From Shimia sp. (GTDB taxonomy: Bacteria > Pseudomonadota > Alphaproteobacteria > Rhodobacterales > Rhodobacteraceae), in assembly GCF_022448905.1 (NCBI RefSeq), contig NZ_JAKVCW010000005.1:62001-126000 (forward strand): a DNA stretch of 64,000 nucleotides, read 5' to 3'. Positions 1-64,000 of this stretch are shown piece after piece; the first letter of the stretch is position 1, and the number at the start of each line of letters is the position of its first letter. A program made the translations under genes and the position numbers. The notes beneath the pieces are model-generated. The model ran no database searches and was not told where the DNA came from. It saw only the letters and a list, made by a program, of their open reading frames with translations.

Positions 1-2222
1 GGGTGGACGTCTCGGTAACACTCGACCGCCTGCTCACCATCACTGGCTGAGTGGTGCGTAACACCCAAGCGGTTGAGGAAAATCTCGATCAACTTCCGGT
101 TGGTCTTGTTGTCGTCCACAATCAATATGGTCTTGTCGGAAACAGGTTTGGTGAGTTCCGTGGCAACGCGTTTTTGAGCCGTACCATTGGCTGGCTGGTT
201 GTCATGTATTTCCAGATCCGTTTTCCGACGGGTGTTTGCTTTGTGTGGCGTGGTCAACGCTTCGAGAAGCTTTGCGGTTTGAACCGGCTTGATCACCTCG
301 CTATCTGTGAAGTCGTGTTCAGACCCGTTCTGATGGATGGCATCGTCCATCGGGCGCAGCGCAATCACGCGCGTGTGCGTATCCCCTTTGATGTGGTGAA
401 TCGCGCGGAATAGGTCCTCTCGGTCCATGTCGGGCAGTCCCATCTCCGTCAGGACGACATCATATGGCACGCCGTTGGTTGCCGCTTCGCGCAGGCTTTT
501 TAGCGCCTCGTTTGCGGATTCAAAGGTGGTCACCTGCCCGTGCCAGGAGGACATTACCTCGTTCATCACAAACAGCGCTGTCGGTTCGGATTGCAGCACC
601 ATCACCTTCATATCGTTGAGGCTGGCGCCATCGATGGGGAGAGACGGCAAAGGCGTATCTGGCTGCACAAGTGGCACGTTGAAGGTGAAGGTGGTGCCGG
701 TGCCGACAGTGGATTTTACCCAGATGCGACCGCCCATCAGCTCCACAAAGCCCTTGGCAATGGCGAGGCCGAGACCGGTGCCCTGGTGCTTGCGGCTGTA
801 GGAGCCATCGACCTGCGTGAATTGGTCAAAGACGGTGGCCAGTTTCTCTTCGGGAATGCCGCAGCCGGTGTCACAGACATCGACCTGCATGAAGGGTTTG
901 CCGTTCTCGTCTTTGAGGGTGGTATTGATCAGAACATACCCTTCCTCGGTGAACTTGAGGGCGTTGCCAACCAGGTTGATGATGACCTGCTTGAGCCGGG
1001 ACTCATCGCCCAGCAACGATTTGGGCAAGTCCGGTTCCACACGTGTGATGAGATCCACGCCAGCTTGACCAGCTTGGTACGACAGCATCTGGGCAGTGTT
1101 TTCCACCAGCTCCAGCGGGCGGTAGGGCTCGTCACGCAGGGTCATGTGACCGCTGTCGATTTTAGAGAAGTCCAGAATGTCGTTGATGATGTTGAGCAGG
1201 GTGGTGCCGGAGGTGTGAATGGAATCCACCAGACCCAGCTGGTTGGCGGTCAGGTCGGTGTCTGACAAAAGTTCCGTCATGCCCAACACGCCGTTCATCG
1301 GGGTGCGGATTTCGTGGCTCATACGGGCCAGGAATTGTGACTTGGCCCGTTCGGCGGTTTTGGCCTGTTCTGCGACCACCTGAAGCTCTGCGTTTTTGGC
1401 GTTCAGATCGTCGGAGGAAATCTCCAGTTTGGTTTGGGTGTCTTCCAGGGATTTCACCCAGGCACGCAGGTTGCCCAGCATCAGGTTGAAGCTGTCGGCG
1501 AGGCTTTCGACCTCATCGTTGGTGCGGATCACGATGGACTGGTTCAGGTTGCCCTTGGCGGCGCGTTCGGTGGCGCTGTTGAGGCGGGCCAGTGGCTCGG
1601 TCAGGCGGCGCGAGATCCAGATCGACAGCAGGATGCCGGTGAGGGTGAAGAAAACGCCAAACATCAGGTTGCGGCGCAGCACCAGGTTGACCTCGCGGTT
1701 GGCAGCAGTGCCGTCCAGATCGAAGCGGATGGTGCCGTAGTTCACATTGCCATAGATTGCGGGCACGGCCACCTGAATGCGGCCCTCTAGGTTGCGGATA
1801 TGGGTGGTTTCGGAGGCGACGGCCTCGGTGACCAGCGGATCTTCGACGCGGCCCAAAAACAGTGCGTTGCCTTCGGACGAGCCGTTCACCAGCAGGAAGC
1901 CTTCGGGGTCGATGAAGCGCAAGGCTAGGATGTCGGGCTGGCGCATCAGTTCCTGGTAGATGATGTCGAGCTCCGCCGGGCGGCCCTCAAACAGGTACGG
2001 CAGCGTGACCTCTTGAATGAGAATGCCGAGAGAGTCTGAGCGTTCTGAGAAGCGGGTGTGAACCAGTTCCAGCTGCGTGATGGTGTTGAGGTAAATCAGG
2101 GTAGATACAAAAGCCCCGATCATCAGACCAAAATACACGGTCATGCGCCGCCCAAGACCGTAGGTCAGGGACTTGCGCATTTTGGACATGCGGCTGTTGG
2201 TGTTGTCGTCAGCTGCGGCCAT
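1..2222 (-). CDS. Hybrid sensor histidine kinase with two receiver domains (3' end off the left edge)
   Basis: Inner-membrane sensor kinase; about 740 codons are visible and the frame stays open to base 1. From the ATG at 2222 I read a first membrane segment (about residues 29-49), a periplasmic domain, a second membrane segment (about 178-200), HAMP, a coiled-coil linker, a DHp domain with H-box FLARMSHEIRTPMNGV (His near residue 303), a HATPase domain with DTGCGIP and GTGLGLAI, and two receivers. The first receiver lacks the usual acidic pair and has TEMGLP where the phospho-Asp should be, so Glu replaces Asp. The second starts normally with IVDDNKTN but its phosphorylation site lies outside the window. 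The start is 2 nt after the stop of the upstream PhnD-like gene, so they are probably co-transcribed and work together as in TorT/TorS-type systems (inference). The ligand is unknown. Confidence 0.9.
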   Translation of the reverse strand, partial: MAAADDNTNSRMSKMRKSLTYGLGRRMTVYFGLMIGAFVSTLIYLNTITQLELVHTRFSERSDSLGILIQEVTLPYLFEGRPAELDIIYQELMRQPDILALRFIDPEGFLLVNGSSEGNALFLGRVEDPLVTEAVASETTHIRNLEGRIQVAVPAIYGNVNYGTIRFDLDGTAANREVNLVLRRNLMFGVFFTLTGILLSIWISRRLTEPLARLNSATERAAKGNLNQSIVIRTNDEVESLADSFNLMLGNLRAWVKSLEDTQTKLEISSDDLNAKNAELQVVAEQAKTAERAKSQFLARMSHEIRTPMNGVLGMTELLSDTDLTANQLGLVDSIHTSGTTLLNIINDILDFSKIDSGHMTLRDEPYRPLELVENTAQMLSYQAGQAGVDLITRVEPDLPKSLLGDESRLKQVIINLVGNALKFTEEGYVLINTTLKDENGKPFMQVDVCDTGCGIPEEKLATVFDQFTQVDGSYSRKHQGTGLGLAIAKGFVELMGGRIWVKSTVGTGTTFTFNVPLVQPDTPLPSLPIDGASLNDMKVMVLQSEPTALFVMNEVMSSWHGQVTTFESANEALKSLREAATNGVPYDVVLTEMGLPDMDREDLFRAIHHIKGDTHTRVIALRPMDDAIHQNGSEHDFTDSEVIKPVQTAKLLEALTTPHKANTRRKTDLEIHDNQPANGTAQKRVATELTKPVSDKTILIVDDNKTNRKLIEIFLNRLGVTHHSASDGEQAVECYRDVH

Positions 2223-2224
2223 GG

Positions 2225-3130
2225 TCAGTCAATTCCCGCGTCTTCGAGATCCTGTAGAATCTCCAATATAGGTGCAAAAGTGCGTTTTGATCCCGCAGCA
2301 AATTCATCAAATCCCGCACTGTTTTGAAAGCTTTTGAGAACCGCTCGACCGTCTTCGGCTTTGTTCATGGCTTTCAGCGTGAAGCGCAGTTCGTTCAATA
2401 GGTCCTCAGACAGCCCGGGGCGATGCATCAGCACGCTGCGTGGGAACCTATCGGAGATGGCCAGAATGCGAAATTCGTCTGGGCGTGCTTCCATAAGATC
2501 AAGGTAGTTTTTCTGGTTTGTGGCGCCGGCGTCGGCGCGGCCGGAAGCGACGGAGAACATGGTGTTCTTGTCGTTGTAGGTCAGGAAGTAGCCAACCTCG
2601 TCACTGGTATGCGGGGCGCCGGGGGCGCGAAGCTGTTTCAGGCGCAGCCCGGTGTTCAGCAGCATATGGGCCGGCAGGATAAAGCCGGACGAAGAATCGT
2701 AGTCTTCTAAAGCGATGCGACGACCAGCCAGGTCTTCCAATGAGATGACACCACTGTTCACATGGGTGAAGATCACCGAGTAATAACTGGCCTGCCCATC
2801 TTTCCAATGGCGCAGGAAAGGCACGCCGCCGGAGAGTTGGGCCACTTTGGCGACCACCAGAGGGCTGTCGATGAAGATGTCCACTTCTCTGCGGGAAATT
2901 GCCTCGGCCATGAGCTGGGTGCTGGGGTGCACCACAAGGCGGACTTCGGAGATGCCAATCTCTTTCAATTCGTCTTCGAGGTAGGTGAGAAGTGGCTGGA
3001 AAATCCGCATTTGACCGCGGATGCCTTCGTTGAGAGTGCCCAAATTGAGAGTCTCTGCTTGCGCCCAAGAGGTGGTCAGCCAGGTCAGGCTGAAGACAAA
3101 GCAGAGTATGTTCCTTCTAAACATGGGCAT
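2225..3130 (-). CDS. PhnD-like periplasmic substrate-binding protein, probable sensor partner of the kinase
   Basis: 301 aa with a clear signal peptide (hydrophobic stretch after MFRRN, cleavage after WAQA). The sequence resembles the phosphate/phosphonate-binding PhnD family (type-2 periplasmic binding fold): it has the conserved region around VASGRADAGATNQ and an N-terminal LNLGTLNE strand. No transporter permease or ATPase is adjacent; instead the hybrid histidine kinase follows after 2 nt. This suggests a sensory binding protein that presents a ligand to the periplasmic domain of the kinase rather than a nutrient uptake component (inference). Two in-frame ATGs lie 6 nt apart; an AGGAGG lies about 16 nt upstream of the first and 22 nt upstream of the second, so the start is not fixed. 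Ligand unknown; phosphonate specificity should not be assumed. Confidence 0.85.
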   Translation of the reverse strand: MPMFRRNILCFVFSLTWLTTSWAQAETLNLGTLNEGIRGQMRIFQPLLTYLEDELKEIGISEVRLVVHPSTQLMAEAISRREVDIFIDSPLVVAKVAQLSGGVPFLRHWKDGQASYYSVIFTHVNSGVISLEDLAGRRIALEDYDSSSGFILPAHMLLNTGLRLKQLRAPGAPHTSDEVGYFLTYNDKNTMFSVASGRADAGATNQKNYLDLMEARPDEFRILAISDRFPRSVLMHRPGLSEDLLNELRFTLKAMNKAEDGRAVLKSFQNSAGFDEFAAGSKRTFAPILEILQDLEDAGID

Positions 3131-3248
3131 CCGGGGTGATTTACGACCTCCTAATGGCGGTATTAGGAAAGTCTAAACCATCGCTTAATGAATGCCGCGA
3201 TCGGGCGAATATCTGCAAATATGCGGTAAATTGCCCACGAATTTTTGT

Positions 3249-3284
3249 AAAAAAGCTTTCCGGCGCTGCCCAGAGCGCCGGAGA
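3249..3284 (-). terminator. Probable rho-independent terminator (minus strand)
   Basis: A perfect 8-bp GC-rich stem (CCGGCGCT / AGCGCCGG, 6-nt loop) is extended by A-T and G-T pairs and, read on the minus strand, is followed by six T residues. It lies about 120 nt downstream of aglK and would end the agl operon transcript before the divergent sensor genes. Confidence 0.6.
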
Positions 3285-3369
3285 AAACTCACATGATTCG
3301 ACTTCGCAGTGCACCATGAACAAAGATTGCCGCGAAAAGTCTTTTCACGCCAGATATTTGCCAGAGTAA

Positions 3370-3399
3370 CACCAATTTCCCGCATTTCGGGAAATGGTG
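3370..3399 (-). terminator. Stem-loop directly after aglK stop
   Basis: ATTTCCCG / CGGGAAAT forms a perfect 8-bp stem with a 5-nt loop, extended by CACC/GGTG across one bulged base. It begins 3 nt downstream of the aglK stop. There is no T-run after it, so it may be an mRNA-stabilising hairpin working with the terminator further downstream. Confidence 0.5.
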
Positions 3400-3401
3400 C
3401 A

Positions 3402-4523
3402 TTAGTGTGCGTTCTTTTCGATGTGCTTGATTGGTCGATCGCGGTAGAGCAGCGACTGCGTGTCGGCGAACACATGCACTTTGGCGGGATCGGCTGTCAG
3501 CGAGACCTGTTTACCTTTCAGGTCGCGGTGGATGCCTTGCAGTTTGCCAATCACCGGCTCTGCATCGCCTTGCGGCTCAAAGTAGAGCAGGGTCACTTCG
3601 CCTAGGGCTTCGGTGATGTTCACGGTGCCGGTGTAGATTGCATCGCCTTCGGTGGTGACTAGGTCTTCGGGACGCACACCAATGTTGACCTGCCGCCCCA
3701 TGTCCTCCGGCAAGGAAGGCACGGAGGAGGTGGCCGTGCCCCCAGCATCCAGCGCGATTGTGGTGGTCGCGCCGGTGCCAGTAATCTTGCCGGGGAGGAG
3801 GTTCATGGCGGGAGAGCCAATGAATTGAGCAACAAATTCGTTTTCAGGCCGCTCATAGAGCTCCAGTGGCGTGCCAACCTGGGCAATACCGCCGCTGGCC
3901 AGCACCACGATGCGTGTCGCGAGCGTCATGGCTTCGACCTGATCGTGGGTCACATAGACCATGGTGCTGTCGGGCATGGATTCTTTGAGTTGGGCAATCT
4001 CGATGCGAGTGGCCACACGCAGGGCGGCGTCGAGGTTGGAAAGCGGTTCGTCAAACAGGTAGACTTTGGGATCACGCACAATGGAGCGGCCGATGGCCAC
4101 CCGCTGACGCTGACCACCGGAGAGCTCCTTGGGAAGGCGGTCGAGCAGGTTGTGCAGCTGGAGTGTTTTAGCGGCTTTCTCCACGCGCTCGTTGATCTCT
4201 GCGGTGCTCATTTTGGCAATTTTCAGCGCAAAGGACATGTTTTCGCGCACGGTGAGGTGCGGATAAAGCGCGTAAGATTGGAACACCATCGCAATGCCGC
4301 GCTCGCTGGGCGGCACATCGTTGACCAAAGTGCCGTCAATTTCCAGCGTGCCGGAGGTGATGTGCTCTAGCCCGGCGATCATGCGCAGCAGGGTGGATTT
4401 GCCACAGCCGGAGGGGCCGACAAATACCACCAATTCGCCCTTTTCGATCTCCAGATCGATATTGGCGAGGACGTTCACCGGACCGTAGGACTTTGCAACG
4501 TCTTTGAGAATGAGATCAGCCAT
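3402..4523 (-). CDS. aglK: Alpha-glucoside ABC transporter ATP-binding subunit (AglK/MsmK/UgpC type)
   Basis: 373-aa cytoplasmic ATPase that powers the AglF-AglG permease. It has Walker A GPSGCGKST, Q-loop VFQSYALYPH, signature LSGGQRQR, Walker B VYLFDEPLSNLD and H-loop YVTHDQ, followed by the C-terminal TOBE/OB regulatory region typical of the MalK/UgpC family. I chose the ATG at 4523 because GGAG lies 9 nt upstream; a start 21 nt earlier is possible but poorly supported. It overlaps the end of the aglA gene by 8 nt, so the two are translationally coupled. The order aglE-F-G-A-K matches the known Sinorhizobium alpha-glucoside operon. Confidence 0.93.
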   Translation of the reverse strand: MADLILKDVAKSYGPVNVLANIDLEIEKGELVVFVGPSGCGKSTLLRMIAGLEHITSGTLEIDGTLVNDVPPSERGIAMVFQSYALYPHLTVRENMSFALKIAKMSTAEINERVEKAAKTLQLHNLLDRLPKELSGGQRQRVAIGRSIVRDPKVYLFDEPLSNLDAALRVATRIEIAQLKESMPDSTMVYVTHDQVEAMTLATRIVVLASGGIAQVGTPLELYERPENEFVAQFIGSPAMNLLPGKITGTGATTTIALDAGGTATSSVPSLPEDMGRQVNIGVRPEDLVTTEGDAIYTGTVNITEALGEVTLLYFEPQGDAEPVIGKLQGIHRDLKGKQVSLTADPAKVHVFADTQSLLYRDRPIKHIEKNAH

Positions 4524-6183
4524 TTCCTTTGTCTCCTCCGGCAAAGGCGGCTTGCCACGCGGGCAAGGTCACCTTTGCGCCATCTTGGCTCAGGGTGAAA
4601 GGCGCATTGGTGTCGATGGTCCAGTCGCCGGTGGGCAGGTCGAAGGTTTGTTCTTCGTCCGAAAGGTTGAAGGCGCAGAGTACGGCTTTGCCGTCATGTT
4701 CGCGCACAAAGCGGATGTGGGTCTCGTCCGCATGCAGCAGCTCGTAGATGCCTTTCAGTAGCGGCATTTGTTTTTTGCGGAAGGCAATCAGGTCGCGGTA
4801 GAAGGTCAGCATGGAGCCGGGGGTGCCGTCTTGCGCCTCAACCGATTTGGAGAGGTGTTCGGCGCTGACCGGCAGCCATGGTTTGCCTTCCGAGAAACCG
4901 CCGTTTTGGTTGTCCGATTTCCACACCATTGGGGTGCGACACCCGTCGCGGCCCTTGAACTTGGGCCAGAAGCGGATGCCGTAGGGGTCTTGCAGGTCCT
5001 CAAAGGCCACATCGGCCTCGTGCAGGCCAAGCTCTTCCCCCTGATAGATGCAGACGGAACCGCGCAAGGACATCAACAAAGCGGCATAGGTGCGCTGGGC
5101 GGCGTCAGACAGATTCCAGCGGGAGCCGTGGCGTTCCACGTCGTGGTTGGAGTAGGCCCAGCAGCCCCAGCTGTCGCTGCCAAAGCTCTCGGCGGTCTGC
5201 ATGATCTCCGCCACACGGGTGCCGGTTGGGTGGGCCTGACAGAGCAGGGCAAAGTCATAGGCCATGTGCAGCTTGTCGCCACCGCCGGTGTAGATCGCCT
5301 GAATTTCGCTGCCGCGCTGGCTGTCGCCCACTTCGCCCACAGTGGTGATGGCGTCATATTCGTTCAGCAGTCGGCGCAAGTCTTGCAGGAAGCCGAGGTT
5401 TTCCGGCTGGTTCTTGTCGTAAAGATGTTCCTGATGGTTGTAGGGGTTCACGGCAGGCGCGATGTTGTCGTTGCGCTCTTCAACCGACAGGGCCGGGTTG
5501 TCGCGCAACTGTGCGTCACAGTAGTAGAAGTTCACCGTGTCCAGACGGAAGCCGTCGACGCCACGGTCCAGCCAGAAGCGGGCCACATCGAGCAGTTCCT
5601 GACGGACTTCGGCATTGTGGAAGTTCAAGTCCGGCTGTTCCGCGAGGAAGTTGTGCAGGTAATATTGCTGGCGGGAGGTGTCCCACTGCCAGGCCGGGCC
5701 ACCAAAGATGGAGAGCCAGTTGTTTGGGGGCGTGCCGTCCAGCTTGGGGTCGGCCCAGACAAACCAATCCGCTTTGGCGTTGGTGCGGTTCGCGCGGCTC
5801 TCAATGAACCACGGGTGTTGGTCCGAGGTGTGGGACAGAACCAGGTCGATGATGATTTTGATGCCAAGCTCGTGAGCCTTGGCGATCAATCGATCAAAAT
5901 CCGCCAGCGTGCCAAACATTGGGTCGACATCGCGGTAATCGGACACGTCATAGCCGAAATCCAACATCGGGGATGTGAAGAAGGGCGAGAGCCAGATGGC
6001 GTCCACGCCAAGCGAGGCCACGTGCGGCAGGCGCTGGATGATGCCGGCGAGGTCGCCAATGCCGTCTCCATTGCTGTCTTGGTAGGAGCGCGGGTAGATC
6101 TGATAGATCACCGCACCACGCCACCAATCGGGGTCTGTGATGAGTGCGGAATCCTGGGTCATGGTCGGGTCCTGATAAGTCAT
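4516..6183 (-). CDS. aglA: Alpha-glucosidase, GH13 family (AglA)
   Basis: 555-aa cytoplasmic glycoside hydrolase that cleaves imported alpha-glucosides (maltose, sucrose, trehalose-like substrates; family knowledge). The GH13 regions are visible: IYQIYPRSYQDSNGDG near the N terminus, IIDLVLSHTSDQHPWF (region I), DGFRLDTVNFY with the nucleophile Asp near residue 215, TTVGEVGD with the acid/base Glu near residue 284, and WAYSNHDVERHGSR (region IV). No signal peptide, consistent with uptake by AglEFGK before hydrolysis. A second ATG 21 nt downstream (6162) has a better-spaced AGGA and may be the true start. The 3' end overlaps aglK. Confidence 0.93.
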   Translation of the reverse strand: MTYQDPTMTQDSALITDPDWWRGAVIYQIYPRSYQDSNGDGIGDLAGIIQRLPHVASLGVDAIWLSPFFTSPMLDFGYDVSDYRDVDPMFGTLADFDRLIAKAHELGIKIIIDLVLSHTSDQHPWFIESRANRTNAKADWFVWADPKLDGTPPNNWLSIFGGPAWQWDTSRQQYYLHNFLAEQPDLNFHNAEVRQELLDVARFWLDRGVDGFRLDTVNFYYCDAQLRDNPALSVEERNDNIAPAVNPYNHQEHLYDKNQPENLGFLQDLRRLLNEYDAITTVGEVGDSQRGSEIQAIYTGGGDKLHMAYDFALLCQAHPTGTRVAEIMQTAESFGSDSWGCWAYSNHDVERHGSRWNLSDAAQRTYAALLMSLRGSVCIYQGEELGLHEADVAFEDLQDPYGIRFWPKFKGRDGCRTPMVWKSDNQNGGFSEGKPWLPVSAEHLSKSVEAQDGTPGSMLTFYRDLIAFRKKQMPLLKGIYELLHADETHIRFVREHDGKAVLCAFNLSDEEQTFDLPTGDWTIDTNAPFTLSQDGAKVTLPAWQAAFAGGDKGNG

Positions 6184-6232
6184 GGGTGTGTCCGGTATTC
6201 AGGCCCATTTGGGCCAAGTTAGTATCTGTTTG

Positions 6233-7396
6233 TTACTTGACGGAGCCAGCCAGAAGGCCGCGCACCAGGTAGCGTTGCATCGCAAAGAACACGAGCAGCG
6301 GCACCGAGATGGAAACGAAGGCGGCTGTCGCAAGGATTTCCCAATTGCCGCCGCGGGTGCCGAGCAGTTCGACAATCTGGTTGGTCATCACCGTGGTGTT
6401 GCCTGTGCTGTCGATCAGGAACACTTTGGCGACCAGCAGGTCGTTCCAGGTCCACAAGAACTGGAAGATGGCAAAGGAGGCCAGCGCTGGGAAGGACAGC
6501 GGCAGGATGATCTTTGTGAAGATCTGGAAGTCGGTGGCGCCGTCGACCTTGGCGTTTTCGATGATGTCGCGGGGCAGGCCGGACATGTAGTTGCGCAGCA
6601 GGTAGATCGCGAGCGGCAGGCCAAAGCCTGTGTGGGCCAGCCAGACGCCGAGGTAGCCTTTGCCGATGCCAATGTTGAGGTGCAATTTCAACAGTGGGAT
6701 TAGCGCCAATTGAAGCGGCACAACGAGCAGTCCTACCACGGCCGCAATCAGCAAGGCACGGCCCGGGAATTCCATCCATGCCAGCGCGTAGGCGGCGAAG
6801 GCGGCAATCACAATTGGGATGATTGTGGCCGGAATAGTGACTGTCAGCGTGTTGAGAAACGCTTTGGTCATGCTGTCGTTGCTGTTGCCGGACAGGAGCA
6901 CCTGATCATAGTTGGCGAGTGTGAACTCAGGCGGCAAGGTGGCGGTGATGAAAACGCGCTGACCGCGCTTTTTCAGCTCTTTGGTAGAAGTGAATCGGTA
7001 GTTGCCTTCCGCGTCCATGGTGAAGGTCTTGGTATCTTTGGTGAAGCTGGCCACCTCGCCCACGGCGTAGGCGTCCACAGCTTTGGACGAAACCCCAAAG
7101 CGAGTGATTTCTGTGCCAGTCTCGGGGCCATCTTCTGCCTCTTCCAGCAGATTGCCTTTAACCACCCAAAGCTCGCCCTCTTGCGTGGCAGCCTCAGCAC
7201 CGCCGGTGCGCAGCTGCACCACCTGTTCAGAAGGGAACAAGGCTTTCCACCAGCCGGAGGCGGCAATTTGATCCGCGGTGCGGAAAGACGACACCAGTAG
7301 GCCTACGGTGGGGAACAGCCAGAGCAGTACAAGAACAACAACAGAGAGGTTCACTGCCCAGGAAAGACCGGATTTGCGTCCTGCGATATTATCCAT
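6233..7396 (-). CDS. aglG: Alpha-glucoside ABC transporter permease AglG (MalG type)
   Basis: 387-aa inner-membrane permease with the MalG-type layout: N-terminal membrane segment, long periplasmic insertion (about residues 45-155, charged and hydrophilic), then five hydrophobic segments and the EAA loop (near SGLPRDIIENAKVDGATDFQ) that docks on AglK. The large periplasmic insertion is larger than in ordinary sugar permeases and is typical of the AglG subfamily. The ATG at 7396 follows aglF by 11 nt with a GAGAG ribosome-binding site; upstream in-frame codons belong to the aglF overlap and do not encode family sequence. Confidence 0.9.
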   Translation of the reverse strand: MDNIAGRKSGLSWAVNLSVVVLVLLWLFPTVGLLVSSFRTADQIAASGWWKALFPSEQVVQLRTGGAEAATQEGELWVVKGNLLEEAEDGPETGTEITRFGVSSKAVDAYAVGEVASFTKDTKTFTMDAEGNYRFTSTKELKKRGQRVFITATLPPEFTLANYDQVLLSGNSNDSMTKAFLNTLTVTIPATIIPIVIAAFAAYALAWMEFPGRALLIAAVVGLLVVPLQLALIPLLKLHLNIGIGKGYLGVWLAHTGFGLPLAIYLLRNYMSGLPRDIIENAKVDGATDFQIFTKIILPLSFPALASFAIFQFLWTWNDLLVAKVFLIDSTGNTTVMTNQIVELLGTRGGNWEILATAAFVSISVPLLVFFAMQRYLVRGLLAGSVK

Positions 7397-7407
7397 GATC
7401 TCTCTCC

Positions 7408-8634
7408 TCAGCGCATTTCTTTGCGGGCCTGCACCACGTTCCAGATCAGGATCGGGGAGACGAGCAGCATGATGATGATGGCGCTGGCGGAGCCTACGCC
7501 CCAGTCGTTTGCGCGGAACAATTTGTCGTACATGTAGTTGGCCAGCACCTGGGTTTCCCACTGGCCGTTGGTCATCGCGAAGACGATGTCAAAGACCTTG
7601 AGCACGACCAGCGTGATGGTGGTCCAAACCACCACAATGGTGGGCATGATCTGTGGGACCTTGATCTTGAAGAAGATCTGGAACGGGTTGGCACCATCGA
7701 CAATCGCGGCCTCGACGGTTTCCTCTGGGATGCCACGCAGGGCGGCGGAGAGGATCACCATGGCAAAGCCGGTTTGGATCCAGATCAGCACGACCATCAG
7801 GAAGAAGTTGTTGTAGAACGGAAGCGTCAGCCAAGTCTGGGGCTGGCCGTATGGGAAGTCCATGCCGATGATGTCGAGGATGTTGCGCAGCGCGATCACG
7901 GCAATATAGAGACTAACAAGGCCAGAAAAGGCGCGCAGGGCCTTCAGGACGATGTTGTCCTTGCCGTCTAAAATTGGGCGGAGCAGCAGCCAGCCGACAT
8001 AGGCCACGATGGCGGCAAAGGCTGCGAGGATCAGGACAGGGACGACCTTCAGGAACAGGATGGACCCAAAGCCACCGTCAAATTGCATCCATACAGCGTT
8101 CAAGATGCCGATCTGCTCGTTGCCAGCCGGGCGGGCGTCATAGACCAATTTGAAGATCACCGAGGCGCCCACAAAAGAAATCGCCATGGGCATGAAGATC
8201 AGAGACTTGGCAAAGGCGCCCCATTTGATGCGGTCGGTGAGCTGGGCCGCCAAAAGGCCAAAAGCGGTGGAAGCGGCGGGGACAACAATCAGCCAGAGCA
8301 TGTTGTTGCGCATGGCTTCCCAGAACTTGGGTTCGGCAAACATCTGTTGGTAGTTGGCGAGGCCGACAAAAGCGTCGTCTTGCGTGCGGTCTGTCAGGGA
8401 CAGGCGCAGGGTCTCAAACACCGGGTAGCCGAGATAAAGGCCGAGGGCCACAATCGCGGGGCCAAGGAAGAGCCAAGGACGGACCATGTTGGCACGGTTG
8501 ATGTTGCGCCCTGCGTTGGGGCCGCGTGCCGGAAACAGTACTTTGTCCAGAAATAGGTTGGAGAGGTAGAAATACCCGAGGCATCCCCCAACTCCGACAA
8601 TGATGGTCACAAGACCCAGCACTGCTGGTGACAT
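7408..8634 (-). CDS. aglF: Alpha-glucoside ABC transporter permease AglF (MalF type)
   Basis: 408-aa permease with about eight hydrophobic segments. An N-terminal hairpin (residues 1-30) precedes the core that starts at about MVRPWLFLGPAIVALG. The EAA loop GIPEETVEAAIVDGANPFQIF sits in the second half and contacts AglK. It forms a heterodimer with AglG and receives sugar from AglE. It is separated from the preceding binding-protein gene by an 81-nt gap that contains a strong hairpin, which probably lowers permease expression relative to AglE. Confidence 0.9.
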   Translation of the reverse strand: MSPAVLGLVTIIVGVGGCLGYFYLSNLFLDKVLFPARGPNAGRNINRANMVRPWLFLGPAIVALGLYLGYPVFETLRLSLTDRTQDDAFVGLANYQQMFAEPKFWEAMRNNMLWLIVVPAASTAFGLLAAQLTDRIKWGAFAKSLIFMPMAISFVGASVIFKLVYDARPAGNEQIGILNAVWMQFDGGFGSILFLKVVPVLILAAFAAIVAYVGWLLLRPILDGKDNIVLKALRAFSGLVSLYIAVIALRNILDIIGMDFPYGQPQTWLTLPFYNNFFLMVVLIWIQTGFAMVILSAALRGIPEETVEAAIVDGANPFQIFFKIKVPQIMPTIVVVWTTITLVVLKVFDIVFAMTNGQWETQVLANYMYDKLFRANDWGVGSASAIIIMLLVSPILIWNVVQARKEMR

Positions 8635-8664
8635 GACGCGCTCCCCCCCCGAGGTTTTAGTGGG

Positions 8665-8690
8665 CTCCCCCGCGCAGTGCGCGCGAGGGG
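8665..8690 (-). terminator. Intercistronic GC-rich stem-loop between aglE and aglF
   Basis: CTCCCCCGCGC pairs with GCGCGAGGGGG across a 5-nt loop with one bulged A. There is no T-run. In binding-protein-dependent transporter operons such hairpins stabilise the upstream binding-protein mRNA and attenuate the permease genes; that role is inferred here from position. Confidence 0.55.
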
Positions 8691-8715
8691 GCAGTTTGTT
8701 GTCGTGTGTGAAGAA

Positions 8716-10074
8716 TTACTTCAGCGCGTCCCAGCTATCCTGGATTTCCTGCGCCACGGTGGCGGCGTCTTTGCCGCTGGTGAAGTCAACCATGCCGGTC
8801 CAGAAGGAGCCTGCGCCGACACCACCTGGCATCAGGTCGGAACCGTCAAAGCGGAACGTTGTGGCGTTCACCAGAATGTCTGCCTGACCACGCAGCGCGT
8901 CGTTCAGGTAGGTTTCTGGGTTCACACCTTTGTGCGGGGTCAGGAAGCCGGACTGTGCCGCGAAGACTTCGTGGGCCACCGGCAGCTGGAAGAACTCCAT
9001 CAGCGCGGAAGTGGCATCAGATGGATTGGTGATCGCCATCAGTGTGCCGCCACCCAGAACCGGGTTGCCGAGGTCTTTGCCTTCGTAGGATGGGAAGTAG
9101 AAGAAATCTACGTCTTCACCAAACTCGATGCCTTCTGGGAAGAACGCCGGCACAAAAGATGCCTGGCGGTGCATGTAGCATTCCAGAGGGGAGTTAAACA
9201 TGCCTTTTGGGCTGTCGCGGAAGTCTGTGGTGGCCACTGCACCGGCGCCGCCGGAAACTTTGGCGTCATCACCAACAAACCAACCGAACTCTTCAATCGC
9301 AGCCACAACGCGCTCGTCGTTGAAGGCGATTTTGTTGGTGGTCCAGTCGTCGTAAACGTCTGCTGGCTGGGTGCGCAGCATGATGTCTTCAACCCAGTCC
9401 GTGGCTGGCCAACCGGTGGCGGCACCGGAGCCCAGACCGACACACCATGGGGTTTCGCCGTCAGCGACGATCTGCTCGGTCAGTGCGCGCAGGTCTTCCA
9501 TGGACTCAGGCACTTCATAGCCTGCGTCTTCAAAGTTTTCCGGCACGTACCAAACGAGGGATTTGACGTTGACGTTGTAGAAGAAGCCGTAGTGCTGATC
9601 GGCGCCCATTTTGTCGGCGTAGGTGCCCAGATCAACCCAGCTTTGGCCTGCGCCGTAGTTGTCCACGGTCCATGGACCCATGGATGCTGGCAGCGGGTGC
9701 AACAGGCCGCGTGCGGCGAGGTCAGAGGCCAGACCTGGCTGTGGGAACACGGCGATGTTTGGGGCAGCGCCGGCTTCGGCGTCGATCACGATCTGCTGCT
9801 CAAAGCTGTCGGAGCCGGTGTAGATCGCCTCGGCGCCAGTGGCGTGGGTGAAATACGCCAGCACGGAGCGGAAGACGTCATCTTCGGGCTGCAACCACGG
9901 GCCAGCGACGGTCACGGTTTGGCCAGACAGATCCGGCGCGTTTTCGGCCCATGCGGTGTAGCTGTCCCAGTTGAAGGCGCCTTCGCCGGGCGCAAATTTC
10001 AGATGGCCGTCAGCCATCGCAGAGCCGGCGGTCAGGGCCAGAACGGCTGCGCCTGCGTAAAGAGTCGGTTTCAT
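8716..10074 (-). CDS. aglE: Alpha-glucoside periplasmic binding protein AglE
   Basis: 452-aa extracytoplasmic solute-binding protein (MalE-like family 1). The signal peptide MKPTLYAGAAVLALTAGSAM is followed by ADGHLKF. I used the ATG at 10074 because GGGAGGA lies 6 nt upstream; an upstream in-frame ATG would add residues before the signal peptide. First gene of the agl operon, reading away from the LacI regulator with a palindromic operator about 40 nt upstream of its start. Delivers alpha-glucosides to AglF-AglG (family knowledge). Confidence 0.92.
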   Translation of the reverse strand: MKPTLYAGAAVLALTAGSAMADGHLKFAPGEGAFNWDSYTAWAENAPDLSGQTVTVAGPWLQPEDDVFRSVLAYFTHATGAEAIYTGSDSFEQQIVIDAEAGAAPNIAVFPQPGLASDLAARGLLHPLPASMGPWTVDNYGAGQSWVDLGTYADKMGADQHYGFFYNVNVKSLVWYVPENFEDAGYEVPESMEDLRALTEQIVADGETPWCVGLGSGAATGWPATDWVEDIMLRTQPADVYDDWTTNKIAFNDERVVAAIEEFGWFVGDDAKVSGGAGAVATTDFRDSPKGMFNSPLECYMHRQASFVPAFFPEGIEFGEDVDFFYFPSYEGKDLGNPVLGGGTLMAITNPSDATSALMEFFQLPVAHEVFAAQSGFLTPHKGVNPETYLNDALRGQADILVNATTFRFDGSDLMPGGVGAGSFWTGMVDFTSGKDAATVAQEIQDSWDALK

Positions 10075-10114
10075 GAGAGTTCCTCCCAGTTTCATGAACT
10101 GGAAACCAATTTAC

Positions 10115-10126
10115 CAAAGCGCTTTG
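10115..10126. promoter_or_regulatory. LacI-family operator, agl side
   Basis: The palindrome CAAAGCGCTTTG lies about 40 nt upstream of the aglE start. The central CG and the AAnCGnTT pattern are typical of LacI/GalR-type operators. The same core recurs at 10248-10259 next to the regulator, so both divergent transcripts are probably controlled by the adjacent LacI protein. Confidence 0.75.
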
Positions 10127-10245
10127 AAAATTGCAACGGTGAAGAAAACGGCCTGCTTGTCACCATGATGCTTATGATTTATTAGGAAAAACGGGAGGAG
10201 CGCTGCGCAGATCGTGCAAAAACAAGAGAAAAGCACGACTCATTA

Positions 10246-10261
10246 ATCAAAGCGCTTTGAT
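10246..10261. promoter_or_regulatory. LacI-family operator abutting the regulator start codon
   Basis: A perfect 16-bp palindrome, ATCAAAGCGCTTTGAT, ends 2 nt before the ATG of the LacI-type gene. Binding there would block initiation and so give autorepression. Spaced about 131 bp from the first operator, which could allow looping. Confidence 0.75.
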
Positions 10262-10263
10262 AA

Positions 10264-11331
10264 ATGAAAAAGAAGTCAATGAACCTAAAAGAGCTTTCGG
10301 ACTTGCTGGGATTGTCCCAGACAACGGTGAGTCGGGCGCTCAATGGCTATCCGGAAGTGCGCGAATCAACGCGGCAGAAAGTGATGGAAGCGGCGCGGGC
10401 ACATAATTACGCGCCAAACACGCGGGCCAAAACGCTGGCGACCGGAAAGGCCATGACCATCGGGCATGTTTTGCCGGTGTCCAAGAAGCACGAGATGGTG
10501 AACCCGATTTTTGCGGATTTCATCGCGGGTGCGGGAGAGATCTACTCGGACAATGGTTTTGACCTGTTGCTGTCGGTCGTCGATGACGATTCCGAGGAGG
10601 CGAGTTATCGCAAGCTGGTGTCGCGCGGCGCGGTGGATGGGATCATCGTGCACGGCCCCAAGGTGAATGACAGCCGGATTGCGCTGTTGCGCGAACTTGG
10701 CGTGCCCTTTGTGGTGCACGGGCGCTCCACCGAAATTGACGCAGACTATAGCTGGGTGGATGTGAACAACACCCGCGCGTTTCAGCGGGTGACAGAGTTT
10801 TTGTTAGACTTGGGGCACCGGCGGATTGCGCTGCTGAATGGTTTGGCGGACATGGATTTTGCGACGCGCCGTGGCGCTGGCTACCTCGCGGCGCTCGAAG
10901 CACGTGGGGTGCAGGTTGATCCGGCGCTGATGTTCCACGAGGAAATGACCGAGAACTTCGGCTTTGAAACCGCGCGCAAACTGCTGGCGGCGGACAATCC
11001 TCCTACGGCGTTTGTCGCGTCGTCGATTATTCCGGCCATCGGGGTGCGGCGTGCGATTTCCGATGCGGGATTGGAGATGGGCAAAGACGTGTCTGTGGTG
11101 ATCCACGATGACGCGCTGAGCTACTTTAGCAATGATGGGGATGAGCCAGCGTTTACAGCTGTGCGCTCGTCCGTTCGCCAAGCCGGGCGACATGTGGCGC
11201 AGGCTTTGATCAACAAGATCGCAACGCCGGGCGCGCCGGTGCATCAAGAGATGCTGGAAGCGGTTCTGACCGTGGGGCGCTCGACTGGGCAGGCTCCAGC
11301 GTTGCGGCAAGCTATGGAACAAGAAAAGTAG
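10264..11331 (+). CDS. aglR: LacI-family transcriptional regulator AglR
   Basis: 355-aa repressor. The N-terminal helix-turn-helix (MNLKELSDLLGLSQTTVSRA, then the hinge helix NYAPNTRAKTLATGK) is followed by a periplasmic-binding-like sugar-sensing domain (about residues 65-345) with GRSTEIDADYSWVDVNN and the GHRRIALLNG strand. Divergent from aglEFGAK and followed after 6 nt by a GH1 beta-glucosidase, so it probably controls both. A second ATG 15 nt downstream could also be the start; ribosome-binding sites are weak for both, as the operator occupies the leader. Confidence 0.9.
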   Translation: MKKKSMNLKELSDLLGLSQTTVSRALNGYPEVRESTRQKVMEAARAHNYAPNTRAKTLATGKAMTIGHVLPVSKKHEMVNPIFADFIAGAGEIYSDNGFDLLLSVVDDDSEEASYRKLVSRGAVDGIIVHGPKVNDSRIALLRELGVPFVVHGRSTEIDADYSWVDVNNTRAFQRVTEFLLDLGHRRIALLNGLADMDFATRRGAGYLAALEARGVQVDPALMFHEEMTENFGFETARKLLAADNPPTAFVASSIIPAIGVRRAISDAGLEMGKDVSVVIHDDALSYFSNDGDEPAFTAVRSSVRQAGRHVAQALINKIATPGAPVHQEMLEAVLTVGRSTGQAPALRQAMEQEK

Positions 11332-11337
11332 AGACTG

Positions 11338-12663
11338 ATGCAGCACAAACGCTCCGATTTTCCTGATGGGTTTCAGTTTGGCGTGGCCACGTCGAGCTAT
11401 CAGATTGAGGGTCACAAATATGGCGGTGCCGGGCGCACGCACTGGGATGATTTTGCCGCCACGCCGGGCAATGTGGTGCGGGCTGAAAACGGCGCGTTGG
11501 GTTGTGATCATTACAATCGGCTTGAGGAAGACCTCGATCTGATTGCCGGTCTGGGCGTGGATGCTTATCGGTTCTCTACCAGTTGGGCGCGGGTGCTGCC
11601 GAAGGGGCGTGGCGCGGTCAATGAGGCGGGCCTCGATTTTTATGACCGGTTGGTGGACGGGCTGTTGGAACGCGGGATCAAACCGGCAGTGACACTGTAT
11701 CACTGGGAGATGCCCTCCGCGCTGGCCGATCTGGGCGGCTGGCGCAACCGCGATGTGGCGCAGTGGTTTGGCGATTTCACGGAAGTGGTGATGGGGCGGA
11801 TCGGAGACCGCGTTTGGTCGGTCGCGCCGATCAACGAGCCATGGTGTGTGGGCTGGCTCAGCCATTTTGTTGGGGCCCATGCGCCGGGTCTGCGCGACAT
11901 TCGTGCCACCGCGCGGGCGATGCACCACATCATGTTGGCGCATGGTACGGCGATCCAGCGAATGCGTGGCTTGGGTATGAAAAACCTCGGCGCGGTGTGT
12001 AACTTTGAATGGGCGACCCCGGCGAGTGACTCGCCGGAAGATGTCGCTGCCGCCGCGCGCTATGACGCGATTTACAATCGGTTTTTCCTCGGGGGGATTT
12101 TCAAAGGGGAATACCCGGAACTGGCTCTTGAGGGGCTGGAGCCGCATTTGCCAACCGGCTGGCAGGATGATTTCCCTGTGATCAGTTCCCCGGTCGATTG
12201 GAGCGGGCTCAACTATTACACGCGCACGCTGGTGCATGATGATGCCGCAGCTCCCTGGCCGCGGTATCGGCAGAGTGTGGGCGACTTGCCAAAAACCTCG
12301 ATGGGGTGGGAGATCTATCCCGATGCGTTGCGGGCGTTTTTGGTGCGCATGGCTCAGGAATACACTGGAAATTTGCCAATTTACGTGACTGAAAATGGCA
12401 TGTCGGCGCCAGATGAGATTGCGGATGGTGTGGTCGCGGACCCGCATCGGATATCCTATCTCAACAGCCATTTGGCGGCGGCGAAAGATGCGATTGACGC
12501 AGGTGTGCCTTTGGCGGGCTACTATGTGTGGTCTTTGATGGACAATTACGAGTGGGCGCTGGGCTATGAAAAGCGGTTTGGTCTGATCCACGTGGATTTT
12601 GACACGTTTGAGCGCACGCCGAAGCAATCTTACCATGCTCTGGCAGAGGCGCTGCGCTACTGA
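11338..12663 (+). CDS. GH1 family beta-glucosidase
   Basis: 441-aa cytoplasmic beta-glycosidase, normal family length. The GH1 signature is complete: N-terminal FPDGFQFGVATSSYQIEG, acid/base Glu167 in INEPW, and nucleophile Glu352 in VTENG. Closes the aglR transcript with only 6 nt between the genes. Co-regulation of a beta-glucosidase with an alpha-glucoside transporter suggests that the transporter has broad disaccharide specificity or that mixed glucosides are imported together (inference). No secretion signal. Confidence 0.93.
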   Translation: MQHKRSDFPDGFQFGVATSSYQIEGHKYGGAGRTHWDDFAATPGNVVRAENGALGCDHYNRLEEDLDLIAGLGVDAYRFSTSWARVLPKGRGAVNEAGLDFYDRLVDGLLERGIKPAVTLYHWEMPSALADLGGWRNRDVAQWFGDFTEVVMGRIGDRVWSVAPINEPWCVGWLSHFVGAHAPGLRDIRATARAMHHIMLAHGTAIQRMRGLGMKNLGAVCNFEWATPASDSPEDVAAAARYDAIYNRFFLGGIFKGEYPELALEGLEPHLPTGWQDDFPVISSPVDWSGLNYYTRTLVHDDAAAPWPRYRQSVGDLPKTSMGWEIYPDALRAFLVRMAQEYTGNLPIYVTENGMSAPDEIADGVVADPHRISYLNSHLAAAKDAIDAGVPLAGYYVWSLMDNYEWALGYEKRFGLIHVDFDTFERTPKQSYHALAEALRY

Positions 12664-13389
12664 TCAAGCAGAGAGGCTGTCGAGTTTTTTGCGGAAAGCC
12701 AGAACGGTGGCGCGGTTGGTGATCTTCTGCGTTTTGGCAAAGCCGAAGTGGTGCAGATGCTCCGCCACCGGACTCGCCGTGCTGCAGGAGGCGTGGAACG
12801 ACGTGATGCCGGTATTTTGCGCAAGTTCGGCCAGATTAGAGACTGATACGCCGCTGCCCACCATGATCTCGATCCGACCTTTAGCGGCCTCTTGCATGGC
12901 GCGCAGAGTGGCTTGACCGTCCACAGCGCGAGGGGCGCCACCGGACGTCAGGATGCGGTGAATCCCGAGTTCAATCGCCTGTTCCATGGCCGCCAGTGGA
13001 TTCGGCAGCAAGTCGATAACCCGATGTAGGGTCACCTCAAGTCCTTCCGCCTCAGCGACAAGGTCACGCAGGGTGGGGAGGTCCAGTTGATCGCCTTTGG
13101 ATGCACCAATCACAACACCTGCTAAACCGGCTTGTTTCGCGGCCTCGACGGAGGCGCGCATGGCTTTTTGATCAGCCACGTCATAGCAGAAATCTCCGGC
13201 GCGCGGCCGGATCATGACATGTGAGGGAATGGCGCTGTCCTGTGCGGCGGCAATCAGGCCCGGGCATGGGGTCAATCCGCCCACGTCCAGGGCGCTGCAC
13301 AGTTCGATGCGGTCCACCACATCGTCGCAGGCGGTAAACCCAGCGGCGGTGTCGATGCAGACCTCAAATGTGAGACTATTCCGCGGCAT
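12664..13389 (-). CDS. cutC: CutC family TIM-barrel protein, last gene of the amino-sugar operon
   Basis: 241 aa, normal CutC length. It starts with LTFEVCIDTAAGFTAC and contains IELCSALDVGGLTPCPGL, MIRPRAGDFCYD, VTLHRVIDL, RILTSGGAPRAVDG and IMVGSGVSVSN, all CutC family landmarks on a (beta/alpha)8 barrel. The family is annotated as copper homeostasis, but its direct role in copper handling is doubtful. Here it overlaps nagA by 14 nt and is the terminal gene of an amino-sugar operon, so a role in sugar-phosphate metabolism is at least as likely (inference). I chose the ATG at 13389; an in-frame TTG 21 nt upstream is an alternative. Confidence 0.85.
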   Translation of the reverse strand: MPRNSLTFEVCIDTAAGFTACDDVVDRIELCSALDVGGLTPCPGLIAAAQDSAIPSHVMIRPRAGDFCYDVADQKAMRASVEAAKQAGLAGVVIGASKGDQLDLPTLRDLVAEAEGLEVTLHRVIDLLPNPLAAMEQAIELGIHRILTSGGAPRAVDGQATLRAMQEAAKGRIEIMVGSGVSVSNLAELAQNTGITSFHASCSTASPVAEHLHHFGFAKTQKITNRATVLAFRKKLDSLSA

Positions 13390-14515
13390 CTGCGGTCTTT
13401 TGGGCCTCAAGTGCTTCGGTCAAAGTGGCACGCACAGCGTGATCGTCACCCAGAAGGAGCACGTCGTCGGTGCGGCGGTTTGCCAGCTGCCCAATGTCCG
13501 GCAGCCCAATGCAGGTGGCTGGGTTGGAGATGGCCATACGCAGCGCGGTTTCCTCAGACAGACCGACCTTGTGGATCAAACGCTGAACGCCTTCGGCTTG
13601 CGTGACATGCGCACCGGCCAGGCTGCCTTCTTTGTTGATCAGGCGGCCGTTCTTTAGCATCACACGATGGCCGTAGAGGTCAAAGTGATCGGGTCCCCCC
13701 ACGGTGGCCATGGAATCCGACACAAGGATCATGCGATCGTTTTCCGGGCGCGCGCGCACGGCCAGACCCACCATGCTGTCAGCCACGTGATGGCCGTCAC
13801 AGATGATACCAGAATAGATAGTTGAGTTGATCACTGCACCGACCGCGCCGGGTTCGCGGCTGGTCATTGGTGACATGGCATTGAACAGGTGGGTGGCGCA
13901 GGTGGCACCGGCCTCGATGGCCTCGTTGATCTGCGCGGCGGTGGCGTTGGTGTGGCCAATGGAGACCACAGCGCCAGTGTCTGCCAGCTTGGCGATGGTT
14001 TTCAGAGGGGTGACCTCTGGTGCCAGGGTGATCAGCACCGGAATGTTGATGTCGCGCAGATGGGTCACCACCGCCATGGTGCGGTCGTCAAACGGGCGCA
14101 CGTAGTCTGCTTCGTGGGTGCCACGACGCTCTTTGGAGATATGTGGCCCTTCGATGTGCAGACCCATCACGCCCGGCAAGCCCTGCGCGGCGATGGCCGC
14201 ATTGGCGGCGTTGTCCAGGACGTCGGCGCTGTCGGTGATCACTGTGGGCAGGAGCGCCACGGTGCCGAAGCGACGGTGGGCCTCTGCTATGGTGGCAATG
14301 CCGTCGCGTGTGGGAGTTTCGTTGAGAAACACGCCACCGCCACCGTTGACCTGCAAATCGACGTAGCCGGGCGTCAGCAGGCCGGAAACCTTGAGAGCAT
14401 TCTTCGGGGCGGGTCCGATTTCGGTAATCTGACCGTCTTTGACGTGCACACCGACGCCAGTTTGAATGCTGTGACCGTCAAACAAACGGTCCGGGGCGAT
14501 CCAACGATCGGTCAT
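13376..14515 (-). CDS. nagA: N-acetylglucosamine-6-phosphate deacetylase
   Basis: 379-aa amidohydrolase that converts GlcNAc-6-P to GlcN-6-P and acetate in the cytoplasm. Visible family motifs: GYVDLQVNGGGGVFLN, LHIEGPHISKERRGTH with metal ligands, GHTNATAAQ, HLFNAMSPMTSREPG, ICDGHHV and LVSDSMATVG. The start overlaps the preceding gene by ATGA, so translation is coupled. Its position after the ROK kinase and GatZ-like gene places it in the central catabolic step of the operon; a GalNAc-6-P deacetylase (AgaA) activity cannot be excluded from sequence. Confidence 0.93.
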   Translation of the reverse strand: MTDRWIAPDRLFDGHSIQTGVGVHVKDGQITEIGPAPKNALKVSGLLTPGYVDLQVNGGGGVFLNETPTRDGIATIAEAHRRFGTVALLPTVITDSADVLDNAANAAIAAQGLPGVMGLHIEGPHISKERRGTHEADYVRPFDDRTMAVVTHLRDINIPVLITLAPEVTPLKTIAKLADTGAVVSIGHTNATAAQINEAIEAGATCATHLFNAMSPMTSREPGAVGAVINSTIYSGIICDGHHVADSMVGLAVRARPENDRMILVSDSMATVGGPDHFDLYGHRVMLKNGRLINKEGSLAGAHVTQAEGVQRLIHKVGLSEETALRMAISNPATCIGLPDIGQLANRRTDDVLLLGDDHAVRATLTEALEAQKTADAAE

Positions 14516-15741
14516 GGGGATACCTCAAAGAAATAGGGTTCCAGCGCCAGTTCGATTTGCGCATCGATCAGGCGTTGGGCGTGAGAACCAGACAATTGTT
14601 CGGCACGTTCCAGCGTGGTGGTGCCAAAGGCGGCGCGGACGTGCGCTTCAGACAGGGTGTCAGGGGTGTCCGAGAGGAGCTGCTGCACCGCGGCTTGCGC
14701 CTTGGGCTGTGGCCAGTAGTAGCGGATGCGGTCCGCAAGACCGAAGTGGCGCTGGCGACGCAGGCAATTTGTGTCGCCGTGGTAATGGCCTTGCCAATAC
14801 TTTGGATCACTCAACATCAACTCTTCCATCGTGGCGCGCAGCACGCCGGAGGGTTGGCGCAGCGCATCCAGCGCATAAACCGCCTGCCGGTAAGCAAAGG
14901 TCAGCGCCGGGCCCACCTTCTGGAAGGCAAAGCCAAGTTCCGCAAGGCGCACATAGGTGAGCGGGCGTTGATAGTCGGTGGAGTGTGCTTCCAGGCATAC
15001 AGTTGGGTGATCGGCGATGGCGGCGAGGAAGCCGGGATCACGATTGAGCGGCAGGTGATGCACGTCTGTGGGGCCAAACTCGACGCCGGGCTGTACCACG
15101 AGGCCGCCAATAGAGGACGCCAGTTCCCCAAAGGTGTCGATGTGGGCCTTAAGCGTGGCGGCGGCGTCCTGTGCGTTGGTTGGCGGGATGTCGCCATCTT
15201 CGTCAGCACGGGCACCTCCGGGGGGCGGCACTTCTGTACCGACCACAAACAGCAGATCGTCGCTTTCCTCCGCGCAAACACGGGCAAGATTAGCGGAGCG
15301 CTCTGCGGTTTGATCGTCGGTCAGTTGCGCAGCTTCGCCGGCGCAGCCTTCGGAACAATCGAGATGAATCTTGCCAAAGCCGGCCTTCACATAGTCGCGC
15401 ACCAGAACGCGGGCTTTCTCCATCGCGTCATCGGCGGACATGGAGCGCCAGGCTTGTGGGCCAAGGTGGTCGCCGCCAAAGATGATGCGCTCGCGGGCGA
15501 CATTGGCGCGGTCGGCAATGCCATAGACGAAACGGATGAAACCTTCGGGTGTGATGCCGGTGTAGCCGCCGTCTTGATTGACCTGGTTGGAGGTGGATTC
15601 AATCACGATCTGGCGGTCCAGTCGTTCGGCCAGCACTAGGGAGGCGCGCAGAACGTCGGGATGTGCGGAACAAACCGATGGGATCGCCACTGGTGTGCCA
15701 GCGCGGTTTTTCTGAATAATAGAACGCAGGGCGTGTGTCAT
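14512..15741 (-). CDS. GatZ/KbaZ-like protein (tagatose-bisphosphate aldolase subunit family or tagatose-6-phosphate 4-epimerase)
   Basis: 409 aa, full length for the GatZ/KbaZ family. The diagnostic segment IESTSNQVNQDGGYTG and the GGDHLGPQAW, HLDCSEGCAGE and VGTEVPPPGG motifs are present. In enterobacteria these proteins are non-catalytic partners of GatY/KbaY, but no such aldolase is in this operon. A stand-alone GatZ from Agrobacterium is a D-tagatose 6-phosphate 4-epimerase (EC 5.1.3.40), which would let tagatose-6-P formed from galactosamine-6-P enter glycolysis as fructose-6-P. I prefer that role here (inference). Start at 15741: AGGAGG lies 6 nt upstream and ATGA overlaps the stop of the kinase. 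Confidence 0.82.
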   Translation of the reverse strand: MTHALRSIIQKNRAGTPVAIPSVCSAHPDVLRASLVLAERLDRQIVIESTSNQVNQDGGYTGITPEGFIRFVYGIADRANVARERIIFGGDHLGPQAWRSMSADDAMEKARVLVRDYVKAGFGKIHLDCSEGCAGEAAQLTDDQTAERSANLARVCAEESDDLLFVVGTEVPPPGGARADEDGDIPPTNAQDAAATLKAHIDTFGELASSIGGLVVQPGVEFGPTDVHHLPLNRDPGFLAAIADHPTVCLEAHSTDYQRPLTYVRLAELGFAFQKVGPALTFAYRQAVYALDALRQPSGVLRATMEELMLSDPKYWQGHYHGDTNCLRRQRHFGLADRIRYYWPQPKAQAAVQQLLSDTPDTLSEAHVRAAFGTTTLERAEQLSGSHAQRLIDAQIELALEPYFFEVSP

Positions 15742-16640
15742 AAGTTGGCCTCCTGCCAAGCGGCATACGCGGCCCCGCGGGCGCCGCTGCTGTCACCGCC
15801 TTGCGCCAAGGTCAGGCGGGCGGTGGAGAAATCCCCGATTTGGGCTTTTTGTGCGGCAACAGAAAGGTCCTGGATCACACCGTCGATCTGGCTCAGGCCA
15901 CCACCCAGCACAATCACGTCCGGATCGGCGGTTAGAGTCAGACTGTGGATCATATCCGCGGCCAAAGTGCACCACACATCCCAGACCTCGGCCATGTCAT
16001 CATGGCGGCGGGCGGCGATTTCCGGTGGCGTGACCCTCTGGCCCGTGAGGGTTTCAGCCAAAGCGGCCAAACCCGGCCCCGCGACATAGGTCTCGATGCA
16101 GCCCAAACGGCCACAGCCACAGCGGCGAATGGGCAGGTTGTAACGGGACACGATATGCGCGGGCGCAGAGGTGTGGCCGAACTCGCCGCCGGTCAAGGTT
16201 GGGCCCTGTAGCAGAGACTGATTCACCACAATACCGCCACCAATGCCGGTGCCAAGGATCAGGGACATGACAATATTCTGACCTTTGCCAGCACCAAACA
16301 CCGCTTCGGACAAGGCCAATGCGCGGCAGTCATTCACGTAGGTGATGTGACGGCCGGCAGCAGCGTTGATGTCTGTTGGCAGTGGCTTGTCTGTGGCTGG
16401 CAGATTGGCGGTCAGGGCCAAGCCGGTTTGGGGATTGACCAGACCAGCGGCACCAATGCCAACGGGCAGTTTTTCACCGGACTCGGCTTCAGCCCAGGCC
16501 ACCTGATTGGCCACGGTTTGCACCAGACCTTCATAGGTTTTTGGCGTTGGCTCGCGGTGGCGGGCCACCTCGTTCCATTCTGCATCAAACAGGCGGACCT
16601 CACATTTGGTACCGCCAAGATCGATCCCCGCAACGGTCAT
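15738..16640 (-). CDS. nagK: ROK family N-acetylglucosamine (amino-sugar) kinase
   Basis: 300-aa sugar kinase. It has the N-terminal phosphate loop GIDLGGTKCEV, NDCRALALSE with the catalytic Asp, LGTGIGGG, the ROK zinc motif region (EFGHTSAP then the CGCGRLGCIE cysteines), and no helix-turn-helix, so it is an enzyme rather than a repressor. It phosphorylates the sugar imported by the ABC transporter, giving the substrate of NagA. Overlaps the SIS-domain gene upstream (TGATG) and the GatZ-like gene downstream (ATGA). Confidence 0.9.
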   Translation of the reverse strand: MTVAGIDLGGTKCEVRLFDAEWNEVARHREPTPKTYEGLVQTVANQVAWAEAESGEKLPVGIGAAGLVNPQTGLALTANLPATDKPLPTDINAAAGRHITYVNDCRALALSEAVFGAGKGQNIVMSLILGTGIGGGIVVNQSLLQGPTLTGGEFGHTSAPAHIVSRYNLPIRRCGCGRLGCIETYVAGPGLAALAETLTGQRVTPPEIAARRHDDMAEVWDVWCTLAADMIHSLTLTADPDVIVLGGGLSQIDGVIQDLSVAAQKAQIGDFSTARLTLAQGGDSSGARGAAYAAWQEANL

Positions 16641-17686
16641 CAGCCCACTCCGTGCAGTTTCACACCAGAGACCACGCGCGAGAGCGTGCCTTGGCCAGTG
16701 AAGGGGTCGTCAACATTGAGGCCCAGATCTGCGGCCCATTTCACGCCGTCGATTTGCGAAGACGCAATGGACAGCGGTGCGGCCCAGGCGGTGCCAAAGG
16801 GCATGTCGATGGCGATGTCGCCTGCGGGGCCAATATTGGTCACACGGGCGTCTGGGAACTGCGCACGCAATTCTGCCACTAAGTCGGTGTCATAGGCGTT
16901 TGTTGGCGCCTGCGGGCTGCTGAACACGGTGATCGCGGTCACGTCGCGCACAAAGGATTTTGGACCGTGACGGAAGCCCAGCGAGCTGTCCCAGAGCGCA
17001 GGGGTTTGACCTGCAGTAAGCTCCATAACCTTCAGTGCAGCTTCACGGGCGGCAAAGGCCAGTGGGCCGGAGCCGACATAGACCGCGCGATCGGGGCGCG
17101 GGGTGCCAAACTGTGGCAGCAGACCTTCAAGCTGATCAGCCAGCGCGTTGAAGCGCGCTGGTACATCGCAAGGTTCGTCAAACAGCGCCAAGGCCGTCAG
17201 GAGCATCGTGGAGAAGCTGCTGGTCATGGCAAAGCCTGCGTCGTGGGTGACTTCAGGCAGGTTGATGACCTTCAGCGGGCTCGGCGATGTGCGGGTTGCG
17301 AGCGCGCCGTCGGGGTTGCAGGTGATGTGCAGCCGCGGGGCTTCTGGGGCCAAAGCGTCCAGAACATCCAGAGTGCCGAGGCTTTCAGCAGAGTTGCCGG
17401 AGCGGCCAAAGCTGACCACCAATGGGCGGTTGCCAGTCAGGAACGCTCGCGGGTTTGCGACCAGATCGGTGGAAGGGACCGAGCGGGTGCCCGGCACAGC
17501 TGCGGCGATGATATCGCCAATATACGCGCTTGTACCTGCGCCACAGAACCATACTTCGTCTGCGTTCTGCGCAGCAATCCAGCTGCGCAGGCCTGTTACG
17601 TCGAGCGCGTTGCCCCAGGCCCGCCAAACGGCAGGCTGCTGGTGAATTTCGCGCCACGTGGCCCAGGTGTCCAAGGTCGTGCTCAT
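16640..17686 (-). CDS. SIS-domain protein, AgaS-like amino-sugar-6-phosphate deaminase/isomerase
   Basis: 348 aa with two SIS modules. The first has EVWFCGAGTSAYIGD and RPLVVSFGRSGNSAES, the Ser-rich sugar-phosphate site; the second has AVYVGSGPLAFAAREAALKVMELTAG and the SLGFRHGPKSFV segment. This architecture without the glutamine amidotransferase domain matches AgaS / NagB-II-type deaminases that remove ammonia from GlcN-6-P or GalN-6-P. It is the second of two different SIS genes in the operon, coupled by ATGA to the first; which acts on gluco- and which on galacto-configured substrate cannot be told from sequence. Confidence 0.85.
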   Translation of the reverse strand: MSTTLDTWATWREIHQQPAVWRAWGNALDVTGLRSWIAAQNADEVWFCGAGTSAYIGDIIAAAVPGTRSVPSTDLVANPRAFLTGNRPLVVSFGRSGNSAESLGTLDVLDALAPEAPRLHITCNPDGALATRTSPSPLKVINLPEVTHDAGFAMTSSFSTMLLTALALFDEPCDVPARFNALADQLEGLLPQFGTPRPDRAVYVGSGPLAFAAREAALKVMELTAGQTPALWDSSLGFRHGPKSFVRDVTAITVFSSPQAPTNAYDTDLVAELRAQFPDARVTNIGPAGDIAIDMPFGTAWAAPLSIASSQIDGVKWAADLGLNVDDPFTGQGTLSRVVSGVKLHGVG

Positions 17687-18681
17687 GTGGTCTGGGTCAC
17701 TTTCGCCAGAGTTTCCGGAGTGTCCGGGTTCAAGCCCATTGCGAGCGCGGTTTCAAGGATGACCGGGTAGATCAGCGCAAGAAGGTAGGCGGCTGCGGCG
17801 GCTGGCTTGATTTCCGTGTCGATCAGGTCTGTCACGCGAATGCGATGCACGTCACAGCCAACAGCGGTGAAACGCGCTTCGGCTTGATCGAGGCTGTCTT
17901 GAATGTCGGCCTGGCCCGTGTCGAGGATCAGCACCATCATCGGGTTGGTCGCCAGTTGCAGCGGACCGTGCAGCACTTCAGACGCGGAATAGGCTTCGGC
18001 GTGCAGGGCGCAGCATTCTTTGAGCTTCAGCGCAACTTCGTGGGCGGCGCCAAAACCTGTGTCACGGCCAATCACATAGAAGTGGCGCGCGCGCAGGAAG
18101 GCGGCACGCAGGGCGGCGGCATCTGGCAGCGTGGAAGGCGCGGCGGCGATGGCATTTGCGGATGGCTTAACGTCGTAGGAAGACTCTATACCGGCCAAAA
18201 GTGCCATTCCAGCGGCCACAGAACCCACCACTGTTTTGGTGGCCGGAACGGCATTTTCAGGACCGGCTCCGATTGCGATGGTGGCATCAGCAGCAGCTTC
18301 CACAGGGCTGTCCGGGATGTTGGTCAGCGCCAGAACTTTGGCCCCACGGGAGGCGGCGCCTTTGGCGCTGCGCACGAGGTCTTCGGAGGCGCCGGACTGG
18401 CTCACCACCAGCGCGGCGGCGTTGTCCATAGACACACCTTTGCCGATGGAGAAAATCGACGGCGGCAGCGAGGTCACTGGCACGCCAAGTTCCCGCATAA
18501 ATTCATAAGACAGGATGTTGGCGGCTGCATCGGAGGAACCGCGTGCAATGGTGTAGATCGCTTTCACAGCGTCCAGGTTTGGCAGCGAAACGTCTTGAGT
18601 TGCGGTCTTGGCAAAGACATCAAGTGCCTCTGCGCTCTCTTTGGCCATCATTGCGCCGTGTACGGGGCTGTTCATTGTCAT
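17683..18681 (-). CDS. SIS-domain protein, GlmS-like glucosamine-6-phosphate deaminase (NagB-II type)
   Basis: 332 aa made of two SIS domains like the C-terminal half of GlmS but lacking the glutaminase domain, the signature of NagB-II deaminases that convert GlcN-6-P to fructose-6-P and ammonia. Visible: IYTIARGSSDAAANILSYEF, ALVVSQSGASEDLV, FYVIGRDTGFGAAHEVALKL, and CCALHAEAYSASEVLHGPLQ corresponding to the GlmS hexose-phosphate region with catalytic Glu/His. Starts with ATGA overlap to the Gfo/Idh gene. No NagB-I homologue is in the window, so this is the likely deaminase for GlcNAc use. Confidence 0.88.
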   Translation of the reverse strand: MTMNSPVHGAMMAKESAEALDVFAKTATQDVSLPNLDAVKAIYTIARGSSDAAANILSYEFMRELGVPVTSLPPSIFSIGKGVSMDNAAALVVSQSGASEDLVRSAKGAASRGAKVLALTNIPDSPVEAAADATIAIGAGPENAVPATKTVVGSVAAGMALLAGIESSYDVKPSANAIAAAPSTLPDAAALRAAFLRARHFYVIGRDTGFGAAHEVALKLKECCALHAEAYSASEVLHGPLQLATNPMMVLILDTGQADIQDSLDQAEARFTAVGCDVHRIRVTDLIDTEIKPAAAAAYLLALIYPVILETALAMGLNPDTPETLAKVTQTT

Positions 18682-19814
18682 TCTCGCAATCCAAACTTAT
18701 CGAATTCGGCCCAAACAGGGGCCATGTTGATCATTTTTCCGTCGATGCGCGCTTCATCGAGCGCCATCGCGACAAGGCCTGCCTCCAGCGCGTCAACCAC
18801 GCCAACCGGTAGGGTCTCGGTTTCGCCTCTTAGGAAGGCCACGATGTCGTCCACCATCATGTGGTCCGCGCCGTAGTGAGCCGAGGCCCGGGCGCTGTCC
18901 ATTTGGGTGTAATCGTGGTCGGCAATCACCGAGCCATCGCGTGCGGTGGCTTTCAGATAGCCGCGGACAAAGTCGCCTTCGGCCATGCCCAGAGCGCCCA
19001 TCACACAGAACCGGCGGTGCTCATCTGGCACGTTCAGGTTGGTGTGAAACGACAGGGAGGCGCCGCTCTCGTACTGCAAAATCGCGGTCTGATAGTCGAT
19101 GATGTCGCCGTCTGAGTGGAACGGGTCATCAATGCTCTGCCAGACGCTTTTCTTGCGGTGCATGATTTCGTTTTCGGTGTTTGAGGCGGGCGCAAACGCC
19201 GGAACAAATGATTTGCGCCCGCCAAAGCTCGCGACCTGGGAGGGACGCGATCTTGTCACCATGTTGTAAATATCGATGTCGTGGCAGCATTTCTCGAGCA
19301 TGAAGCCGCCGGACCACTGCACCATGCGCCGCCAGTCGCGCATGAAGAACGCGCCATGATAGGGAGCGATGTGCTCGTTGGCTTCCAGCGACGTGATCGG
19401 GCCAAGCTGATCCAGCACGCGGCGCAGATCGACCATATGCTGCGAATAGCGCAGCACTAGGCCGACCATAACGCTGTCGGTGCCATGCTCCGCCAGGAGC
19501 GCTGCCAGTTCCATGGTCTCCTCTTTGGTGGTGACCACAGGTTTCTCAGTAAAGATGCGCACGCCTGCAGCGAGGCCGATCTTGATATGCTCCAGATGGA
19601 AGCTGTTGGGCGAGCCGACAAAGAAGAGATCCGGCGCGGTTTCCGCCAGCATAGTCTCTACTGTGTCAAACTGGGGCACCTCGGTGCCGATCATGTCCAA
19701 ATGGGTGGGTTGCGGGTCATAGAACCCGACAAACTCCACCTCCGGCATGGCCTCCTTGAGGATGGAGAGCACATGCCCGGCCCGAAGACCTATGCCTGCT
19801 GTGACAACGCGCAT
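18678..19814 (-). CDS. Gfo/Idh/MocA family oxidoreductase in the amino-sugar operon
   Basis: 378-aa NAD(P)-dependent oxidoreductase. The N-terminal Rossmann fold has GIGLRAGHVLSIL and the dinucleotide-binding EKPVVT motif (TEKP, about residue 94). The C-terminal alpha/beta domain has GGFMLEKCCHDIDIYN, with the His-Asp pair used in catalysis by this family. Substrate unknown. Its place between the transporter ATPase and the SIS deaminases suggests oxidation or epimerisation of an imported amino sugar or derivative before deamination (inference). Confidence 0.85.
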   Translation of the reverse strand: MRVVTAGIGLRAGHVLSILKEAMPEVEFVGFYDPQPTHLDMIGTEVPQFDTVETMLAETAPDLFFVGSPNSFHLEHIKIGLAAGVRIFTEKPVVTTKEETMELAALLAEHGTDSVMVGLVLRYSQHMVDLRRVLDQLGPITSLEANEHIAPYHGAFFMRDWRRMVQWSGGFMLEKCCHDIDIYNMVTRSRPSQVASFGGRKSFVPAFAPASNTENEIMHRKKSVWQSIDDPFHSDGDIIDYQTAILQYESGASLSFHTNLNVPDEHRRFCVMGALGMAEGDFVRGYLKATARDGSVIADHDYTQMDSARASAHYGADHMMVDDIVAFLRGETETLPVGVVDALEAGLVAMALDEARIDGKMINMAPVWAEFDKFGLRE

Positions 19815-19823
19815 GGGAGGTCC

Positions 19824-20921
19824 TTACGCCACCAGAGCTGGCGCGGATTTGCGGCGCAGCACCTGACCATTTGATTGGAATACGTGGCAATCTTCTGGCG
19901 CCACGGACAGGCGCATGTTTTTGCCCTGCTGAATTGGTGCGTCACCGGACAGGGAGGCACAAAAGCGAGTGCCGTTGCCAATGGTACCGTAGGTGATCGA
20001 GACGCCGCCAAGGCGCTCCAGCACGTCTACAGTAATATCCAGACCTTCTTCGGCGAGGGTTACGTGCTCGGGGCGGATGCCCACTTCAACGGTGTCGCCT
20101 TTGGAAACGCCAGCGGTGTCCACGGGCAAGGACATGCGGTGGCCGCCTTCCAGTTCAACGGTCAGAGCGCCGGTGGTTTCCAGAACGGTGGCGGGCACAA
20201 AGTTCATGTTTGGCTGGCCGATAAAGCCCGCAACAAACTTGGTTGCAGGGTGGTGATAGAGTTCCATTGGCGTGCCGAACTGCTCAACCTGACCGCCGTT
20301 CAGAACCACAATGCGGTCCGCCATGGTCATGGCTTCGACCTGATCGTGGGTCACGTACACCATGGTGGCGTCGAGTTGGTTGTGCAGTTGGCTCAGTTCC
20401 ACGCGCATGTCGCCCCGCAGGGCAGCGTCGAGGTTGGAGAGCGGTTCGTCAAACAGGAAGACCTTCGGGTTGCGCACAATCGAGCGGCCGATGGCGACAC
20501 GCTGGCGCTGACCACCGGAGAGCTGGCTCGGCTTCAGATCGAGTTTTTCGGTGAGTTGCAGGATGTCGGCGGCGCGTTTCACGCGCGCGTCCATTTCGCC
20601 TTTTTCCATCTTCTGCACGCGCAGTGGGAAGGCAATGTTTTCGTAGACGCTCAGGTGTGGGTAGAGCGCGTAAGATTGGAACACCATGGAGATACCACGG
20701 TCCACTGGGGCTGCGTCGCTGACGTCTTCGCCGCCGATCACAATGGAGCCGGAGGTGGATTCTTCGAGGCCGGCGATGATGCGCAGCAAGGTTGATTTGC
20801 CGCAGCCGGATGGGCCTACGAAGACCACAAATTCTTTGTCCTCGATTGCCAGGCTGATGTCGTGCAACACCTTGGCCGAACCGAAGGACTTGTTGATAGC
20901 ATTCAGGTTGAGCGTCGCCAT
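19824..20921 (-). CDS. Amino-sugar ABC transporter ATP-binding subunit (UgpC/MsmK type)
   Basis: 365-aa ATPase with Walker A GPSGCGKST, LSGGQRQRVA signature, VFLFDEPLSNLD Walker B, YVTHDQVEAM switch and C-terminal TOBE-like domain. Similar to AglK in this window but with a different C-terminal regulatory part. Chosen ATG at 20921 begins MATLNLNAINKSFGS; in-frame codons further upstream are non-homologous. It follows the binding-protein gene after an 89-nt gap with a hairpin and precedes the oxidoreductase by 9 nt. Confidence 0.92.
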   Translation of the reverse strand: MATLNLNAINKSFGSAKVLHDISLAIEDKEFVVFVGPSGCGKSTLLRIIAGLEESTSGSIVIGGEDVSDAAPVDRGISMVFQSYALYPHLSVYENIAFPLRVQKMEKGEMDARVKRAADILQLTEKLDLKPSQLSGGQRQRVAIGRSIVRNPKVFLFDEPLSNLDAALRGDMRVELSQLHNQLDATMVYVTHDQVEAMTMADRIVVLNGGQVEQFGTPMELYHHPATKFVAGFIGQPNMNFVPATVLETTGALTVELEGGHRMSLPVDTAGVSKGDTVEVGIRPEHVTLAEEGLDITVDVLERLGGVSITYGTIGNGTRFCASLSGDAPIQQGKNMRLSVAPEDCHVFQSNGQVLRRKSAPALVA

Positions 20922-20964
20922 GGGTCTGTCCGTTTGTCTGAGAAGTTTCGTGAGTGGAGGCACC

Positions 20965-20995
20965 CCGGGCACGCCGCGCAGTTTGGCGCGCCCGG
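20965..20995 (-). terminator. Intercistronic stem-loop after the amino-sugar binding-protein gene
   Basis: CCGGGC-A-CGCC pairs with GGCG-C-GCCCGG with a central loop. It sits 16 nt after the binding-protein stop. As in the agl operon, a GC-rich hairpin without a T-run follows the binding-protein gene, suggesting differential mRNA stability within the operon. Confidence 0.5.
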
Positions 20996-21010
20996 AGCAG
21001 GGAGGAACCC

Positions 21011-22216
21011 TTAGAGGGCGTCGTCGAGCTCTTCAGCTGCGATGGTCACCAGGTTGTCGACGGTGTCGTCTTTCAGGATGATGCCCTGAACCATGTTGGT
21101 GAACACGGACTGCAGCGATTTGAAGTCTTCTACGAGCGGCTCTGGGCCACCGGTGGAGATCGATGCAGTGAAGATTGGCCAGATGCCGTCGTTGTAGTAA
21201 GGCTCGTCTTTGCCCAGCTTGGTGTAGTCGAGGATCGGTGTCAGACCCCAGCTGCTGTCCAGGTCGTACTGGCTGTCACCGGAGGTGATGCGCTGCGCCA
21301 GGTCGTGGGCCAGATCTTCGTGACCGGAACCTTTGAACACCACGATGGAGTCGGTGATCAGGATGGAGCCGCTCTCACCGGAAGGACCGGCAGGGATTGG
21401 CGCAACCAGCTGGTTGATGTCTTCGTTGTGCTGGCCGTGACCCCAAGGACCGGTCACATACATGGCGATCTTGCCGTCGTTGAACAGATCACGCAGCTGG
21501 CTGCGCTCCCATGCGGTTGGGCCGTCCTGTGCAACGTCTACGAGCTTGCCGTAGAATTCCAGCGTTTCGCGGGTCTCTTTGCTGTCCAGTTTGTTTTCGC
21601 CGGTCGCGCCGTCGATCACAGTACCACCGTTGGAGTACAGGTAGTTTAGGAACTGGTGCATTGTGTTGTCGAAGTCTTTGCCGGAGAGGCCAACGCCTGC
21701 AACTTCGGTGTTGTCCACAACGCCTTTGGCCATTGCGTACATGTCATCCCAAGTTGCTGGAGCCACACATTCCTGACCGGACTCTTCGATGATGCCACAG
21801 TTGATGTAGAGCGCTTTGGTGGAGAAGGCGTGTGGGTAGCCCCACTGAGTACCTTCGATGGTCACGGTGTCCAGAACGCCAGGCTGGTAAGGGGCTTCTG
21901 GGTCGATGTTGGCGGAAACGATCAGGTCGTTGTTGGCCAGCTGACGCAGGGTACGGGACCCCATGTAAGCGATGGAAGGTGGATCACCAGCGGCTGCCAG
22001 AGTCAGAGATTTGTCCTGGCAGGTGCCCCACGGAACCGCCTCGAGGTTTACGGACACACCTTCGTGGTCTTTTTCGAACTGATCAACAACAGCTTGGTCG
22101 GCTTCGCGAACTTCGCCGCCGCACATGATGAAGTGCAGTTCTTTGTCCGCTGCCAGTGCGCCGCTTGCTGCCCCAGACAGCAGGGCCGCGCCCAATGTGA
22201 GTTTCACGAGTTTCAT
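21011..22216 (-). CDS. Amino-sugar ABC transporter periplasmic binding protein
   Basis: 401-aa family-1 extracellular solute-binding protein. Signal peptide of about 23 residues ending in SGALAADKE. The start at 22216 is fixed by AAGGGAGAG about 10 nt upstream; codons of the longer frame overlap the permease end. The protein has the binding-protein motif ALYINCGIIEESG and IAMYVTGPWGHGQHN. Operon context (GntR/UTRA regulator, NagA, ROK kinase, hexosaminidase) indicates GlcNAc, chitobiose or related amino sugars as ligand; the exact ligand is not visible. Confidence 0.88.
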   Translation of the reverse strand: MKLVKLTLGAALLSGAASGALAADKELHFIMCGGEVREADQAVVDQFEKDHEGVSVNLEAVPWGTCQDKSLTLAAAGDPPSIAYMGSRTLRQLANNDLIVSANIDPEAPYQPGVLDTVTIEGTQWGYPHAFSTKALYINCGIIEESGQECVAPATWDDMYAMAKGVVDNTEVAGVGLSGKDFDNTMHQFLNYLYSNGGTVIDGATGENKLDSKETRETLEFYGKLVDVAQDGPTAWERSQLRDLFNDGKIAMYVTGPWGHGQHNEDINQLVAPIPAGPSGESGSILITDSIVVFKGSGHEDLAHDLAQRITSGDSQYDLDSSWGLTPILDYTKLGKDEPYYNDGIWPIFTASISTGGPEPLVEDFKSLQSVFTNMVQGIILKDDTVDNLVTIAAEELDDAL

Positions 22217-22239
22217 AGTCTTCTCTCCCTTGATTGAAC

Positions 22240-23082
22240 TCATTCTTTCACCGCGCCTGCCGTCAAACCGGCGACGAGGTACTTTTGTAGGAACAGGAAG
22301 ATGAGCATGACCGGTAGGACACCTACCAAGGCCGCAGCCATCATTTCGTTCCAGGTCACCGACTGATAGCCGATGAATTCGAACAGACCGGCAGGCAACG
22401 GCTGCAGCTCACGGGTCTGGTTGAATGTGATTGCGAACAGGAACTGCTGGGCATAGGCGCCGATGAAGACGGCAACGCTCACCACGATCAGGCCAGGCAC
22501 GGCCAGAGGCAGAACAACGCGGCGCAGGGTGTACATACGGGAGGCCCCATCGACAAAGGCTGCTTCTTCCAGTTCGCGTGGAATTTTCTCCAGGTAAGAG
22601 CGCAGCAGCCAGATACCGGTTGGGATCAGGAAGGCCACGCCAGGGACGATCATCGCCCAGTAGGTGTTCAGCAGGCCCATGGTGCGCAGCACGCGATACA
22701 GAGGGATCAGCAAAACAGCGCCGGTGAACATGTTCACGCCCAGGAAGATACCCAGAGTGATGTTTTTGAACGGGAACTGCAGGCGGGCATAGGCGTAGGC
22801 CGCAGGCACCACAAAGAACATCGTGATCAGGGTCACCGAGGTAGCGATGAAGATCGAGTTGAAGATGTAACGTCCCAGCAGCGGCACGGTCACCCACATG
22901 TCCTTATAGGCCTGGAAGCTGAAGTCGTCGGACCAGAACTGGTAAGGGCTGCGGAACAGGTGCTCCAGAGGGCGCAAGGACGCCATGAACATTTCGAAGA
23001 ACGGCAGCAGGATGAAGGTCAGGAAGACAGCTAGGGCTGCGTAAATGCCCACCATCTGCAATTTGGAATAGCGATCCATCAT
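22240..23082 (-). CDS. Amino-sugar ABC transporter permease (MalG type)
   Basis: 280 aa with six hydrophobic segments and the EAA loop SYLEKIPRELEEAAFVDGASR near residues 155-175. Two adjacent ATG codons at the 5' end; translation probably starts at either, 1 nt after the stop of the other permease gene. Pairs with the MalF-type permease to form the channel. Confidence 0.9.
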   Translation of the reverse strand: MMDRYSKLQMVGIYAALAVFLTFILLPFFEMFMASLRPLEHLFRSPYQFWSDDFSFQAYKDMWVTVPLLGRYIFNSIFIATSVTLITMFFVVPAAYAYARLQFPFKNITLGIFLGVNMFTGAVLLIPLYRVLRTMGLLNTYWAMIVPGVAFLIPTGIWLLRSYLEKIPRELEEAAFVDGASRMYTLRRVVLPLAVPGLIVVSVAVFIGAYAQQFLFAITFNQTRELQPLPAGLFEFIGYQSVTWNEMMAAALVGVLPVMLIFLFLQKYLVAGLTAGAVKE

Positions 23083-23083
23083 A

Positions 23084-24016
23084 TCACTTCACCCCGTAGC
23101 GTTTGTTGATTTTGTTCAGGAAGAACAAGTAGATGAGCGAGAATGCGGCGAGCAGGACAACGATGATCACGGCCCGTGCGGCCCCTTCGCCGAATTTGTA
23201 GTTCCCGATCGCAACTTTATAGGTGTCGATGATCAGGGTGGTGGTTGCGCCACGTGGGCCACCTTCGGTCAAAATCCAGATGATTTCGAAGCTGTTGAAG
23301 GTGAAGATTGCGGACAAGAGCGCCATGGAGACAATCACCGGCATGATCTGCGGAATGGTGATGCGGCGGAAGCGATACCAGCGCCCGGCGCCGTCCACCC
23401 AAGCGGCCTCATAGAGGTCACGAGACACACCCTGCATGGCGGCCAGGAAGAACAGGGTCACCATCGGAGTGCCAACCCAGACGTCGGTGACAACGGCGGA
23501 GTAGAAGGCGGAGGATTTGTAGGCGAGGAATTCAAACGGACCGTCGGTGATTCCCAGTTTCATCATCACGCCGGACAGAACGCCGAAGTAGCCATTATAG
23601 AGCCACAGCCAGCCGATACAACCAATCGCCATTGGGATGACCCAAGGCGGCATAACCAGGACGCGGAACAGGGCGCGGCCTGGAACAGCGGCATTCAGGA
23701 GTGTCGCGCCGATCAGGCCCATCACCAGCTTGATGCCCACAGAGAGGAACATCCAGTAGAAGGTGCGGACAACGGTTTGGTGGAATTTGCGGCTGTCGGC
23801 CAGGTCTTCGTAGTTTTCCAGGCCAACAAATTTCTCGCCGCCCAAACCGGCCTCCATAAAGGAGAGGCGGATTGTTTCGGCCAGTGGCCAGGCAACAATC
23901 ACAGCGATGAAGATCATAGCCGGAGCCACAAGCAACCATCCGAAGAGTCCTTCAGACATGGAGCGGCTACGGGCGTCGGCGGCTGGTTGTGATGCCTGTG
24001 CGGATAGTTCGGCCAT
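23084..24016 (-). CDS. Amino-sugar ABC transporter permease (MalF type), first gene of the operon
   Basis: 310 aa. An N-terminal Ala/Ser-rich stretch is followed by about six membrane segments beginning at LFGWLLVAPAMIFIAVIVAW. The EAA loop GVSRDLYEAAWVDGAGRWYRF lies near residue 215. ATG at 24016 is preceded by GGGGGG about 7 nt upstream; a TTG one codon earlier is less likely. First gene downstream of the divergent promoter region shared with the GntR regulator. Confidence 0.9.
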   Translation of the reverse strand: MAELSAQASQPAADARSRSMSEGLFGWLLVAPAMIFIAVIVAWPLAETIRLSFMEAGLGGEKFVGLENYEDLADSRKFHQTVVRTFYWMFLSVGIKLVMGLIGATLLNAAVPGRALFRVLVMPPWVIPMAIGCIGWLWLYNGYFGVLSGVMMKLGITDGPFEFLAYKSSAFYSAVVTDVWVGTPMVTLFFLAAMQGVSRDLYEAAWVDGAGRWYRFRRITIPQIMPVIVSMALLSAIFTFNSFEIIWILTEGGPRGATTTLIIDTYKVAIGNYKFGEGAARAVIIVVLLAAFSLIYLFFLNKINKRYGVK

Positions 24017-24100
24017 CAATTTCCCCCCTTGGTTTCGAGCGGCGAATCAGTGAGCGAATCACCGCGTTGCAATTATGGTACCTCAAAAAAGCCAAAATGC

Positions 24101-24117
24101 TACCAATATAATACCAA
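24101..24117. promoter_or_regulatory. Putative GntR/NagR operator half-site repeat
   Basis: TACCAATATAATACCAA contains two TACCAA units about 12 nt apart. The reverse complement of the same unit occurs twice at 24191-24204. TGGTnTA/TAnACCA-type half-sites are known for NagR/DasR-like GntR regulators of amino-sugar genes, so this is a likely binding site of the adjacent regulator (inference). Confidence 0.5.
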
Positions 24118-24190
24118 AATAGGCGTTGTGAAAATTACGGAGCTTTTACAATATGATATTAGATAGTTTCCAAAGGCCTCTTGCGTAACT

Positions 24191-24204
24191 TTGGTAGATT
24201 GGTA
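24191..24204. promoter_or_regulatory. Putative GntR/NagR operator, regulator-proximal
   Basis: TTGGTAGATTGGTA holds two TTGGTA units and lies 15 nt before the GntR start codon. It mirrors the TACCAA pair near 24101-24117, giving an arrangement suitable for control of both divergent transcripts. Confidence 0.5.
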
Positions 24205-24218
24205 CTGTTTTTTAAACC

Positions 24219-24989
24219 ATGTCAGGAAACCAGATGACCATTGCAGACACGATCTTTAATCCGGAGACCTGGTACCGCGCGGGCCGTGGGCCGCGGTATC
24301 AACAGTTGTCTCGGCACATCGCGACGGAGATTCGCACAGGGCGTCTGCAACCGGGAGATCAGCTGCCACCGGAGCGCGATTTGGCAGAGAAAGCGGACAT
24401 CAGTCGTGTGACTGTGCGCAAGGCTGTGGCGCAGCTGGTTGAGGAAGGTCTGATCGAGCAGCGCCGTGGCGCGGGCTCATTTGTTGCCGAAGCCTCGCCG
24501 CGTCTGGAGCAATCTTTGTCCTCGCTCGTGTCCTTTACGGAAACCATGCAGGCGCGCGGTATGACGGCCACGTCCAAGGTTCTGTCGCGTGGCTTGTTTT
24601 CCCCCAATCCGGACGAAATGGTCACGCTCGGGCTGGCGGCACACGAAAAGGTCGCGCGCATCAATCGGTTGCGCAGCGCGGGTGGTGTGCCCATTGCACT
24701 GGAGAACTCATCGCTTCCGCGCGACATTCTGCGTGACCCCGAGGAGATCGAGACGTCTCTCTATGCGCTTCTGCGCGAGGACAATAGCGCCCCAACACGT
24801 GCCATTCAGCGGGTCACCGCACTCAACTTGTCCTCCAACGATGCGGACCTGATGAAACTGCCGGAAGGCAGCGCAGTTTTGCAGATTGTGCGGACCGGGT
24901 ACCTGAGCTCCGGGCGCCCCATTGAACTGACACGCGGGCTTTATCGCTCTGACATTTACGACTTTGTTTCCGAACTCAGATTGGACTGA
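24219..24989 (+). CDS. GntR family (HutC/NagR subfamily) transcriptional regulator with UTRA domain
   Basis: 256-aa repressor. The winged helix (about residues 22-88) shows GRLQPGDQLPPERDLAEKAD and SRVTVRKAVAQLVEEGLIEQRRGAG; the C-terminal UTRA ligand domain (about 110-250) has RINRLRSAGGVPIALENSSLP and the closing LTRGLYRSDIYDF. NagR/DasR/YvoA relatives sense GlcN-6-P or GlcNAc-6-P, which fits the divergent amino-sugar operon and the GH20 gene that starts 1 nt after this stop. Confidence 0.9.
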   Translation: MSGNQMTIADTIFNPETWYRAGRGPRYQQLSRHIATEIRTGRLQPGDQLPPERDLAEKADISRVTVRKAVAQLVEEGLIEQRRGAGSFVAEASPRLEQSLSSLVSFTETMQARGMTATSKVLSRGLFSPNPDEMVTLGLAAHEKVARINRLRSAGGVPIALENSSLPRDILRDPEEIETSLYALLREDNSAPTRAIQRVTALNLSSNDADLMKLPEGSAVLQIVRTGYLSSGRPIELTRGLYRSDIYDFVSELRLD

Positions 24990-24990
24990 C

Positions 24991-26772
24991 ATGCACTACG
25001 ACAGCCGTATCACGGGCGACACCATCTCATGTGTTTTCACACCGGAGCGCGCCCTGACGGCCCCGGTTTTCTGTTTCTCCGGTATGGGGCCATTTGAGGC
25101 GCTTTCAGGTGGAACAGTGACAAAAACCCTGGGCAGCTACACCGAGATTGCCTTGCCAAATCTCAAGGCGAATGAAGCCTATACATTGGAAATCCAGTAT
25201 GCGGGTGGGTTCAAACCCGCCAACCGCGCCTGGTTGCCACTTGGCCCGTATCTGCGCCATGGCAAAGAAATCATCGAACTGCCCAAGGCTGACTCCGGCT
25301 GCCGCCCGCAGATATTGCCGGATTTGGGCCCAATCGACGGCCTGCCGCTGGTGCCGCAGCCTCAAAGCTGGACACCAGCTGAAGGCGTGCTTGAGGTTTC
25401 TGGATTTGTCTGTGATCGCGCGGCGTTTGAAAGCGTGGCGGCCTTGGCCGCGCGTCGTGGTTGGTCTTTTGTGGGTGACACTGAGGTGTCGGTTGAGGCT
25501 GCAGACTTGCCAGAAGATGCCTATGAGCTGGAGATTTCTGAAGATGGCGTGACCCTGCGTGCAGGTGATTTTGGTGGCGAGTTTTACGGCGCGATCACCC
25601 TGCTGACGTTGCTGCAACACAGTGCGCTTCCCTGTGGTGTGATCAAGGATGCGCCTCGGTTTGCCTGGCGGGGTCAACATCTGGACACAGCCCGTCATTA
25701 CTATGAACCGCAGACCATTCTGGACCTGCTCGACCTGATGGCGCTGTTGAAGTTCAACCGCTTCCATTGGCATTTTGCCGACGATGAAGCCTTCCGCTTG
25801 GAGATCGAGTGTTTCCCGGAGCTTTGGCAGAAGACGGCTATCTGTGGCGAAGGCCACCTGTTGCCAGCCCTGTTCTCCGGCGCGGTTGAGGCCGGTGGCA
25901 GCTATTCCAAAGACACCGCGCGGGAGATCATCGCCCACGCCAAGGCGCTCAACATTGAGGTGTTGCCGGAAATCGAAGTGCCGGCGCATGCGATTGCCCT
26001 GACCCATGTGTTCCCTGAGTTGCGCGATCCAAGCGACAACGGTGCTGAGGTCAGTGTGCAGGGTTACAAAGGTAATGCGGTGAACCCGGCGATCGCCCGC
26101 ACTTGGGATGTGCTAGAGGCGATCATGGCCGAGGTTGGCGCGTTGTTCCCGTTCAACCACCTGCACCTTGGGTGTGATGAATTGCCAGAAGGCACCTGGA
26201 TGGGCAGCCCGTTGGCGCGGGATCTGATGAAGCGTGAAGGCCTGGAAACCACTGATGACCTGCAGGGTTGGATGATGCAGAAGCTGGGCGCAAAGGCCGT
26301 GGAAAACGGCCAGCGGCCCTGTGCCTGGGAAGAAGCCGCCAAAGGCGCCAACGGCGGGATTGCCAATGGCGCGATCCTGTTCAGCTGGACCGGACAGGGG
26401 CCAGGTTTGGAGGCGGCGCGCAATGGCTATGACGTGGTCATGAGCCCGGCGCAGCACGTTTATCTCGACATGGCGCACACCAGCGACAAGGACGACTGGG
26501 GAGCGAATTGGGCTGCGTTTGTCTCGCTTACAGACACGATCAACTGGGAGCCGGTGCCGGAAGCGGACCTTGTAGAGCGCATCATTGGCGTGCAGGGCAC
26601 CTTCTGGTCAGAGTTCACCACACGGGACGATCAACTTTGGCCAATGTTGATGCCGCGTATGTTGGGAGTCAGTTCCAAAGCCTGGCAGGTCGAGTGCGTG
26701 AGTGCCGACGACCTGATCCGTCTGGCGCATGTCTACAATAGTCTGCCGGGGGCAGAGGTCTGGACTGGATAA
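24991..26772 (+). CDS. GH20 beta-N-acetylhexosaminidase, apparently cytoplasmic
   Basis: 593 aa. An N-terminal non-catalytic region (about 1-200) precedes a GH20 TIM barrel that opens at FAWRGQHLDTARHYY and carries the catalytic pair Asp396-Glu397 in HLGCDE, substrate-assisted catalysis in this family. No signal peptide follows the ATG at 24991, so it probably cleaves imported chitobiose or glycan fragments inside the cell. It starts 1 nt after the regulator stop and forms one transcript with it. The alternative TTG 27 nt upstream lies inside the regulator gene and is unlikely. Confidence 0.9.
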   Translation: MHYDSRITGDTISCVFTPERALTAPVFCFSGMGPFEALSGGTVTKTLGSYTEIALPNLKANEAYTLEIQYAGGFKPANRAWLPLGPYLRHGKEIIELPKADSGCRPQILPDLGPIDGLPLVPQPQSWTPAEGVLEVSGFVCDRAAFESVAALAARRGWSFVGDTEVSVEAADLPEDAYELEISEDGVTLRAGDFGGEFYGAITLLTLLQHSALPCGVIKDAPRFAWRGQHLDTARHYYEPQTILDLLDLMALLKFNRFHWHFADDEAFRLEIECFPELWQKTAICGEGHLLPALFSGAVEAGGSYSKDTAREIIAHAKALNIEVLPEIEVPAHAIALTHVFPELRDPSDNGAEVSVQGYKGNAVNPAIARTWDVLEAIMAEVGALFPFNHLHLGCDELPEGTWMGSPLARDLMKREGLETTDDLQGWMMQKLGAKAVENGQRPCAWEEAAKGANGGIANGAILFSWTGQGPGLEAARNGYDVVMSPAQHVYLDMAHTSDKDDWGANWAAFVSLTDTINWEPVPEADLVERIIGVQGTFWSEFTTRDDQLWPMLMPRMLGVSSKAWQVECVSADDLIRLAHVYNSLPGAEVWTG

Positions 26773-26783
26773 ATCGGGAAAAA

Positions 26784-26859
26784 TGGTGCCGCTGATAGGA
26801 CTCGAACCTACGACCCCATCATTACGAATGACGTGCTCTACCAGCTGAGCTACAGCGGC
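26784..26859 (-). tRNA. tRNA-Thr (anticodon CGT)
   Basis: A 76-nt cloverleaf on the minus strand including an encoded CCA end. The 7-bp acceptor stem GCCGCTG/CAGCGGC, the D-loop GCTCAGCTGGTAGAGC, anticodon loop with CGT between the stem strands GTCAT and ATGAT, and the T-arm with GGTTCGAGTCC are all complete. It lies in the convergent-free gap after the hexosaminidase gene. tRNA genes are common integration sites, but no integrase is next to it. Confidence 0.95.
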
Positions 26860-27123
26860 GCCGATGCGGTGTATAAAAGTGCCCCGCAGCCATGGCAAGC
26901 CCATTTCAAAACGCGCGCTCCGGTGGGCGTTTTCTTTGTTAATAGTCGGGCTTTTCGACAATGTACCTGAACGCGAAATTTTCGCGAATTAAACATGTGC
27001 CATCAAGACACCTTTAATGCCTTTGCCTCTATTTAGTGGCAATGCTGACGCGCGGCGCAAACCTGTTTGGGGGCGCATGAGGCAGCGGTCGGTTTGGTCA
27101 TTTTGAAGCGAAGAGGGTTTGGT

Positions 27124-27933
27124 ATGCACGGTGATGACAACACACTGCTCTTCGTGGACGCTGTCTCTCAATCCTTTCGTCCGGCCAAAAGTGGCTGGTT
27201 TGGTTCCAAGGCGGAAACCCGTCCCATCCATAACGTGACTTTGCAAGTGGCGCAGGGGGAGGTTGTGGGCATCGTCGGTAAGCGCGCGGCAGGAAAACAG
27301 ACATTGGCGCGGACCATCCTTGGTCTCACAAAGCCGGAAGTGGGTAAGGTGACCTTTCTGGGACAGGACATTGCCAAGCTGACCCGTGCAGACAAGCGCA
27401 AGTTGCGGCCTTTGATGCGGCAAGTGACGCCGCAATCGGTTGCGGAACTGGATGAGAGCCTGACCTCCCACGCGCTGTTGAGGGAGGCGTTGGTCGACGC
27501 CAAAGTCAGCAACGCGAACGAGCAGAAGCGGCGCATCGCAGAGGCCTTACGGCTTGTTGGTCTGGATCATGTTGCGGCGCAAAGTGAGCTTGAGGACTTG
27601 TCGCTGTTTCAGCAGCAGTTGGTGGCGATTGCCCATGCCATTGTGACCCGCCCACGGCTTGTGGTGGTGCAGGATCCCGCGCAAGGCTTGGATGTGTCGG
27701 TGCAGGCGCGCCTTCTGGATGTGCTGTTGAAGCTTCAGGATGAGCTACAGCTCTCCATGGTGATTTCCAGCACGGACATCGTGATGCTGGGCAGCCTGTG
27801 TGATCGGCTGGTTGTGCTCCGCTCTGGTGAGATTGTCGAGGAAGGGCTTGCGCAGCAATTGCTGGAAACGCCGCAGCATGCGCATTCAAAGATGTTGTTG
27901 CAGCAGGCGCGGGACAAAGAGCAGGCGGCATGA
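27124..27933 (+). CDS. Orphan OppF/DppF-like ABC ATPase with degenerate catalytic motifs
   Basis: 269 aa with the overall length and order of an oligopeptide-transporter ATPase domain, but nearly all ATP-handling motifs differ from consensus: Walker A is GKRAAGKQT (residues 52-60, Gln instead of Ser/Thr after Lys), the signature LSGGQ is LSLFQ (159-163), Walker B reads VVVQDPAQGLD (catalytic Glu position Asp184, preceding Asp is Gln183), and the switch His is Thr217. No permease or binding-protein gene is adjacent. ATG at 27124 has GAGGG 8 nt upstream. It may bind but probably does not efficiently hydrolyse ATP, and could be a regulatory or assembly protein (inference). The reading frame is intact, arguing against a simple pseudogene. 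Confidence 0.8.
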   Translation: MHGDDNTLLFVDAVSQSFRPAKSGWFGSKAETRPIHNVTLQVAQGEVVGIVGKRAAGKQTLARTILGLTKPEVGKVTFLGQDIAKLTRADKRKLRPLMRQVTPQSVAELDESLTSHALLREALVDAKVSNANEQKRRIAEALRLVGLDHVAAQSELEDLSLFQQQLVAIAHAIVTRPRLVVVQDPAQGLDVSVQARLLDVLLKLQDELQLSMVISSTDIVMLGSLCDRLVVLRSGEIVEEGLAQQLLETPQHAHSKMLLQQARDKEQAA

Positions 27934-28665
27934 CTATTCAGGAATGAGTTCCTGCCGTCCCTCTGCGGTGAGTTGCCAGACCCGCCCGTTTTCAAACACA
28001 GCCGCCGTGATCGCCTCGCCATAGCCAGCACCGGTGTCCAGATTCACGTGATTGCCAAAATGCGTGGGTCGCAACACCGGCGTGTGACCATGCACAACCA
28101 GCCAGGGGTGAGGGTGCGGATAGTTCAGGAAATCCTCTTTGATCCAGCACAAATCGTCATCCAACTGATCTTCCAAGGTGACTTCTGGGCGGATGCCGGC
28201 GTGCACAAACAACAAGGCGCCGTGCAACTTGGTATAGGGCAGCTGGGTTAAAAACGTGACGTGCTCATCAGGCACAGTGGCGCGGGCGGCGGCGTGGATT
28301 TCAGACAGGCGGGCTTCGGCGTCAAAGGTGAGGCCATAAGAGGCGAGGGTCTCGCGCCCGCCAAGGCGTTCATGCAGCCAATACAGATCGGGCCGCAGTC
28401 GCATGTCCACCCGGGGCGACGGCTCCAGAAAGAAGCGGAACATGCGGTCATGGTTGCCGGTCAGAACGGTCCAGTTTCGACCCTGTTTCAGCCCATTCAG
28501 AACAAATTCAATCACGCCCTTGCTGTCGGGGCCGCGATCTACGAGGTCTCCAAGGAACACAACTTCTGCATCCGGTCCACCATCAGCGACGATACGCGCC
28601 ATCACCTCTTCAAGCTTGTCGAGGTGTCCGTGGATGTCGCCGATGGCGTAAATAGGCATGGTCAT
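27934..28665 (-). CDS. Metallophosphoesterase / serine-threonine protein phosphatase family
   Basis: 243 aa. The calcineurin-like metallophosphatase motifs are complete: YAIGDIHGHLDKL at the N terminus, FLGDLVDRGPDSKG, LTGNHDRMF, and the C-terminal VVHGHTPVL. Similar in size to lambda-type/PrpA-like protein phosphatases. Substrate not evident; diadenosine tetraphosphate or phosphoprotein are family possibilities. The start overlaps the stop of the ClpP-like gene by ATGA, so both are made from one transcript. Confidence 0.88.
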   Translation of the reverse strand: MTMPIYAIGDIHGHLDKLEEVMARIVADGGPDAEVVFLGDLVDRGPDSKGVIEFVLNGLKQGRNWTVLTGNHDRMFRFFLEPSPRVDMRLRPDLYWLHERLGGRETLASYGLTFDAEARLSEIHAAARATVPDEHVTFLTQLPYTKLHGALLFVHAGIRPEVTLEDQLDDDLCWIKEDFLNYPHPHPWLVVHGHTPVLRPTHFGNHVNLDTGAGYGEAITAAVFENGRVWQLTAEGRQELIPE

Positions 28666-29249
28666 TTAAGGGCGTCTACAGATTGAATGATGCTGCCGCA
28701 CAGGCCGTAGTCGATGGCCTCTTGCGCGGTGAGCCAAAAGTCACGTGCGGTGTCGGCGGCGATTTTCTTTTTGGGTTGGCCGGTTGCGTCAGCAAACAGC
28801 GTATCAAAGCGGTCCCGCATGATGCGGATCTGTTGTGCTTGGATTTCCATGTCGGTGGCTTGACCACCAATGCCGCCGGAGGGTTGATGCAGCAGAAACC
28901 GCGTGTTGGGCAGGCAGAAGCGGTTTTCGGGTTTGGCGCCGACAAAGATCAATGCACCCGCGCTGGCCACCCAGCCAGTGCCGATGGTGCGCACGGTGGG
29001 TTTGATGAAGCCAATCATGTCATGCACCATGTCGCCGCTTTCTACATGACCACCTGGGGAAGAAATGAACATATTGATGGGCGCGTCGCTTTCTTCCGCC
29101 AAAGCCAGCAGATGTGTGGCGGTGCGCTGTGCCAGTTTGTCGTCGATTTGACCCGCCACAATCACATTGCGGCTTTGAAAGAAAAGCTGGTCAACGCGGG
29201 CTGGGGTTGCGGTGTCGTCTTGGGGTTTTTCGAGCAAAGTTGTGGTCAT
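28662..29249 (-). CDS. ClpP-family serine protease subunit (second-type, no Clp ATPase nearby)
   Basis: 195 aa. ClpP fold with ISSPGGHVESGD, catalytic Ser in GWVASAGALIF, His in FLLHQPSGG, and a downstream Asp in the expected C-terminal region. Somewhat divergent from housekeeping ClpP and lacking a clpX/clpA neighbour, so it is probably an additional ClpP paralogue. The ATG at 29249 follows GAGGAC; a longer upstream frame is non-homologous. Followed by the metallophosphatase in the same transcript. Confidence 0.85.
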   Translation of the reverse strand: MTTTLLEKPQDDTATPARVDQLFFQSRNVIVAGQIDDKLAQRTATHLLALAEESDAPINMFISSPGGHVESGDMVHDMIGFIKPTVRTIGTGWVASAGALIFVGAKPENRFCLPNTRFLLHQPSGGIGGQATDMEIQAQQIRIMRDRFDTLFADATGQPKKKIAADTARDFWLTAQEAIDYGLCGSIIQSVDALK

Positions 29250-29331
29250 ATCGCGGTCCTCGGTAACATGCATTGGATCAATGCCTACAATGTTCCTTGC
29301 CTTTGTCGGGAGTGCAACCAATCGGCGAATG

Positions 29332-29358
29332 AAAAACGCCGCCCCAAAAGGAGCGGCG
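29332..29358 (-). terminator. Rho-independent terminator of serA
   Basis: On the minus strand CGCCGCTCC-TTTT-GGGGCGGCG forms a 9-bp GC-rich stem (one G-T pair) followed by five T residues, 25 nt after the serA stop. Textbook intrinsic terminator. Confidence 0.85.
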
Positions 29359-29383
29359 CTTCAAATTTTGCAGAGGTCACACT

Positions 29384-30979
29384 TTAGGCAACGTCAAACA
29401 CCAAAGGCTTGATCTGGCGGAACATGTCGGTTTCAGCCAGTTTAGCACGGGCGTCTGCTGGAACCGGTTCATCCACATACAGCAGGGCGATGGCTTCGCC
29501 ACCGACATCTGCGCGGCCCAAGGTAAAGTTCGCGATGTTGACGCCATTGTCACCCAGAGTCTGACCCAGCGTGCCGATGATACCCGGCACATCTTCGTTG
29601 GTGGTGTAGAGCATGTTCTCACCCACCTCGGCGTCGATGTTGATGCCTTTGATCTGGATGAAACGTGGCTTGCCATCTGAGAACACGGTGCCCGCAATGG
29701 AGCGTTCGCGTTTGTCGGTCACCACGGTCACCTTGATGTAGCCATCAAAGGTGCCGGACTTGTCCTGGTTGGTGGTGGAGATCTGAATGCCACGCTCTTT
29801 GGCCACAACCGGCGCGGAGACCATGTTCACGTCCGGGTTGGCTTTTTTCATGATGCCCGCCACAACCGAGCAGTTCAGCGCCGCGAGGTTCATGTCAGAG
29901 ACAACACCGTCATAGAGGATGTTGATGGCTTTGATCGGCTCGTCGGTCATCTGACCGGAGAACGCGCCAAGGTGGTCGGCCAGCTTGATCCATGGACCCA
30001 TGACTTTGGCTTCCTCAGCCGTCACGGATGGCATGTTCAGCGCGTTTTCCACCGCGCCGGTCAGCAGGTAGTTGGACATCTGCTCGGCAACCTGCAGCGC
30101 CACGTTTTCCTGTGCCTCTGTGGTTGCCGCGCCCAGGTGCGGGGTGCAGACCACGTTTGGCAGGTTGAACAGGGCGTTTTCCTTGGCGGGCTCTTCTTTG
30201 AACACGTCAAAGGCGGCGCCAGCGACATGGCCGGATTTCAGCAGCTCGGCCAGCGCTTCTTCGTCCACCAGACCACCGCGGGCACAGTTGATAATGCGTA
30301 CGCCTTTTTTGGTTTTGGCGAGGTTCTCGGCAGAGAGAATGTTGGCAGTCTGCTCAGTGAACGGCACGTGCAAAGTGATGAAGTCGGCACGTGGCAGCAG
30401 CTCTTCAAGCTCAACTTTCTCAACACCCATTTTTGCGGCTTTTTCTTCAGACAGGAAGGGATCGTAGGCGATCACTTTCATCTTCAGGCCACGGGCGCGG
30501 TCACAGACGATGCCACCGATGTTGCCCGCGCCAATCACGCCGAGGGTTTTGTTGGTCAGCTCGGTGCCCATGAATTTGGACTTTTCCCATTTGCCTGCGT
30601 GGGTGGACTCGCTGGCCTCAGGGATTTGACGCGCCACGGCGAACATCATTGCAATCGCGTGCTCGGCGGTGGTGATCATGTTGCCAAACGGCGTGTTCAT
30701 CACGATCACGCCTTTCTTGGAGGCTGCTTCTTTGTCGACGTTGTCGGTACCGATGCCGGCGCGGCCGATGACTTTGAGGTTGTCGGCTTTTTCCAGCAGT
30801 TTGGCTGTGGCTTTGGTGGCGGAGCGGATCGCCAGACCGTCGTATTGGCCGATCACCTCGGCCAGCTTGTCTTTGTCCTTGCCGAGGTCAGGCATGAAGT
30901 CGACGTCGATGCCACGGTCGCGGAAGATCTGAACGGCGGTTTCGCTGAGTTTGTCGGAAACGAGTACTTTGGGAGCCAT
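29384..30979 (-). CDS. serA: D-3-phosphoglycerate dehydrogenase
   Basis: 531-aa cytosolic enzyme for the first step of serine synthesis (3-phosphoglycerate to phosphohydroxypyruvate, NAD). Full length for the long bacterial form: substrate and nucleotide domains with GVIGAGNIGGIVCDRARG, active-site Arg in INCARGGLVDEEAL, Glu and His in TPHLGAATTEAQ, an allosteric substrate-binding domain (about 310-450) and a C-terminal ACT domain (about 455-525) for serine feedback. Downstream of serC on the same strand and probably co-transcribed. Confidence 0.96.
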   Translation of the reverse strand: MAPKVLVSDKLSETAVQIFRDRGIDVDFMPDLGKDKDKLAEVIGQYDGLAIRSATKATAKLLEKADNLKVIGRAGIGTDNVDKEAASKKGVIVMNTPFGNMITTAEHAIAMMFAVARQIPEASESTHAGKWEKSKFMGTELTNKTLGVIGAGNIGGIVCDRARGLKMKVIAYDPFLSEEKAAKMGVEKVELEELLPRADFITLHVPFTEQTANILSAENLAKTKKGVRIINCARGGLVDEEALAELLKSGHVAGAAFDVFKEEPAKENALFNLPNVVCTPHLGAATTEAQENVALQVAEQMSNYLLTGAVENALNMPSVTAEEAKVMGPWIKLADHLGAFSGQMTDEPIKAINILYDGVVSDMNLAALNCSVVAGIMKKANPDVNMVSAPVVAKERGIQISTTNQDKSGTFDGYIKVTVVTDKRERSIAGTVFSDGKPRFIQIKGINIDAEVGENMLYTTNEDVPGIIGTLGQTLGDNGVNIANFTLGRADVGGEAIALLYVDEPVPADARAKLAETDMFRQIKPLVFDVA

Positions 30980-31062
30980 GTGGAGCGTCCTTTGATGTCG
31001 GTGGCCGAGTGCGGCCTGAATGGGGAAGGGGGTGCCCGGCGATGCCGCCGGGCTAAAGTCGC

Positions 31063-32211
31063 TTACGCTTGAGCGGCGATCTCGGCCTCAAAGGCCCAAG
31101 TCAACCATGGCAGCATGGCTTCAAGATCCGCGGTTTCAACCGTGCCACCACACCAGATGCGCAGACCGGCTGGCGCGTCGCGGTAGGCACCGATGTCCAG
31201 CGCGATGTTTTCCGCTTCCAGACGTTTGGCGACGGCCTTGGCAAAGGCTGCGCCGTCCTGAATACGGTCATCGGTGAACTTCAGACACACGGAGGTGTTG
31301 GAGCGGGTCGCGTCATTCTCGGCCAGATTGGCAATCCAGTCGTTGGCGTCGCAGAAATCAAACACGGCTTTGGCGTTGGCATCGGCGCGGGCGATCAGGC
31401 CATTCAGGCCGCCCTCGGAACGGGCCCAGTCCAGCGCGAAGAGGTAGTCTTCGACAGCCAGCATGGAGGGCGTGTTGATGGTCGCGCCGGTGAAGATGCC
31501 TTCGATAAGCTTGCCGCCTTTGGTCAGGCGGAAGATTTTTGGCAGCGGCCAGGCCGGGGTGTAGCTTTCCAGACGTTCTACGGCACGTGGCGAGAGCACA
31601 ATCACACCATGAGCTGCTTCACCGCCCAGCACTTTCTGCCAGGAGAAGGTGGTCACATCCAGCTTGTCCCATGGCAGGTCCATGGCGAACGCAGCGGAGG
31701 TGGCGTCGCAGATGGTCAGGCCGTCGCGGTCATCGGCAATCCAGTCGGCGTTGGGCACGCGCACGCCGGAGGTAGTGCCGTTCCAGGTGAAGACAACGTC
31801 GTTGTTTTTGGTATCAACGGTGGCGAGATCCACGATCTGACCATAGTCAGCGGTCTTCACCTCAGCGTCGATTTTCAGCTGTTTCACCACGTCGGTGACC
31901 CAGCCTGCGCCAAAGCTTTCCCATGCGAGCATTTCAACTTTGCGCGCGCCGAGAAGGGACCAGAGTGCCATTTCAACCGCGCCGGTGTCAGATGCTGGCA
32001 CAATGCCAATGCGGTAATCTGCGGGGATGCCCAAAACCTCGCGGGTGCCTTCGATGGCGTCCTTCAGCTTGGCTTTGCCAACAGCTGCGCGGTGGCTGCG
32101 ACCCAGAGCGGCGTCGGCCAGTTTTGTGACATCAAATGTGGGGGGTTTGGCACAGGGGCCAGAGGAAAAACGCGGGTTGGCCGGCCGCGTAGCCGGTTGC
32201 TGAGTAGCCAT
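31063..32211 (-). CDS. serC: Phosphoserine aminotransferase
   Basis: 382-aa PLP enzyme, second step of serine synthesis. It shows [13 protein letters not shown] at the N terminus, the PLP lysine in [15 protein letters not shown], and [14 protein letters not shown]. It belongs to the alphaproteobacterial/archaeal-like SerC subgroup by its length and N-terminal sequence. ATG at 32211 is chosen because the conserved SSGPCAKPP begins soon after; in-frame codons upstream fall in the leader RNA. A serC-leader-like hairpin precedes it; serA follows after 83 nt. Confidence 0.95.
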
Positions 32212-32262
32212 CAATGCTATCCTTACAGATAAATGCCTCTCGTTGGGGAGAGGTGTCCCACC
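32212..32262 (-). ncRNA. serC-leader-like RNA motif
   Basis: Directly upstream of serC on the minus strand a 6-bp perfect stem CCTCTC/GAGAGG with a CCCAAC loop is followed by TCTGTAAGGATAGC and the start codon. A conserved serC leader element is known upstream of serC in Alphaproteobacteria (Rfam family serC). The position and arrangement (hairpin just before the ribosome-binding region) fit, but the exact match was not computed. Confidence 0.55.
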
Positions 32263-32379
32263 GACCGAGATAGAAGGGATGCTGCGGCTGCACAACAGGC
32301 AAAATTCGCGATCACGACAGTTTGCACATCAAAAGCGACGTGCGGCGACCACTATCGGAAACTTTTCGTTTCGCGGGGG

Positions 32380-33378
<999 letters not shown>

Positions 33379-33442
33379 TTAAGCGGCTCTGCGTGGTCTA
33401 TGCAGCGGTAGATTGCCGCGACCCTGTAAAACCGAGGTTTTG

Positions 33443-34321
33443 ATGTATACCGCCACGCTTCTGACATCCCCGACATCCGCCAATTTGGACCCTGCTTTGG
33501 TTGATAACCTGCGCAATGCCTGGGGCGGTGGAGATGCTGTTTGGCTGGCACCGGATGAGGCGGCGGAGTTCAGCTTGCCAGCGATGCCAGACAACCGGTG
33601 GGACGTTTGGGCGGACTTACAGAAGATGGGTGTGGACCTTGTGGTGCTGCCTACCGAGGGGCGTCGTAAAAAGATGCTGCTGGCGGATATGGACAGCACC
33701 ATGATCGAGCAGGAGTGCATCGATGAGCTGGCCGATGAGGCTGGCGTTGGTGAACGCGTCAAAGATATCACCGCGCGGGCGATGAACGGCGAGTTGGATT
33801 TCGAAGGTGCGCTGACGGAGCGGGTTGGGCTTCTCAAAGATCTTGATGAAGCTGTGATTGGCAAAGTGCTGGCGGAGCGCATCACCTTTATGCCCGGCGG
33901 CAAAGCGCTATTGGCAACGATGAAGGCGCAAGGTGCTTATGCCGCGCTGGTGTCTGGTGGGTTTACAGCGTTCACCGCCAAAGTTGCGGATGAACTGGGT
34001 TTTGATGAGAACCGCGCCAACACCTTGCTGGCGGAAGAGGGTAAGCTGACGGGAGATGTTGGCCGTCCGATCCTTGGGCGGGAGGCCAAAGTGCAGGCGC
34101 TCAAAGAGATCACTGAGCGCCTTGGGCTTGCCCATGATGATGTCATGGCCGTTGGGGATGGCGCCAATGATTTGGGCATGCTGGGTCTGGCGGGCGCCGG
34201 TGTTGCACTGCATGCCAAACCTTCGGTGGCGGCGGAATGTGACATCCGCATCAACCATGGGGATTTGACCGCGCTGCTCTATATTCAGGGCTACGCCCAA
34301 TCTGACTTCGAAGGCGTCTGA
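33443..34321 (+). CDS. serB: Phosphoserine phosphatase
   Basis: 292-aa HAD-family enzyme for the last step of serine synthesis. After an ACT-like N-terminal part (about 1-70) the HAD motifs appear: LLADMDSTMIEQECIDEL (nucleophile Asp in DMDST), VSGGFTAF, and VGDGANDLGMLGLAG. ATG at 33443 follows CGAGG. Together with serC and serA it completes the pathway within 5 kb, though on the opposite strand. Confidence 0.95.
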   Translation: MYTATLLTSPTSANLDPALVDNLRNAWGGGDAVWLAPDEAAEFSLPAMPDNRWDVWADLQKMGVDLVVLPTEGRRKKMLLADMDSTMIEQECIDELADEAGVGERVKDITARAMNGELDFEGALTERVGLLKDLDEAVIGKVLAERITFMPGGKALLATMKAQGAYAALVSGGFTAFTAKVADELGFDENRANTLLAEEGKLTGDVGRPILGREAKVQALKEITERLGLAHDDVMAVGDGANDLGMLGLAGAGVALHAKPSVAAECDIRINHGDLTALLYIQGYAQSDFEGV

Positions 34322-34324
34322 TCT

Positions 34325-35083
34325 GTGTTTGAATTTGGACTGGAAGGCCTGCTGATCCTTTTGGCAGCGGGATTTTTTGCCGGGTTTGTCGACGCGATTG
34401 CGGGCGGCGGGGGTTTGATCACCTTGCCGGCTTTGATGATCGCTGGTGTGCCACCGGTGGCGGCGCTCGCGACCAATAAGATCCAGGGCATGTTTGGCTC
34501 CGGCACGGCGGCGTATTCCTATGCCAAAAGCGGTCTGGTGAACCTGCGCGAGCAGCTTTTGCCCGCCGGTCTGGCCTTTGCTGCCTCTTTGGCGGGGGCC
34601 TTGCTGGTCTCCGTGCTGCCCACCGACTGGATCCGCCTCATCTTGCCGGTTTTGCTGATTGGTATCGCGCTGTTCTTTGCCTTCCGCAAAGACCCGGGCG
34701 ACATGGACAAAACCGCGCGCCTGTCGCCTTTGGCCTTCACCCGGACAGCGGTGCCCTTTGTTGGCGCGTATGACGGTTTGCTTGGTCCGGGGGCTGGCAG
34801 TTTCTACATGATCGCTTTTGTCGCGCTGGGCGGCTACTGCATTCTGAAAGCCACGGCCCACACCAAGCTTTTGAACTTTGCCTCCAATGTCGGCGGCTTG
34901 GCTGGCTTCATCCTGGTGGCTGAACCCCTCTGGGCGATCGGTCTGGCGATGGGCGTGATGCAGATGCTTGGCGCGGCTTTGGGAGCCAAGATGGCAATGG
35001 CCAAAGGCGCAAAACTCATCCGCCCGTTGCTTGTGGTCACATCCATGGTGCTGGCGTTGAAGCTGTTGTGGGACGTGCTGTGA
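34325..35083 (+). CDS. TSUP family sulfite/organosulfonate exporter (TauE/SafE)
   Basis: 252-aa membrane protein with about eight hydrophobic segments in the TauE/SafE two-repeat pattern: GFFAGFVDAIAGGGGLITLP in the first repeat and GAYDGLLGPGAGSFYMIAFV in the second. Members export sulfite, sulfoacetate or related C2-sulfur compounds; the substrate here is unknown. Start is GTG at 34325, 3 nt after the serB stop, so probably co-transcribed with serB. Confidence 0.9.
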   Translation: MFEFGLEGLLILLAAGFFAGFVDAIAGGGGLITLPALMIAGVPPVAALATNKIQGMFGSGTAAYSYAKSGLVNLREQLLPAGLAFAASLAGALLVSVLPTDWIRLILPVLLIGIALFFAFRKDPGDMDKTARLSPLAFTRTAVPFVGAYDGLLGPGAGSFYMIAFVALGGYCILKATAHTKLLNFASNVGGLAGFILVAEPLWAIGLAMGVMQMLGAALGAKMAMAKGAKLIRPLLVVTSMVLALKLLWDVL

Positions 35084-35393
35084 GGTAGATGGTGTCACCA
35101 AGAAGCATCGTCGGCAAACACTCAACCAACACAGCCAGAATGGCAGATGCAGCCTAAACATTTTCTCATGTTAACGTTGGCTTAAGGCTGGGTTTTTAGG
35201 AGTGAGATCGGGACCTTTGGCGCGCATCTGAGACGCTCCGAAGTTCTAGCTGGTAGATTGGCGGTTCCCCGCAATTTTTACAGGCGTTCCTGCTTGAAAA
35301 GCAACGTCTGCTTGCGTTGATCCGTCAACCACCTTATGTCCTCGCCATGCCCGAAATGGGCGAATTTAACGCAGTTATCCAAGGCTATTGCTT
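35084..35393. other. Intergenic gap, start of the first glycan island
   Basis: About 310 nt between the TSUP gene and the pyruvyl-transferase gene. I see no convincing gene, strong hairpin or known RNA. It presumably holds the promoter of the three-gene glycan operon downstream and is more AT-rich than the flanking chromosome. Confidence 0.4.
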
Positions 35394-36686
35394 ATGACCC
35401 GGATTTTGATGCGCGGTGGAAAATCCCCGTTTCAATATATCTCTTACGAAGACACATTAGCTCGCAACAAATTGGGTACCAACAGCGGAAACCTGATTTT
35501 CGCGGAGTCGGTTTGGCGGACCCTGTCGACAAAAAACACGACTCTCCGCATGAACGGCTATTCGGCGAGGCCCAGCCGCGCGGCCGTCGTGAATTCGGAC
35601 TATGATGTGGTGGTGCTTCCGTTTGCCAATGCGTTTCGCACGTCCTTTTTGCCTCATCTGCGCAAATTTACCGATTTGGTAGAGCAGCTCAAAATTCCGG
35701 TTGTAGTCACTGGCGTGGGAGCGCAGGCTGGTTTGGATGCGACGCCTGAGGCAATTGCCGAAATGGGGCCAGATGTGGCTGCATTCTGTAAGGCAGTGTT
35801 GAAGCGTTCTGCCTCTATTGGGGTTCGGGGTGAGTACACCTATGAATTTCTGCGCAGCCTCGGATTTTCGGATGACGAAATCGATGTGATCGGATGTCCG
35901 TCGATGTTTTATCATGGCGCAAGTCTTCCGCAGATACAGACCCGCGAGGAGCTTTTGCCCTCTGATAAAGTCTCGATGAATGTCTCCCCTTATGTGAGAG
36001 GTATCAGCAAAATTTTTGAGCGGAACTATAAGCACTATGAAAAACTAGTGTATATTCCGCAAAATAATGAAAGCCTTGATCAAATACTATGGAATGGCGA
36101 GTTTTTGGAACAGCCTGGCAAGGTTTTTCCCAAGACCACAGACCACCCGATGTTTGAAGAGGATCGGCTGCGCATGTTCATAGACACCAAAACCTGGCTT
36201 GATCATTTGCGCAAATACGATTTTGTGTTTGGCACACGCATTCACGGCAATGTTATGGGCCTTCTAGCGGGCACGCCTTCCTTTGTTATGGCGCATGATA
36301 GCCGCACACTGGAACTAGCACGCTACTTCGAAATCCCACACAAACCGATGTCGGATATCTCTCCCAAGGTGCTGGCTTGCGAGCTTTATGCGGAAGCCGA
36401 TTACGGTCCATTGCAACGGAACCACGCGGCCCGCTTTGAAACCTGGTTGTCTTTCCTTGAGAAAAACAATTTGCGCCATGTCTATCAAGAAGGCGAGGAC
36501 AAAGGTGAAGCTTTCGAGAAAAAGTTGGCCCAGGCTCATTTCCCCGGTGAAATGCCCACCTTGCCTCACCAAACTGAAGCTCATCGGACCGAACGTTTGA
36601 AGTGGCAAGCCAATCAAACAAAGAAAAAACACCGTGGGCTGAAGACATACGTGAAACGAGTCACACAAGCGGTGCTAGGAAAATGA
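35394..36686 (+). CDS. Polysaccharide pyruvyl transferase family protein
   Basis: 430 aa. Resembles the CsaB/WcaK-type pyruvyl transferase family (PF04230) that adds ketal pyruvate to surface polysaccharides: RNKLGTNSGNLIFAESVWR near the N terminus, VVVTGVGAQAG in the middle and the characteristic FVFGTRIHGNVMGLLAGTPSF segment at about residues 280-300. ATG at 35394 chosen; a TTG two codons upstream is possible. The stop overlaps the next start by ATGA, so it belongs to one operon with the two genes that follow. Confidence 0.85.
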   Translation: MTRILMRGGKSPFQYISYEDTLARNKLGTNSGNLIFAESVWRTLSTKNTTLRMNGYSARPSRAAVVNSDYDVVVLPFANAFRTSFLPHLRKFTDLVEQLKIPVVVTGVGAQAGLDATPEAIAEMGPDVAAFCKAVLKRSASIGVRGEYTYEFLRSLGFSDDEIDVIGCPSMFYHGASLPQIQTREELLPSDKVSMNVSPYVRGISKIFERNYKHYEKLVYIPQNNESLDQILWNGEFLEQPGKVFPKTTDHPMFEEDRLRMFIDTKTWLDHLRKYDFVFGTRIHGNVMGLLAGTPSFVMAHDSRTLELARYFEIPHKPMSDISPKVLACELYAEADYGPLQRNHAARFETWLSFLEKNNLRHVYQEGEDKGEAFEKKLAQAHFPGEMPTLPHQTEAHRTERLKWQANQTKKKHRGLKTYVKRVTQAVLGK

Positions 36687-38038
36687 GCGAATCTGCCTTC
36701 ATCATTCTTGCTGGCGGTTCTGGGACGCGCTTCCGGTCGGAAAAGCCAAAACAGTTGGCCATGTTGGCGGGAAAGACGATTTTGCAGCACACGTTGGAAA
36801 ACGTCGCGGCCTGCGAAAACGTGAAGCAGATCATTTTGGTCAGCCGCGGAACAATCCTGGACGAAGCGAAGAAAATTGTCTCCGATATTGCGCATCCTTC
36901 GATCAAAATTGTTGAAGGTGGATCAAATCGTCTGGAATCCACCCGAGCGGGTTTGCAGGCAGTTGAAGGCCCAGCCGAAACCAAGGTTCTGGTGCATGAC
37001 GGCGTGCGCCCATTCATCAAGCACGACGTAATCAACGCCTGTTACAGTGGCTTGGATATTTACGATGCTGTGGACGTGGTGATCCCGTCCGCGGATACGT
37101 TGGTTGAAGTGGATCCGGGTGCCATAGATCTGATTGGGCGGATTCCCCGTCGCGAAGCCTTTCGTCGGGGACAGACACCGCAAGGTTTTTGGCTCGGAAA
37201 ACTGCGTGACGTGATCGACGAGGTGCCGGATCTGGCCGCGGCAACGTTTACTGATGATTGCGGCATGTATCTGGCGGCCCGCCCGCAGGCAAAGATCGGT
37301 TTGATTGACGGGGATGAAAGCAACATCAAAATCACCCATCCGATTGATCTGTTCATGGCAGAGCAACTGATCATGACCGGTCAAACCGGGGCTCAGGCGC
37401 GTGCTTCTAACGTGGACGTCTCGGCGATGAATATCGTGATCTTTGGCGCCAGTTCCGGTCTGGGTGAAGATGCGAAGATCTACCTTGAGAACCTTGGAGC
37501 CACTGTTCACGGCGCATCGCGCAGTGCAGGCTGTGACATTTCAAGGGCCGATGATGTGGCCGCGACGCTAGAAGCTGCCGCGGCGAAAGGGCCAATCGAT
37601 GCGGTCATCAATTTTGCGGGTGTGCTACACATCGGAAAACTGGCGGAGATCGATCCAAACGATCTGGAGCGGGTTGTGCAGACCAATTATATGGGGGCGC
37701 TAAATATCGCGCGCCTGTCTTATGACTTCTTAAAGGCGTCCAAAGGCCAGTTGATGCTGGTGTCTTCGTCATCCTATTATCGTGGCCGTAAAGACTACGC
37801 TGTCTATTCTTCTTCCAAAGCCGCAGTGGTCAACCTGACACAGGCGCTGTGTGAGGAATGGGCACCAGACGATGTGCGGGTGAATTGTATCGTGCCGCGA
37901 CGGGCAAATACGCCTATGCGCCACGCGGCCTTCCCCGGGGAAGATCCAAGCACTTTGTTGCAGCCGAAAGAGGTGTCTTTGCAAGTGCTCAAGTTGCTGA
38001 AGTCGCCGGATTCCGGAATAATAAATCATGTTTATTAA
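36683..38038 (+). CDS. Bifunctional ribitol-5-phosphate cytidylyltransferase / SDR reductase (Bcs1/TarI-TarJ-like)
   Basis: 451-aa fusion. The N-terminal nucleotidyltransferase (about 1-230) of the IspD/TarI type has IILAGGSGTRFRSEKPKQL, LVHDGVRPF and RGQTPQGFW. The C-terminal short-chain dehydrogenase (about 250-450) has the cofactor motif IFGASSGLG, catalytic Ser in LVSSSSYYRG and YAVYSSSKAA with the Tyr-x-x-x-Lys pattern. Such fusions (H. influenzae Bcs1) reduce ribulose-5-P and make CDP-ribitol for capsule. Coupled by ATGA upstream and overlapping the next gene by 11 nt. Confidence 0.88.
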   Translation: MSESAFIILAGGSGTRFRSEKPKQLAMLAGKTILQHTLENVAACENVKQIILVSRGTILDEAKKIVSDIAHPSIKIVEGGSNRLESTRAGLQAVEGPAETKVLVHDGVRPFIKHDVINACYSGLDIYDAVDVVIPSADTLVEVDPGAIDLIGRIPRREAFRRGQTPQGFWLGKLRDVIDEVPDLAAATFTDDCGMYLAARPQAKIGLIDGDESNIKITHPIDLFMAEQLIMTGQTGAQARASNVDVSAMNIVIFGASSGLGEDAKIYLENLGATVHGASRSAGCDISRADDVAATLEAAAAKGPIDAVINFAGVLHIGKLAEIDPNDLERVVQTNYMGALNIARLSYDFLKASKGQLMLVSSSSYYRGRKDYAVYSSSKAAVVNLTQALCEEWAPDDVRVNCIVPRRANTPMRHAAFPGEDPSTLLQPKEVSLQVLKLLKSPDSGIINHVY

Positions 38039-39299
38039 GCTGCTCAAAAACGTCGGAAAAGAAGCTGCCAGGGCTTTTGTGACGCGCGAAAATGTGCAGT
38101 CGATCAAAAAGTACGCAGGTTCCGGGGTTGCGGTTCGCTCAGCGTGTTTTCATGCGATTTCCGCAAATGAAATGGACCTGAAAACACCTCTGCCAGACAT
38201 AGAGTATGTAGTCTACTATGCTGAGAAGAACGCGTTGAGCCACTACAATATGTGGAACCCGGTCTTTTCGAAACGGCCGGGAACTCACGCTTCGATTTTT
38301 CGCCTTTCCGCTGGCTGGTGGTCAGTAAATGACGACCCACACGTTTACCCCATTTCAACAATGGCTCAAATTGAGCCGTTGTTGAACCGCATGCCAAATC
38401 TGAAGGCTGTTTTCTACCCGGCCAACAATGGCGCGAATATGCAAGTCGTGCGCAACACGGATCTGACCCATGTGTTTCTTGGCCATGGCGATAGCAACAA
38501 AGCCTCCAGCGCCAACAAATGCTTCCGTCTTTATGATGAGGTTTGGGTGGCAGGTCAGGCGCATCGCGACCGTTTTGACCGGGTGTCCGGCGATTATTCT
38601 GCGCTGAAGTTTCCTATTGTGGGTCAGCCGTGGATGCAGGACTGGTTCAAGTCGTTGCCAAAATACGGCTTGGAAGAGCGGAACCAATGGGGCTATTTCC
38701 CTACTTGGCGTGGGTATTACGCCAACACCAATTATTCCTCCCTTGATATCATCAAAGGCATCGCGGCCGTTGCGCAAGAGAGTTTGGGAGACACGGCGGC
38801 TGGCTTCCTGAAGCTACACCCTTGGTCCACGAACGCCGACGTGAAAGCGGTTTCAAGGGTTGTGGAAGCGCATAAGCCACCGCAGATCACTAAGACGATT
38901 GATGAGAATGGTGAGGCGTTATCAGCTCCTGAAGTTGGACTGTTTTTGCCGGACCAGGGCACTCAACTGCGCGATATCTTGAAAAAGCCACTGCGCTTTG
39001 TCGTTTGTGATATCTCGGCGGCGGTGACGGAGTGTCTTTTCATCAATGTGCCGATCTTTTTGTACTATCCGCAGCCGCCTGCATTGGTGGCGGACGATTT
39101 TGAGGAGAGAAATGCGTTTTGCTATCTCTACCGAAATGTGGATGAGCTGAAGGCGTTGCTGAAGCAGGTGATTGTTGACGGTGACGATTACCTCGCCGAA
39201 GAACGCGCGCAGGCCATGAACTACCGCGTTGATCTTGAGAAGACGGCAAACGGTCAGTTTTTTAAAGAACTGGATCGGCTGCCGAAGATAAAAGGCTAA
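38028..39299 (+). CDS. CDP-glycerol/CDP-ribitol glycerophosphotransferase-like (TagF/TarL family)
   Basis: 423 aa. It has the polyol-phosphate transferase family His motif in VFLGHGDSNKASSANKCFRLYDEVWVAGQ and the later VCDISAAVTECLFINVPIFLYYP segment that binds the CDP-polyol. Members polymerise or transfer glycerol- or ribitol-phosphate in teichoic acids and in Gram-negative capsules. Following the CDP-ribitol synthase fusion, ribitol-phosphate transfer is the likely reaction (inference). It ends the coupled operon. Confidence 0.85.
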   Translation: MFIKLLKNVGKEAARAFVTRENVQSIKKYAGSGVAVRSACFHAISANEMDLKTPLPDIEYVVYYAEKNALSHYNMWNPVFSKRPGTHASIFRLSAGWWSVNDDPHVYPISTMAQIEPLLNRMPNLKAVFYPANNGANMQVVRNTDLTHVFLGHGDSNKASSANKCFRLYDEVWVAGQAHRDRFDRVSGDYSALKFPIVGQPWMQDWFKSLPKYGLEERNQWGYFPTWRGYYANTNYSSLDIIKGIAAVAQESLGDTAAGFLKLHPWSTNADVKAVSRVVEAHKPPQITKTIDENGEALSAPEVGLFLPDQGTQLRDILKKPLRFVVCDISAAVTECLFINVPIFLYYPQPPALVADDFEERNAFCYLYRNVDELKALLKQVIVDGDDYLAEERAQAMNYRVDLEKTANGQFFKELDRLPKIKG

Positions 39300-39445
39300 T
39301 TGGCCGTGACTTGCTTGTAGGGGGCCTCCCTGCTGCAAGACCAAACCAGTAAAATGTGGTACACTGGACAAACGCGTCATCCTGCGGGGTGTTGCGTTTG
39401 TTTCAGGACTTTCAAGACAGTTCTTTTGTCGGAAGGAGACGTACC

Positions 39446-39760
39446 ATGCCCAAGTTTATGTTTATCTACCACGGTGGCGGACGACCTGAGACGCCGGAGG
39501 AAGGCGAGCAGGTCATGGCGGCCTGGACGAAATGGATGGAAGGCATCGGCGAGGATCTCGTTGATGGCGGCAATCCTGCGGGCATGTCCAAGACTGTGAC
39601 GGTGCATGGCGTTGCGCATGACGGTGGGGCCAATCCTGTGTCCGGCTACACTCTGGTGAATGCCGCCGATATGGATGCCGCCTGCGAAATCGCCAAGGGT
39701 TGCCCCATACTTGAACACGGCTTGGGCACCGTAGAAGTCGCAGAGGCGATGGAGATGTAA
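39446..39760 (+). CDS. YCII-related / DGPF-domain small protein
   Basis: 104 aa. It begins MPKFMFIYHGGG and ends in the dimeric ferredoxin-like fold typical of YCII/PhnB-like proteins (GCPILEHGLGTVEVAEAME). AAGGAG lies a few nt before the ATG at 39446. No catalytic role is evident; family members are often near sigma factors, but none is here. A strong terminator directly follows, so it is probably a monocistronic gene. Confidence 0.85.
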   Translation: MPKFMFIYHGGGRPETPEEGEQVMAAWTKWMEGIGEDLVDGGNPAGMSKTVTVHGVAHDGGANPVSGYTLVNAADMDAACEIAKGCPILEHGLGTVEVAEAMEM

Positions 39761-39786
39761 GGCGGCCGGCGGGCCGCCTTTTGTTT
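39761..39786 (+). terminator. Rho-independent terminator
   Basis: GGCGGCC-GGCG-GGCCGCC forms a 7-bp GC stem followed by TTTTGTTT, directly after the YCII-like stop. The T-run reaches the stop of the convergent asparaginase gene. Confidence 0.9.
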
Positions 39787-40780
39787 AGTTCAATGTAGAC
39801 GCCGCGCGCATGACGCCGGTTTGCAGGCCATCCCAGTTGCGGATCGGCGCATCGAGGTATTTTTGTGCCTCGGGATGGTTCGGATCCAGAACGCCTAGTT
39901 TCACCAGAATAGCGGCCAGGGCATTCTCCGAGGCGCGGGTGGCGCCGTCGATGATTTTCAAAGCCACGCCCAGTTTTTGCTCTGGCAGCATGGCAACAAA
40001 ATAGGCTTCCGCCCCGGTTTTAATCGCCACAGTGTGCCCCATAGCGCGCATCAGATTGGTACAGGCGCGGCCTTCGCCTGCGACATATTCAGGATGCTTC
40101 GCCATCGCGGTGCGCAGGCGGGCAGCGGCGGTTTCGCGGGTGCCATTGCCTTCCCGCGCCGCCGCGTAAAACGCCATCGCGCGTGCCATGCCTTTTAGGG
40201 TGCTGGCGTGGTTTGGCGCAGAACAGCCGTCGATGCCGTAGCCTGCGCTGGCCTCATGGGTCAGCTCTTCGTGTGCCGCCTGAACGGCCTTTTGCACCGG
40301 ATGATCGATGTCAGTGTAGTTGCCACCTGCGCCGAGATGTTTGGACAGGGTCAGAAAGCCGGTGTGTTTGCCGGAGCAGTTATTATGCACCCGGCACACC
40401 GGATCGTTGCAGCGGATCAACTCGTCACGAATGCCAATGTCGCGGGGTTCCTGGGGGCCACAGATCAGGTCTTCATCGCTGAAACCCTGTGCCGCCAACC
40501 AGTCGTTGACCATGGTGTTGTGGATCGCAGAGGCGTTGTGGGACGCGCAGGCCAGCGCCAGATGCTGGTCCGTCAATCCAGCCGCGTCCGCCGCGCCACT
40601 TTCCACCAAAGGCAAGGCCTGGATCATCTTGGAGGAGCTGCGCGGCAGCACAATTGCGTCCGGATCGCCCCAGGCATGGAGAATATCCCCATCGACATTA
40701 CAGACCACCGCATGGCCGGAATGCATGCTCTCCAGGATGTCTCCCCGCCGGATTTCGGTCATAGGCACGGCTTTGGTCAT
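39785..40780 (-). CDS. Asparaginase family protein (L-asparaginase II type)
   Basis: 331 aa. Shows IVLPRSSSKMIQALPLVESG and ALACASHNASAIHN, and the NCSGKHTGFL segment, all typical of the rhizobial AnsA / L-asparaginase II family that hydrolyses asparagine to aspartate and ammonia. No signal peptide. Start ATG 40780 has GCGAGAG nearby; a longer in-frame extension upstream is unlikely. Transcribed toward the terminator it shares with the YCII-like gene. Confidence 0.88.
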   Translation of the reverse strand: MTKAVPMTEIRRGDILESMHSGHAVVCNVDGDILHAWGDPDAIVLPRSSSKMIQALPLVESGAADAAGLTDQHLALACASHNASAIHNTMVNDWLAAQGFSDEDLICGPQEPRDIGIRDELIRCNDPVCRVHNNCSGKHTGFLTLSKHLGAGGNYTDIDHPVQKAVQAAHEELTHEASAGYGIDGCSAPNHASTLKGMARAMAFYAAAREGNGTRETAAARLRTAMAKHPEYVAGEGRACTNLMRAMGHTVAIKTGAEAYFVAMLPEQKLGVALKIIDGATRASENALAAILVKLGVLDPNHPEAQKYLDAPIRNWDGLQTGVMRAASTLN

Positions 40781-40949
40781 GATTTCTCTCGCAATTGTGG
40801 GCAATTTTGTGCCAACGGGTCTTTCGCGCGGCAACAAACATGGGCTAAACTCTGCGCATCGCGTATAACAATGTCCAGCCCACTTCAAATGGTGCAAAGC
40901 CAACGGGCGGACGACAGAGGCAATACACAGCTTGGAGGCTGTAAGAGCA

Positions 40950-41483
40950 ATGACATCACGTTGGGTGAAAGCGCTGGCCGTGACCGCTACTGCGGTTTGG
41001 GGCGGTATGGTATCGGCACAGGCCGCAAGCGAAAATCAGGTCAATGCGATCACCGACTGGAGCGTGTTTGAGCACAAAGACGGTGGCAAGCAGGAATGCT
41101 GGGCAGTGAGCACCGCCAAAGAGACTGTGAACACCCGCAACGGCCAGGTTGTGGCCGTGCGCCGCAGCGACATCCTGTTGATGGTGTCCTTTGTGCCAAG
41201 CGCCGATGTGGCGGCCCAAGTGGGCTTCACTGGCGGCTATCCCTTTGCGGGCGGCTCTACTGTGGATGTGTCCATTGATGGCCAAGCCTTTGTGATGATC
41301 ACCGACGGCGAATGGGCCTGGCCCGCGTCTTCCGGCGATGACGCCAAGATTGTTGCGGCGATGAAGCGCGGCGCGGATGCGACCTTTGTTGCGCGCTCCT
41401 CGCGTGGCACCAAAACCAGCGACACATTCTCTCTGCGCGGCTTCACCGCCGCTGTGGAAGACGCCGAAAAGCGCTGTAAGTAA
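40950..41483 (+). CDS. Invasion-associated locus B (IalB) family protein
   Basis: 177 aa with a signal peptide (MTSRWVKALAVTATAVWGGM, cleavage after AQAA). IalB-family features: ITDWSVFEHKDGGKQECWAVS, the SFVPSADVAAQVGFTGGYPF region, and two conserved cysteines. Periplasmic or outer-membrane associated; in Bartonella it affects erythrocyte invasion, but in free-living bacteria the function is unknown. GGAGG lies about 11 nt before the ATG at 40950. Confidence 0.88.
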   Translation: MTSRWVKALAVTATAVWGGMVSAQAASENQVNAITDWSVFEHKDGGKQECWAVSTAKETVNTRNGQVVAVRRSDILLMVSFVPSADVAAQVGFTGGYPFAGGSTVDVSIDGQAFVMITDGEWAWPASSGDDAKIVAAMKRGADATFVARSSRGTKTSDTFSLRGFTAAVEDAEKRCK

Positions 41484-41586
41484 CTGCTTCGCGCAAACCG
41501 AAGCAGGGCCCCTGCCAGGGTCCTTAAATGCCTGACATTGCCACCATGGGGGAGGCCAGCCGGATCAACCGGCTGGGTCACAAGCC

Positions 41587-42228
41587 ATGGGAGAGCAGTC
41601 AATGGCCCAGGACGTACAAACACAGGCACCAGCAATCGCGCTGGAGATCAGCAATCTGGAATTGGGCTGCGTGGCACGTGGCACCAAAATTGCGACACGA
41701 CTTGGCGAAGTGGCCATTGAAGAGCTGCGGGCTGGCGACGAGGTTGTCAGCCGGGATCACGGGCTGACGCCCGTGCGCTGGGTTGGGCGGCTGTTTGCAC
41801 AGAACGCACCGGTTAAAGTGCCTGCAGGCGCGATGGGGCGCCGGGTACCCGCACGCGATTGCTGGCTGTCGCCAGATGCGCGGCTGTGGATGAAAGGCGC
41901 GGAGTTCGAAGAGGCCTTTACCGCGTGCGAAGTACTTGTGCCGGTCAAAGACCTAGTGGGCTGGCGTGGCATCTCCGAGGACACCGCAGGTTCTTCGGAG
42001 TTTTATCTCTTTGTCTGCGACACGCCTTGTGTGGCGACGGTGGACGGTATGCATGTGGAAATGCGCCATCCCGGGCGCAATGTGGATCTGTTTGAACAGC
42101 TGGACGCCGATGAAATGGCGGAGCTGTTTCCAGAGCTCTTGGCAATGAAACAGAAAACGGACAAATGGCGGCGGCGACTGGATAAGATCGAAGCAGCGCA
42201 GGTTGTCGACGTGAAAAAGCGGGCCTAA
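41587..42228 (+). CDS. Hint-domain protein (stand-alone)
   Basis: 213 aa. The Hint domain begins at GCVARGTKIATRLGEVAIEELRAGDE (Cys at the nucleophile position) and carries the self-splicing-like LSPDARLWMKGAEF segment. No extein-like flanks and no signal peptide. Such small Hint proteins are common in Roseobacters and are often described as Hedgehog/Hint-type; function unknown. Two in-frame ATGs (41587, 41602) are candidate starts. A short hairpin precedes it after ialB. It resembles the Hint parts of the proteins at the right end of the window. Confidence 0.82.
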   Translation: MGEQSMAQDVQTQAPAIALEISNLELGCVARGTKIATRLGEVAIEELRAGDEVVSRDHGLTPVRWVGRLFAQNAPVKVPAGAMGRRVPARDCWLSPDARLWMKGAEFEEAFTACEVLVPVKDLVGWRGISEDTAGSSEFYLFVCDTPCVATVDGMHVEMRHPGRNVDLFEQLDADEMAELFPELLAMKQKTDKWRRRLDKIEAAQVVDVKKRA

Positions 42229-42905
42229 CCTGCCTCAAACCGCTTGAGGTAATCCACCAAAGTCTGGCCCGGTTCCTGCTCGAACCGGTCGCCGGGCACG
42301 AGGATGTCATTGATGCGGTCGACGCGGAATACCCGGAAATCGCTGCGCTCCTCGCACCAGCCGGTGCAGGTCCAGGCGCGGCCCCAGTATTCCATTTGCA
42401 GCGGGCGAATACGGCGGCGGCTGTGGCGACCATCTAGCGCCGTGTAGTCAATCAGCATCACCAGCTGCTCACGGATCGCGCGGCGGATGGTGGGCATGTT
42501 GCCGAAACTCGCCTCGACCTCGGGCGCGGCAAATATCTCTTTGCCAAAGCCATCCAGCGCGCCAAACATCGGCTCCGGCATCGATTGATCAATCTTGGTC
42601 AGCACCCGTGTGGCCGCCTCTTGCAACTCAGTATCCGCAGTCTGACGTACCAATGCCGCCCCAAGGTGCAGCGCCTCCAGCTCCACTTGTGTGAGCGCCA
42701 TGGGTGGCATGAACACCGGCGCGCGCAGGATGTAGCCCACCCCGCGTTCGCCTTCGACCGGAATGCCAGAGGCCACCAGCGTGTCCATGTCGCGATAAAT
42801 GGTGCGGACCGACACCTCCATCTGTTCCGCCAAATCGGACGCGGTGTGCAGACGCCCATCGCGTAGGAGCTGGATCAGATCAAAAAGACGGTCGGTCCGA
42901 CGCAT
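42225..42905 (-). CDS. WYL-domain / HTH-11 transcriptional regulator (YafY-like)
   Basis: 226 aa. N-terminal winged helix-turn-helix with LFDLIQLLRDGRLHTASDLAEQ and VSVRTIYRDMDTLVASGIPVEGERG, followed by a WYL ligand-binding domain (about 130-220) with IDYTALDGRHSRRRIRP and GWCEERSDFRVFRVDRI. Sits next to and on the same strand as the small ABM-like gene, whose expression it may control. The ligand is unknown. Confidence 0.85.
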   Translation of the reverse strand: MRRTDRLFDLIQLLRDGRLHTASDLAEQMEVSVRTIYRDMDTLVASGIPVEGERGVGYILRAPVFMPPMALTQVELEALHLGAALVRQTADTELQEAATRVLTKIDQSMPEPMFGALDGFGKEIFAAPEVEASFGNMPTIRRAIREQLVMLIDYTALDGRHSRRRIRPLQMEYWGRAWTCTGWCEERSDFRVFRVDRINDILVPGDRFEQEPGQTLVDYLKRFEAG

Positions 42906-42906
42906 T

Positions 42907-43212
42907 TTAGGATGTACTGCCTTGAATGGTGTAGTGGGTCATGCTCATGGAACTTTGATCCAGAACCGCCATGAGGTCCATCAGTTCAGGATAGGTTTCG
43001 GGATTGAATGCGGACGCTGCAGCATGGGCATGTTCAAGGCTTTCCCATTCCACTTCGTCAATCCATTCCCCATCGGCCGTGGTGGCGATGCGACGCCCGA
43101 TGAATCCCGGCTGTGCCTTGGCAAAGCTTTGGGATTTCCCCCAGGCGGCAACGGCTTGGTCCTGCGTTGCTTCGTCTTTCAGACGGTAGCGCACAATTTC
43201 GATAACAGACAT
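42907..43212 (-). CDS. ABM / dimeric alpha-beta barrel small protein
   Basis: 101 aa. It has the antibiotic biosynthesis monooxygenase-like compact fold with IEIVRYRLKDEATQDQAVAAW, PGFIGRRI and a central WIDEVEWESLEHA helix region. No obvious catalytic cluster; often such proteins act on or bind aromatic or small ligands. AGGAG lies before the ATG at 43212. Precedes the WYL regulator with 1 nt between stop and start, so both are on one transcript. Confidence 0.75.
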   Translation of the reverse strand: MSVIEIVRYRLKDEATQDQAVAAWGKSQSFAKAQPGFIGRRIATTADGEWIDEVEWESLEHAHAAASAFNPETYPELMDLMAVLDQSSMSMTHYTIQGSTS

Positions 43213-43377
43213 GATGGTCTCCTGTGTTGTCCGTTTGTGATATGCGCCTTTTCCCACAGGCCAACTGACACGGGCTGTCAGTTGGATTAGGCGTTAAGCG
43301 CGTTTTCTGGCATTATTTGCAAAACGCCCTAAATGGTGTATCTGCACCGCTTGAATTCCCAGATGAGTCACAGAGCC

Positions 43378-44571
<1,194 letters not shown>

Positions 44572-44822
44572 ACAAGCACCGTTCGGCAAGCCGCCGTAAC
44601 AGCAAGTAGTGCCGCTGATTGAGACGGTGCGGCAGATCGAATGCGACCGTGCCCAAACGAGATTTCCCAGGCAGTTCCAAAAACTCTGCCGACGGGCCCC
44701 GAAGTATTGACTTGACCGGAAAATTTGGAGATGTGTCTGTGAAAATTGGCGCTACTCGCAAGATCTTTCTAGAATCCAGTAATAAAGTGGCCATGTAAAT
44801 AAACTGCACTGTAACATTAGAA

Positions 44823-47438
44823 ATGAATTCCATGCCCAAAAAATCTGCTAAAAAGACTGTTGCGAGAAAATATTTCAAAGGCTTGCCAGCGGCCACTCGA
44901 GCAGTGATCCGGAGCAAGTTTCGGGGAGCAGTGAAGCGACTTGGGATGGGGCGCTCGGCAACCGCTACGTATTGGCAACTAGAGAAACTGCCGAGGCCCA
45001 TTTTGCCCTATCTCCGGTCCAGCAAAGCTGCCGCGGAAAGTGGCGATTGGGCGCGTGCAGATGAGATTTTGCGCGACGCCAAAGCGAAGTTCCCAGATGA
45101 CGATGCCTTGTCGGAAGCCTATTGCCGTTTGGCATTGAAGACAAAGCGCTCGGGTGACGTGGTTCAACGGTGGGAATTGATTGAGAATGGGAAATGTCTT
45201 GTCAGTTCGCGACTGCAGATTTCTGTAGCAGATGTGTTTGTGCAGATAGGCAACTTAGAGAAAGCGGATGCCCTCTTGGCGGAGCAACGTATAGCTAAAC
45301 CTCACAATGAGAGGTTGCTTCGCGTCGAAGGTCTTCTGGCAGAAGCTAAAAAGGATTGGTTGTCTGCTGCGGAAACATGGTTTTTACGCGGTGAAAAAGC
45401 AAGAGGCAAAGCAAGGATAAACAGCTACGTCAGAGGTGTTCGCGCGCTCATCAATGCTGGTGCTCTAGACCAGGCCGAAGAAAAAGCGCAGGCTTTGGTG
45501 AGGAAGTATCCAAGACAAATGCCCTTGCTAAAGCTGCATGCGGAAGTCGCAATTGCCTCTGATGCTTGGGCTGTTGCGCTTGAGCGTTGGAAAAATCTTG
45601 AGTTGCGGCACCCCGGTAAAGCCGGCTCAATGCCATCTGAGTGGGTCTTCCGAATTGGGGTGGATGACGCCCGTGAACGTACTGCCGCGATTAGTATCGA
45701 TCGGCTACGTGCCACAGGCATGCTTACGCTGGCAACAACCATACAGCCAGTGGACGAAGTCGGTGCCCTCACGCTTGGACGTCACGCCAAAAAATTCTAT
45801 TCCGAGAATGTCCAGGTGATGACGGCAGAAATACTATTTGCGAATAGTCGCCACTCGGCGGCAATTTGGTGGGCGCGCCGGCTTATAGACACATCAAAAC
45901 GGCCAAAAGAACACTACCCTCTCCTGATCGAAGCCCTCATAAAGGCCTCGCGCCTTGAAGAGTGTGAAGACGCGTTGGCTGTTTATGAAGCGGAATACGG
46001 AAGAAACTCCCTCTGGTTGAGAGGGATGGTCGAGATTCATTATCGGCGCGGTGATTTCTCTGCCATGCGCGATGTTATGCAGTTCGCAGTTACAAATAAT
46101 CTGCCGATACCCGCCAAGCGGACGCCTGTCATGCGTTGGCTTTATGATTTGGTTTACTATCATCCCACTCCTGCTTCATTTCTGCCAACCGAAATCCATA
46201 GTCTCGTTTTGCGAACGACCACTATGTATGATGGCAAGTTTTTGTCGGACTCGCTGGGTTTGATGTTCGATCCCAGTCGCGGTGATGCCGCTGTGGATCG
46301 GTATAAACAAATGATTGCCCAAAATGCCTCTGGTGATCTGGAGATTGACCCTGTTCAGCGCGAAGAAATATTACGGTTCTTTATTCGCCGGCGTGAATGG
46401 GAACAGGTTAAGGCACTTCTTGATCTCCCTTTGACGCTAGAACTTGATGCCACTTCCGCAAAAAAGATCTGGAACGTTGTTCGCAGCAATATAGATACCC
46501 GTCTGGGAGACGCCGACGTTGCCGGGGCCGAAGCTATTGCGGTGAAATTCTTGGACCAGCTGTCTGAGGCCCAACTCGATAGTTACGCCATGTCACTGAC
46601 GCATTTTTTGCTCGCTCGGCTCCCTACATCCGAGGCTCTTACCAGTCGGCTCTTGGATGTTGCGCAGCGTGTAGGGTATGCGCAAATGGGCGCGCGTATT
46701 TCAGATTGGCAACAACGTTATGTCGGCTTTGACACAAACTCGATTGTGAACACTGCAGAACGTAAGCGTTGCTTTATCGTTGGGAATGGCCCGTCGATAT
46801 CCGAAATGCCCCTAGACGCCCTGGCCGGCGAAGATATCTTTTGCGTGAACCGCGGCATGCGTGCGCTTGACATCGGCTTGCCGAATCCGAGGTATTTGGT
46901 TGTGGCAGATCCGCTGGTTTATAAAAACCATGCACGAGAAATCGATGCTGATGGTGCATCGGTTGAGAAGTACTTTTTGGCCACAAATTGTCTCTGGCGT
47001 AGGCCGCCGAGCGTACCTGTTATTCCCGTCGGATCGTCAGGTAAGAAATTGTCGCTGGTTCCCTTCCGACATGCGTCATTGCATTTGCATCGTGGTAATT
47101 CCGTTGTGGTAATGGCAGCACAAATCGCACATTTGATGGGGTACAAAGAAATCTACATCATCGGTGTTGACCTGGATTATTCTGGTGCAACGACCCATTT
47201 CTACGGTGGAGGGGGCAAGGAAACGGAGCGACTGGACCATTTCCGTCCAGGGGGTTCGGGAACTGAGTTGGTGAATCTTGCTTTTGCGAACCTACAGGAT
47301 GTTATCGCTGAAGACGGTTGTCGACTTTACAACGCTGCGCCCGGAGGCAAGCTCGACATGATTGAGCGTGTGGATTTCTATGATGTTCTTGGTTTGCCAA
47401 AGCCTGACACGACCGATGAAAAAAATGCCGTCGCGTAA
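44823..47438 (+). CDS. TPR-containing MptE-like / GT42-sialyltransferase-like protein
   Basis: 871 aa. An N-terminal basic stretch is followed by helical TPR-like repeats (about 60-620; for example SGDWARADEILRDAKAKFPDD, GALDQAEEKAQALVRKYPRQ). The C-terminal domain (about 648-855) has CFIVGNGPSISEMP, then GNSVVVMAAQIAHLMGYKEIYIIGVDLDYS and a FYGGGG segment. This pattern matches DUF115/MptE-like proteins and also the nucleotide-binding layout of GT42 sialyltransferases (GNGPSL; ALGYKEIYLSGIDFY). With NeuB- and NeuA-like genes downstream, transfer of a nonulosonic acid onto a glycan or flagellin is plausible (inference). A second ATG is 9 nt downstream. Confidence 0.75.
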   Translation: MNSMPKKSAKKTVARKYFKGLPAATRAVIRSKFRGAVKRLGMGRSATATYWQLEKLPRPILPYLRSSKAAAESGDWARADEILRDAKAKFPDDDALSEAYCRLALKTKRSGDVVQRWELIENGKCLVSSRLQISVADVFVQIGNLEKADALLAEQRIAKPHNERLLRVEGLLAEAKKDWLSAAETWFLRGEKARGKARINSYVRGVRALINAGALDQAEEKAQALVRKYPRQMPLLKLHAEVAIASDAWAVALERWKNLELRHPGKAGSMPSEWVFRIGVDDARERTAAISIDRLRATGMLTLATTIQPVDEVGALTLGRHAKKFYSENVQVMTAEILFANSRHSAAIWWARRLIDTSKRPKEHYPLLIEALIKASRLEECEDALAVYEAEYGRNSLWLRGMVEIHYRRGDFSAMRDVMQFAVTNNLPIPAKRTPVMRWLYDLVYYHPTPASFLPTEIHSLVLRTTTMYDGKFLSDSLGLMFDPSRGDAAVDRYKQMIAQNASGDLEIDPVQREEILRFFIRRREWEQVKALLDLPLTLELDATSAKKIWNVVRSNIDTRLGDADVAGAEAIAVKFLDQLSEAQLDSYAMSLTHFLLARLPTSEALTSRLLDVAQRVGYAQMGARISDWQQRYVGFDTNSIVNTAERKRCFIVGNGPSISEMPLDALAGEDIFCVNRGMRALDIGLPNPRYLVVADPLVYKNHAREIDADGASVEKYFLATNCLWRRPPSVPVIPVGSSGKKLSLVPFRHASLHLHRGNSVVVMAAQIAHLMGYKEIYIIGVDLDYSGATTHFYGGGGKETERLDHFRPGGSGTELVNLAFANLQDVIAEDGCRLYNAAPGGKLDMIERVDFYDVLGLPKPDTTDEKNAVA

Positions 47439-48150
47439 GCGCGGTGGCATAAAACACCCTGAAGTAATTGGACGCCAAGCTTCTTTGGACGGCCGAATAA
47501 CGGGCGCTTAAGAGACCCTTGTTGTTTTCTTTTGTCAGGCGCCAATGTCTATGGATCGCTTAAGAAGGAGCAAAGGTAAGCCGCGCAATAGTGGGAAGGC
47601 CAGCGACCCAGAGATTTTGGTCTGCCGCCCGAAAAGGGGGCTATCAGGACAAATTCGAGCTGGGCGTCTCGAGGCTAGGTAAACTCAAAGACGCTGCCAA
47701 CATTGCGGCCTGTGTCAGGAATGGCTGCAGGCTGCTTGGTTCTAGTCAATGCGTTATGCTTGGACCAAAACGCTGTGAAGGCCAAGCCAGTCATGCACCT
47801 ACACTCAAACTTAACCAATTAACCTGAGCTGTTCGTTGCGAAAACTTGGTTTGACGATCCCTCAATTATGGGGGTATTTGATGGTTCAAAGCGTCCGTGC
47901 TGATCAAGAGTGATTTGGCACGAGACTATATCGAAATCAAATTGAGCCGCGAGCGCAAGAAAATAATACACTACGTCAGCCTTTGTCTCGAAGAGGCGAA
48001 AAGTGAAATGGAAGTTACTGTTTTAAAAGCCTCTAAGGCTAAACCAAAGATAGTCGCCACATGTTTAACGTCGGCCCAGAAGGTACACGGCTTTACTAGA
48101 GCGGGGCGACTTTCACAGTCTAGACTTTCGACCCAATTAGGACCACGACA
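47439..48150. other. Long intergenic region in the nonulosonic-acid island
   Basis: About 710 nt without a recognisable gene. Short open frames (47591-47827, 47897-48154) have no recognisable motifs and no good ribosome-binding sites. No transposase or phage remnant is evident. It may hold the promoter for the phosphatase-NeuB-fusion operon or be a decayed gene. Confidence 0.4.
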
Positions 48151-48906
48151 ATGACTGAAATGTCTACCACCAGTTTTGGTGATGCCCCTCCCGATCTAGC
48201 AGCTACACGCGCACTGATGCATGGATTGATTGATTTGATAGCAGCCAACATGGAGCATATCCTGGCCAAACGCTATGATATCACTCTAAAACCTGACAAC
48301 AGCCCTGTGACGGCAGCCGATGTATTCTTGGAAGATCTGATCCAAAAATACTTGGTTGACCGCATTCCTGGCGTCACATTTGCGGGCGAGGAGACTTTCA
48401 GTGCTGACACGCCATTGGCGAGCGAAGGGTATTATGCCATTCTTGACCCTATCGACGGCACAGAAAACTTCTGTTCTGGCCTCAAGGAATGGGGTGTTTC
48501 GTTTACGTTGTGGCATGGCGGAACTCACTTAGGCAGTATGCTTTTGATGCCAGAACTTGGCGAACACCTTATGACAGGTGACTCGTTGCTTCCGATCCGG
48601 TCACGGATCCGTGGGTTCTCCTCATCAATGTGCGATGAGATTTTTGAAGGCATGGGCTCAAGCCAAGAGAACCGTGTTACCGGGTGTGCAGTTTATAATC
48701 TTTATAATGTAGTGCGTGGAGCATTCGCCCGCTTTACCAATCCCAAGGGGGCATACTCTTGGGATCTTTTGCCGGGGCTTATGCTTGCCCTAGAACATAA
48801 CTGTGAAATCGAAGTAGAGGGCAAATCATATCATGGGGAATTTCTTGAACCGGGTAAGAAGTATCGCGTCGACATTCAGCACCGATACGATCTTCATTCT
48901 GGGTAA
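48151..48906 (+). CDS. Inositol-monophosphatase family phosphatase
   Basis: 251-aa Mg-dependent phosphatase. Metal ligands are visible in order: AGEET, LDPIDGTENF, and the C-terminal YSWDLLPG. Closer in context to sugar-phosphate or nucleotide-sugar phosphatases than to housekeeping IMPases, since it overlaps the NeuB-fusion gene by 74 nt; dephosphorylation of a nonulosonic-acid 9-phosphate or precursor is a possible role (inference). ATG 48151; a second at 48160 is possible. Confidence 0.88.
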   Translation: MTEMSTTSFGDAPPDLAATRALMHGLIDLIAANMEHILAKRYDITLKPDNSPVTAADVFLEDLIQKYLVDRIPGVTFAGEETFSADTPLASEGYYAILDPIDGTENFCSGLKEWGVSFTLWHGGTHLGSMLLMPELGEHLMTGDSLLPIRSRIRGFSSSMCDEIFEGMGSSQENRVTGCAVYNLYNVVRGAFARFTNPKGAYSWDLLPGLMLALEHNCEIEVEGKSYHGEFLEPGKKYRVDIQHRYDLHSG

Positions 48907-50374
48907 AGGAGCGTCGATCGACGAAATTGATCCGGAAATTTTAGTTGGGGCTTTGGTCATTGGGGTCAATGATTCAGAGCGAATTGCCCCCTGTGATATC
49001 ACGGTGTTTCATGATTCATGGGTGCATCAAGCTCTAGAGGAAAGCGGCTGGCGCTCGCGCCTCTATGTAACGTCAACAGATCTGGATCCGCCCCGTGGAG
49101 AGGTGGAAAGGGTGCGGTATGTCGCCGGCTCTCAAGACGGCAGCGACATGATGATGACTCGGCTGGTTTCTGACAATCCTGACAGTGAGTTTGTCATTGA
49201 GGATGTGCTGTTTTTGTCAGCGCTGAGATTGGCGCGGATCATTGCCCAAATTCGCGGAAAGACACAAAAAGTCTATATGCTCGGCTTTGATTTTTCCGCG
49301 GACCAAGGCTACTCCGCGGCCATTGGCAAGGATTACTCATTAAACAGCACAGATGATCGTGCCTTTATCATCGCGCCGCAGGAATACTACTTTATTAATG
49401 CGCTCTACATGCTTCGCGAGAGCGAGCTGGACATACATCACGTCGGCAAACGTCGCTTTTCAAGCTTGTCTGGCTCCGAGTTGAATGCCCAGCTTATTCC
49501 AGAAAAGAAGGGTACTTCCGAGCGTGCGCATCAAGGTGTCTTGATTACAGCTGAATTGACAACCAATCACTTTGGCGATCGGCAACGGTTGGAGCGCATG
49601 GTGCGTGCCGCCAAGGCTGCAGGTGCTGATTTTGTAAAAGTTCAGAAGCGCGACGTCGAAACATTCTATTCCAAAGAACAGTTGGATGCCAAATATGTCT
49701 CGCCGTTTGGGGACACGTTTCGGGATTACCGCAATCAGCTAGAGCTAAGTCAGAGTGACTTTGAATTCCTGGATCAGCTATGCAAAAGCTTGGGGGTACG
49801 TTGGTTTGCATCTGTGCTAGACCAGCCGTCGTTTGAGTTCATGATGCAGTTCAACCCAGAGCTGGTCAAATTGCCGTCAACCATCTCTGAACACACAGAT
49901 TACTTAGCTTATGTGGCCAAAAACTATCGTGCTGGGATCGTTTTATCGACGGGAATGACCGATACAACTTATGAAAATTGGGTGATAGAGACCTTCACTG
50001 ATTGCGAAAAGCTGTACCTCATGCAGTGCAACTCTGCTTACCCAACGCCACAGCACGATTGCAACATTGGCGTAATCCGTCACTACCGGGATCTCTCGCT
50101 GAAACACCCCCATCTGGCACCAGCCTATTCTAGCCATGATTTTGGATGGATGCCTTCTGGAATGGCGGTCGCTGCTGGGGCAGTCATGGTGGAAAAACAC
50201 GTGAAGCTGGGCAACACCGAATGGGCGCACTTTGACGCCGTTGCTCTTGATCTCGCGACCTCAGAATTCCGTGAATTCGTAGCAAAAATTCGTGAAGTTG
50301 AAGTGGTTGTCGGGTCTGAAGAGAAAAAGGTGAACGAAAGCGAGCACCACAAGTATTTTCGGGGCACCGCCTGA
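48833..50374 (+). CDS. MptE/GT42-like domain fused to a NeuB-type nonulosonic acid synthase
   Basis: 513 aa. The N-terminal domain (about 17-200) starts TIFILGKGASIDEIDPEI and has VYMLGFDFSADQGYS, which parallels the C-terminal domain of the 44823 protein. The C-terminal part (about 235-490) is a NeuB aldolase-type barrel: ITAELTTNHFGD, FVKVQKRDVETFYSKEQL, VLSTGMTD, YLMQCNSAYPTPQHD and GAVMVEKHVKL. It condenses PEP with an N-acetylhexosamine to give a sialic or legionaminic-type acid. The usual C-terminal SAF domain is absent: the protein ends shortly after the barrel. The 5' end lies 74 nt inside the phosphatase gene; no later start covers the first domain. Confidence 0.85.
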   Translation: MGNFLNRVRSIASTFSTDTIFILGKGASIDEIDPEILVGALVIGVNDSERIAPCDITVFHDSWVHQALEESGWRSRLYVTSTDLDPPRGEVERVRYVAGSQDGSDMMMTRLVSDNPDSEFVIEDVLFLSALRLARIIAQIRGKTQKVYMLGFDFSADQGYSAAIGKDYSLNSTDDRAFIIAPQEYYFINALYMLRESELDIHHVGKRRFSSLSGSELNAQLIPEKKGTSERAHQGVLITAELTTNHFGDRQRLERMVRAAKAAGADFVKVQKRDVETFYSKEQLDAKYVSPFGDTFRDYRNQLELSQSDFEFLDQLCKSLGVRWFASVLDQPSFEFMMQFNPELVKLPSTISEHTDYLAYVAKNYRAGIVLSTGMTDTTYENWVIETFTDCEKLYLMQCNSAYPTPQHDCNIGVIRHYRDLSLKHPHLAPAYSSHDFGWMPSGMAVAAGAVMVEKHVKLGNTEWAHFDAVALDLATSEFREFVAKIREVEVVVGSEEKKVNESEHHKYFRGTA

Positions 50375-50387
50375 CTAAATAAAATGC

Positions 50388-50420
50388 ACCGCATGTCATA
50401 GAATCTATGACATGCGGTTT
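50388..50420. terminator. Bidirectional terminator between convergent NeuB-fusion and NeuA-like genes
   Basis: A 15-nt perfect inverted repeat, ACCGCATGTCATAGA / TCTATGACATGCGGT, around one central base, followed by TTTCT on the plus strand and by TTTTAT on the minus strand. It serves both converging genes. Confidence 0.8.
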
Positions 50421-50518
50421 CTAAAGATTTGTCGCGCATGCAGGGACAGGGGGCATAGATGTCCGCTGTTCCATATGTTTAACGGCGGCGCAAATCGGAG
50501 CAGTGCAATATTCCGATC

Positions 50519-51229
50519 CTAGAGTAGGCTGTCACCCCGTTGCACCTTGGCCAGCGCGATATCTTCCAGCAAGTGAAACTGTTCTTCCCAGTCGATATCC
50601 ATCGTTACGCGTTCGGGTAATTCGTGCAAGCAAGGGTTGGTGCCGATACGGTCACCAACGGCGCGCATACGGGCAAACGGCATTAGGTAGGCGGCGTGAT
50701 TGATTTCAAACAACGGTTTGATGTCCTGGCTGCGCGGCCATTTTTCAACGGTATTGTCGTAATTATAGGGCCCATTTTCATCCCAGATGAATTTGTGGAG
50801 CTTTGTCACGGTAACAAGGCTGTCATGCCCCTCTGCCTCAGCCCTGCGCCAGGCCTCAATCAGATCACTAAACACAGTTGCGGTCACGAAAGGATGGGTA
50901 ACATGGGTCATCAGTTGAACTCCCTCTTCGGAAAGAGTCGCAGAGTATTTGATATATTCACTCATCGGAGTAGATGACCGGCCAAGCTCATCCGGGCGTT
51001 CTAGTGCGACAAATCGGCTGTCTACATTACGACCAAAAGCGGCAGTGTAATCAAGAATAGCGGGATCGTTGCTAGATACGATGACCTTTTCGACCTCCTT
51101 GACGCCTTTCAACTGGTTCAGTTTCAACTCCAAGAGACCGCCTGGGATATCTGCAAAAGGGCGCGTGTTTTTGTGTTTTACACGCTCACTTCCAGCGCGG
51201 GCGGGGATAACGGCGATGATGGGGTCCAT
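50519..51229 (-). CDS. neuA: Acylneuraminate (nonulosonic acid) cytidylyltransferase
   Basis: 236 aa. The CMP-sialic acid synthetase P-loop-like motif IPARAGSERVKHKNTRPF opens the protein; VTHPFVTATVF and the later MDIDWEEQFHLLEDI with the metal-binding Asp fit the family. It would activate the NeuB product as a CMP sugar. Chosen ATG at 51229 gives MDPIIAVIPARAGS; the TTG 30 nt earlier is less likely. Convergent with the NeuB fusion, sharing one terminator. The IS3 element inserted 105 bp upstream of its start. Confidence 0.88.
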   Translation of the reverse strand: MDPIIAVIPARAGSERVKHKNTRPFADIPGGLLELKLNQLKGVKEVEKVIVSSNDPAILDYTAAFGRNVDSRFVALERPDELGRSSTPMSEYIKYSATLSEEGVQLMTHVTHPFVTATVFSDLIEAWRRAEAEGHDSLVTVTKLHKFIWDENGPYNYDNTVEKWPRSQDIKPLFEINHAAYLMPFARMRAVGDRIGTNPCLHELPERVTMDIDWEEQFHLLEDIALAKVQRGDSLL

Positions 51230-51330
51230 GGGAGCTTTCTTGGTTTGAGTTGCGTGCAAGCTTTTTGGAGATTTCTTGCTTTTGAGATCGTTTCATAGAC
51301 TATCAGACATCCTTTGATTTTAAAGCCTTA

Positions 51331-51333
51331 GAA
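51331..51333. repeat. 3-bp target site duplication, left copy (GAA)
   Basis: GAA directly precedes the left inverted repeat; the same GAA (52565-52567) directly follows the right inverted repeat. 3-bp duplication is typical of IS3-family insertion. Confidence 0.75.
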
Positions 51334-51361
51334 TGGACCTGTCACGTTTTCGTGCCGCCCC
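51334..51361. repeat. IS3 left inverted repeat
   Basis: Begins TGGACCTGTCACGTTTTCG; matches the reverse complement of 52537-52564 at 23 of 28 positions. Confidence 0.85.
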
Positions 51362-51371
51362 AAGTGCTCGT

Positions 51372-52229
51372 TTAGGCCACTTTCCGTTCGAATGCGACAG
51401 GGCTTTTCCAGCCCAATGCTGAGTGCCGCCGGCGCGGATTGTAGAAGCCGTTGATGTATTCGAAGATCGCCATCTCAGCTTTGCGTCTTGTTTCCCAAGG
51501 ATGTCGCCAGATCAGTTCTGCCTTGATGGTTTTGAAGAAGGTCTCAACAGCCGCATTTTCGTAGCAATTGCCTTTGCCAGACATCGATATTTTGAACCCA
51601 TGTTGACGCAGTAGCTTCTGGTAGTCGTGTGAACAATATTGCGACCCACGATCCGTGTGATGAATGCAACCATTGGGCGGTTGCCGGAACGCGATGGCCA
51701 TCTTCAATGCTCGGATTGCCAGGTCACGTTTCATCCGATTGCTCACCGCCCAGCCGATCACACGCCTTGAATGAAGGTCCAGGATCACTGCCAGATAAAT
51801 CCAACCCTCGCGTGTCCAGACATAGCTGATGTCACCGGCCCATTTCTGGTTTGGTGCATCTGCCACGAAGTCACGATCCACCAGATTGGGCGCAATGTTG
51901 AACTTGTGATCGCTATCCGTTGTCACCTTGTGTTTGCGGGTTCTGACCACTGATATGCCGTTTTGGCGCATCAGACGACCAACACGACGATGGCCAACAT
52001 CCAGGCCGATCTCTTTCAGCTCTTCCGTCATGCGTGGTCGACCATAGCTGCCCAAACTAAGACGGGATTGCTCTTTAATATGGGCCAACGTGATCAAATC
52101 CGACCGCTGTCTGCGGCTGGCTGGACGGCTGCGGAACGCACGCAAACCACGTGAACTGACGCCAACAACCTCACACAACCGATTGGCTGGAAAGCTGGAC
52201 CTGTGTTCTTCGACAAACCTAAATCTCAT
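51372..52229 (-). CDS. IS3 family transposase OrfB (DDE integrase core)
   Basis: 285 aa. HTH_21-like N terminus (SLGSYGRPRMTEELKEIG), then an rve integrase core with the DDE triad: Asp in WAGDISYVW, Asp in HHTDRGSQY and Glu in NCYENAAVETFFK. It overlaps the OrfA stop by ATGA and lies in the -1 frame, so the active transposase is made by frameshifting at an A-AAA-AAG heptamer in orfA or by coupled initiation. Confidence 0.93.
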   Translation of the reverse strand: MRFRFVEEHRSSFPANRLCEVVGVSSRGLRAFRSRPASRRQRSDLITLAHIKEQSRLSLGSYGRPRMTEELKEIGLDVGHRRVGRLMRQNGISVVRTRKHKVTTDSDHKFNIAPNLVDRDFVADAPNQKWAGDISYVWTREGWIYLAVILDLHSRRVIGWAVSNRMKRDLAIRALKMAIAFRQPPNGCIHHTDRGSQYCSHDYQKLLRQHGFKISMSGKGNCYENAAVETFFKTIKAELIWRHPWETRRKAEMAIFEYINGFYNPRRRHSALGWKSPVAFERKVA

Positions 52230-52501
52230 TGCTTTAGGCCCGCAAAGAACTGGGTGGCCTTTTTTAGAATTTCCCTCTCCTCCTTGAGGAGCTTGATCTC
52301 GCGCCGAAGTCGGTCATTTTCTTTGGCGAGATCTAAATCTTCTTTCGACACCACATCAGTGTCTCGATGCGCGGCGATCCATTTGTTCAGCGTCGACATC
52401 CCGACACCCAGATCGTCAGCCACTTGCTTGCGCTTAAGCCCACTTGTCAGCGCGATACGCACCGCATCAGCGCGGAATTCGTCCGTCCGTTTCAGTCGCA
52501 T
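52226..52501 (-). CDS. IS3 family transposase OrfA (HTH protein)
   Basis: 91 aa. The helix-turn-helix is EFRADAVRIALTSG...QVADDLGVGMSTLNKWIAAH, followed by a leucine-zipper-like coiled coil (KENDRLRREIKLLKEEREIL). A slippery heptamer A-AAA-AAG in the codons for Leu-Lys-Lys (plus-strand 52259-52265) is correctly phased for a -1 shift into orfB, and the shifted frame is open to the orfB start. Confidence 0.93.
   Translation of the reverse strand: MRLKRTDEFRADAVRIALTSGLKRKQVADDLGVGMSTLNKWIAAHRDTDVVSKEDLDLAKENDRLRREIKLLKEEREILKKATQFFAGLKQ
52259..52265 (-). promoter_or_regulatory. Programmed -1 frameshift heptamer in orfA
   Basis: Minus-strand A-AAA-AAG in phase with orfA; after a -1 slip the frame continues without a stop into the orfB start codon. 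This is the classical IS3 mechanism for making OrfAB. Confidence 0.75.
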
Positions 52502-52536
52502 AGTCAGTCTCCTTTGTTGCAGTAAATGCTATCAAA

Positions 52537-52564
52537 GGAGCGGCATCAAACCGCGACAGGTCCA
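52537..52564. repeat. IS3 right inverted repeat
   Basis: Ends with CGCGACAGGTCCA; reverse complement begins TGGACCTGTCGCG as in the left repeat. Confidence 0.85.
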
Positions 52565-53429
52565 GAAGGTTTCGATTACGCCTGAATCGCCTAAATATAT
52601 TACGTCGGTTTGAGTTGAACACGATAGAGCGCCCTGGGCGCCCCACGACAAAGAACTGCCCTTTTCACAACAATGCGTTGATGCAGCGCGGTTCCCTGTT
52701 GAATTGTTTGGCCCTGAAGTGTCCCACCTTTGCGGATAGTCTCTATTATTTAGCTAAAGTGCGTCGGGTTTAGAGCCGGGATTCATAACCAGAACATGAC
52801 CGATGGTGCTCAAGCGCCGGCTGAAGGGAGGACTTTTGAGCGCCTGTGGCAGGGTTTCGTGTCATGCAACCAACCCTTGGGGTGGGCAAAGAAACGCTCG
52901 ATTTCTTGGCGTTTATTGTGCCGGGCCACGTCATAAAGGCTTAGTGCCGTGAGGTCTTCGCAAATAGGGGTGCTGGACGCAATGCCTCTGTCTTTAAGCG
53001 CTTCACATGGCTAGCCCGGGTTATATACTCGATCCGCCAGCATGTTTTTGGCGTCTGGCAGATCGCGCGACCCGGTCCTGTCTGGGAACGGACATTGCCC
53101 CCTACCTCACTGAAGGACTTCTGGCTGTCCGATAAATATAGGACATCGTGGCGACTGCAGCCAAGATCAAGAAACACAGCTCTGCACAAATACTCAAACT
53201 CTGTGTGATTGGAAGCGGAGAATGAGTTGTTCAGGCGAGTGGTTTGGGCGCTGACACAGGGCGATCGAATCTTCAGCAAACATCTGAGCTCCGCTCTTCA
53301 TCGCTATTGAAACGTACCGGTGCGAGTTGTTTTGACAAAACAGGCAAAGCGCCATCCTGAAGGCTGGCTAGCAAATCGGTCGAAGTCCGGCGTATCCGTG
53401 TTTCTTACGGTACACGCGGGAGACATCAG
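52565..53429. other. Gene-poor scar between the IS3 element and the Crp/Fnr gene
   Basis: About 865 nt. Part holds a decayed IS5-type transposase end (52810-53091); the rest shows no intact gene. A TGTTTT-GAC-AAAACA inverted repeat (53328-53342) lies about 90 nt before the Crp/Fnr start and includes a TTGACA; it could be a promoter element or regulator site. Confidence 0.5.
52810..53091 (-). pseudogene. Remnant of an IS5-type transposase C-terminus with in-frame stop
   Basis: The minus-strand frame reads ...SRDLPDAKNMLADRVYNPG, then a TAG stop, then CEALKDRGIASSTPICED and HNKRQEIERFFAHPKGW. The order LPDAK-xx-L-x-DR-x-Y, then EALKDRGI, then KR-x-x-IE-R-x-F-x-x-x-KGW corresponds to the last third of IS5/IS427-type transposases, where DR and the E of IE belong to the DDE site. 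One stop codon interrupts it and no N-terminal half is found, so it is a decayed fragment. Confidence 0.6.
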
Positions 53430-54128
53430 ATGCAGGCAGAATACAAAGCCGTTGCGCGGCAATCGCTGCTGTTTAGCAGCATGCCCGAAGAAGACGCGGA
53501 GATGCTGCTGTCGACGGCGCATGTCTCAGAATACGAACGCGGACAGACCATTTTTCTGCAAGGCGAGACGGCCACTGCCATTTTTATCGTGATATCCGGG
53601 TGGGCCAAACTCTACCGGATCGCGCCCAGCGGAACAGAGGCGGTTGTTGGCGTTTTCACAAAAGGGCGTAGCTTTGGCGAAGCTGTTGCGTTTCAAGGGG
53701 ATGCGTATCCGGTGTCAGCTGAAGCGGTGACCTCTCTCAAGTTAATGCGCATCGAAACCGACGCTTACTTGCGCCGTATCCGAGAAACGCCTGAGGCTGC
53801 ACTTTCATTGTTGTCTTCCACCTTTCGCCATCTGCACAGTCTAGTGGCGCAAATTGAAGCGCTCAAAGCGCGAATCAGTGCGCAGCGTGTGGCGGAATTT
53901 CTTTGTGAATTAAGCAATGCTGAGGAAGGGGCCTGCGAGGTCGTTCTGCCTTATGACAAGATCCTGATTGCGGGGCGTTTGGGCATGAAACCGGAAAGCC
54001 TCAGCCGGGCCTTCGCCAAGTTGAAGGCCGAGGGGGTCCAGATAAAGCAGAACCGCGCCAATATTGATGACATCGAACACTTGCGCACGTACAGCGAAGA
54101 AGACCCCGCGCAGGCTTGGGCGCGCTAA
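53430..54128 (+). CDS. Crp/Fnr family transcriptional regulator
   Basis: 232 aa. N-terminal cyclic-nucleotide-binding fold (about 10-125) with ERGQTIFLQGETATAIFIVISGWAKLYR and GRSFGEAVAFQGD, then a dimer helix and a C-terminal HTH (SAQRVAEFLCELSNA, GRLGMKPESLSRAFAKLKAEGV). It lacks an Fnr-type N-terminal cysteine cluster and so is closer to DNR/NnrR-type regulators; heme or NO sensing would be a guess. GGGAG lies 7 nt before the ATG at 53430. Confidence 0.88.
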   Translation: MQAEYKAVARQSLLFSSMPEEDAEMLLSTAHVSEYERGQTIFLQGETATAIFIVISGWAKLYRIAPSGTEAVVGVFTKGRSFGEAVAFQGDAYPVSAEAVTSLKLMRIETDAYLRRIRETPEAALSLLSSTFRHLHSLVAQIEALKARISAQRVAEFLCELSNAEEGACEVVLPYDKILIAGRLGMKPESLSRAFAKLKAEGVQIKQNRANIDDIEHLRTYSEEDPAQAWAR

Positions 54129-54215
54129 CCGACATTCGAAATTGCCAATACGCTCTGGATTGCAGGGTGTGCTCCCGTTTAGAGTGCAGGGGATTTCTAT
54201 CAGGAAAGGCGCATC

Positions 54216-54605
54216 ATGCCCCGTTTTGTTCTCTCCGCCGCGGCCCATTTGATTGCCAATGCCATTGGTCTGATCCTCGCGAATATTCTGCTACCCGGCT
54301 TCACCATCGGCTTTCTCGGCATTGTGATTGTCACGCTGGTGTTCACCGTGGTCTCTGTTGTGCTCTTGCCAATCATCCGCAAAGTGTCTGAGAAAAAACT
54401 GCCGGAACTGCTGGGTGGCTTGTCGTTGGTCGTCACTTTTGCCGGCCTGCTGATCACCGAAATGCTGGTCAGTGACTTTACCATCGGCGGCATTGCCAAC
54501 CTTCTGGCGGCCACTCTGATTGTCTGGCTGGGCGCGCTGATCGCCGGGGTGCTGTTGCCGAAGTATCTCTTCCCGTCGCTCGCCAAACCCAAAGCACACA
54601 CATAA
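54216..54605 (+). CDS. Small polytopic membrane protein (phage-holin-like family)
   Basis: 129 aa with four hydrophobic segments (about 5-25, 30-52, 65-85, 95-118) joined by short loops; LILANILLPGFTIGFLGIVIV and the second half LITEMLVSDFTIGGIANLLA look like an internal repeat. Similar small proteins are annotated as phage holin family IV / YvlD-like; no phage genes are nearby, so it is probably a general membrane protein. AGGAAAGG lies before the ATG. Confidence 0.7.
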   Translation: MPRFVLSAAAHLIANAIGLILANILLPGFTIGFLGIVIVTLVFTVVSVVLLPIIRKVSEKKLPELLGGLSLVVTFAGLLITEMLVSDFTIGGIANLLAATLIVWLGALIAGVLLPKYLFPSLAKPKAHT

Positions 54606-54697
54606 AGTTTGCCTAAAACTTTTCACAATTGAGCGCTAATTGCGCCTCGATCAACGGTCAGTTTCCATTCTGTAAACAATCAGAAAGGAACTGACAC

Positions 54698-54907
54698 ATG
54701 GCACATGCAGATATCGGCGGCGCAATGATCGACGCGCCTGTACTGGACATCCTGACACGCGAGAAACACAACTCGCTGAGCACACGGGAATGGAAATTCC
54801 GCCTGGCAGGCTACGGGTATGCCATCAAAGACGTGGCGGGTGCACAGGTTGTGACCAAACTGCCCCAAGGGACCGAAATTGGCGTGCTTCCGGCACATTT
54901 CCACTAA
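54698..54907 (+). CDS. Conserved small hypothetical protein, 69 aa
   Basis: 69 aa, no membrane segment or signal. Starts MAHADIGGAMIDAPVLDIL after AAAGGAA with good spacing. Codon use and the ribosome-binding site support a real gene; no domain recognised. A Crp/Fnr regulator and a membrane protein gene precede it on the same strand. Function unknown. Confidence 0.65.
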   Translation: MAHADIGGAMIDAPVLDILTREKHNSLSTREWKFRLAGYGYAIKDVAGAQVVTKLPQGTEIGVLPAHFH

Positions 54908-54944
54908 GTGGACCTGGTACCTGTAACGATCACTTGAGTAACTC

Positions 54945-54976
54945 AAGGCAGCGCCCCGGCTTTGGCCGGGACGCCT
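54945..54976. terminator. Stem-loop between convergent genes
   Basis: AAGGC-A-GCG-C-CCCGGC pairs with GCCGGG-A-CGCCTT around a TTTG loop. It lies between the 69-aa gene and the convergent LOG-family gene; T-runs are weak on both sides, so termination is probable but not certain. Confidence 0.5.
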
Positions 54977-54991
54977 TGCAACAAAACGGCT

Positions 54992-55825
54992 CTAACGGCC
55001 CGGGATTTGATCCCGACGGGAATAATCCTGCCAGTTATTGAGCACCTCAACCGCTTCTTCTGCGGTCTCCACAAACTGGAACAGATCGAGGTCTTCTGCG
55101 GAAATTGTGCCCGCATCCGACAGCGCCTCCCAGTTGATAATCTTTTGCCAGAACTCTTTGCCAAACAGCAGGAACGGCACCCGCTGCATGCGGCCGGTCT
55201 GGATCAGCGTCAGCGATTCAAACAACTCGTCCAAGGTGCCAAAGCCCCCCGGGAACACACAAATCGCATTGGCGCGCATCAGGAAGTGCATCTTGCGGAT
55301 CGCAAAGTAGTGGAAGTTGAAGCACAGCTCCGGCGTCACATATTCATTGGGCGCCTGCTCATGCGGCAACACGATGTTGAGGCCAATCGAGCGTCCGCCC
55401 GCATCCAGTGCGCCACGGTTGCCCGCTTCCATCACGCCGGGGCCGCCGCCGGTGACAATCACGTTCTTCTTGCCATCGCTGGCCTCTGTGACCAGTTTCG
55501 CGAATTTGCGGGTTTCATCATAAAACCGCGATAGCTCTGCTAGTGTTTCGGTGCGGGCGCTGTCTTTCTTGGACGGCTCAGGGATACGCGCGCCGCCAAA
55601 CAGCACCACGGTGCTTTCAATCTCATGCTCGTCCAGCGCCAACTCAGGCTTGAGCAATTCCAGCTGCAAACGCACCGGGCGCAGCTCAGGACGGCACAGG
55701 AAATCTTCATCAGCAAAGGCCAGCCGGTACGACGGCGCACGGGTTTGCGGCGTGTCCGGAACCTGGGAGGCAGACTGACGGTCAGAATGGGCATCTGACA
55801 GAGGGTGGCGGCGATCATCTTTCAT
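54992..55825 (-). CDS. LOG family protein (TIGR00730-like Rossmann fold nucleotide hydrolase)
   Basis: 277 aa. The family motif VFPGGFGTLDELFE (PGGxGTxxE) and the ribose-phosphate region GGGPGVMEAGNRGA are present with VVLFGGARIP before them. LOG proteins release cytokinin bases from nucleoside 5'-monophosphates or act as general nucleotide phosphoribohydrolases. An N-terminal extension of about 70 residues is polar and probably disordered. Start ATG at 55825 (MKDDRRHPLSD); longer frames overlap the divergent gene. Confidence 0.88.
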   Translation of the reverse strand: MKDDRRHPLSDAHSDRQSASQVPDTPQTRAPSYRLAFADEDFLCRPELRPVRLQLELLKPELALDEHEIESTVVLFGGARIPEPSKKDSARTETLAELSRFYDETRKFAKLVTEASDGKKNVIVTGGGPGVMEAGNRGALDAGGRSIGLNIVLPHEQAPNEYVTPELCFNFHYFAIRKMHFLMRANAICVFPGGFGTLDELFESLTLIQTGRMQRVPFLLFGKEFWQKIINWEALSDAGTISAEDLDLFQFVETAEEAVEVLNNWQDYSRRDQIPGR

Positions 55826-55903
55826 CGTTACTCGTCCTTGCTTGCGCGTTTTTCTTTTGCCTATAGGGTTCGCGGAAACAAAACCAGTGACAGGGATGTG
55901 AAA

Positions 55904-56836
55904 ATGGACTGGAGCGCGGAAATCGCAGCGGCGGCAGAGCGGATCAAAGGGCATGTGCTGCGCACCCCGGTGGTAACCGTTGAAAATGGCTTTGGTCTGG
56001 ATTTCCCGGTGCAGATGAAGTTGGAGCAGATGCAACACACCGGCACCTTCAAGGCGCGCGGCGCGTTCAATACGCTGTTGTCCTCTGAGGTGCCTGAAGC
56101 CGGTCTGATCGCCGCCTCTGGAGGCAACCACGGCGCGGCTGTGGCCTATGCCGCTCATAAACTCGGTCACAAAGCCCGCATCTATGTGCCGGAAATGGCT
56201 GGCCCTGCCAAAGTTGCGTTGATCCGCGACGCTGGTGCCGACCTAGCAGTGGTGCCGGGGGCGTATTCTGACGCGCTGGAGCAGGCGCTGGCTTATGAAG
56301 CCGAAACCGGCGCGATGCAGATCCATGCCTATGACGCGCTTGGCACAGTAGGTGGCCAAGGCACCGTGGCGCTGGAGTGGGAAGAGCAGGGGCTGGATGC
56401 CGACACAGTGATTATCGCTGTTGGTGGCGGCGGGTTGATTGGCGGATCGATGGCTTGGTTTGATGGCCGTCGCCGGGTGATCGCGGTGGAGCCAGAAACA
56501 TCTTGCGCCCTAAACGCCGCCTTGAAAGCTGGCGAGCCTGTAGACGTGGAAGTGTCTGGCGTGGCTGCCAACGCGCTGGGCGCCAAACGCATTGGCCAGA
56601 TTTGCTTTGATCTTGCGGTCTCCACCGGCGCGGAGTCCGTATTGGTCACAGACGATGCCATCACCCAAGCGCAACAGGCCTTGTGGCGGGAACGCAGACA
56701 GCTTGTGGAGCCTGCAGGCGCCACCGCTTTGGCAGCGCTGATGTCTGGGGTATACGTGCCCGAACCGGGCGAAAAAGTTGCCGTTTTGGTCTGTGGCGCC
56801 AACATTGCGCCGGACCCGTTTGAACAAGCGACATAA
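55904..56836 (+). CDS. Threonine/serine dehydratase family PLP enzyme
   Basis: 310 aa, fold-type II PLP enzyme. PLP lysine is in HTGTFKARGAFNTLL; the phosphate loop is VGGGGLIGG; the SGGNHG motif binds substrate. Shorter than IlvA (no regulatory ACT domain), so it is the catabolic or serine racemase-like type that deaminates Thr or Ser. ATG 55904 has AGGGA upstream. Divergent from the LOG gene; not near branched-chain amino acid genes. Confidence 0.88.
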   Translation: MDWSAEIAAAAERIKGHVLRTPVVTVENGFGLDFPVQMKLEQMQHTGTFKARGAFNTLLSSEVPEAGLIAASGGNHGAAVAYAAHKLGHKARIYVPEMAGPAKVALIRDAGADLAVVPGAYSDALEQALAYEAETGAMQIHAYDALGTVGGQGTVALEWEEQGLDADTVIIAVGGGGLIGGSMAWFDGRRRVIAVEPETSCALNAALKAGEPVDVEVSGVAANALGAKRIGQICFDLAVSTGAESVLVTDDAITQAQQALWRERRQLVEPAGATALAALMSGVYVPEPGEKVAVLVCGANIAPDPFEQAT

Positions 56837-56905
56837 TGAGCGCGTGACGCCCGCGCTCTATCCCGTTAAAACACCCCAAATTCCAAGACATCCGGAGCCT
56901 TAAAC

Positions 56906-57733
56906 ATGTCGAATGCCCAACTGGAACAAGCCATCGAAGCCGCGTGGGACGCGCGCGACACCATCACCTCCGCCACCACTGGCGAAACCCGCGACGCAAT
57001 TGAATCCACGCTGCACGCGCTGGACAGCGGCAGCCTGCGCGTGGCCGAGAAACTGGAAAACGGCGACTGGCATGTAAACCAGTGGGCCAAAAAGGCCGTG
57101 CTGCTGGGCTTTCGCATCAAAGACATGGAAATCCAAGACGGCGGCCCACAGGGCTCCGGCTGGTGGGACAAGGTCGACAGCAAATTCAAAGGCTGGGGCG
57201 AGAAGCAGTGGCAGGACGCCGGTTTTCGCGCCGTGCCAAACTGCGTTGTTCGCAAGTCCGCATATGTTGCCCCCGGCGTGGTGCTGATGCCGTCTTTTGT
57301 GAACCTCGGCGCCTATGTGGATGAGGGCACCATGGTCGACACATGGGCCACCGTCGGCTCCTGCGCCCAGATCGGCAAAAACGTGCACCTCTCCGGTGGC
57401 GTTGGCATTGGCGGCGTGCTGGAGCCAATGCAGGCTGGTCCAACCATCATTGAAGACAACTGCTTCATCGGCGCGCGCTCTGAGGTTGTTGAAGGCTGTA
57501 TCGTCCGCGAAGGCTCTGTGCTGGGCATGGGTGTGTTCATCGGCCAGTCCACCAAGATTGTCGACCGCGAAACCGGCGAAGTCATGTACGGCGAAGTGCC
57601 GCCTTACTCGGTGGTTGTCGCAGGCTCCATGCCCTCCAAGAACGGCGTGAACCTCTACTGCGCGGTGATCGTGAAGCGCGTGGACGAGAAAACCCGCTCC
57701 AAGACCGGCATCAACGAGCTGCTGCGCGACTAA
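56906..57733 (+). CDS. dapD: 2,3,4,5-tetrahydropyridine-2,6-dicarboxylate N-succinyltransferase
   Basis: 275-aa trimeric left-handed beta-helix enzyme of lysine/meso-diaminopimelate synthesis. It has [53 protein letters not shown], and [17 protein letters not shown] hexapeptide repeats. Full length. A strong terminator follows; dapE is not adjacent. Confidence 0.96.
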
Positions 57734-57756
57734 GACTGCGCTCCATTAAAATCTTG

Positions 57757-57791
57757 GGCCAGTCTCCATTCGGAGGCTGGCCTTTGTTTTT
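57757..57791 (+). terminator. Rho-independent terminator after dapD
   Basis: GGCCAGTCTCC-ATTC-GGAGGCTGGCC stem (11 bp with one G-T pair) followed by TTTGTTTTT. Also faces the end of the convergent LysE gene. Confidence 0.9.
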
Positions 57792-57800
57792 AGTATTCCG

Positions 57801-58391
57801 TCAGAAAAGCGCGGGAGCCAACGACGCCACAAGCGCCAACGCAGCGACGATATTAAATGTTTTGAGCCGTCGCCCCGTCGACAGGAACCGTCGGATAACT
57901 GTCCCAAACCAGCCCCAAGCCGAATTGGACAGCAGCCCAACACCCGCAAAGGTCAAAGCCACCAAAACCACGCTTTGCGGCGCAAACCCTGGTGCAAAGA
58001 GCGCCACAGCGGCCATGCCCAACGCCCAGACCTTTGGATTGACCGCCTGAAACAAAAGCGCCTGCGCAAAAGTCAATGGCGAGCCCGCTGTATCGGCCTC
58101 CGCCGTTGGCGCTGCATTTGCGATTTTCCATGCCAGATAGAGTAGGTAGGTGGTGGATGCGGCCAAGAGCGCCCACTGCACGAAGGGGAAAAGGTCGAGA
58201 ATGGCCCCAATGCCAATCCCAGCCAGGCTGATCACAAAGGTGATTCCCACAGCAACGCCAAGGATATGCGGCACCGTGCTGCGAAAGCCAAAGTTCACAC
58301 CTGAGGCCATGATCATGATGCTGTTTGGACCGGGTGTGATCGTGGATGCGGTCACAAACGCGACCATTGGTATCCATGCCGCAAAATCCAT
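57801..58391 (-). CDS. LysE family amino-acid exporter
   Basis: 196 aa with six membrane segments; N-terminal STITPGPNSIMIMASGVNFG is the LysE/RhtB family signature. Exports an amino acid such as threonine, lysine or homoserine; substrate unknown. ATG at 58391 (MDFAAWIPMV) is chosen because upstream in-frame residues are hydrophilic and non-homologous. Its neighbours, dehydratase and dapD, concern the same amino acids, but they are on the other strand. Confidence 0.88.
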   Translation of the reverse strand: MDFAAWIPMVAFVTASTITPGPNSIMIMASGVNFGFRSTVPHILGVAVGITFVISLAGIGIGAILDLFPFVQWALLAASTTYLLYLAWKIANAAPTAEADTAGSPLTFAQALLFQAVNPKVWALGMAAVALFAPGFAPQSVVLVALTFAGVGLLSNSAWGWFGTVIRRFLSTGRRLKTFNIVAALALVASLAPALF

Positions 58392-58556
58392 ACCCAAACC
58401 CCTGTTTAACACCGCACCAATCGTTGGTCCTTTCCGCACCCGTCACAACTTTTTTGGGGGGACTAACGCTATTCGTTACTCATAGACCAATCACCGCAAC
58501 CACAGCAATTGCGAACGGCCCTTATTTGATAGGGGGCTTGCAATGGCCCCGCCGGG

Positions 58557-59630
58557 TCACCGCCGGAAGGTTGCCCCAAACCAATGCTCAAGCAGCGCAT
58601 CATAGGTGCCGTCCTCGCGCAGTTTGAGCAAAGATTGGTCAATCTCTTCGCGCCACGGGCTGCCCGTTGGTAGAGCAATGCCGTAGTTCTCTGGGCGGTA
58701 CACCCGTTCAATCAGGCGGGATTCATTGCGCCCGTCATTGGTGGCAAAATAGGCAAGGATCGGCCCGTCAAACACCACCGAGTCGATGTCCCCATCTTGA
58801 AAAGCCGCCAGCACCTCATGCGGCGTGTCAAAATCTCGGAAGCGGATGTCACGTGTTGTCAGGAACTGAGCAGAGGTGGAGCCGCGCACAGAGCCCACTT
58901 TGCGCCCGTCCAGATCGTTGATGCTGTCGACAGAATCCTGCAACGCCTCTACCGTCACCGCTGCGGTAATCGTCGCAACAAAGACCGACACCACAAACAG
59001 GCTGGCCACCACCAGGATCACCGCAAAGAACCGGCCCGGGCGGGACAAAGGCATGCGCTCTTCAAAGCCGCCGTTCACCACCAGATTGAGCGCCCACCAG
59101 AAAGACGGGAACAATGCATCTTTGGCGGGGCGATCAAAATAGGGCTGATGCCGGCGTTCAAACAGCCACATTAACATGCCGCCGCCAAACAGCATCCCCA
59201 AAGCCGCCATAATGGCGGTGAGGATTTCTCGGGTCAGCAGCCCGCCTATCCGCGCCAGACTGCCGGGCTCGGATGGCAGCAAGATCTGAATGCCGCTCTC
59301 AAAAATCGGCTGGCTGAAATCCATCACCGTTTCACGCGAGGCGGTGATCGAGATGTTGGCAATGGCGCCATCCACCGTGGCAGCTTCCACTGCGCTTAAC
59401 ATGTCGGGGAAGCTGTCCTGTGGGGCAAAGGTGATCTCTTTGCCCAGGTCTTCACCAATGGCCCGCATCAGGTCCACGCTGAAGCCGCGCGGCGTGTTGT
59501 CATCCAGGAAAACAAACGGAGGCCGGTCCACGGTGGCAAAGGTCAACGTTTCCGCCGTCTGCGCAGAGGCGGCGAACACCCATGACAGGAGGGAGGCGAT
59601 GGAGATGAGGACTGCGGGGAGGAAGCGCAT
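58557..59630 (-). CDS. Prokaryotic ionotropic glutamate receptor-like channel (GluR0-type)
   Basis: 357 aa. Signal peptide (residues 1-23, ending ASA), first half of a periplasmic binding fold (24-125, with the RPPFVFLDDNTPRGFSVDL opening of amino-acid binding proteins), membrane segment M1 (135-157), re-entrant pore loop (about 171-190), M2 (201-225, ending ITAAVTVEAL), then the second half of the binding fold (about 232-357). This is the order of iGluR/GluR0 ligand-gated channels. The filter region reads VNGGFE (185-190), not the potassium TVGYGD of GluR0. Ligand and ion are unknown. ATG at 59630; an earlier start would precede the signal peptide. Confidence 0.85.
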   Translation of the reverse strand: MRFLPAVLISIASLLSWVFAASAQTAETLTFATVDRPPFVFLDDNTPRGFSVDLMRAIGEDLGKEITFAPQDSFPDMLSAVEAATVDGAIANISITASRETVMDFSQPIFESGIQILLPSEPGSLARIGGLLTREILTAIMAALGMLFGGGMLMWLFERRHQPYFDRPAKDALFPSFWWALNLVVNGGFEERMPLSRPGRFFAVILVVASLFVVSVFVATITAAVTVEALQDSVDSINDLDGRKVGSVRGSTSAQFLTTRDIRFRDFDTPHEVLAAFQDGDIDSVVFDGPILAYFATNDGRNESRLIERVYRPENYGIALPTGSPWREEIDQSLLKLREDGTYDALLEHWFGATFRR

Positions 59631-59740
59631 AGTAAGTACCGGAGTTGCTTGGCTCCCCCTATCGCGCACCGCTTGAGCCGGTCAACCACGCTCCGACGTT
59701 TACCCAGAGTTATTTGGCTCTAATTAGGACTTTTTGACCC

Positions 59741-61321
59741 TTATGCCGCCGCCATGAGGGCCTCGGCCTCATATTTGCGCAACGACACCCTTGCGGACGG
59801 TCCAAAGCCATAGCCCATCAGGGCGTCAGAATTGGGCATGAGTCGCAAGATTTCATCGCGGGTTTCCGCATCAAAACTGTCGAGCGTTTCCTGACCGGGG
59901 TGGTAGCTTTCGCTGTCCAATCCATTGGCCCGCACAATCTCGTGGCGGTCAAACAGGATATGCACATAGGTCACAGGCCTATGATCCTCGCGCACTGTGA
60001 TGGTGTCGCCATTCACAAGGTCTTTGGCTTTCACCAGCACCTCGGATTCACCAAACAGCATTGCCGCCAGGGACGATTTGATCAGGATGCGGTGATTGGG
60101 CGAAAATTCCACTGCCTCGTGGTTGCCCAAAGCATCTTTGGCGAGACGGATCGGGGCGTCAGAACCAGTGGCTTGACGCATGGTGGTGCCGATCCACAAG
60201 AGCGGTTGGAACCCATTGTCGCGGGTCAGAACCATATCTCCGGGCATCAACGCTTCGACCTTTTTCAGGCCGCTTTGGGTGACAATCTCAGTCCCGGCCA
60301 CAAAACACGGCGCCGTTGTGGTTGTGACCTTCACAAAACCGGTGTCGGTGTTGCCGTCGGAATCCTCGACCTCATAGGTGAAGGCCTCGCTGCCCAAATC
60401 GCCATCGGTCTGGATCGACAGCGTGCCGTCCGGGTTGAGCGTGACCACTTCTCCGGTGTTCAGCGTCACCGAATCGCCCGCGCTGACCTCCTGACCGTTG
60501 ATCTTGGTGATGGTCATGGTGGCGCCATCCGGCGCGGCGTCATTGGCCAGCACGTCCACGGTTTTAGTGGCGTTGGCGCCGATCTCGTATTCGTCGTCCT
60601 GCGCCACCAATGCACATTGGATGGAGTCGCCAGCGATCAGCAGATTGGAGTCGTATTTGTCGTCTCCGGCGTCTGCGATGCCGATCTTTATCGTGTTGAC
60701 CTCGCCCGGATTAACCGGCGCTTTCACGGTGAGCGTGATCGTCAACCCGTCCATCTCACTGTTCACGGTCTCGCCGTCCGCCGGGTTGTCGATGTAGAGG
60801 TTCGCGTTGTCTTCGTCATTGATGTTGTCGACAGTGACGTCGCCATCGCCAACGGACAGGGTGGCCTTCTCGCCGTTCACCCAAATGCCAACCGCGTCGT
60901 TGTAGCCGCTGTCGACATATTCCAGATATTCTTCTGAGGAGAATACGATCTGCATGGTCAGAGTGTCACCGTCCGGAATGAAACTGGCCTCAAAAACCGC
61001 CGCATCGTAGGTGTCCCCGCCGGCAATTTCAGACAGATCGTCGTCGCCGTCCCGGTCCATTTGTCCGGTTGTGTTGGCGTCGGCATTGACGTCCCCGTCG
61101 GCGTTGGTGAAATCACTGGTGTAACCGGTTGAGAGGATCACGCCGCTATCTGAAGGGATGGCATCCGGGGCGACGGAATCACCATCCGAGTAAATCCCGC
61201 TGGACATGGCGTGCCCGGTATAGCTGGCGCCCAACACCTGAACACCGGAGCCGAACATGGCGTCCGCCATCTGCGTCGCACTGGCGCTGTTATCAATCGG
61301 CAGTTCTGATGCAGTTGGCAT
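59741..61321 (-). CDS. Choice-of-anchor L / cadherin-like / Hint-domain surface protein
   Basis: 526 aa. N-terminal choice-of-anchor L domain (about 10-215; VLSTGYTSDF, VFSSEEYLEYVDSGYNDAVGI), an acidic Ca-binding-like region, a VCBS/cadherin-like repeat (VDVLANDAAPDGATMTITKI, about 245-330), then a Hint domain (about 336-500) that starts with Cys339 in APCFVAGTEIVTQSGLKKVE and has LSxNHRILIKS-type residues. No classic signal peptide; acidic repeat proteins of this type are often exported by type I secretion. Function unknown. Confidence 0.85.
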   Translation of the reverse strand: MPTASELPIDNSASATQMADAMFGSGVQVLGASYTGHAMSSGIYSDGDSVAPDAIPSDSGVILSTGYTSDFTNADGDVNADANTTGQMDRDGDDDLSEIAGGDTYDAAVFEASFIPDGDTLTMQIVFSSEEYLEYVDSGYNDAVGIWVNGEKATLSVGDGDVTVDNINDEDNANLYIDNPADGETVNSEMDGLTITLTVKAPVNPGEVNTIKIGIADAGDDKYDSNLLIAGDSIQCALVAQDDEYEIGANATKTVDVLANDAAPDGATMTITKINGQEVSAGDSVTLNTGEVVTLNPDGTLSIQTDGDLGSEAFTYEVEDSDGNTDTGFVKVTTTTAPCFVAGTEIVTQSGLKKVEALMPGDMVLTRDNGFQPLLWIGTTMRQATGSDAPIRLAKDALGNHEAVEFSPNHRILIKSSLAAMLFGESEVLVKAKDLVNGDTITVREDHRPVTYVHILFDRHEIVRANGLDSESYHPGQETLDSFDAETRDEILRLMPNSDALMGYGFGPSARVSLRKYEAEALMAAA

Positions 61322-61673
61322 AGTGGTCCCCTATATGCATTCCCAAACAATAGCTGTGGCGCCTCTGCCCGATTTCTTTTGGGAACGTGGTCAAAAGCTT
61401 TGGAATGCCGGACAGATTTCTGGCCTTGGCGTCAGCTCCGGCCCATCAATTGCCGATAGGAGATTCGAAAGTCACCATTAGAAAGAGGGCACGTTCTGCG
61501 CGCTAACAGTTTGGAATAAAACCCTTTCCAAATCGTAACTGCCTCCCTTCAAGACTCTGAAAAATCGAAGTAAATTTTGCACATTGTTGCGTGGTTGCTT
61601 GAACCAACTGCGGCGGGCGGTTGACCCCTTGCCATGAGCCGCGCTAAGGCCCGTTCAACAGAAAGGCACCGGC
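61322..61673. other. Intergenic region upstream of the Hint/anchor-L gene and a small gene
   Basis: About 350 nt between divergent genes. No convincing gene or strong hairpin was found. Short direct repeats are not obvious; presumably holds both promoters. Confidence 0.4.
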
Positions 61674-62045
61674 ATGACCCAGGACCAGAAAAAGAAGAAG
61701 ACCCGCCAGCAGGTCTACACGTTGCTCGTTCAGGTCGGGCGCAAAGACGGCGACGGTCTGCCGGACGAAGCCACCGGCGGTGCGCTGATGATCTATGCCA
61801 GCGGCGTGGACGAAGCAGAAGCGGTGCGTGAGACCGTGGCGATCCTCAAACAGGCGGATTTGAACCCGCTGGACGTGACCGGCTATGGCACGATTGAGGA
61901 GCGCGAAGCACAGGGTCACGAGATTGACGGGCAGGAACGCGGCCTTATGCAGCGTGCCCTGGATGAGAACTCCGTGGTCGTGGCGCAAATGACGCCCTTC
62001 TATCACGGCGAAGAATCCGAGGACGCTGCCGCGACCGAGCACTAA
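61674..62045 (+). CDS. Hypothetical small acidic protein
   Basis: 123 aa. Lys-rich first ten residues, then VYTLLVQVGRKDGDGLPDE and an alpha-beta pattern (VDEAEAVRETVAILKQADLNPLDVTGYG), acidic C terminus. It has AAAGG before the ATG. No family recognised. Lies between two Hint-protein genes on the other strand. Confidence 0.7.
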   Translation: MTQDQKKKKTRQQVYTLLVQVGRKDGDGLPDEATGGALMIYASGVDEAEAVRETVAILKQADLNPLDVTGYGTIEEREAQGHEIDGQERGLMQRALDENSVVVAQMTPFYHGEESEDAAATEH

Positions 62046-62060
62046 CGCGAAAGTTAGCGA

Positions 62061-63158
62061 TCAGGCGGCGCGCTGTGCCGCCAAGGTGAGTGCATCAAAC
62101 TCCCGCAGGACTGGAAACGCAGTGCGCGAGTGTTCCGGCAACAACCGCCGCGGATAGCCCGACAGCAGGCTGGCGCTCAGCAAGTCCCGCCGACGGCGCA
62201 TCCGTCCCACATCCATACTTTCCACATAGGTATCGGCAGCCAAAATCGCTTCGTGATTGGGCAACAGAAGCTGGCAATAGGTCACCAAAGGCGCAGTGCC
62301 ACCATTTTCCGCAGCATTGCCGTGCAGCAGATGCCCGGCCGGGACCAAGACAAACTCGGAGCCAAACATATACTCCACCCGACTGCCGCCAATTAGCAGA
62401 CGCTGGGTTGGGCTGGTGACAATGTCGCGGCTGAGCCCAAAGTACGGGGCGCGCAACCGGATCGGGGCAAAATGCCCTGAGGCTGGCACGGTCCGGCGGA
62501 TGTTGGCCAGAACCGGGACTAGATCACCAGAGGGTGTCTGCACCACGTCACCGCGTTTGAGGTCTCCCACCTTACGATAGCCCTGCGCGGTCATCACCGG
62601 GGTGTCTTCCGACAGGCTGGGCATGGGGCCAATCGGCTCAATGCGATTTGAATAGGCAATGTAGGACAAATCGCTGGACAACACCCGTGCATCATCGTCC
62701 TGCACAGTTTCCCGGATTTCGGCAGGCGTGAGCGCCACAGGGCGGGACAAAGTCCGCACAGCCACACGCCAGGTGCCAGGCTGCTCCACTGCCAGTCGAC
62801 CGACATTGGCTGGCACATCCCAAGAATAGGTCACCCGCAACACATCCGCACGCCCGCCGGTGTCCAGATTGACCGCCACATGCGCCGTGCGGCTGCCGCG
62901 ATTGAGCACCAGCACCACGCCACCGCCGGGCACCGCTTGCAAAGACAGGCGAAAGCCGCTGCCGGTTTGAGACGCCATACCCATAAGCGTTTGTGGTCGA
63001 TCATAGGGCGACACCCGCGTTTCCACGACCATACTGCCCCTTGGCAACGGCGTGCCAGACAGCGCCTGAGGGTCTGTGGTGGCTGTCCCAAGCGGATGGG
63101 CCACGCCGTTGAGGTCGCACAGGGCGTGCCGTTTGTTCCAAAGGGCAATCCAGCTCAT
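62061..63158 (-). CDS. Hint-domain protein lacking the nucleophilic cysteine
   Basis: 365 aa. An N-terminal beta-rich region (about 1-165; VVLVLNRGSRTAHVAVNLD) resembles a laminin G/concanavalin-like domain. The Hint region follows at about 180 (PSLSEDTPVMTAQGYRKVGDLKRGD) and shows Ser where the family has the N-terminal Cys, with TSPTQRLLIGGSRVEYMFG and later LLPNHEAI. Self-cleavage is therefore unlikely unless serine can substitute. Starts 3 nt after the stop of the next Hint gene on the same strand. Confidence 0.8.
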   Translation of the reverse strand: MSWIALWNKRHALCDLNGVAHPLGTATTDPQALSGTPLPRGSMVVETRVSPYDRPQTLMGMASQTGSGFRLSLQAVPGGGVVLVLNRGSRTAHVAVNLDTGGRADVLRVTYSWDVPANVGRLAVEQPGTWRVAVRTLSRPVALTPAEIRETVQDDDARVLSSDLSYIAYSNRIEPIGPMPSLSEDTPVMTAQGYRKVGDLKRGDVVQTPSGDLVPVLANIRRTVPASGHFAPIRLRAPYFGLSRDIVTSPTQRLLIGGSRVEYMFGSEFVLVPAGHLLHGNAAENGGTAPLVTYCQLLLPNHEAILAADTYVESMDVGRMRRRRDLLSASLLSGYPRRLLPEHSRTAFPVLREFDALTLAAQRAA

Positions 63159-63161
63159 CGT

Positions 63162-64000
63162 TTAGACCTCGCCAAAGGCAATTTGCGACAGCGTGGCCAC
63201 CTCAAAGCTGCGCAAGCCGCGCCGTGCCATTTGCCCGTAACCTTCGCCAGACACCGGATCGAGTTCTGGGAACAAGGCACAGATCTCTGCAACAATCTCC
63301 GGCTCAAAACTGCTCGCAGTCTGTGGCCCCGGCAAGTAGCTCTCCGTCATCAGCTTTTCGGAATAAATGATCTGATGGTCATCAAACAGAAGATGCACAT
63401 ATTCCACCTCGCCGCCGGGCACTTGGCGGATGGTCTTGTCATTCACCAGATCGCGCGCGGCCACCAATACCTCTTCTTCGCCAAACAACAGTTCGGCCCA
63501 GGCATTTCGGATCAGCACCCGATGCAGCGGGGAGAGCAACAATTCGCGGTGGTTGCCAAGGGTGTTGGCCATAATCCGGATCGGCGCCATGGCGCCTTCT
63601 GCCGCCACTTTGCGCCGTCCCATCCAGCGCAGCGGTTGGGGGCCATTGTCCACGGTTTCGACCAAGTCCCCCACGTTTAGGCACTCAATGGGCACCTCAC
63701 CAAATGGCGTGCGGATGAAGGTGCCCACTGTGAAACAAGGTGCTTGATTGATCTTGATATAGCCAACATCGGTCGTGCCGTTGCCGTCATCAATGGTGTA
63801 GGTCAGGTTGAGCTGCTCTTCGTCGCTGTCGCCTTCAAAGGTGATGGTGCCGTCGCCATTCACCGTAATGATCTGCCCGCTGGGCAAGGTGATCGGGCTG
63901 CCAACGGTGACCGGTTGCCCGGAAATATGCGTGATGGTGATGGAATTGCCGGTGTTGTTCACGTCATTGGCCAGCACATCAATGGTGCGGGTGCCATCAA
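63162..64000 (-). CDS. Cadherin-like repeat / Hint-domain protein (5' end beyond the right edge)
   Basis: About 279 codons visible; the frame is open to base 64000. It begins with the end of a VLAND-type repeat (TIDVLANDVNNTGNSITITHI), then a beta-rich segment, then a Hint domain with Cys in APCFTVGTFIRTPFGEVP, LLSPLHRVLIRNAWAELLFG and DLVNDKTIRQVPGGEVEYVHLLF. Strongly similar in design to the 59741 protein, indicating gene duplication. The true start is outside the window. Confidence 0.85.
   Translation of the reverse strand, partial: DGTRTIDVLANDVNNTGNSITITHISGQPVTVGSPITLPSGQIITVNGDGTITFEGDSDEEQLNLTYTIDDGNGTTDVGYIKINQAPCFTVGTFIRTPFGEVPIECLNVGDLVETVDNGPQPLRWMGRRKVAAEGAMAPIRIMANTLGNHRELLLSPLHRVLIRNAWAELLFGEEEVLVAARDLVNDKTIRQVPGGEVEYVHLLFDDHQIIYSEKLMTESYLPGPQTASSFEPEIVAEICALFPELDPVSGEGYGQMARRGLRSFEVATLSQIAFGEV

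Follow-up and report, generated by a model that had tools for sequence, protein, structure and literature searches.

The window analysed here is a 64,000-nucleotide stretch of a Shimia sp. genome (NCBI RefSeq assembly GCF_022448905.1, contig NZ_JAKVCW010000005.1, positions 62,001 to 126,000), and it contains an acquired island of 8.9 kb (44567..53429), located between the rlmN gene (43333-44571; identified by TIGR00048 with 392.9 bits against 290) and a gene for a Crp-like regulator (53430-54128). The island has a GC content of 0.51 (0.58 elsewhere in the window) and is missing from all five relatives compared, chosen among the 24 other genomes of the genus search; in these five, approximately 50-115 bases separate rlmN from the Crp-like gene (three relatives) or from the sequence past that gene (two). 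A transposase with an integrase core and HTH_21 according to Pfam, which we take to be of the IS3 type, is encoded inside the island on the reverse strand (51372..52229). On the forward strand are found an 871-aa protein in which Pfam recognises TPR and MptE-like domains (44823..47438), an inositol-monophosphatase-family phosphatase of 251 aa identified by its ORF and by Pfam (48151..48906) and, starting within the last 74 bases of the phosphatase gene, the 513-aa MptE-like/NeuB fusion protein that is the subject of this analysis (48833..50374). A gene for a CMP-sugar-synthetase-type cytidylyltransferase faces the fusion from the reverse strand (50519..51259; 246 aa if translation starts at a TTG, 236 aa if it starts at the ATG at 51229). 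The overlapping phosphatase and the facing cytidylyltransferase genes, not mentioned in the first-pass annotation of the fusion, are the ones that tell most about function. The TPR-MptE protein is a candidate protein or glycan transferase of an activated sugar, and both Paracoccus, with two copies, and Brevundimonas encode relatives of it close to their fusions (L004, L039). Between this protein and the phosphatase lie approximately 700 bases (47439-48150) with no frame longer than 85 aa.

The fusion gene is an intact forward-strand frame from ATG to TGA, and its layout was defined with an alignment (A1) of 43 rows, comprising the window fusion and 42 intact relatives. An N-terminal MptE/DUF115-like domain occupies residues ~17-217 (48881..49483), as delimited by A1, profile and AlphaFold/Foldseek, and is followed by a linker of residues 218-235 (49484..49537), unconserved by column identity, a NeuB TIM barrel of residues ~236-498 (49538..50326), recognised by Pfam, a PDB match and Foldseek, and a C-terminal SEHHKY motif at residues 503-508 (50339..50356), all on the forward strand. 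Mean column identity in A1 is 0.63 for the N-terminal domain, 0.29 for the linker and 0.78 for the barrel, with 26/201, 0/18 and 95/273 invariant columns, respectively. The invariant residues of the N-terminal domain include G24, K25, G26, S28, N46, D47 and D153. In the tail, E504-Y508 is invariant in 43/43 rows, the motif is followed by 0-19 residues in every row and represents the very C-terminal end in 11 of them, and EHHKY is also present in four fusions from E. coli/Enterobacter and in one from a further genome, G331 (see below). The full-length AlphaFold model (mean pLDDT 83.9, pTM 0.67) gives no domain packing, while the N-terminal domain modelled alone reached a mean pLDDT of 91.1 and a pTM of 0.90. 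The first-pass annotation had described an MptE-like domain fused to NeuB, and both the intact frame and the 42 intact relatives carrying both halves bear this description out; judged from its sequence, the fusion is a real, conserved and uncharacterised architecture of a predicted synthase.

The barrel, described as complete in the same annotation, is indeed so, as the Pfam NeuB profile (PF03102) was covered from position 1 to 241 of 241, aligning to residues 256-498 with 154.5 bits (cut-off 22.1). The scores obtained with the more specific equivalog models were far below their cut-offs, both for N-acetylneuraminate synthase (TIGR03569; 136.9 versus 399.65) and for pseudaminic acid synthase (TIGR03586; 115 versus 340.25). 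A sequence search of the PDB matched the barrel alone, with PseI (8h2c) as first match, and Foldseek on the full model was concordant. PMC6795526 gives 12 barrel residues surrounding the NeuB active site, together with Arg314, a residue of the SAF domain that contacts ManNAc. When these were mapped by eye on an alignment with N. meningitidis NeuB, seven of the 12 were found to be identical in the fusion (Glu25, Gln55, Lys129, Tyr186, Ser213, His215 and Glu234), Thr110 is replaced by Ser, three differ (Asn74 to Pro, Phe112 to Leu, Asn184 to Ser), Phe288 was unaligned and Arg314 was missing. With seven of these residues kept and pocket residues altered, the catalytic outfit thus appears largely kept and the sugar pocket changed, and both the scores and the pocket of the window fusion speak against Neu5Ac as its likely product. 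Compared to the NeuB, LegI and PseI synthases (PF03102), the fusion shares a complete barrel, seven of the 12 listed barrel residues and, as best solved match, PseI 8h2c, but differs from them in the absence of SAF, the presence of an N-terminal MptE-like domain, the EHHKY end and scores far under those that the NCBIfam models require of a Neu5Ac synthase or of PseI.

The protein had also been described as ending soon after the barrel without a SAF domain, and neither Pfam nor a search downstream of the gene found one. Within the 513 aa, NeuB was the sole Pfam family above cut-off, whereas the other NeuB of the same genome (L001), used as control, showed both NeuB and SAF; the C-terminal SAF with its Arg that characterises two-domain NeuB proteins is thus lacking in the fusion. 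A SAF profile made from 10 NeuB tails recovered 9/9 held-out tails and identified no SAF-like sequence in six frames within 600 bases past the stop of 48/48 fusion genes (best E 0.86), so that no SAF is concealed by a false stop. None of the reference-genome relatives encodes the N-terminal domain and the barrel apart, since 43/43 match across both halves, and the two genomes of the phylum search that have the N-terminal domain carry it in frames of 518 and 529 aa. That a sequencing error joined two genes here, or that a false stop removed SAF, is therefore an explanation to which we assign practically no weight: 42 intact relatives share the architecture and its end, the downstream search was negative in all 48 genes with all nine positive controls recovered, and the artefact readings were dropped. 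The absence of SAF alone is not new, since it is also observed in stand-alone NeuB proteins (L024, L029, L128 and others; PDB chain 6ncs_A, of 290 residues), which like the fusion have a barrel that ends without SAF, but lack the N-terminal domain and fall outside the fusion clade in the barrel tree. Fourteen stand-alone NeuB proteins with fewer than 30 residues past the barrel were collected, most of them chosen for their short frames, and Pfam reported NeuB without SAF in 12/12 of those scanned (L132 and L133 were left out). Given that such proteins exist, a missing SAF is no evidence in itself that another domain replaced it; that the N-terminal domain sits where SAF would be is something that we only infer.

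The same fusion was searched for in other genomes, as the first-pass annotation had proposed, and was found at 43 reference-genome loci, in four E. coli/Enterobacter sequences and in G331. The reference-genome loci belong to four phyla, all align over both halves and 42 of them are intact, with an identity of 52-71% to the window fusion among these 42 relatives. Their hosts are Proteobacteria (mostly Alphaproteobacteria, but also Halomonas, Pectobacterium and an Aquabacterium MAG), Actinobacteria (Nesterenkonia, Garicola, Demequina), a Deinococcales MAG and a cyanobacterial MAG. At the remaining locus (L042, Nesterenkonia pannonica, ~10000-11520), which was left out of A1, the fusion gene is split over several frames and represents either a pseudogene or the result of sequencing errors. 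Plasmid records yielded three more fusions with more than 80% coverage and ~44% identity, two from E. coli and one from Enterobacter; one of these three records, KE47, measures 4.9 Mb, looks like a chromosome and is unannotated here. A search of E. coli with the plasmid gene returned 4/5426 genomes, namely three near-identical plasmid copies and the chromosome of ET350 (L055; 44% identity to the window fusion), and the four E. coli/Enterobacter fusions taken together are 43-44% identical to that of the window. In the genus of the window, the fusion is present in one of 25 genomes, and 17 others match the barrel only, in frames of 343-435 aa. The N-terminal domain was detected in 2/398 genomes of the phylum search, in frames of 518 and 529 aa, the second of these genomes being G331, where the fusion is 42% identical and has a phosphatase gene alongside. 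Among viral contigs, 11 stretches matched the search pattern and none encodes a relative of the fusion; two phage records match the barrel only.

A tree was built from 48 barrels, of which 14 were fused (of those available), 15 short and 19 SAF-bearing. The 14 fusion barrels form one clade (support 100/100), in which the window fusion is placed beside that of Halomonas (97/92). Three actinobacterial rows are nested within proteobacterial ones (88/91, a branch that is not firm), suggesting horizontal transfer. Short proteins without SAF are distributed over several other branches, and long branches meet in this tree, for instance where two short proteins join the fusion clade. Two stand-alone SAF-less NeuB genes encoding ~300 aa, present in addition to the fusion at L024 (Demequina, 19382-20278) and L029 (Nesterenkonia, 8132-9031), belong to another branch of the tree. 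A different architecture was observed in L131 (G086, 1381-2982), where a NeuB frame encodes 534 aa: ~190 residues precede the barrel, and the tail is as long as a SAF domain. No description of the fusion was found in the open-licence PMC literature at the level of titles and abstract beginnings, PMC7591256 included, and we consider the fusion with an MptE-like domain, its conserved tail and its frequent phosphatase as new with respect to the literature searched.

The N-terminal domain lies beneath Pfam detection: the MptE-like family (PF01973) gave no match in 38/38 fusion members at E<=1, and the G331 relative reached E 0.017, under the cut-off. Its kinship was assessed with hhalign, comparing an N-terminal profile (A4, 29 rows) with 620 proteins of the fusion loci, including the MptE-like domain of the TPR protein at 44823. 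The top match was a piece of the broken L042 fusion; the 44823 domain came next (92%), ahead of the complete 44823 protein (88%), L018_2266 (81%), L023_5421 (59%) and L005_10475 (43%), the 99th percentile being 21.9%. Pfam places the L023 and L005 proteins in the MptE-like family above cut-off, and the L018 protein weakly. On the other side, low values (23, 15 and 9%) were obtained for proteins of L039 and L004 that are closely related to the 44823 protein, and a larger MptE profile (A3) scored 75%, aligned across 34 columns only. Foldseek searches with the model of the domain returned 17 BFVD matches at E<=0.001, most of them unnamed or uncharacterised, and none in the PDB at this threshold; one of the 17 is a phage protein named MptE-like (E 9.3e-5), and a DUF115 protein of BFVD follows outside the threshold (E 4.3e-3). 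By profile-profile and predicted-fold kinship, the N-terminal domain is thus assigned to the MptE-like superfamily, and the relationship to the transferase-like domain of the 44823 protein proposed in the first-pass annotation is supported by the hhalign value of 92% and the MptE-like match in BFVD. Like the MptE-like/DUF115 proteins (PF01973), of which the 44823 TPR protein is an example, it has a GxGPS-type loop and a GxD strand, but it differs from them in lying below Pfam detection and in being fused to a synthase.

The same domain had also been labelled GT42-like, and here the evidence is less favourable. GT42 sialyltransferases (PF06002) share with it a GNGPS-like loop and a GIDF-like strand (by eye), but the hhalign match was 40% with one sequence and 33% with a 3-row profile, a comparison that is the weaker one as the GT42 set consisted of three sequences; moreover, the histidine of the GT42 KHS motif has no counterpart in the domain, where xQE is found instead (by eye). 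GT42 was consequently ranked under MptE-like as nearest kin. The MptE-like superfamily includes flagellin glycosyltransferases, and an active glycosyltransferase that uses the CMP-sugar of the cassette, so that synthesis and transfer are combined in one chain, would agree with the MptE-like kinship and with the conserved glycine-rich loop. We nevertheless consider this improbable, given the xQE in place of the KHS histidine and the GT42 profile value of 33%; besides, a single conserved domain is found across E. coli capsule loci and Actinobacteria, where the acceptors would be expected to differ, a distribution that would suit an acceptor-specific enzyme badly, and the CMP-sugar would have to come from a third protein. 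Of the two roles suggested earlier for this domain, sensing or transfer, the latter has thus become less likely, owing to the weak GT42 match and the missing KHS motif; a sensing role may hold.

A regulatory or capping role is favoured over transfer, on the basis of the lost histidine (by eye) and of the conservation of the domain. The domain might instead be purely structural, stabilising an oligomer or closing the active site as SAF does, without binding any ligand. This is doubtful in our opinion: it would fit the absence of SAF in the relatives examined, the unconserved linker and the single clade formed by the 14 fused barrels tested, but the 26 invariant columns out of 201, loop residues included, exceed what a spacer would seem to need, and SAF-less stand-alone NeuB proteins manage without such a domain. 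More speculative, and in our view unlikely as a whole, is a specific form of the regulatory reading, according to which the place of SAF was taken by a relative of CMP-sugar transferases that has lost its catalytic activity, senses the CMP-sugar end product and shuts the barrel; this cross-phylum family would serve to make a new sugar of capsules or glycoproteins, starting from a sugar phosphate of central metabolism.

The genes surrounding the fusion were counted with a six-frame profile search over 48 loci (43 genome loci, four from E. coli/Enterobacter and the window; G331 was kept outside). The phosphatase was present in 39/48 loci and the cytidylyltransferase in 37/48 within the stretch searched, several kb off or on the opposite strand in some of them; in the other 11 it was not seen in this stretch. 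All nine genome loci in which the phosphatase was missing belong to Nesterenkonia or Garicola, where its gene may be located elsewhere or may not be needed. Of the 34 genome loci having it, 32 have a phosphatase frame that reaches into the fusion gene; the shared stretch measures 3 bases in L021 and 55-130 bases in the other 31, counts that derive from gene calls placing the start of the window fusion too late (49112). The phosphatase lies further upstream in L028 and L039, and the overlap as annotated is 4 bases in L053, L054 and L055. The motifs DP[ILV]DGT and WD are present in 35/35 phosphatases of the set, and GEE in 32/35; the enzyme could act on another sugar phosphate. As the fused enzyme recurs in distantly related bacteria, in most cases close to genes for a phosphatase and a sugar-activating enzyme, the pathway looks real, mobile and uncharacterised to date.

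The fusions at L053, L054 and L055 adjoin annotated polysaccharide-export and ABC transporter genes, and L054 and L055 also contain capsule synthesis genes, confirmed in L055 by Pfam (Capsule_synth). A Pfam scan of 118 of 143 selected neighbours returned 84 families, the commonest being those of glycosyltransferases, methyltransferases and nucleotide-sugar genes; Epimerase_2 and DegT, families associated with acylated precursors, were not among the 25 commonest of the 84 families in these 118 neighbours. The polysialyltransferase family PF07388 was matched by 2/118 neighbours. Further observations concern single loci: near a Nesterenkonia fusion, L030:9021-10598 encodes a 526-aa cytidylyltransferase with two CTP_transf_3 stretches, with which frames of L032 and L045 cluster; an HMGL-like aldolase (L003:8326-9276) is located upstream of the Halomonas phosphatase gene; and the ET350 chromosome of E. 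coli (L055) carries at 36647-37500, near the capsule locus and past an integrase, a gene with the annotation zorE (type II Zorya defence).

On the basis of these data we propose, with moderate confidence, that the fusion acts as the synthase that condenses PEP in a compact and mobile cassette making a CMP-activated ulosonic acid for surface glycans, and that its N-terminal domain would regulate or cap the barrel. The barrel would condense PEP with a sugar phosphate of central metabolism, the inositol-phosphatase-family enzyme encoded by the overlapping gene would take the phosphate off, and the cytidylyltransferase would produce the CMP-sugar. As a first guess the route would run from Man-6-P through Kdn-9-P and Kdn to CMP-Kdn, although a pentose phosphate substrate would also be possible. 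The N-terminal domain is probably no transferase; a nucleotide or nucleotide-sugar is its more likely ligand, and together with the EHHKY motif the domain would regulate or cap the barrel where an ordinary NeuB uses SAF. The CMP-sugar would be used by transferases specific to each locus, perhaps the TPR-MptE protein in the window and capsule enzymes in E. coli.

The Man-6-P guess is based on the layout of the Kdn route in Bacteroides thetaiotaomicron and Prymnesium parvum, which according to PMC6200933 consists of a Kdn-9-P synthase acting on Man-6-P, a phosphatase and a CMP-Kdn synthetase, with the phosphatase gene of P. parvum reported there as not found. The same set of synthase, phosphatase and CMP-synthetase genes is found together in the window. 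The cassette differs from this route in its inositol-monophosphatase-family phosphatase and in its fused synthase. To our knowledge, the known Man-6-P enzymes carry SAF, and the absence of SAF consequently does not select a phosphorylated substrate. The order of the steps cannot be read from the genes, nor is it settled by the overlap of phosphatase and fusion. The barrel might thus condense a free sugar, as most bacterial NeuB proteins do, with the phosphatase first freeing it from the sugar phosphate. Non-phosphorylated sugars are used by many bacteria, as PMC6200933 states, and nine genome loci have no phosphatase; the changes in the sugar pocket and the lack of Arg314 (by eye) count against a ManNAc-type substrate, but not against every free sugar. 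We regard this order of steps as a tentative alternative, less probable than the condensation of a sugar phosphate.

At present, three of the E. coli/Enterobacter relatives bear no annotation more specific than "N-acetylneuraminate synthase family protein". If the proposed reading is true, a cassette of Proteobacteria, Actinobacteria and cyanobacterial and Deinococcales MAGs would yield an unrecognised acidic sugar, which would also be made by capsule loci of E. coli, both on a plasmid (L054) and on the chromosome (L055). DAHP synthases, which are related to the NeuB barrel, carry fused regulatory domains, and the control of a NeuB barrel by the N-terminal domain described here would represent a parallel to them.
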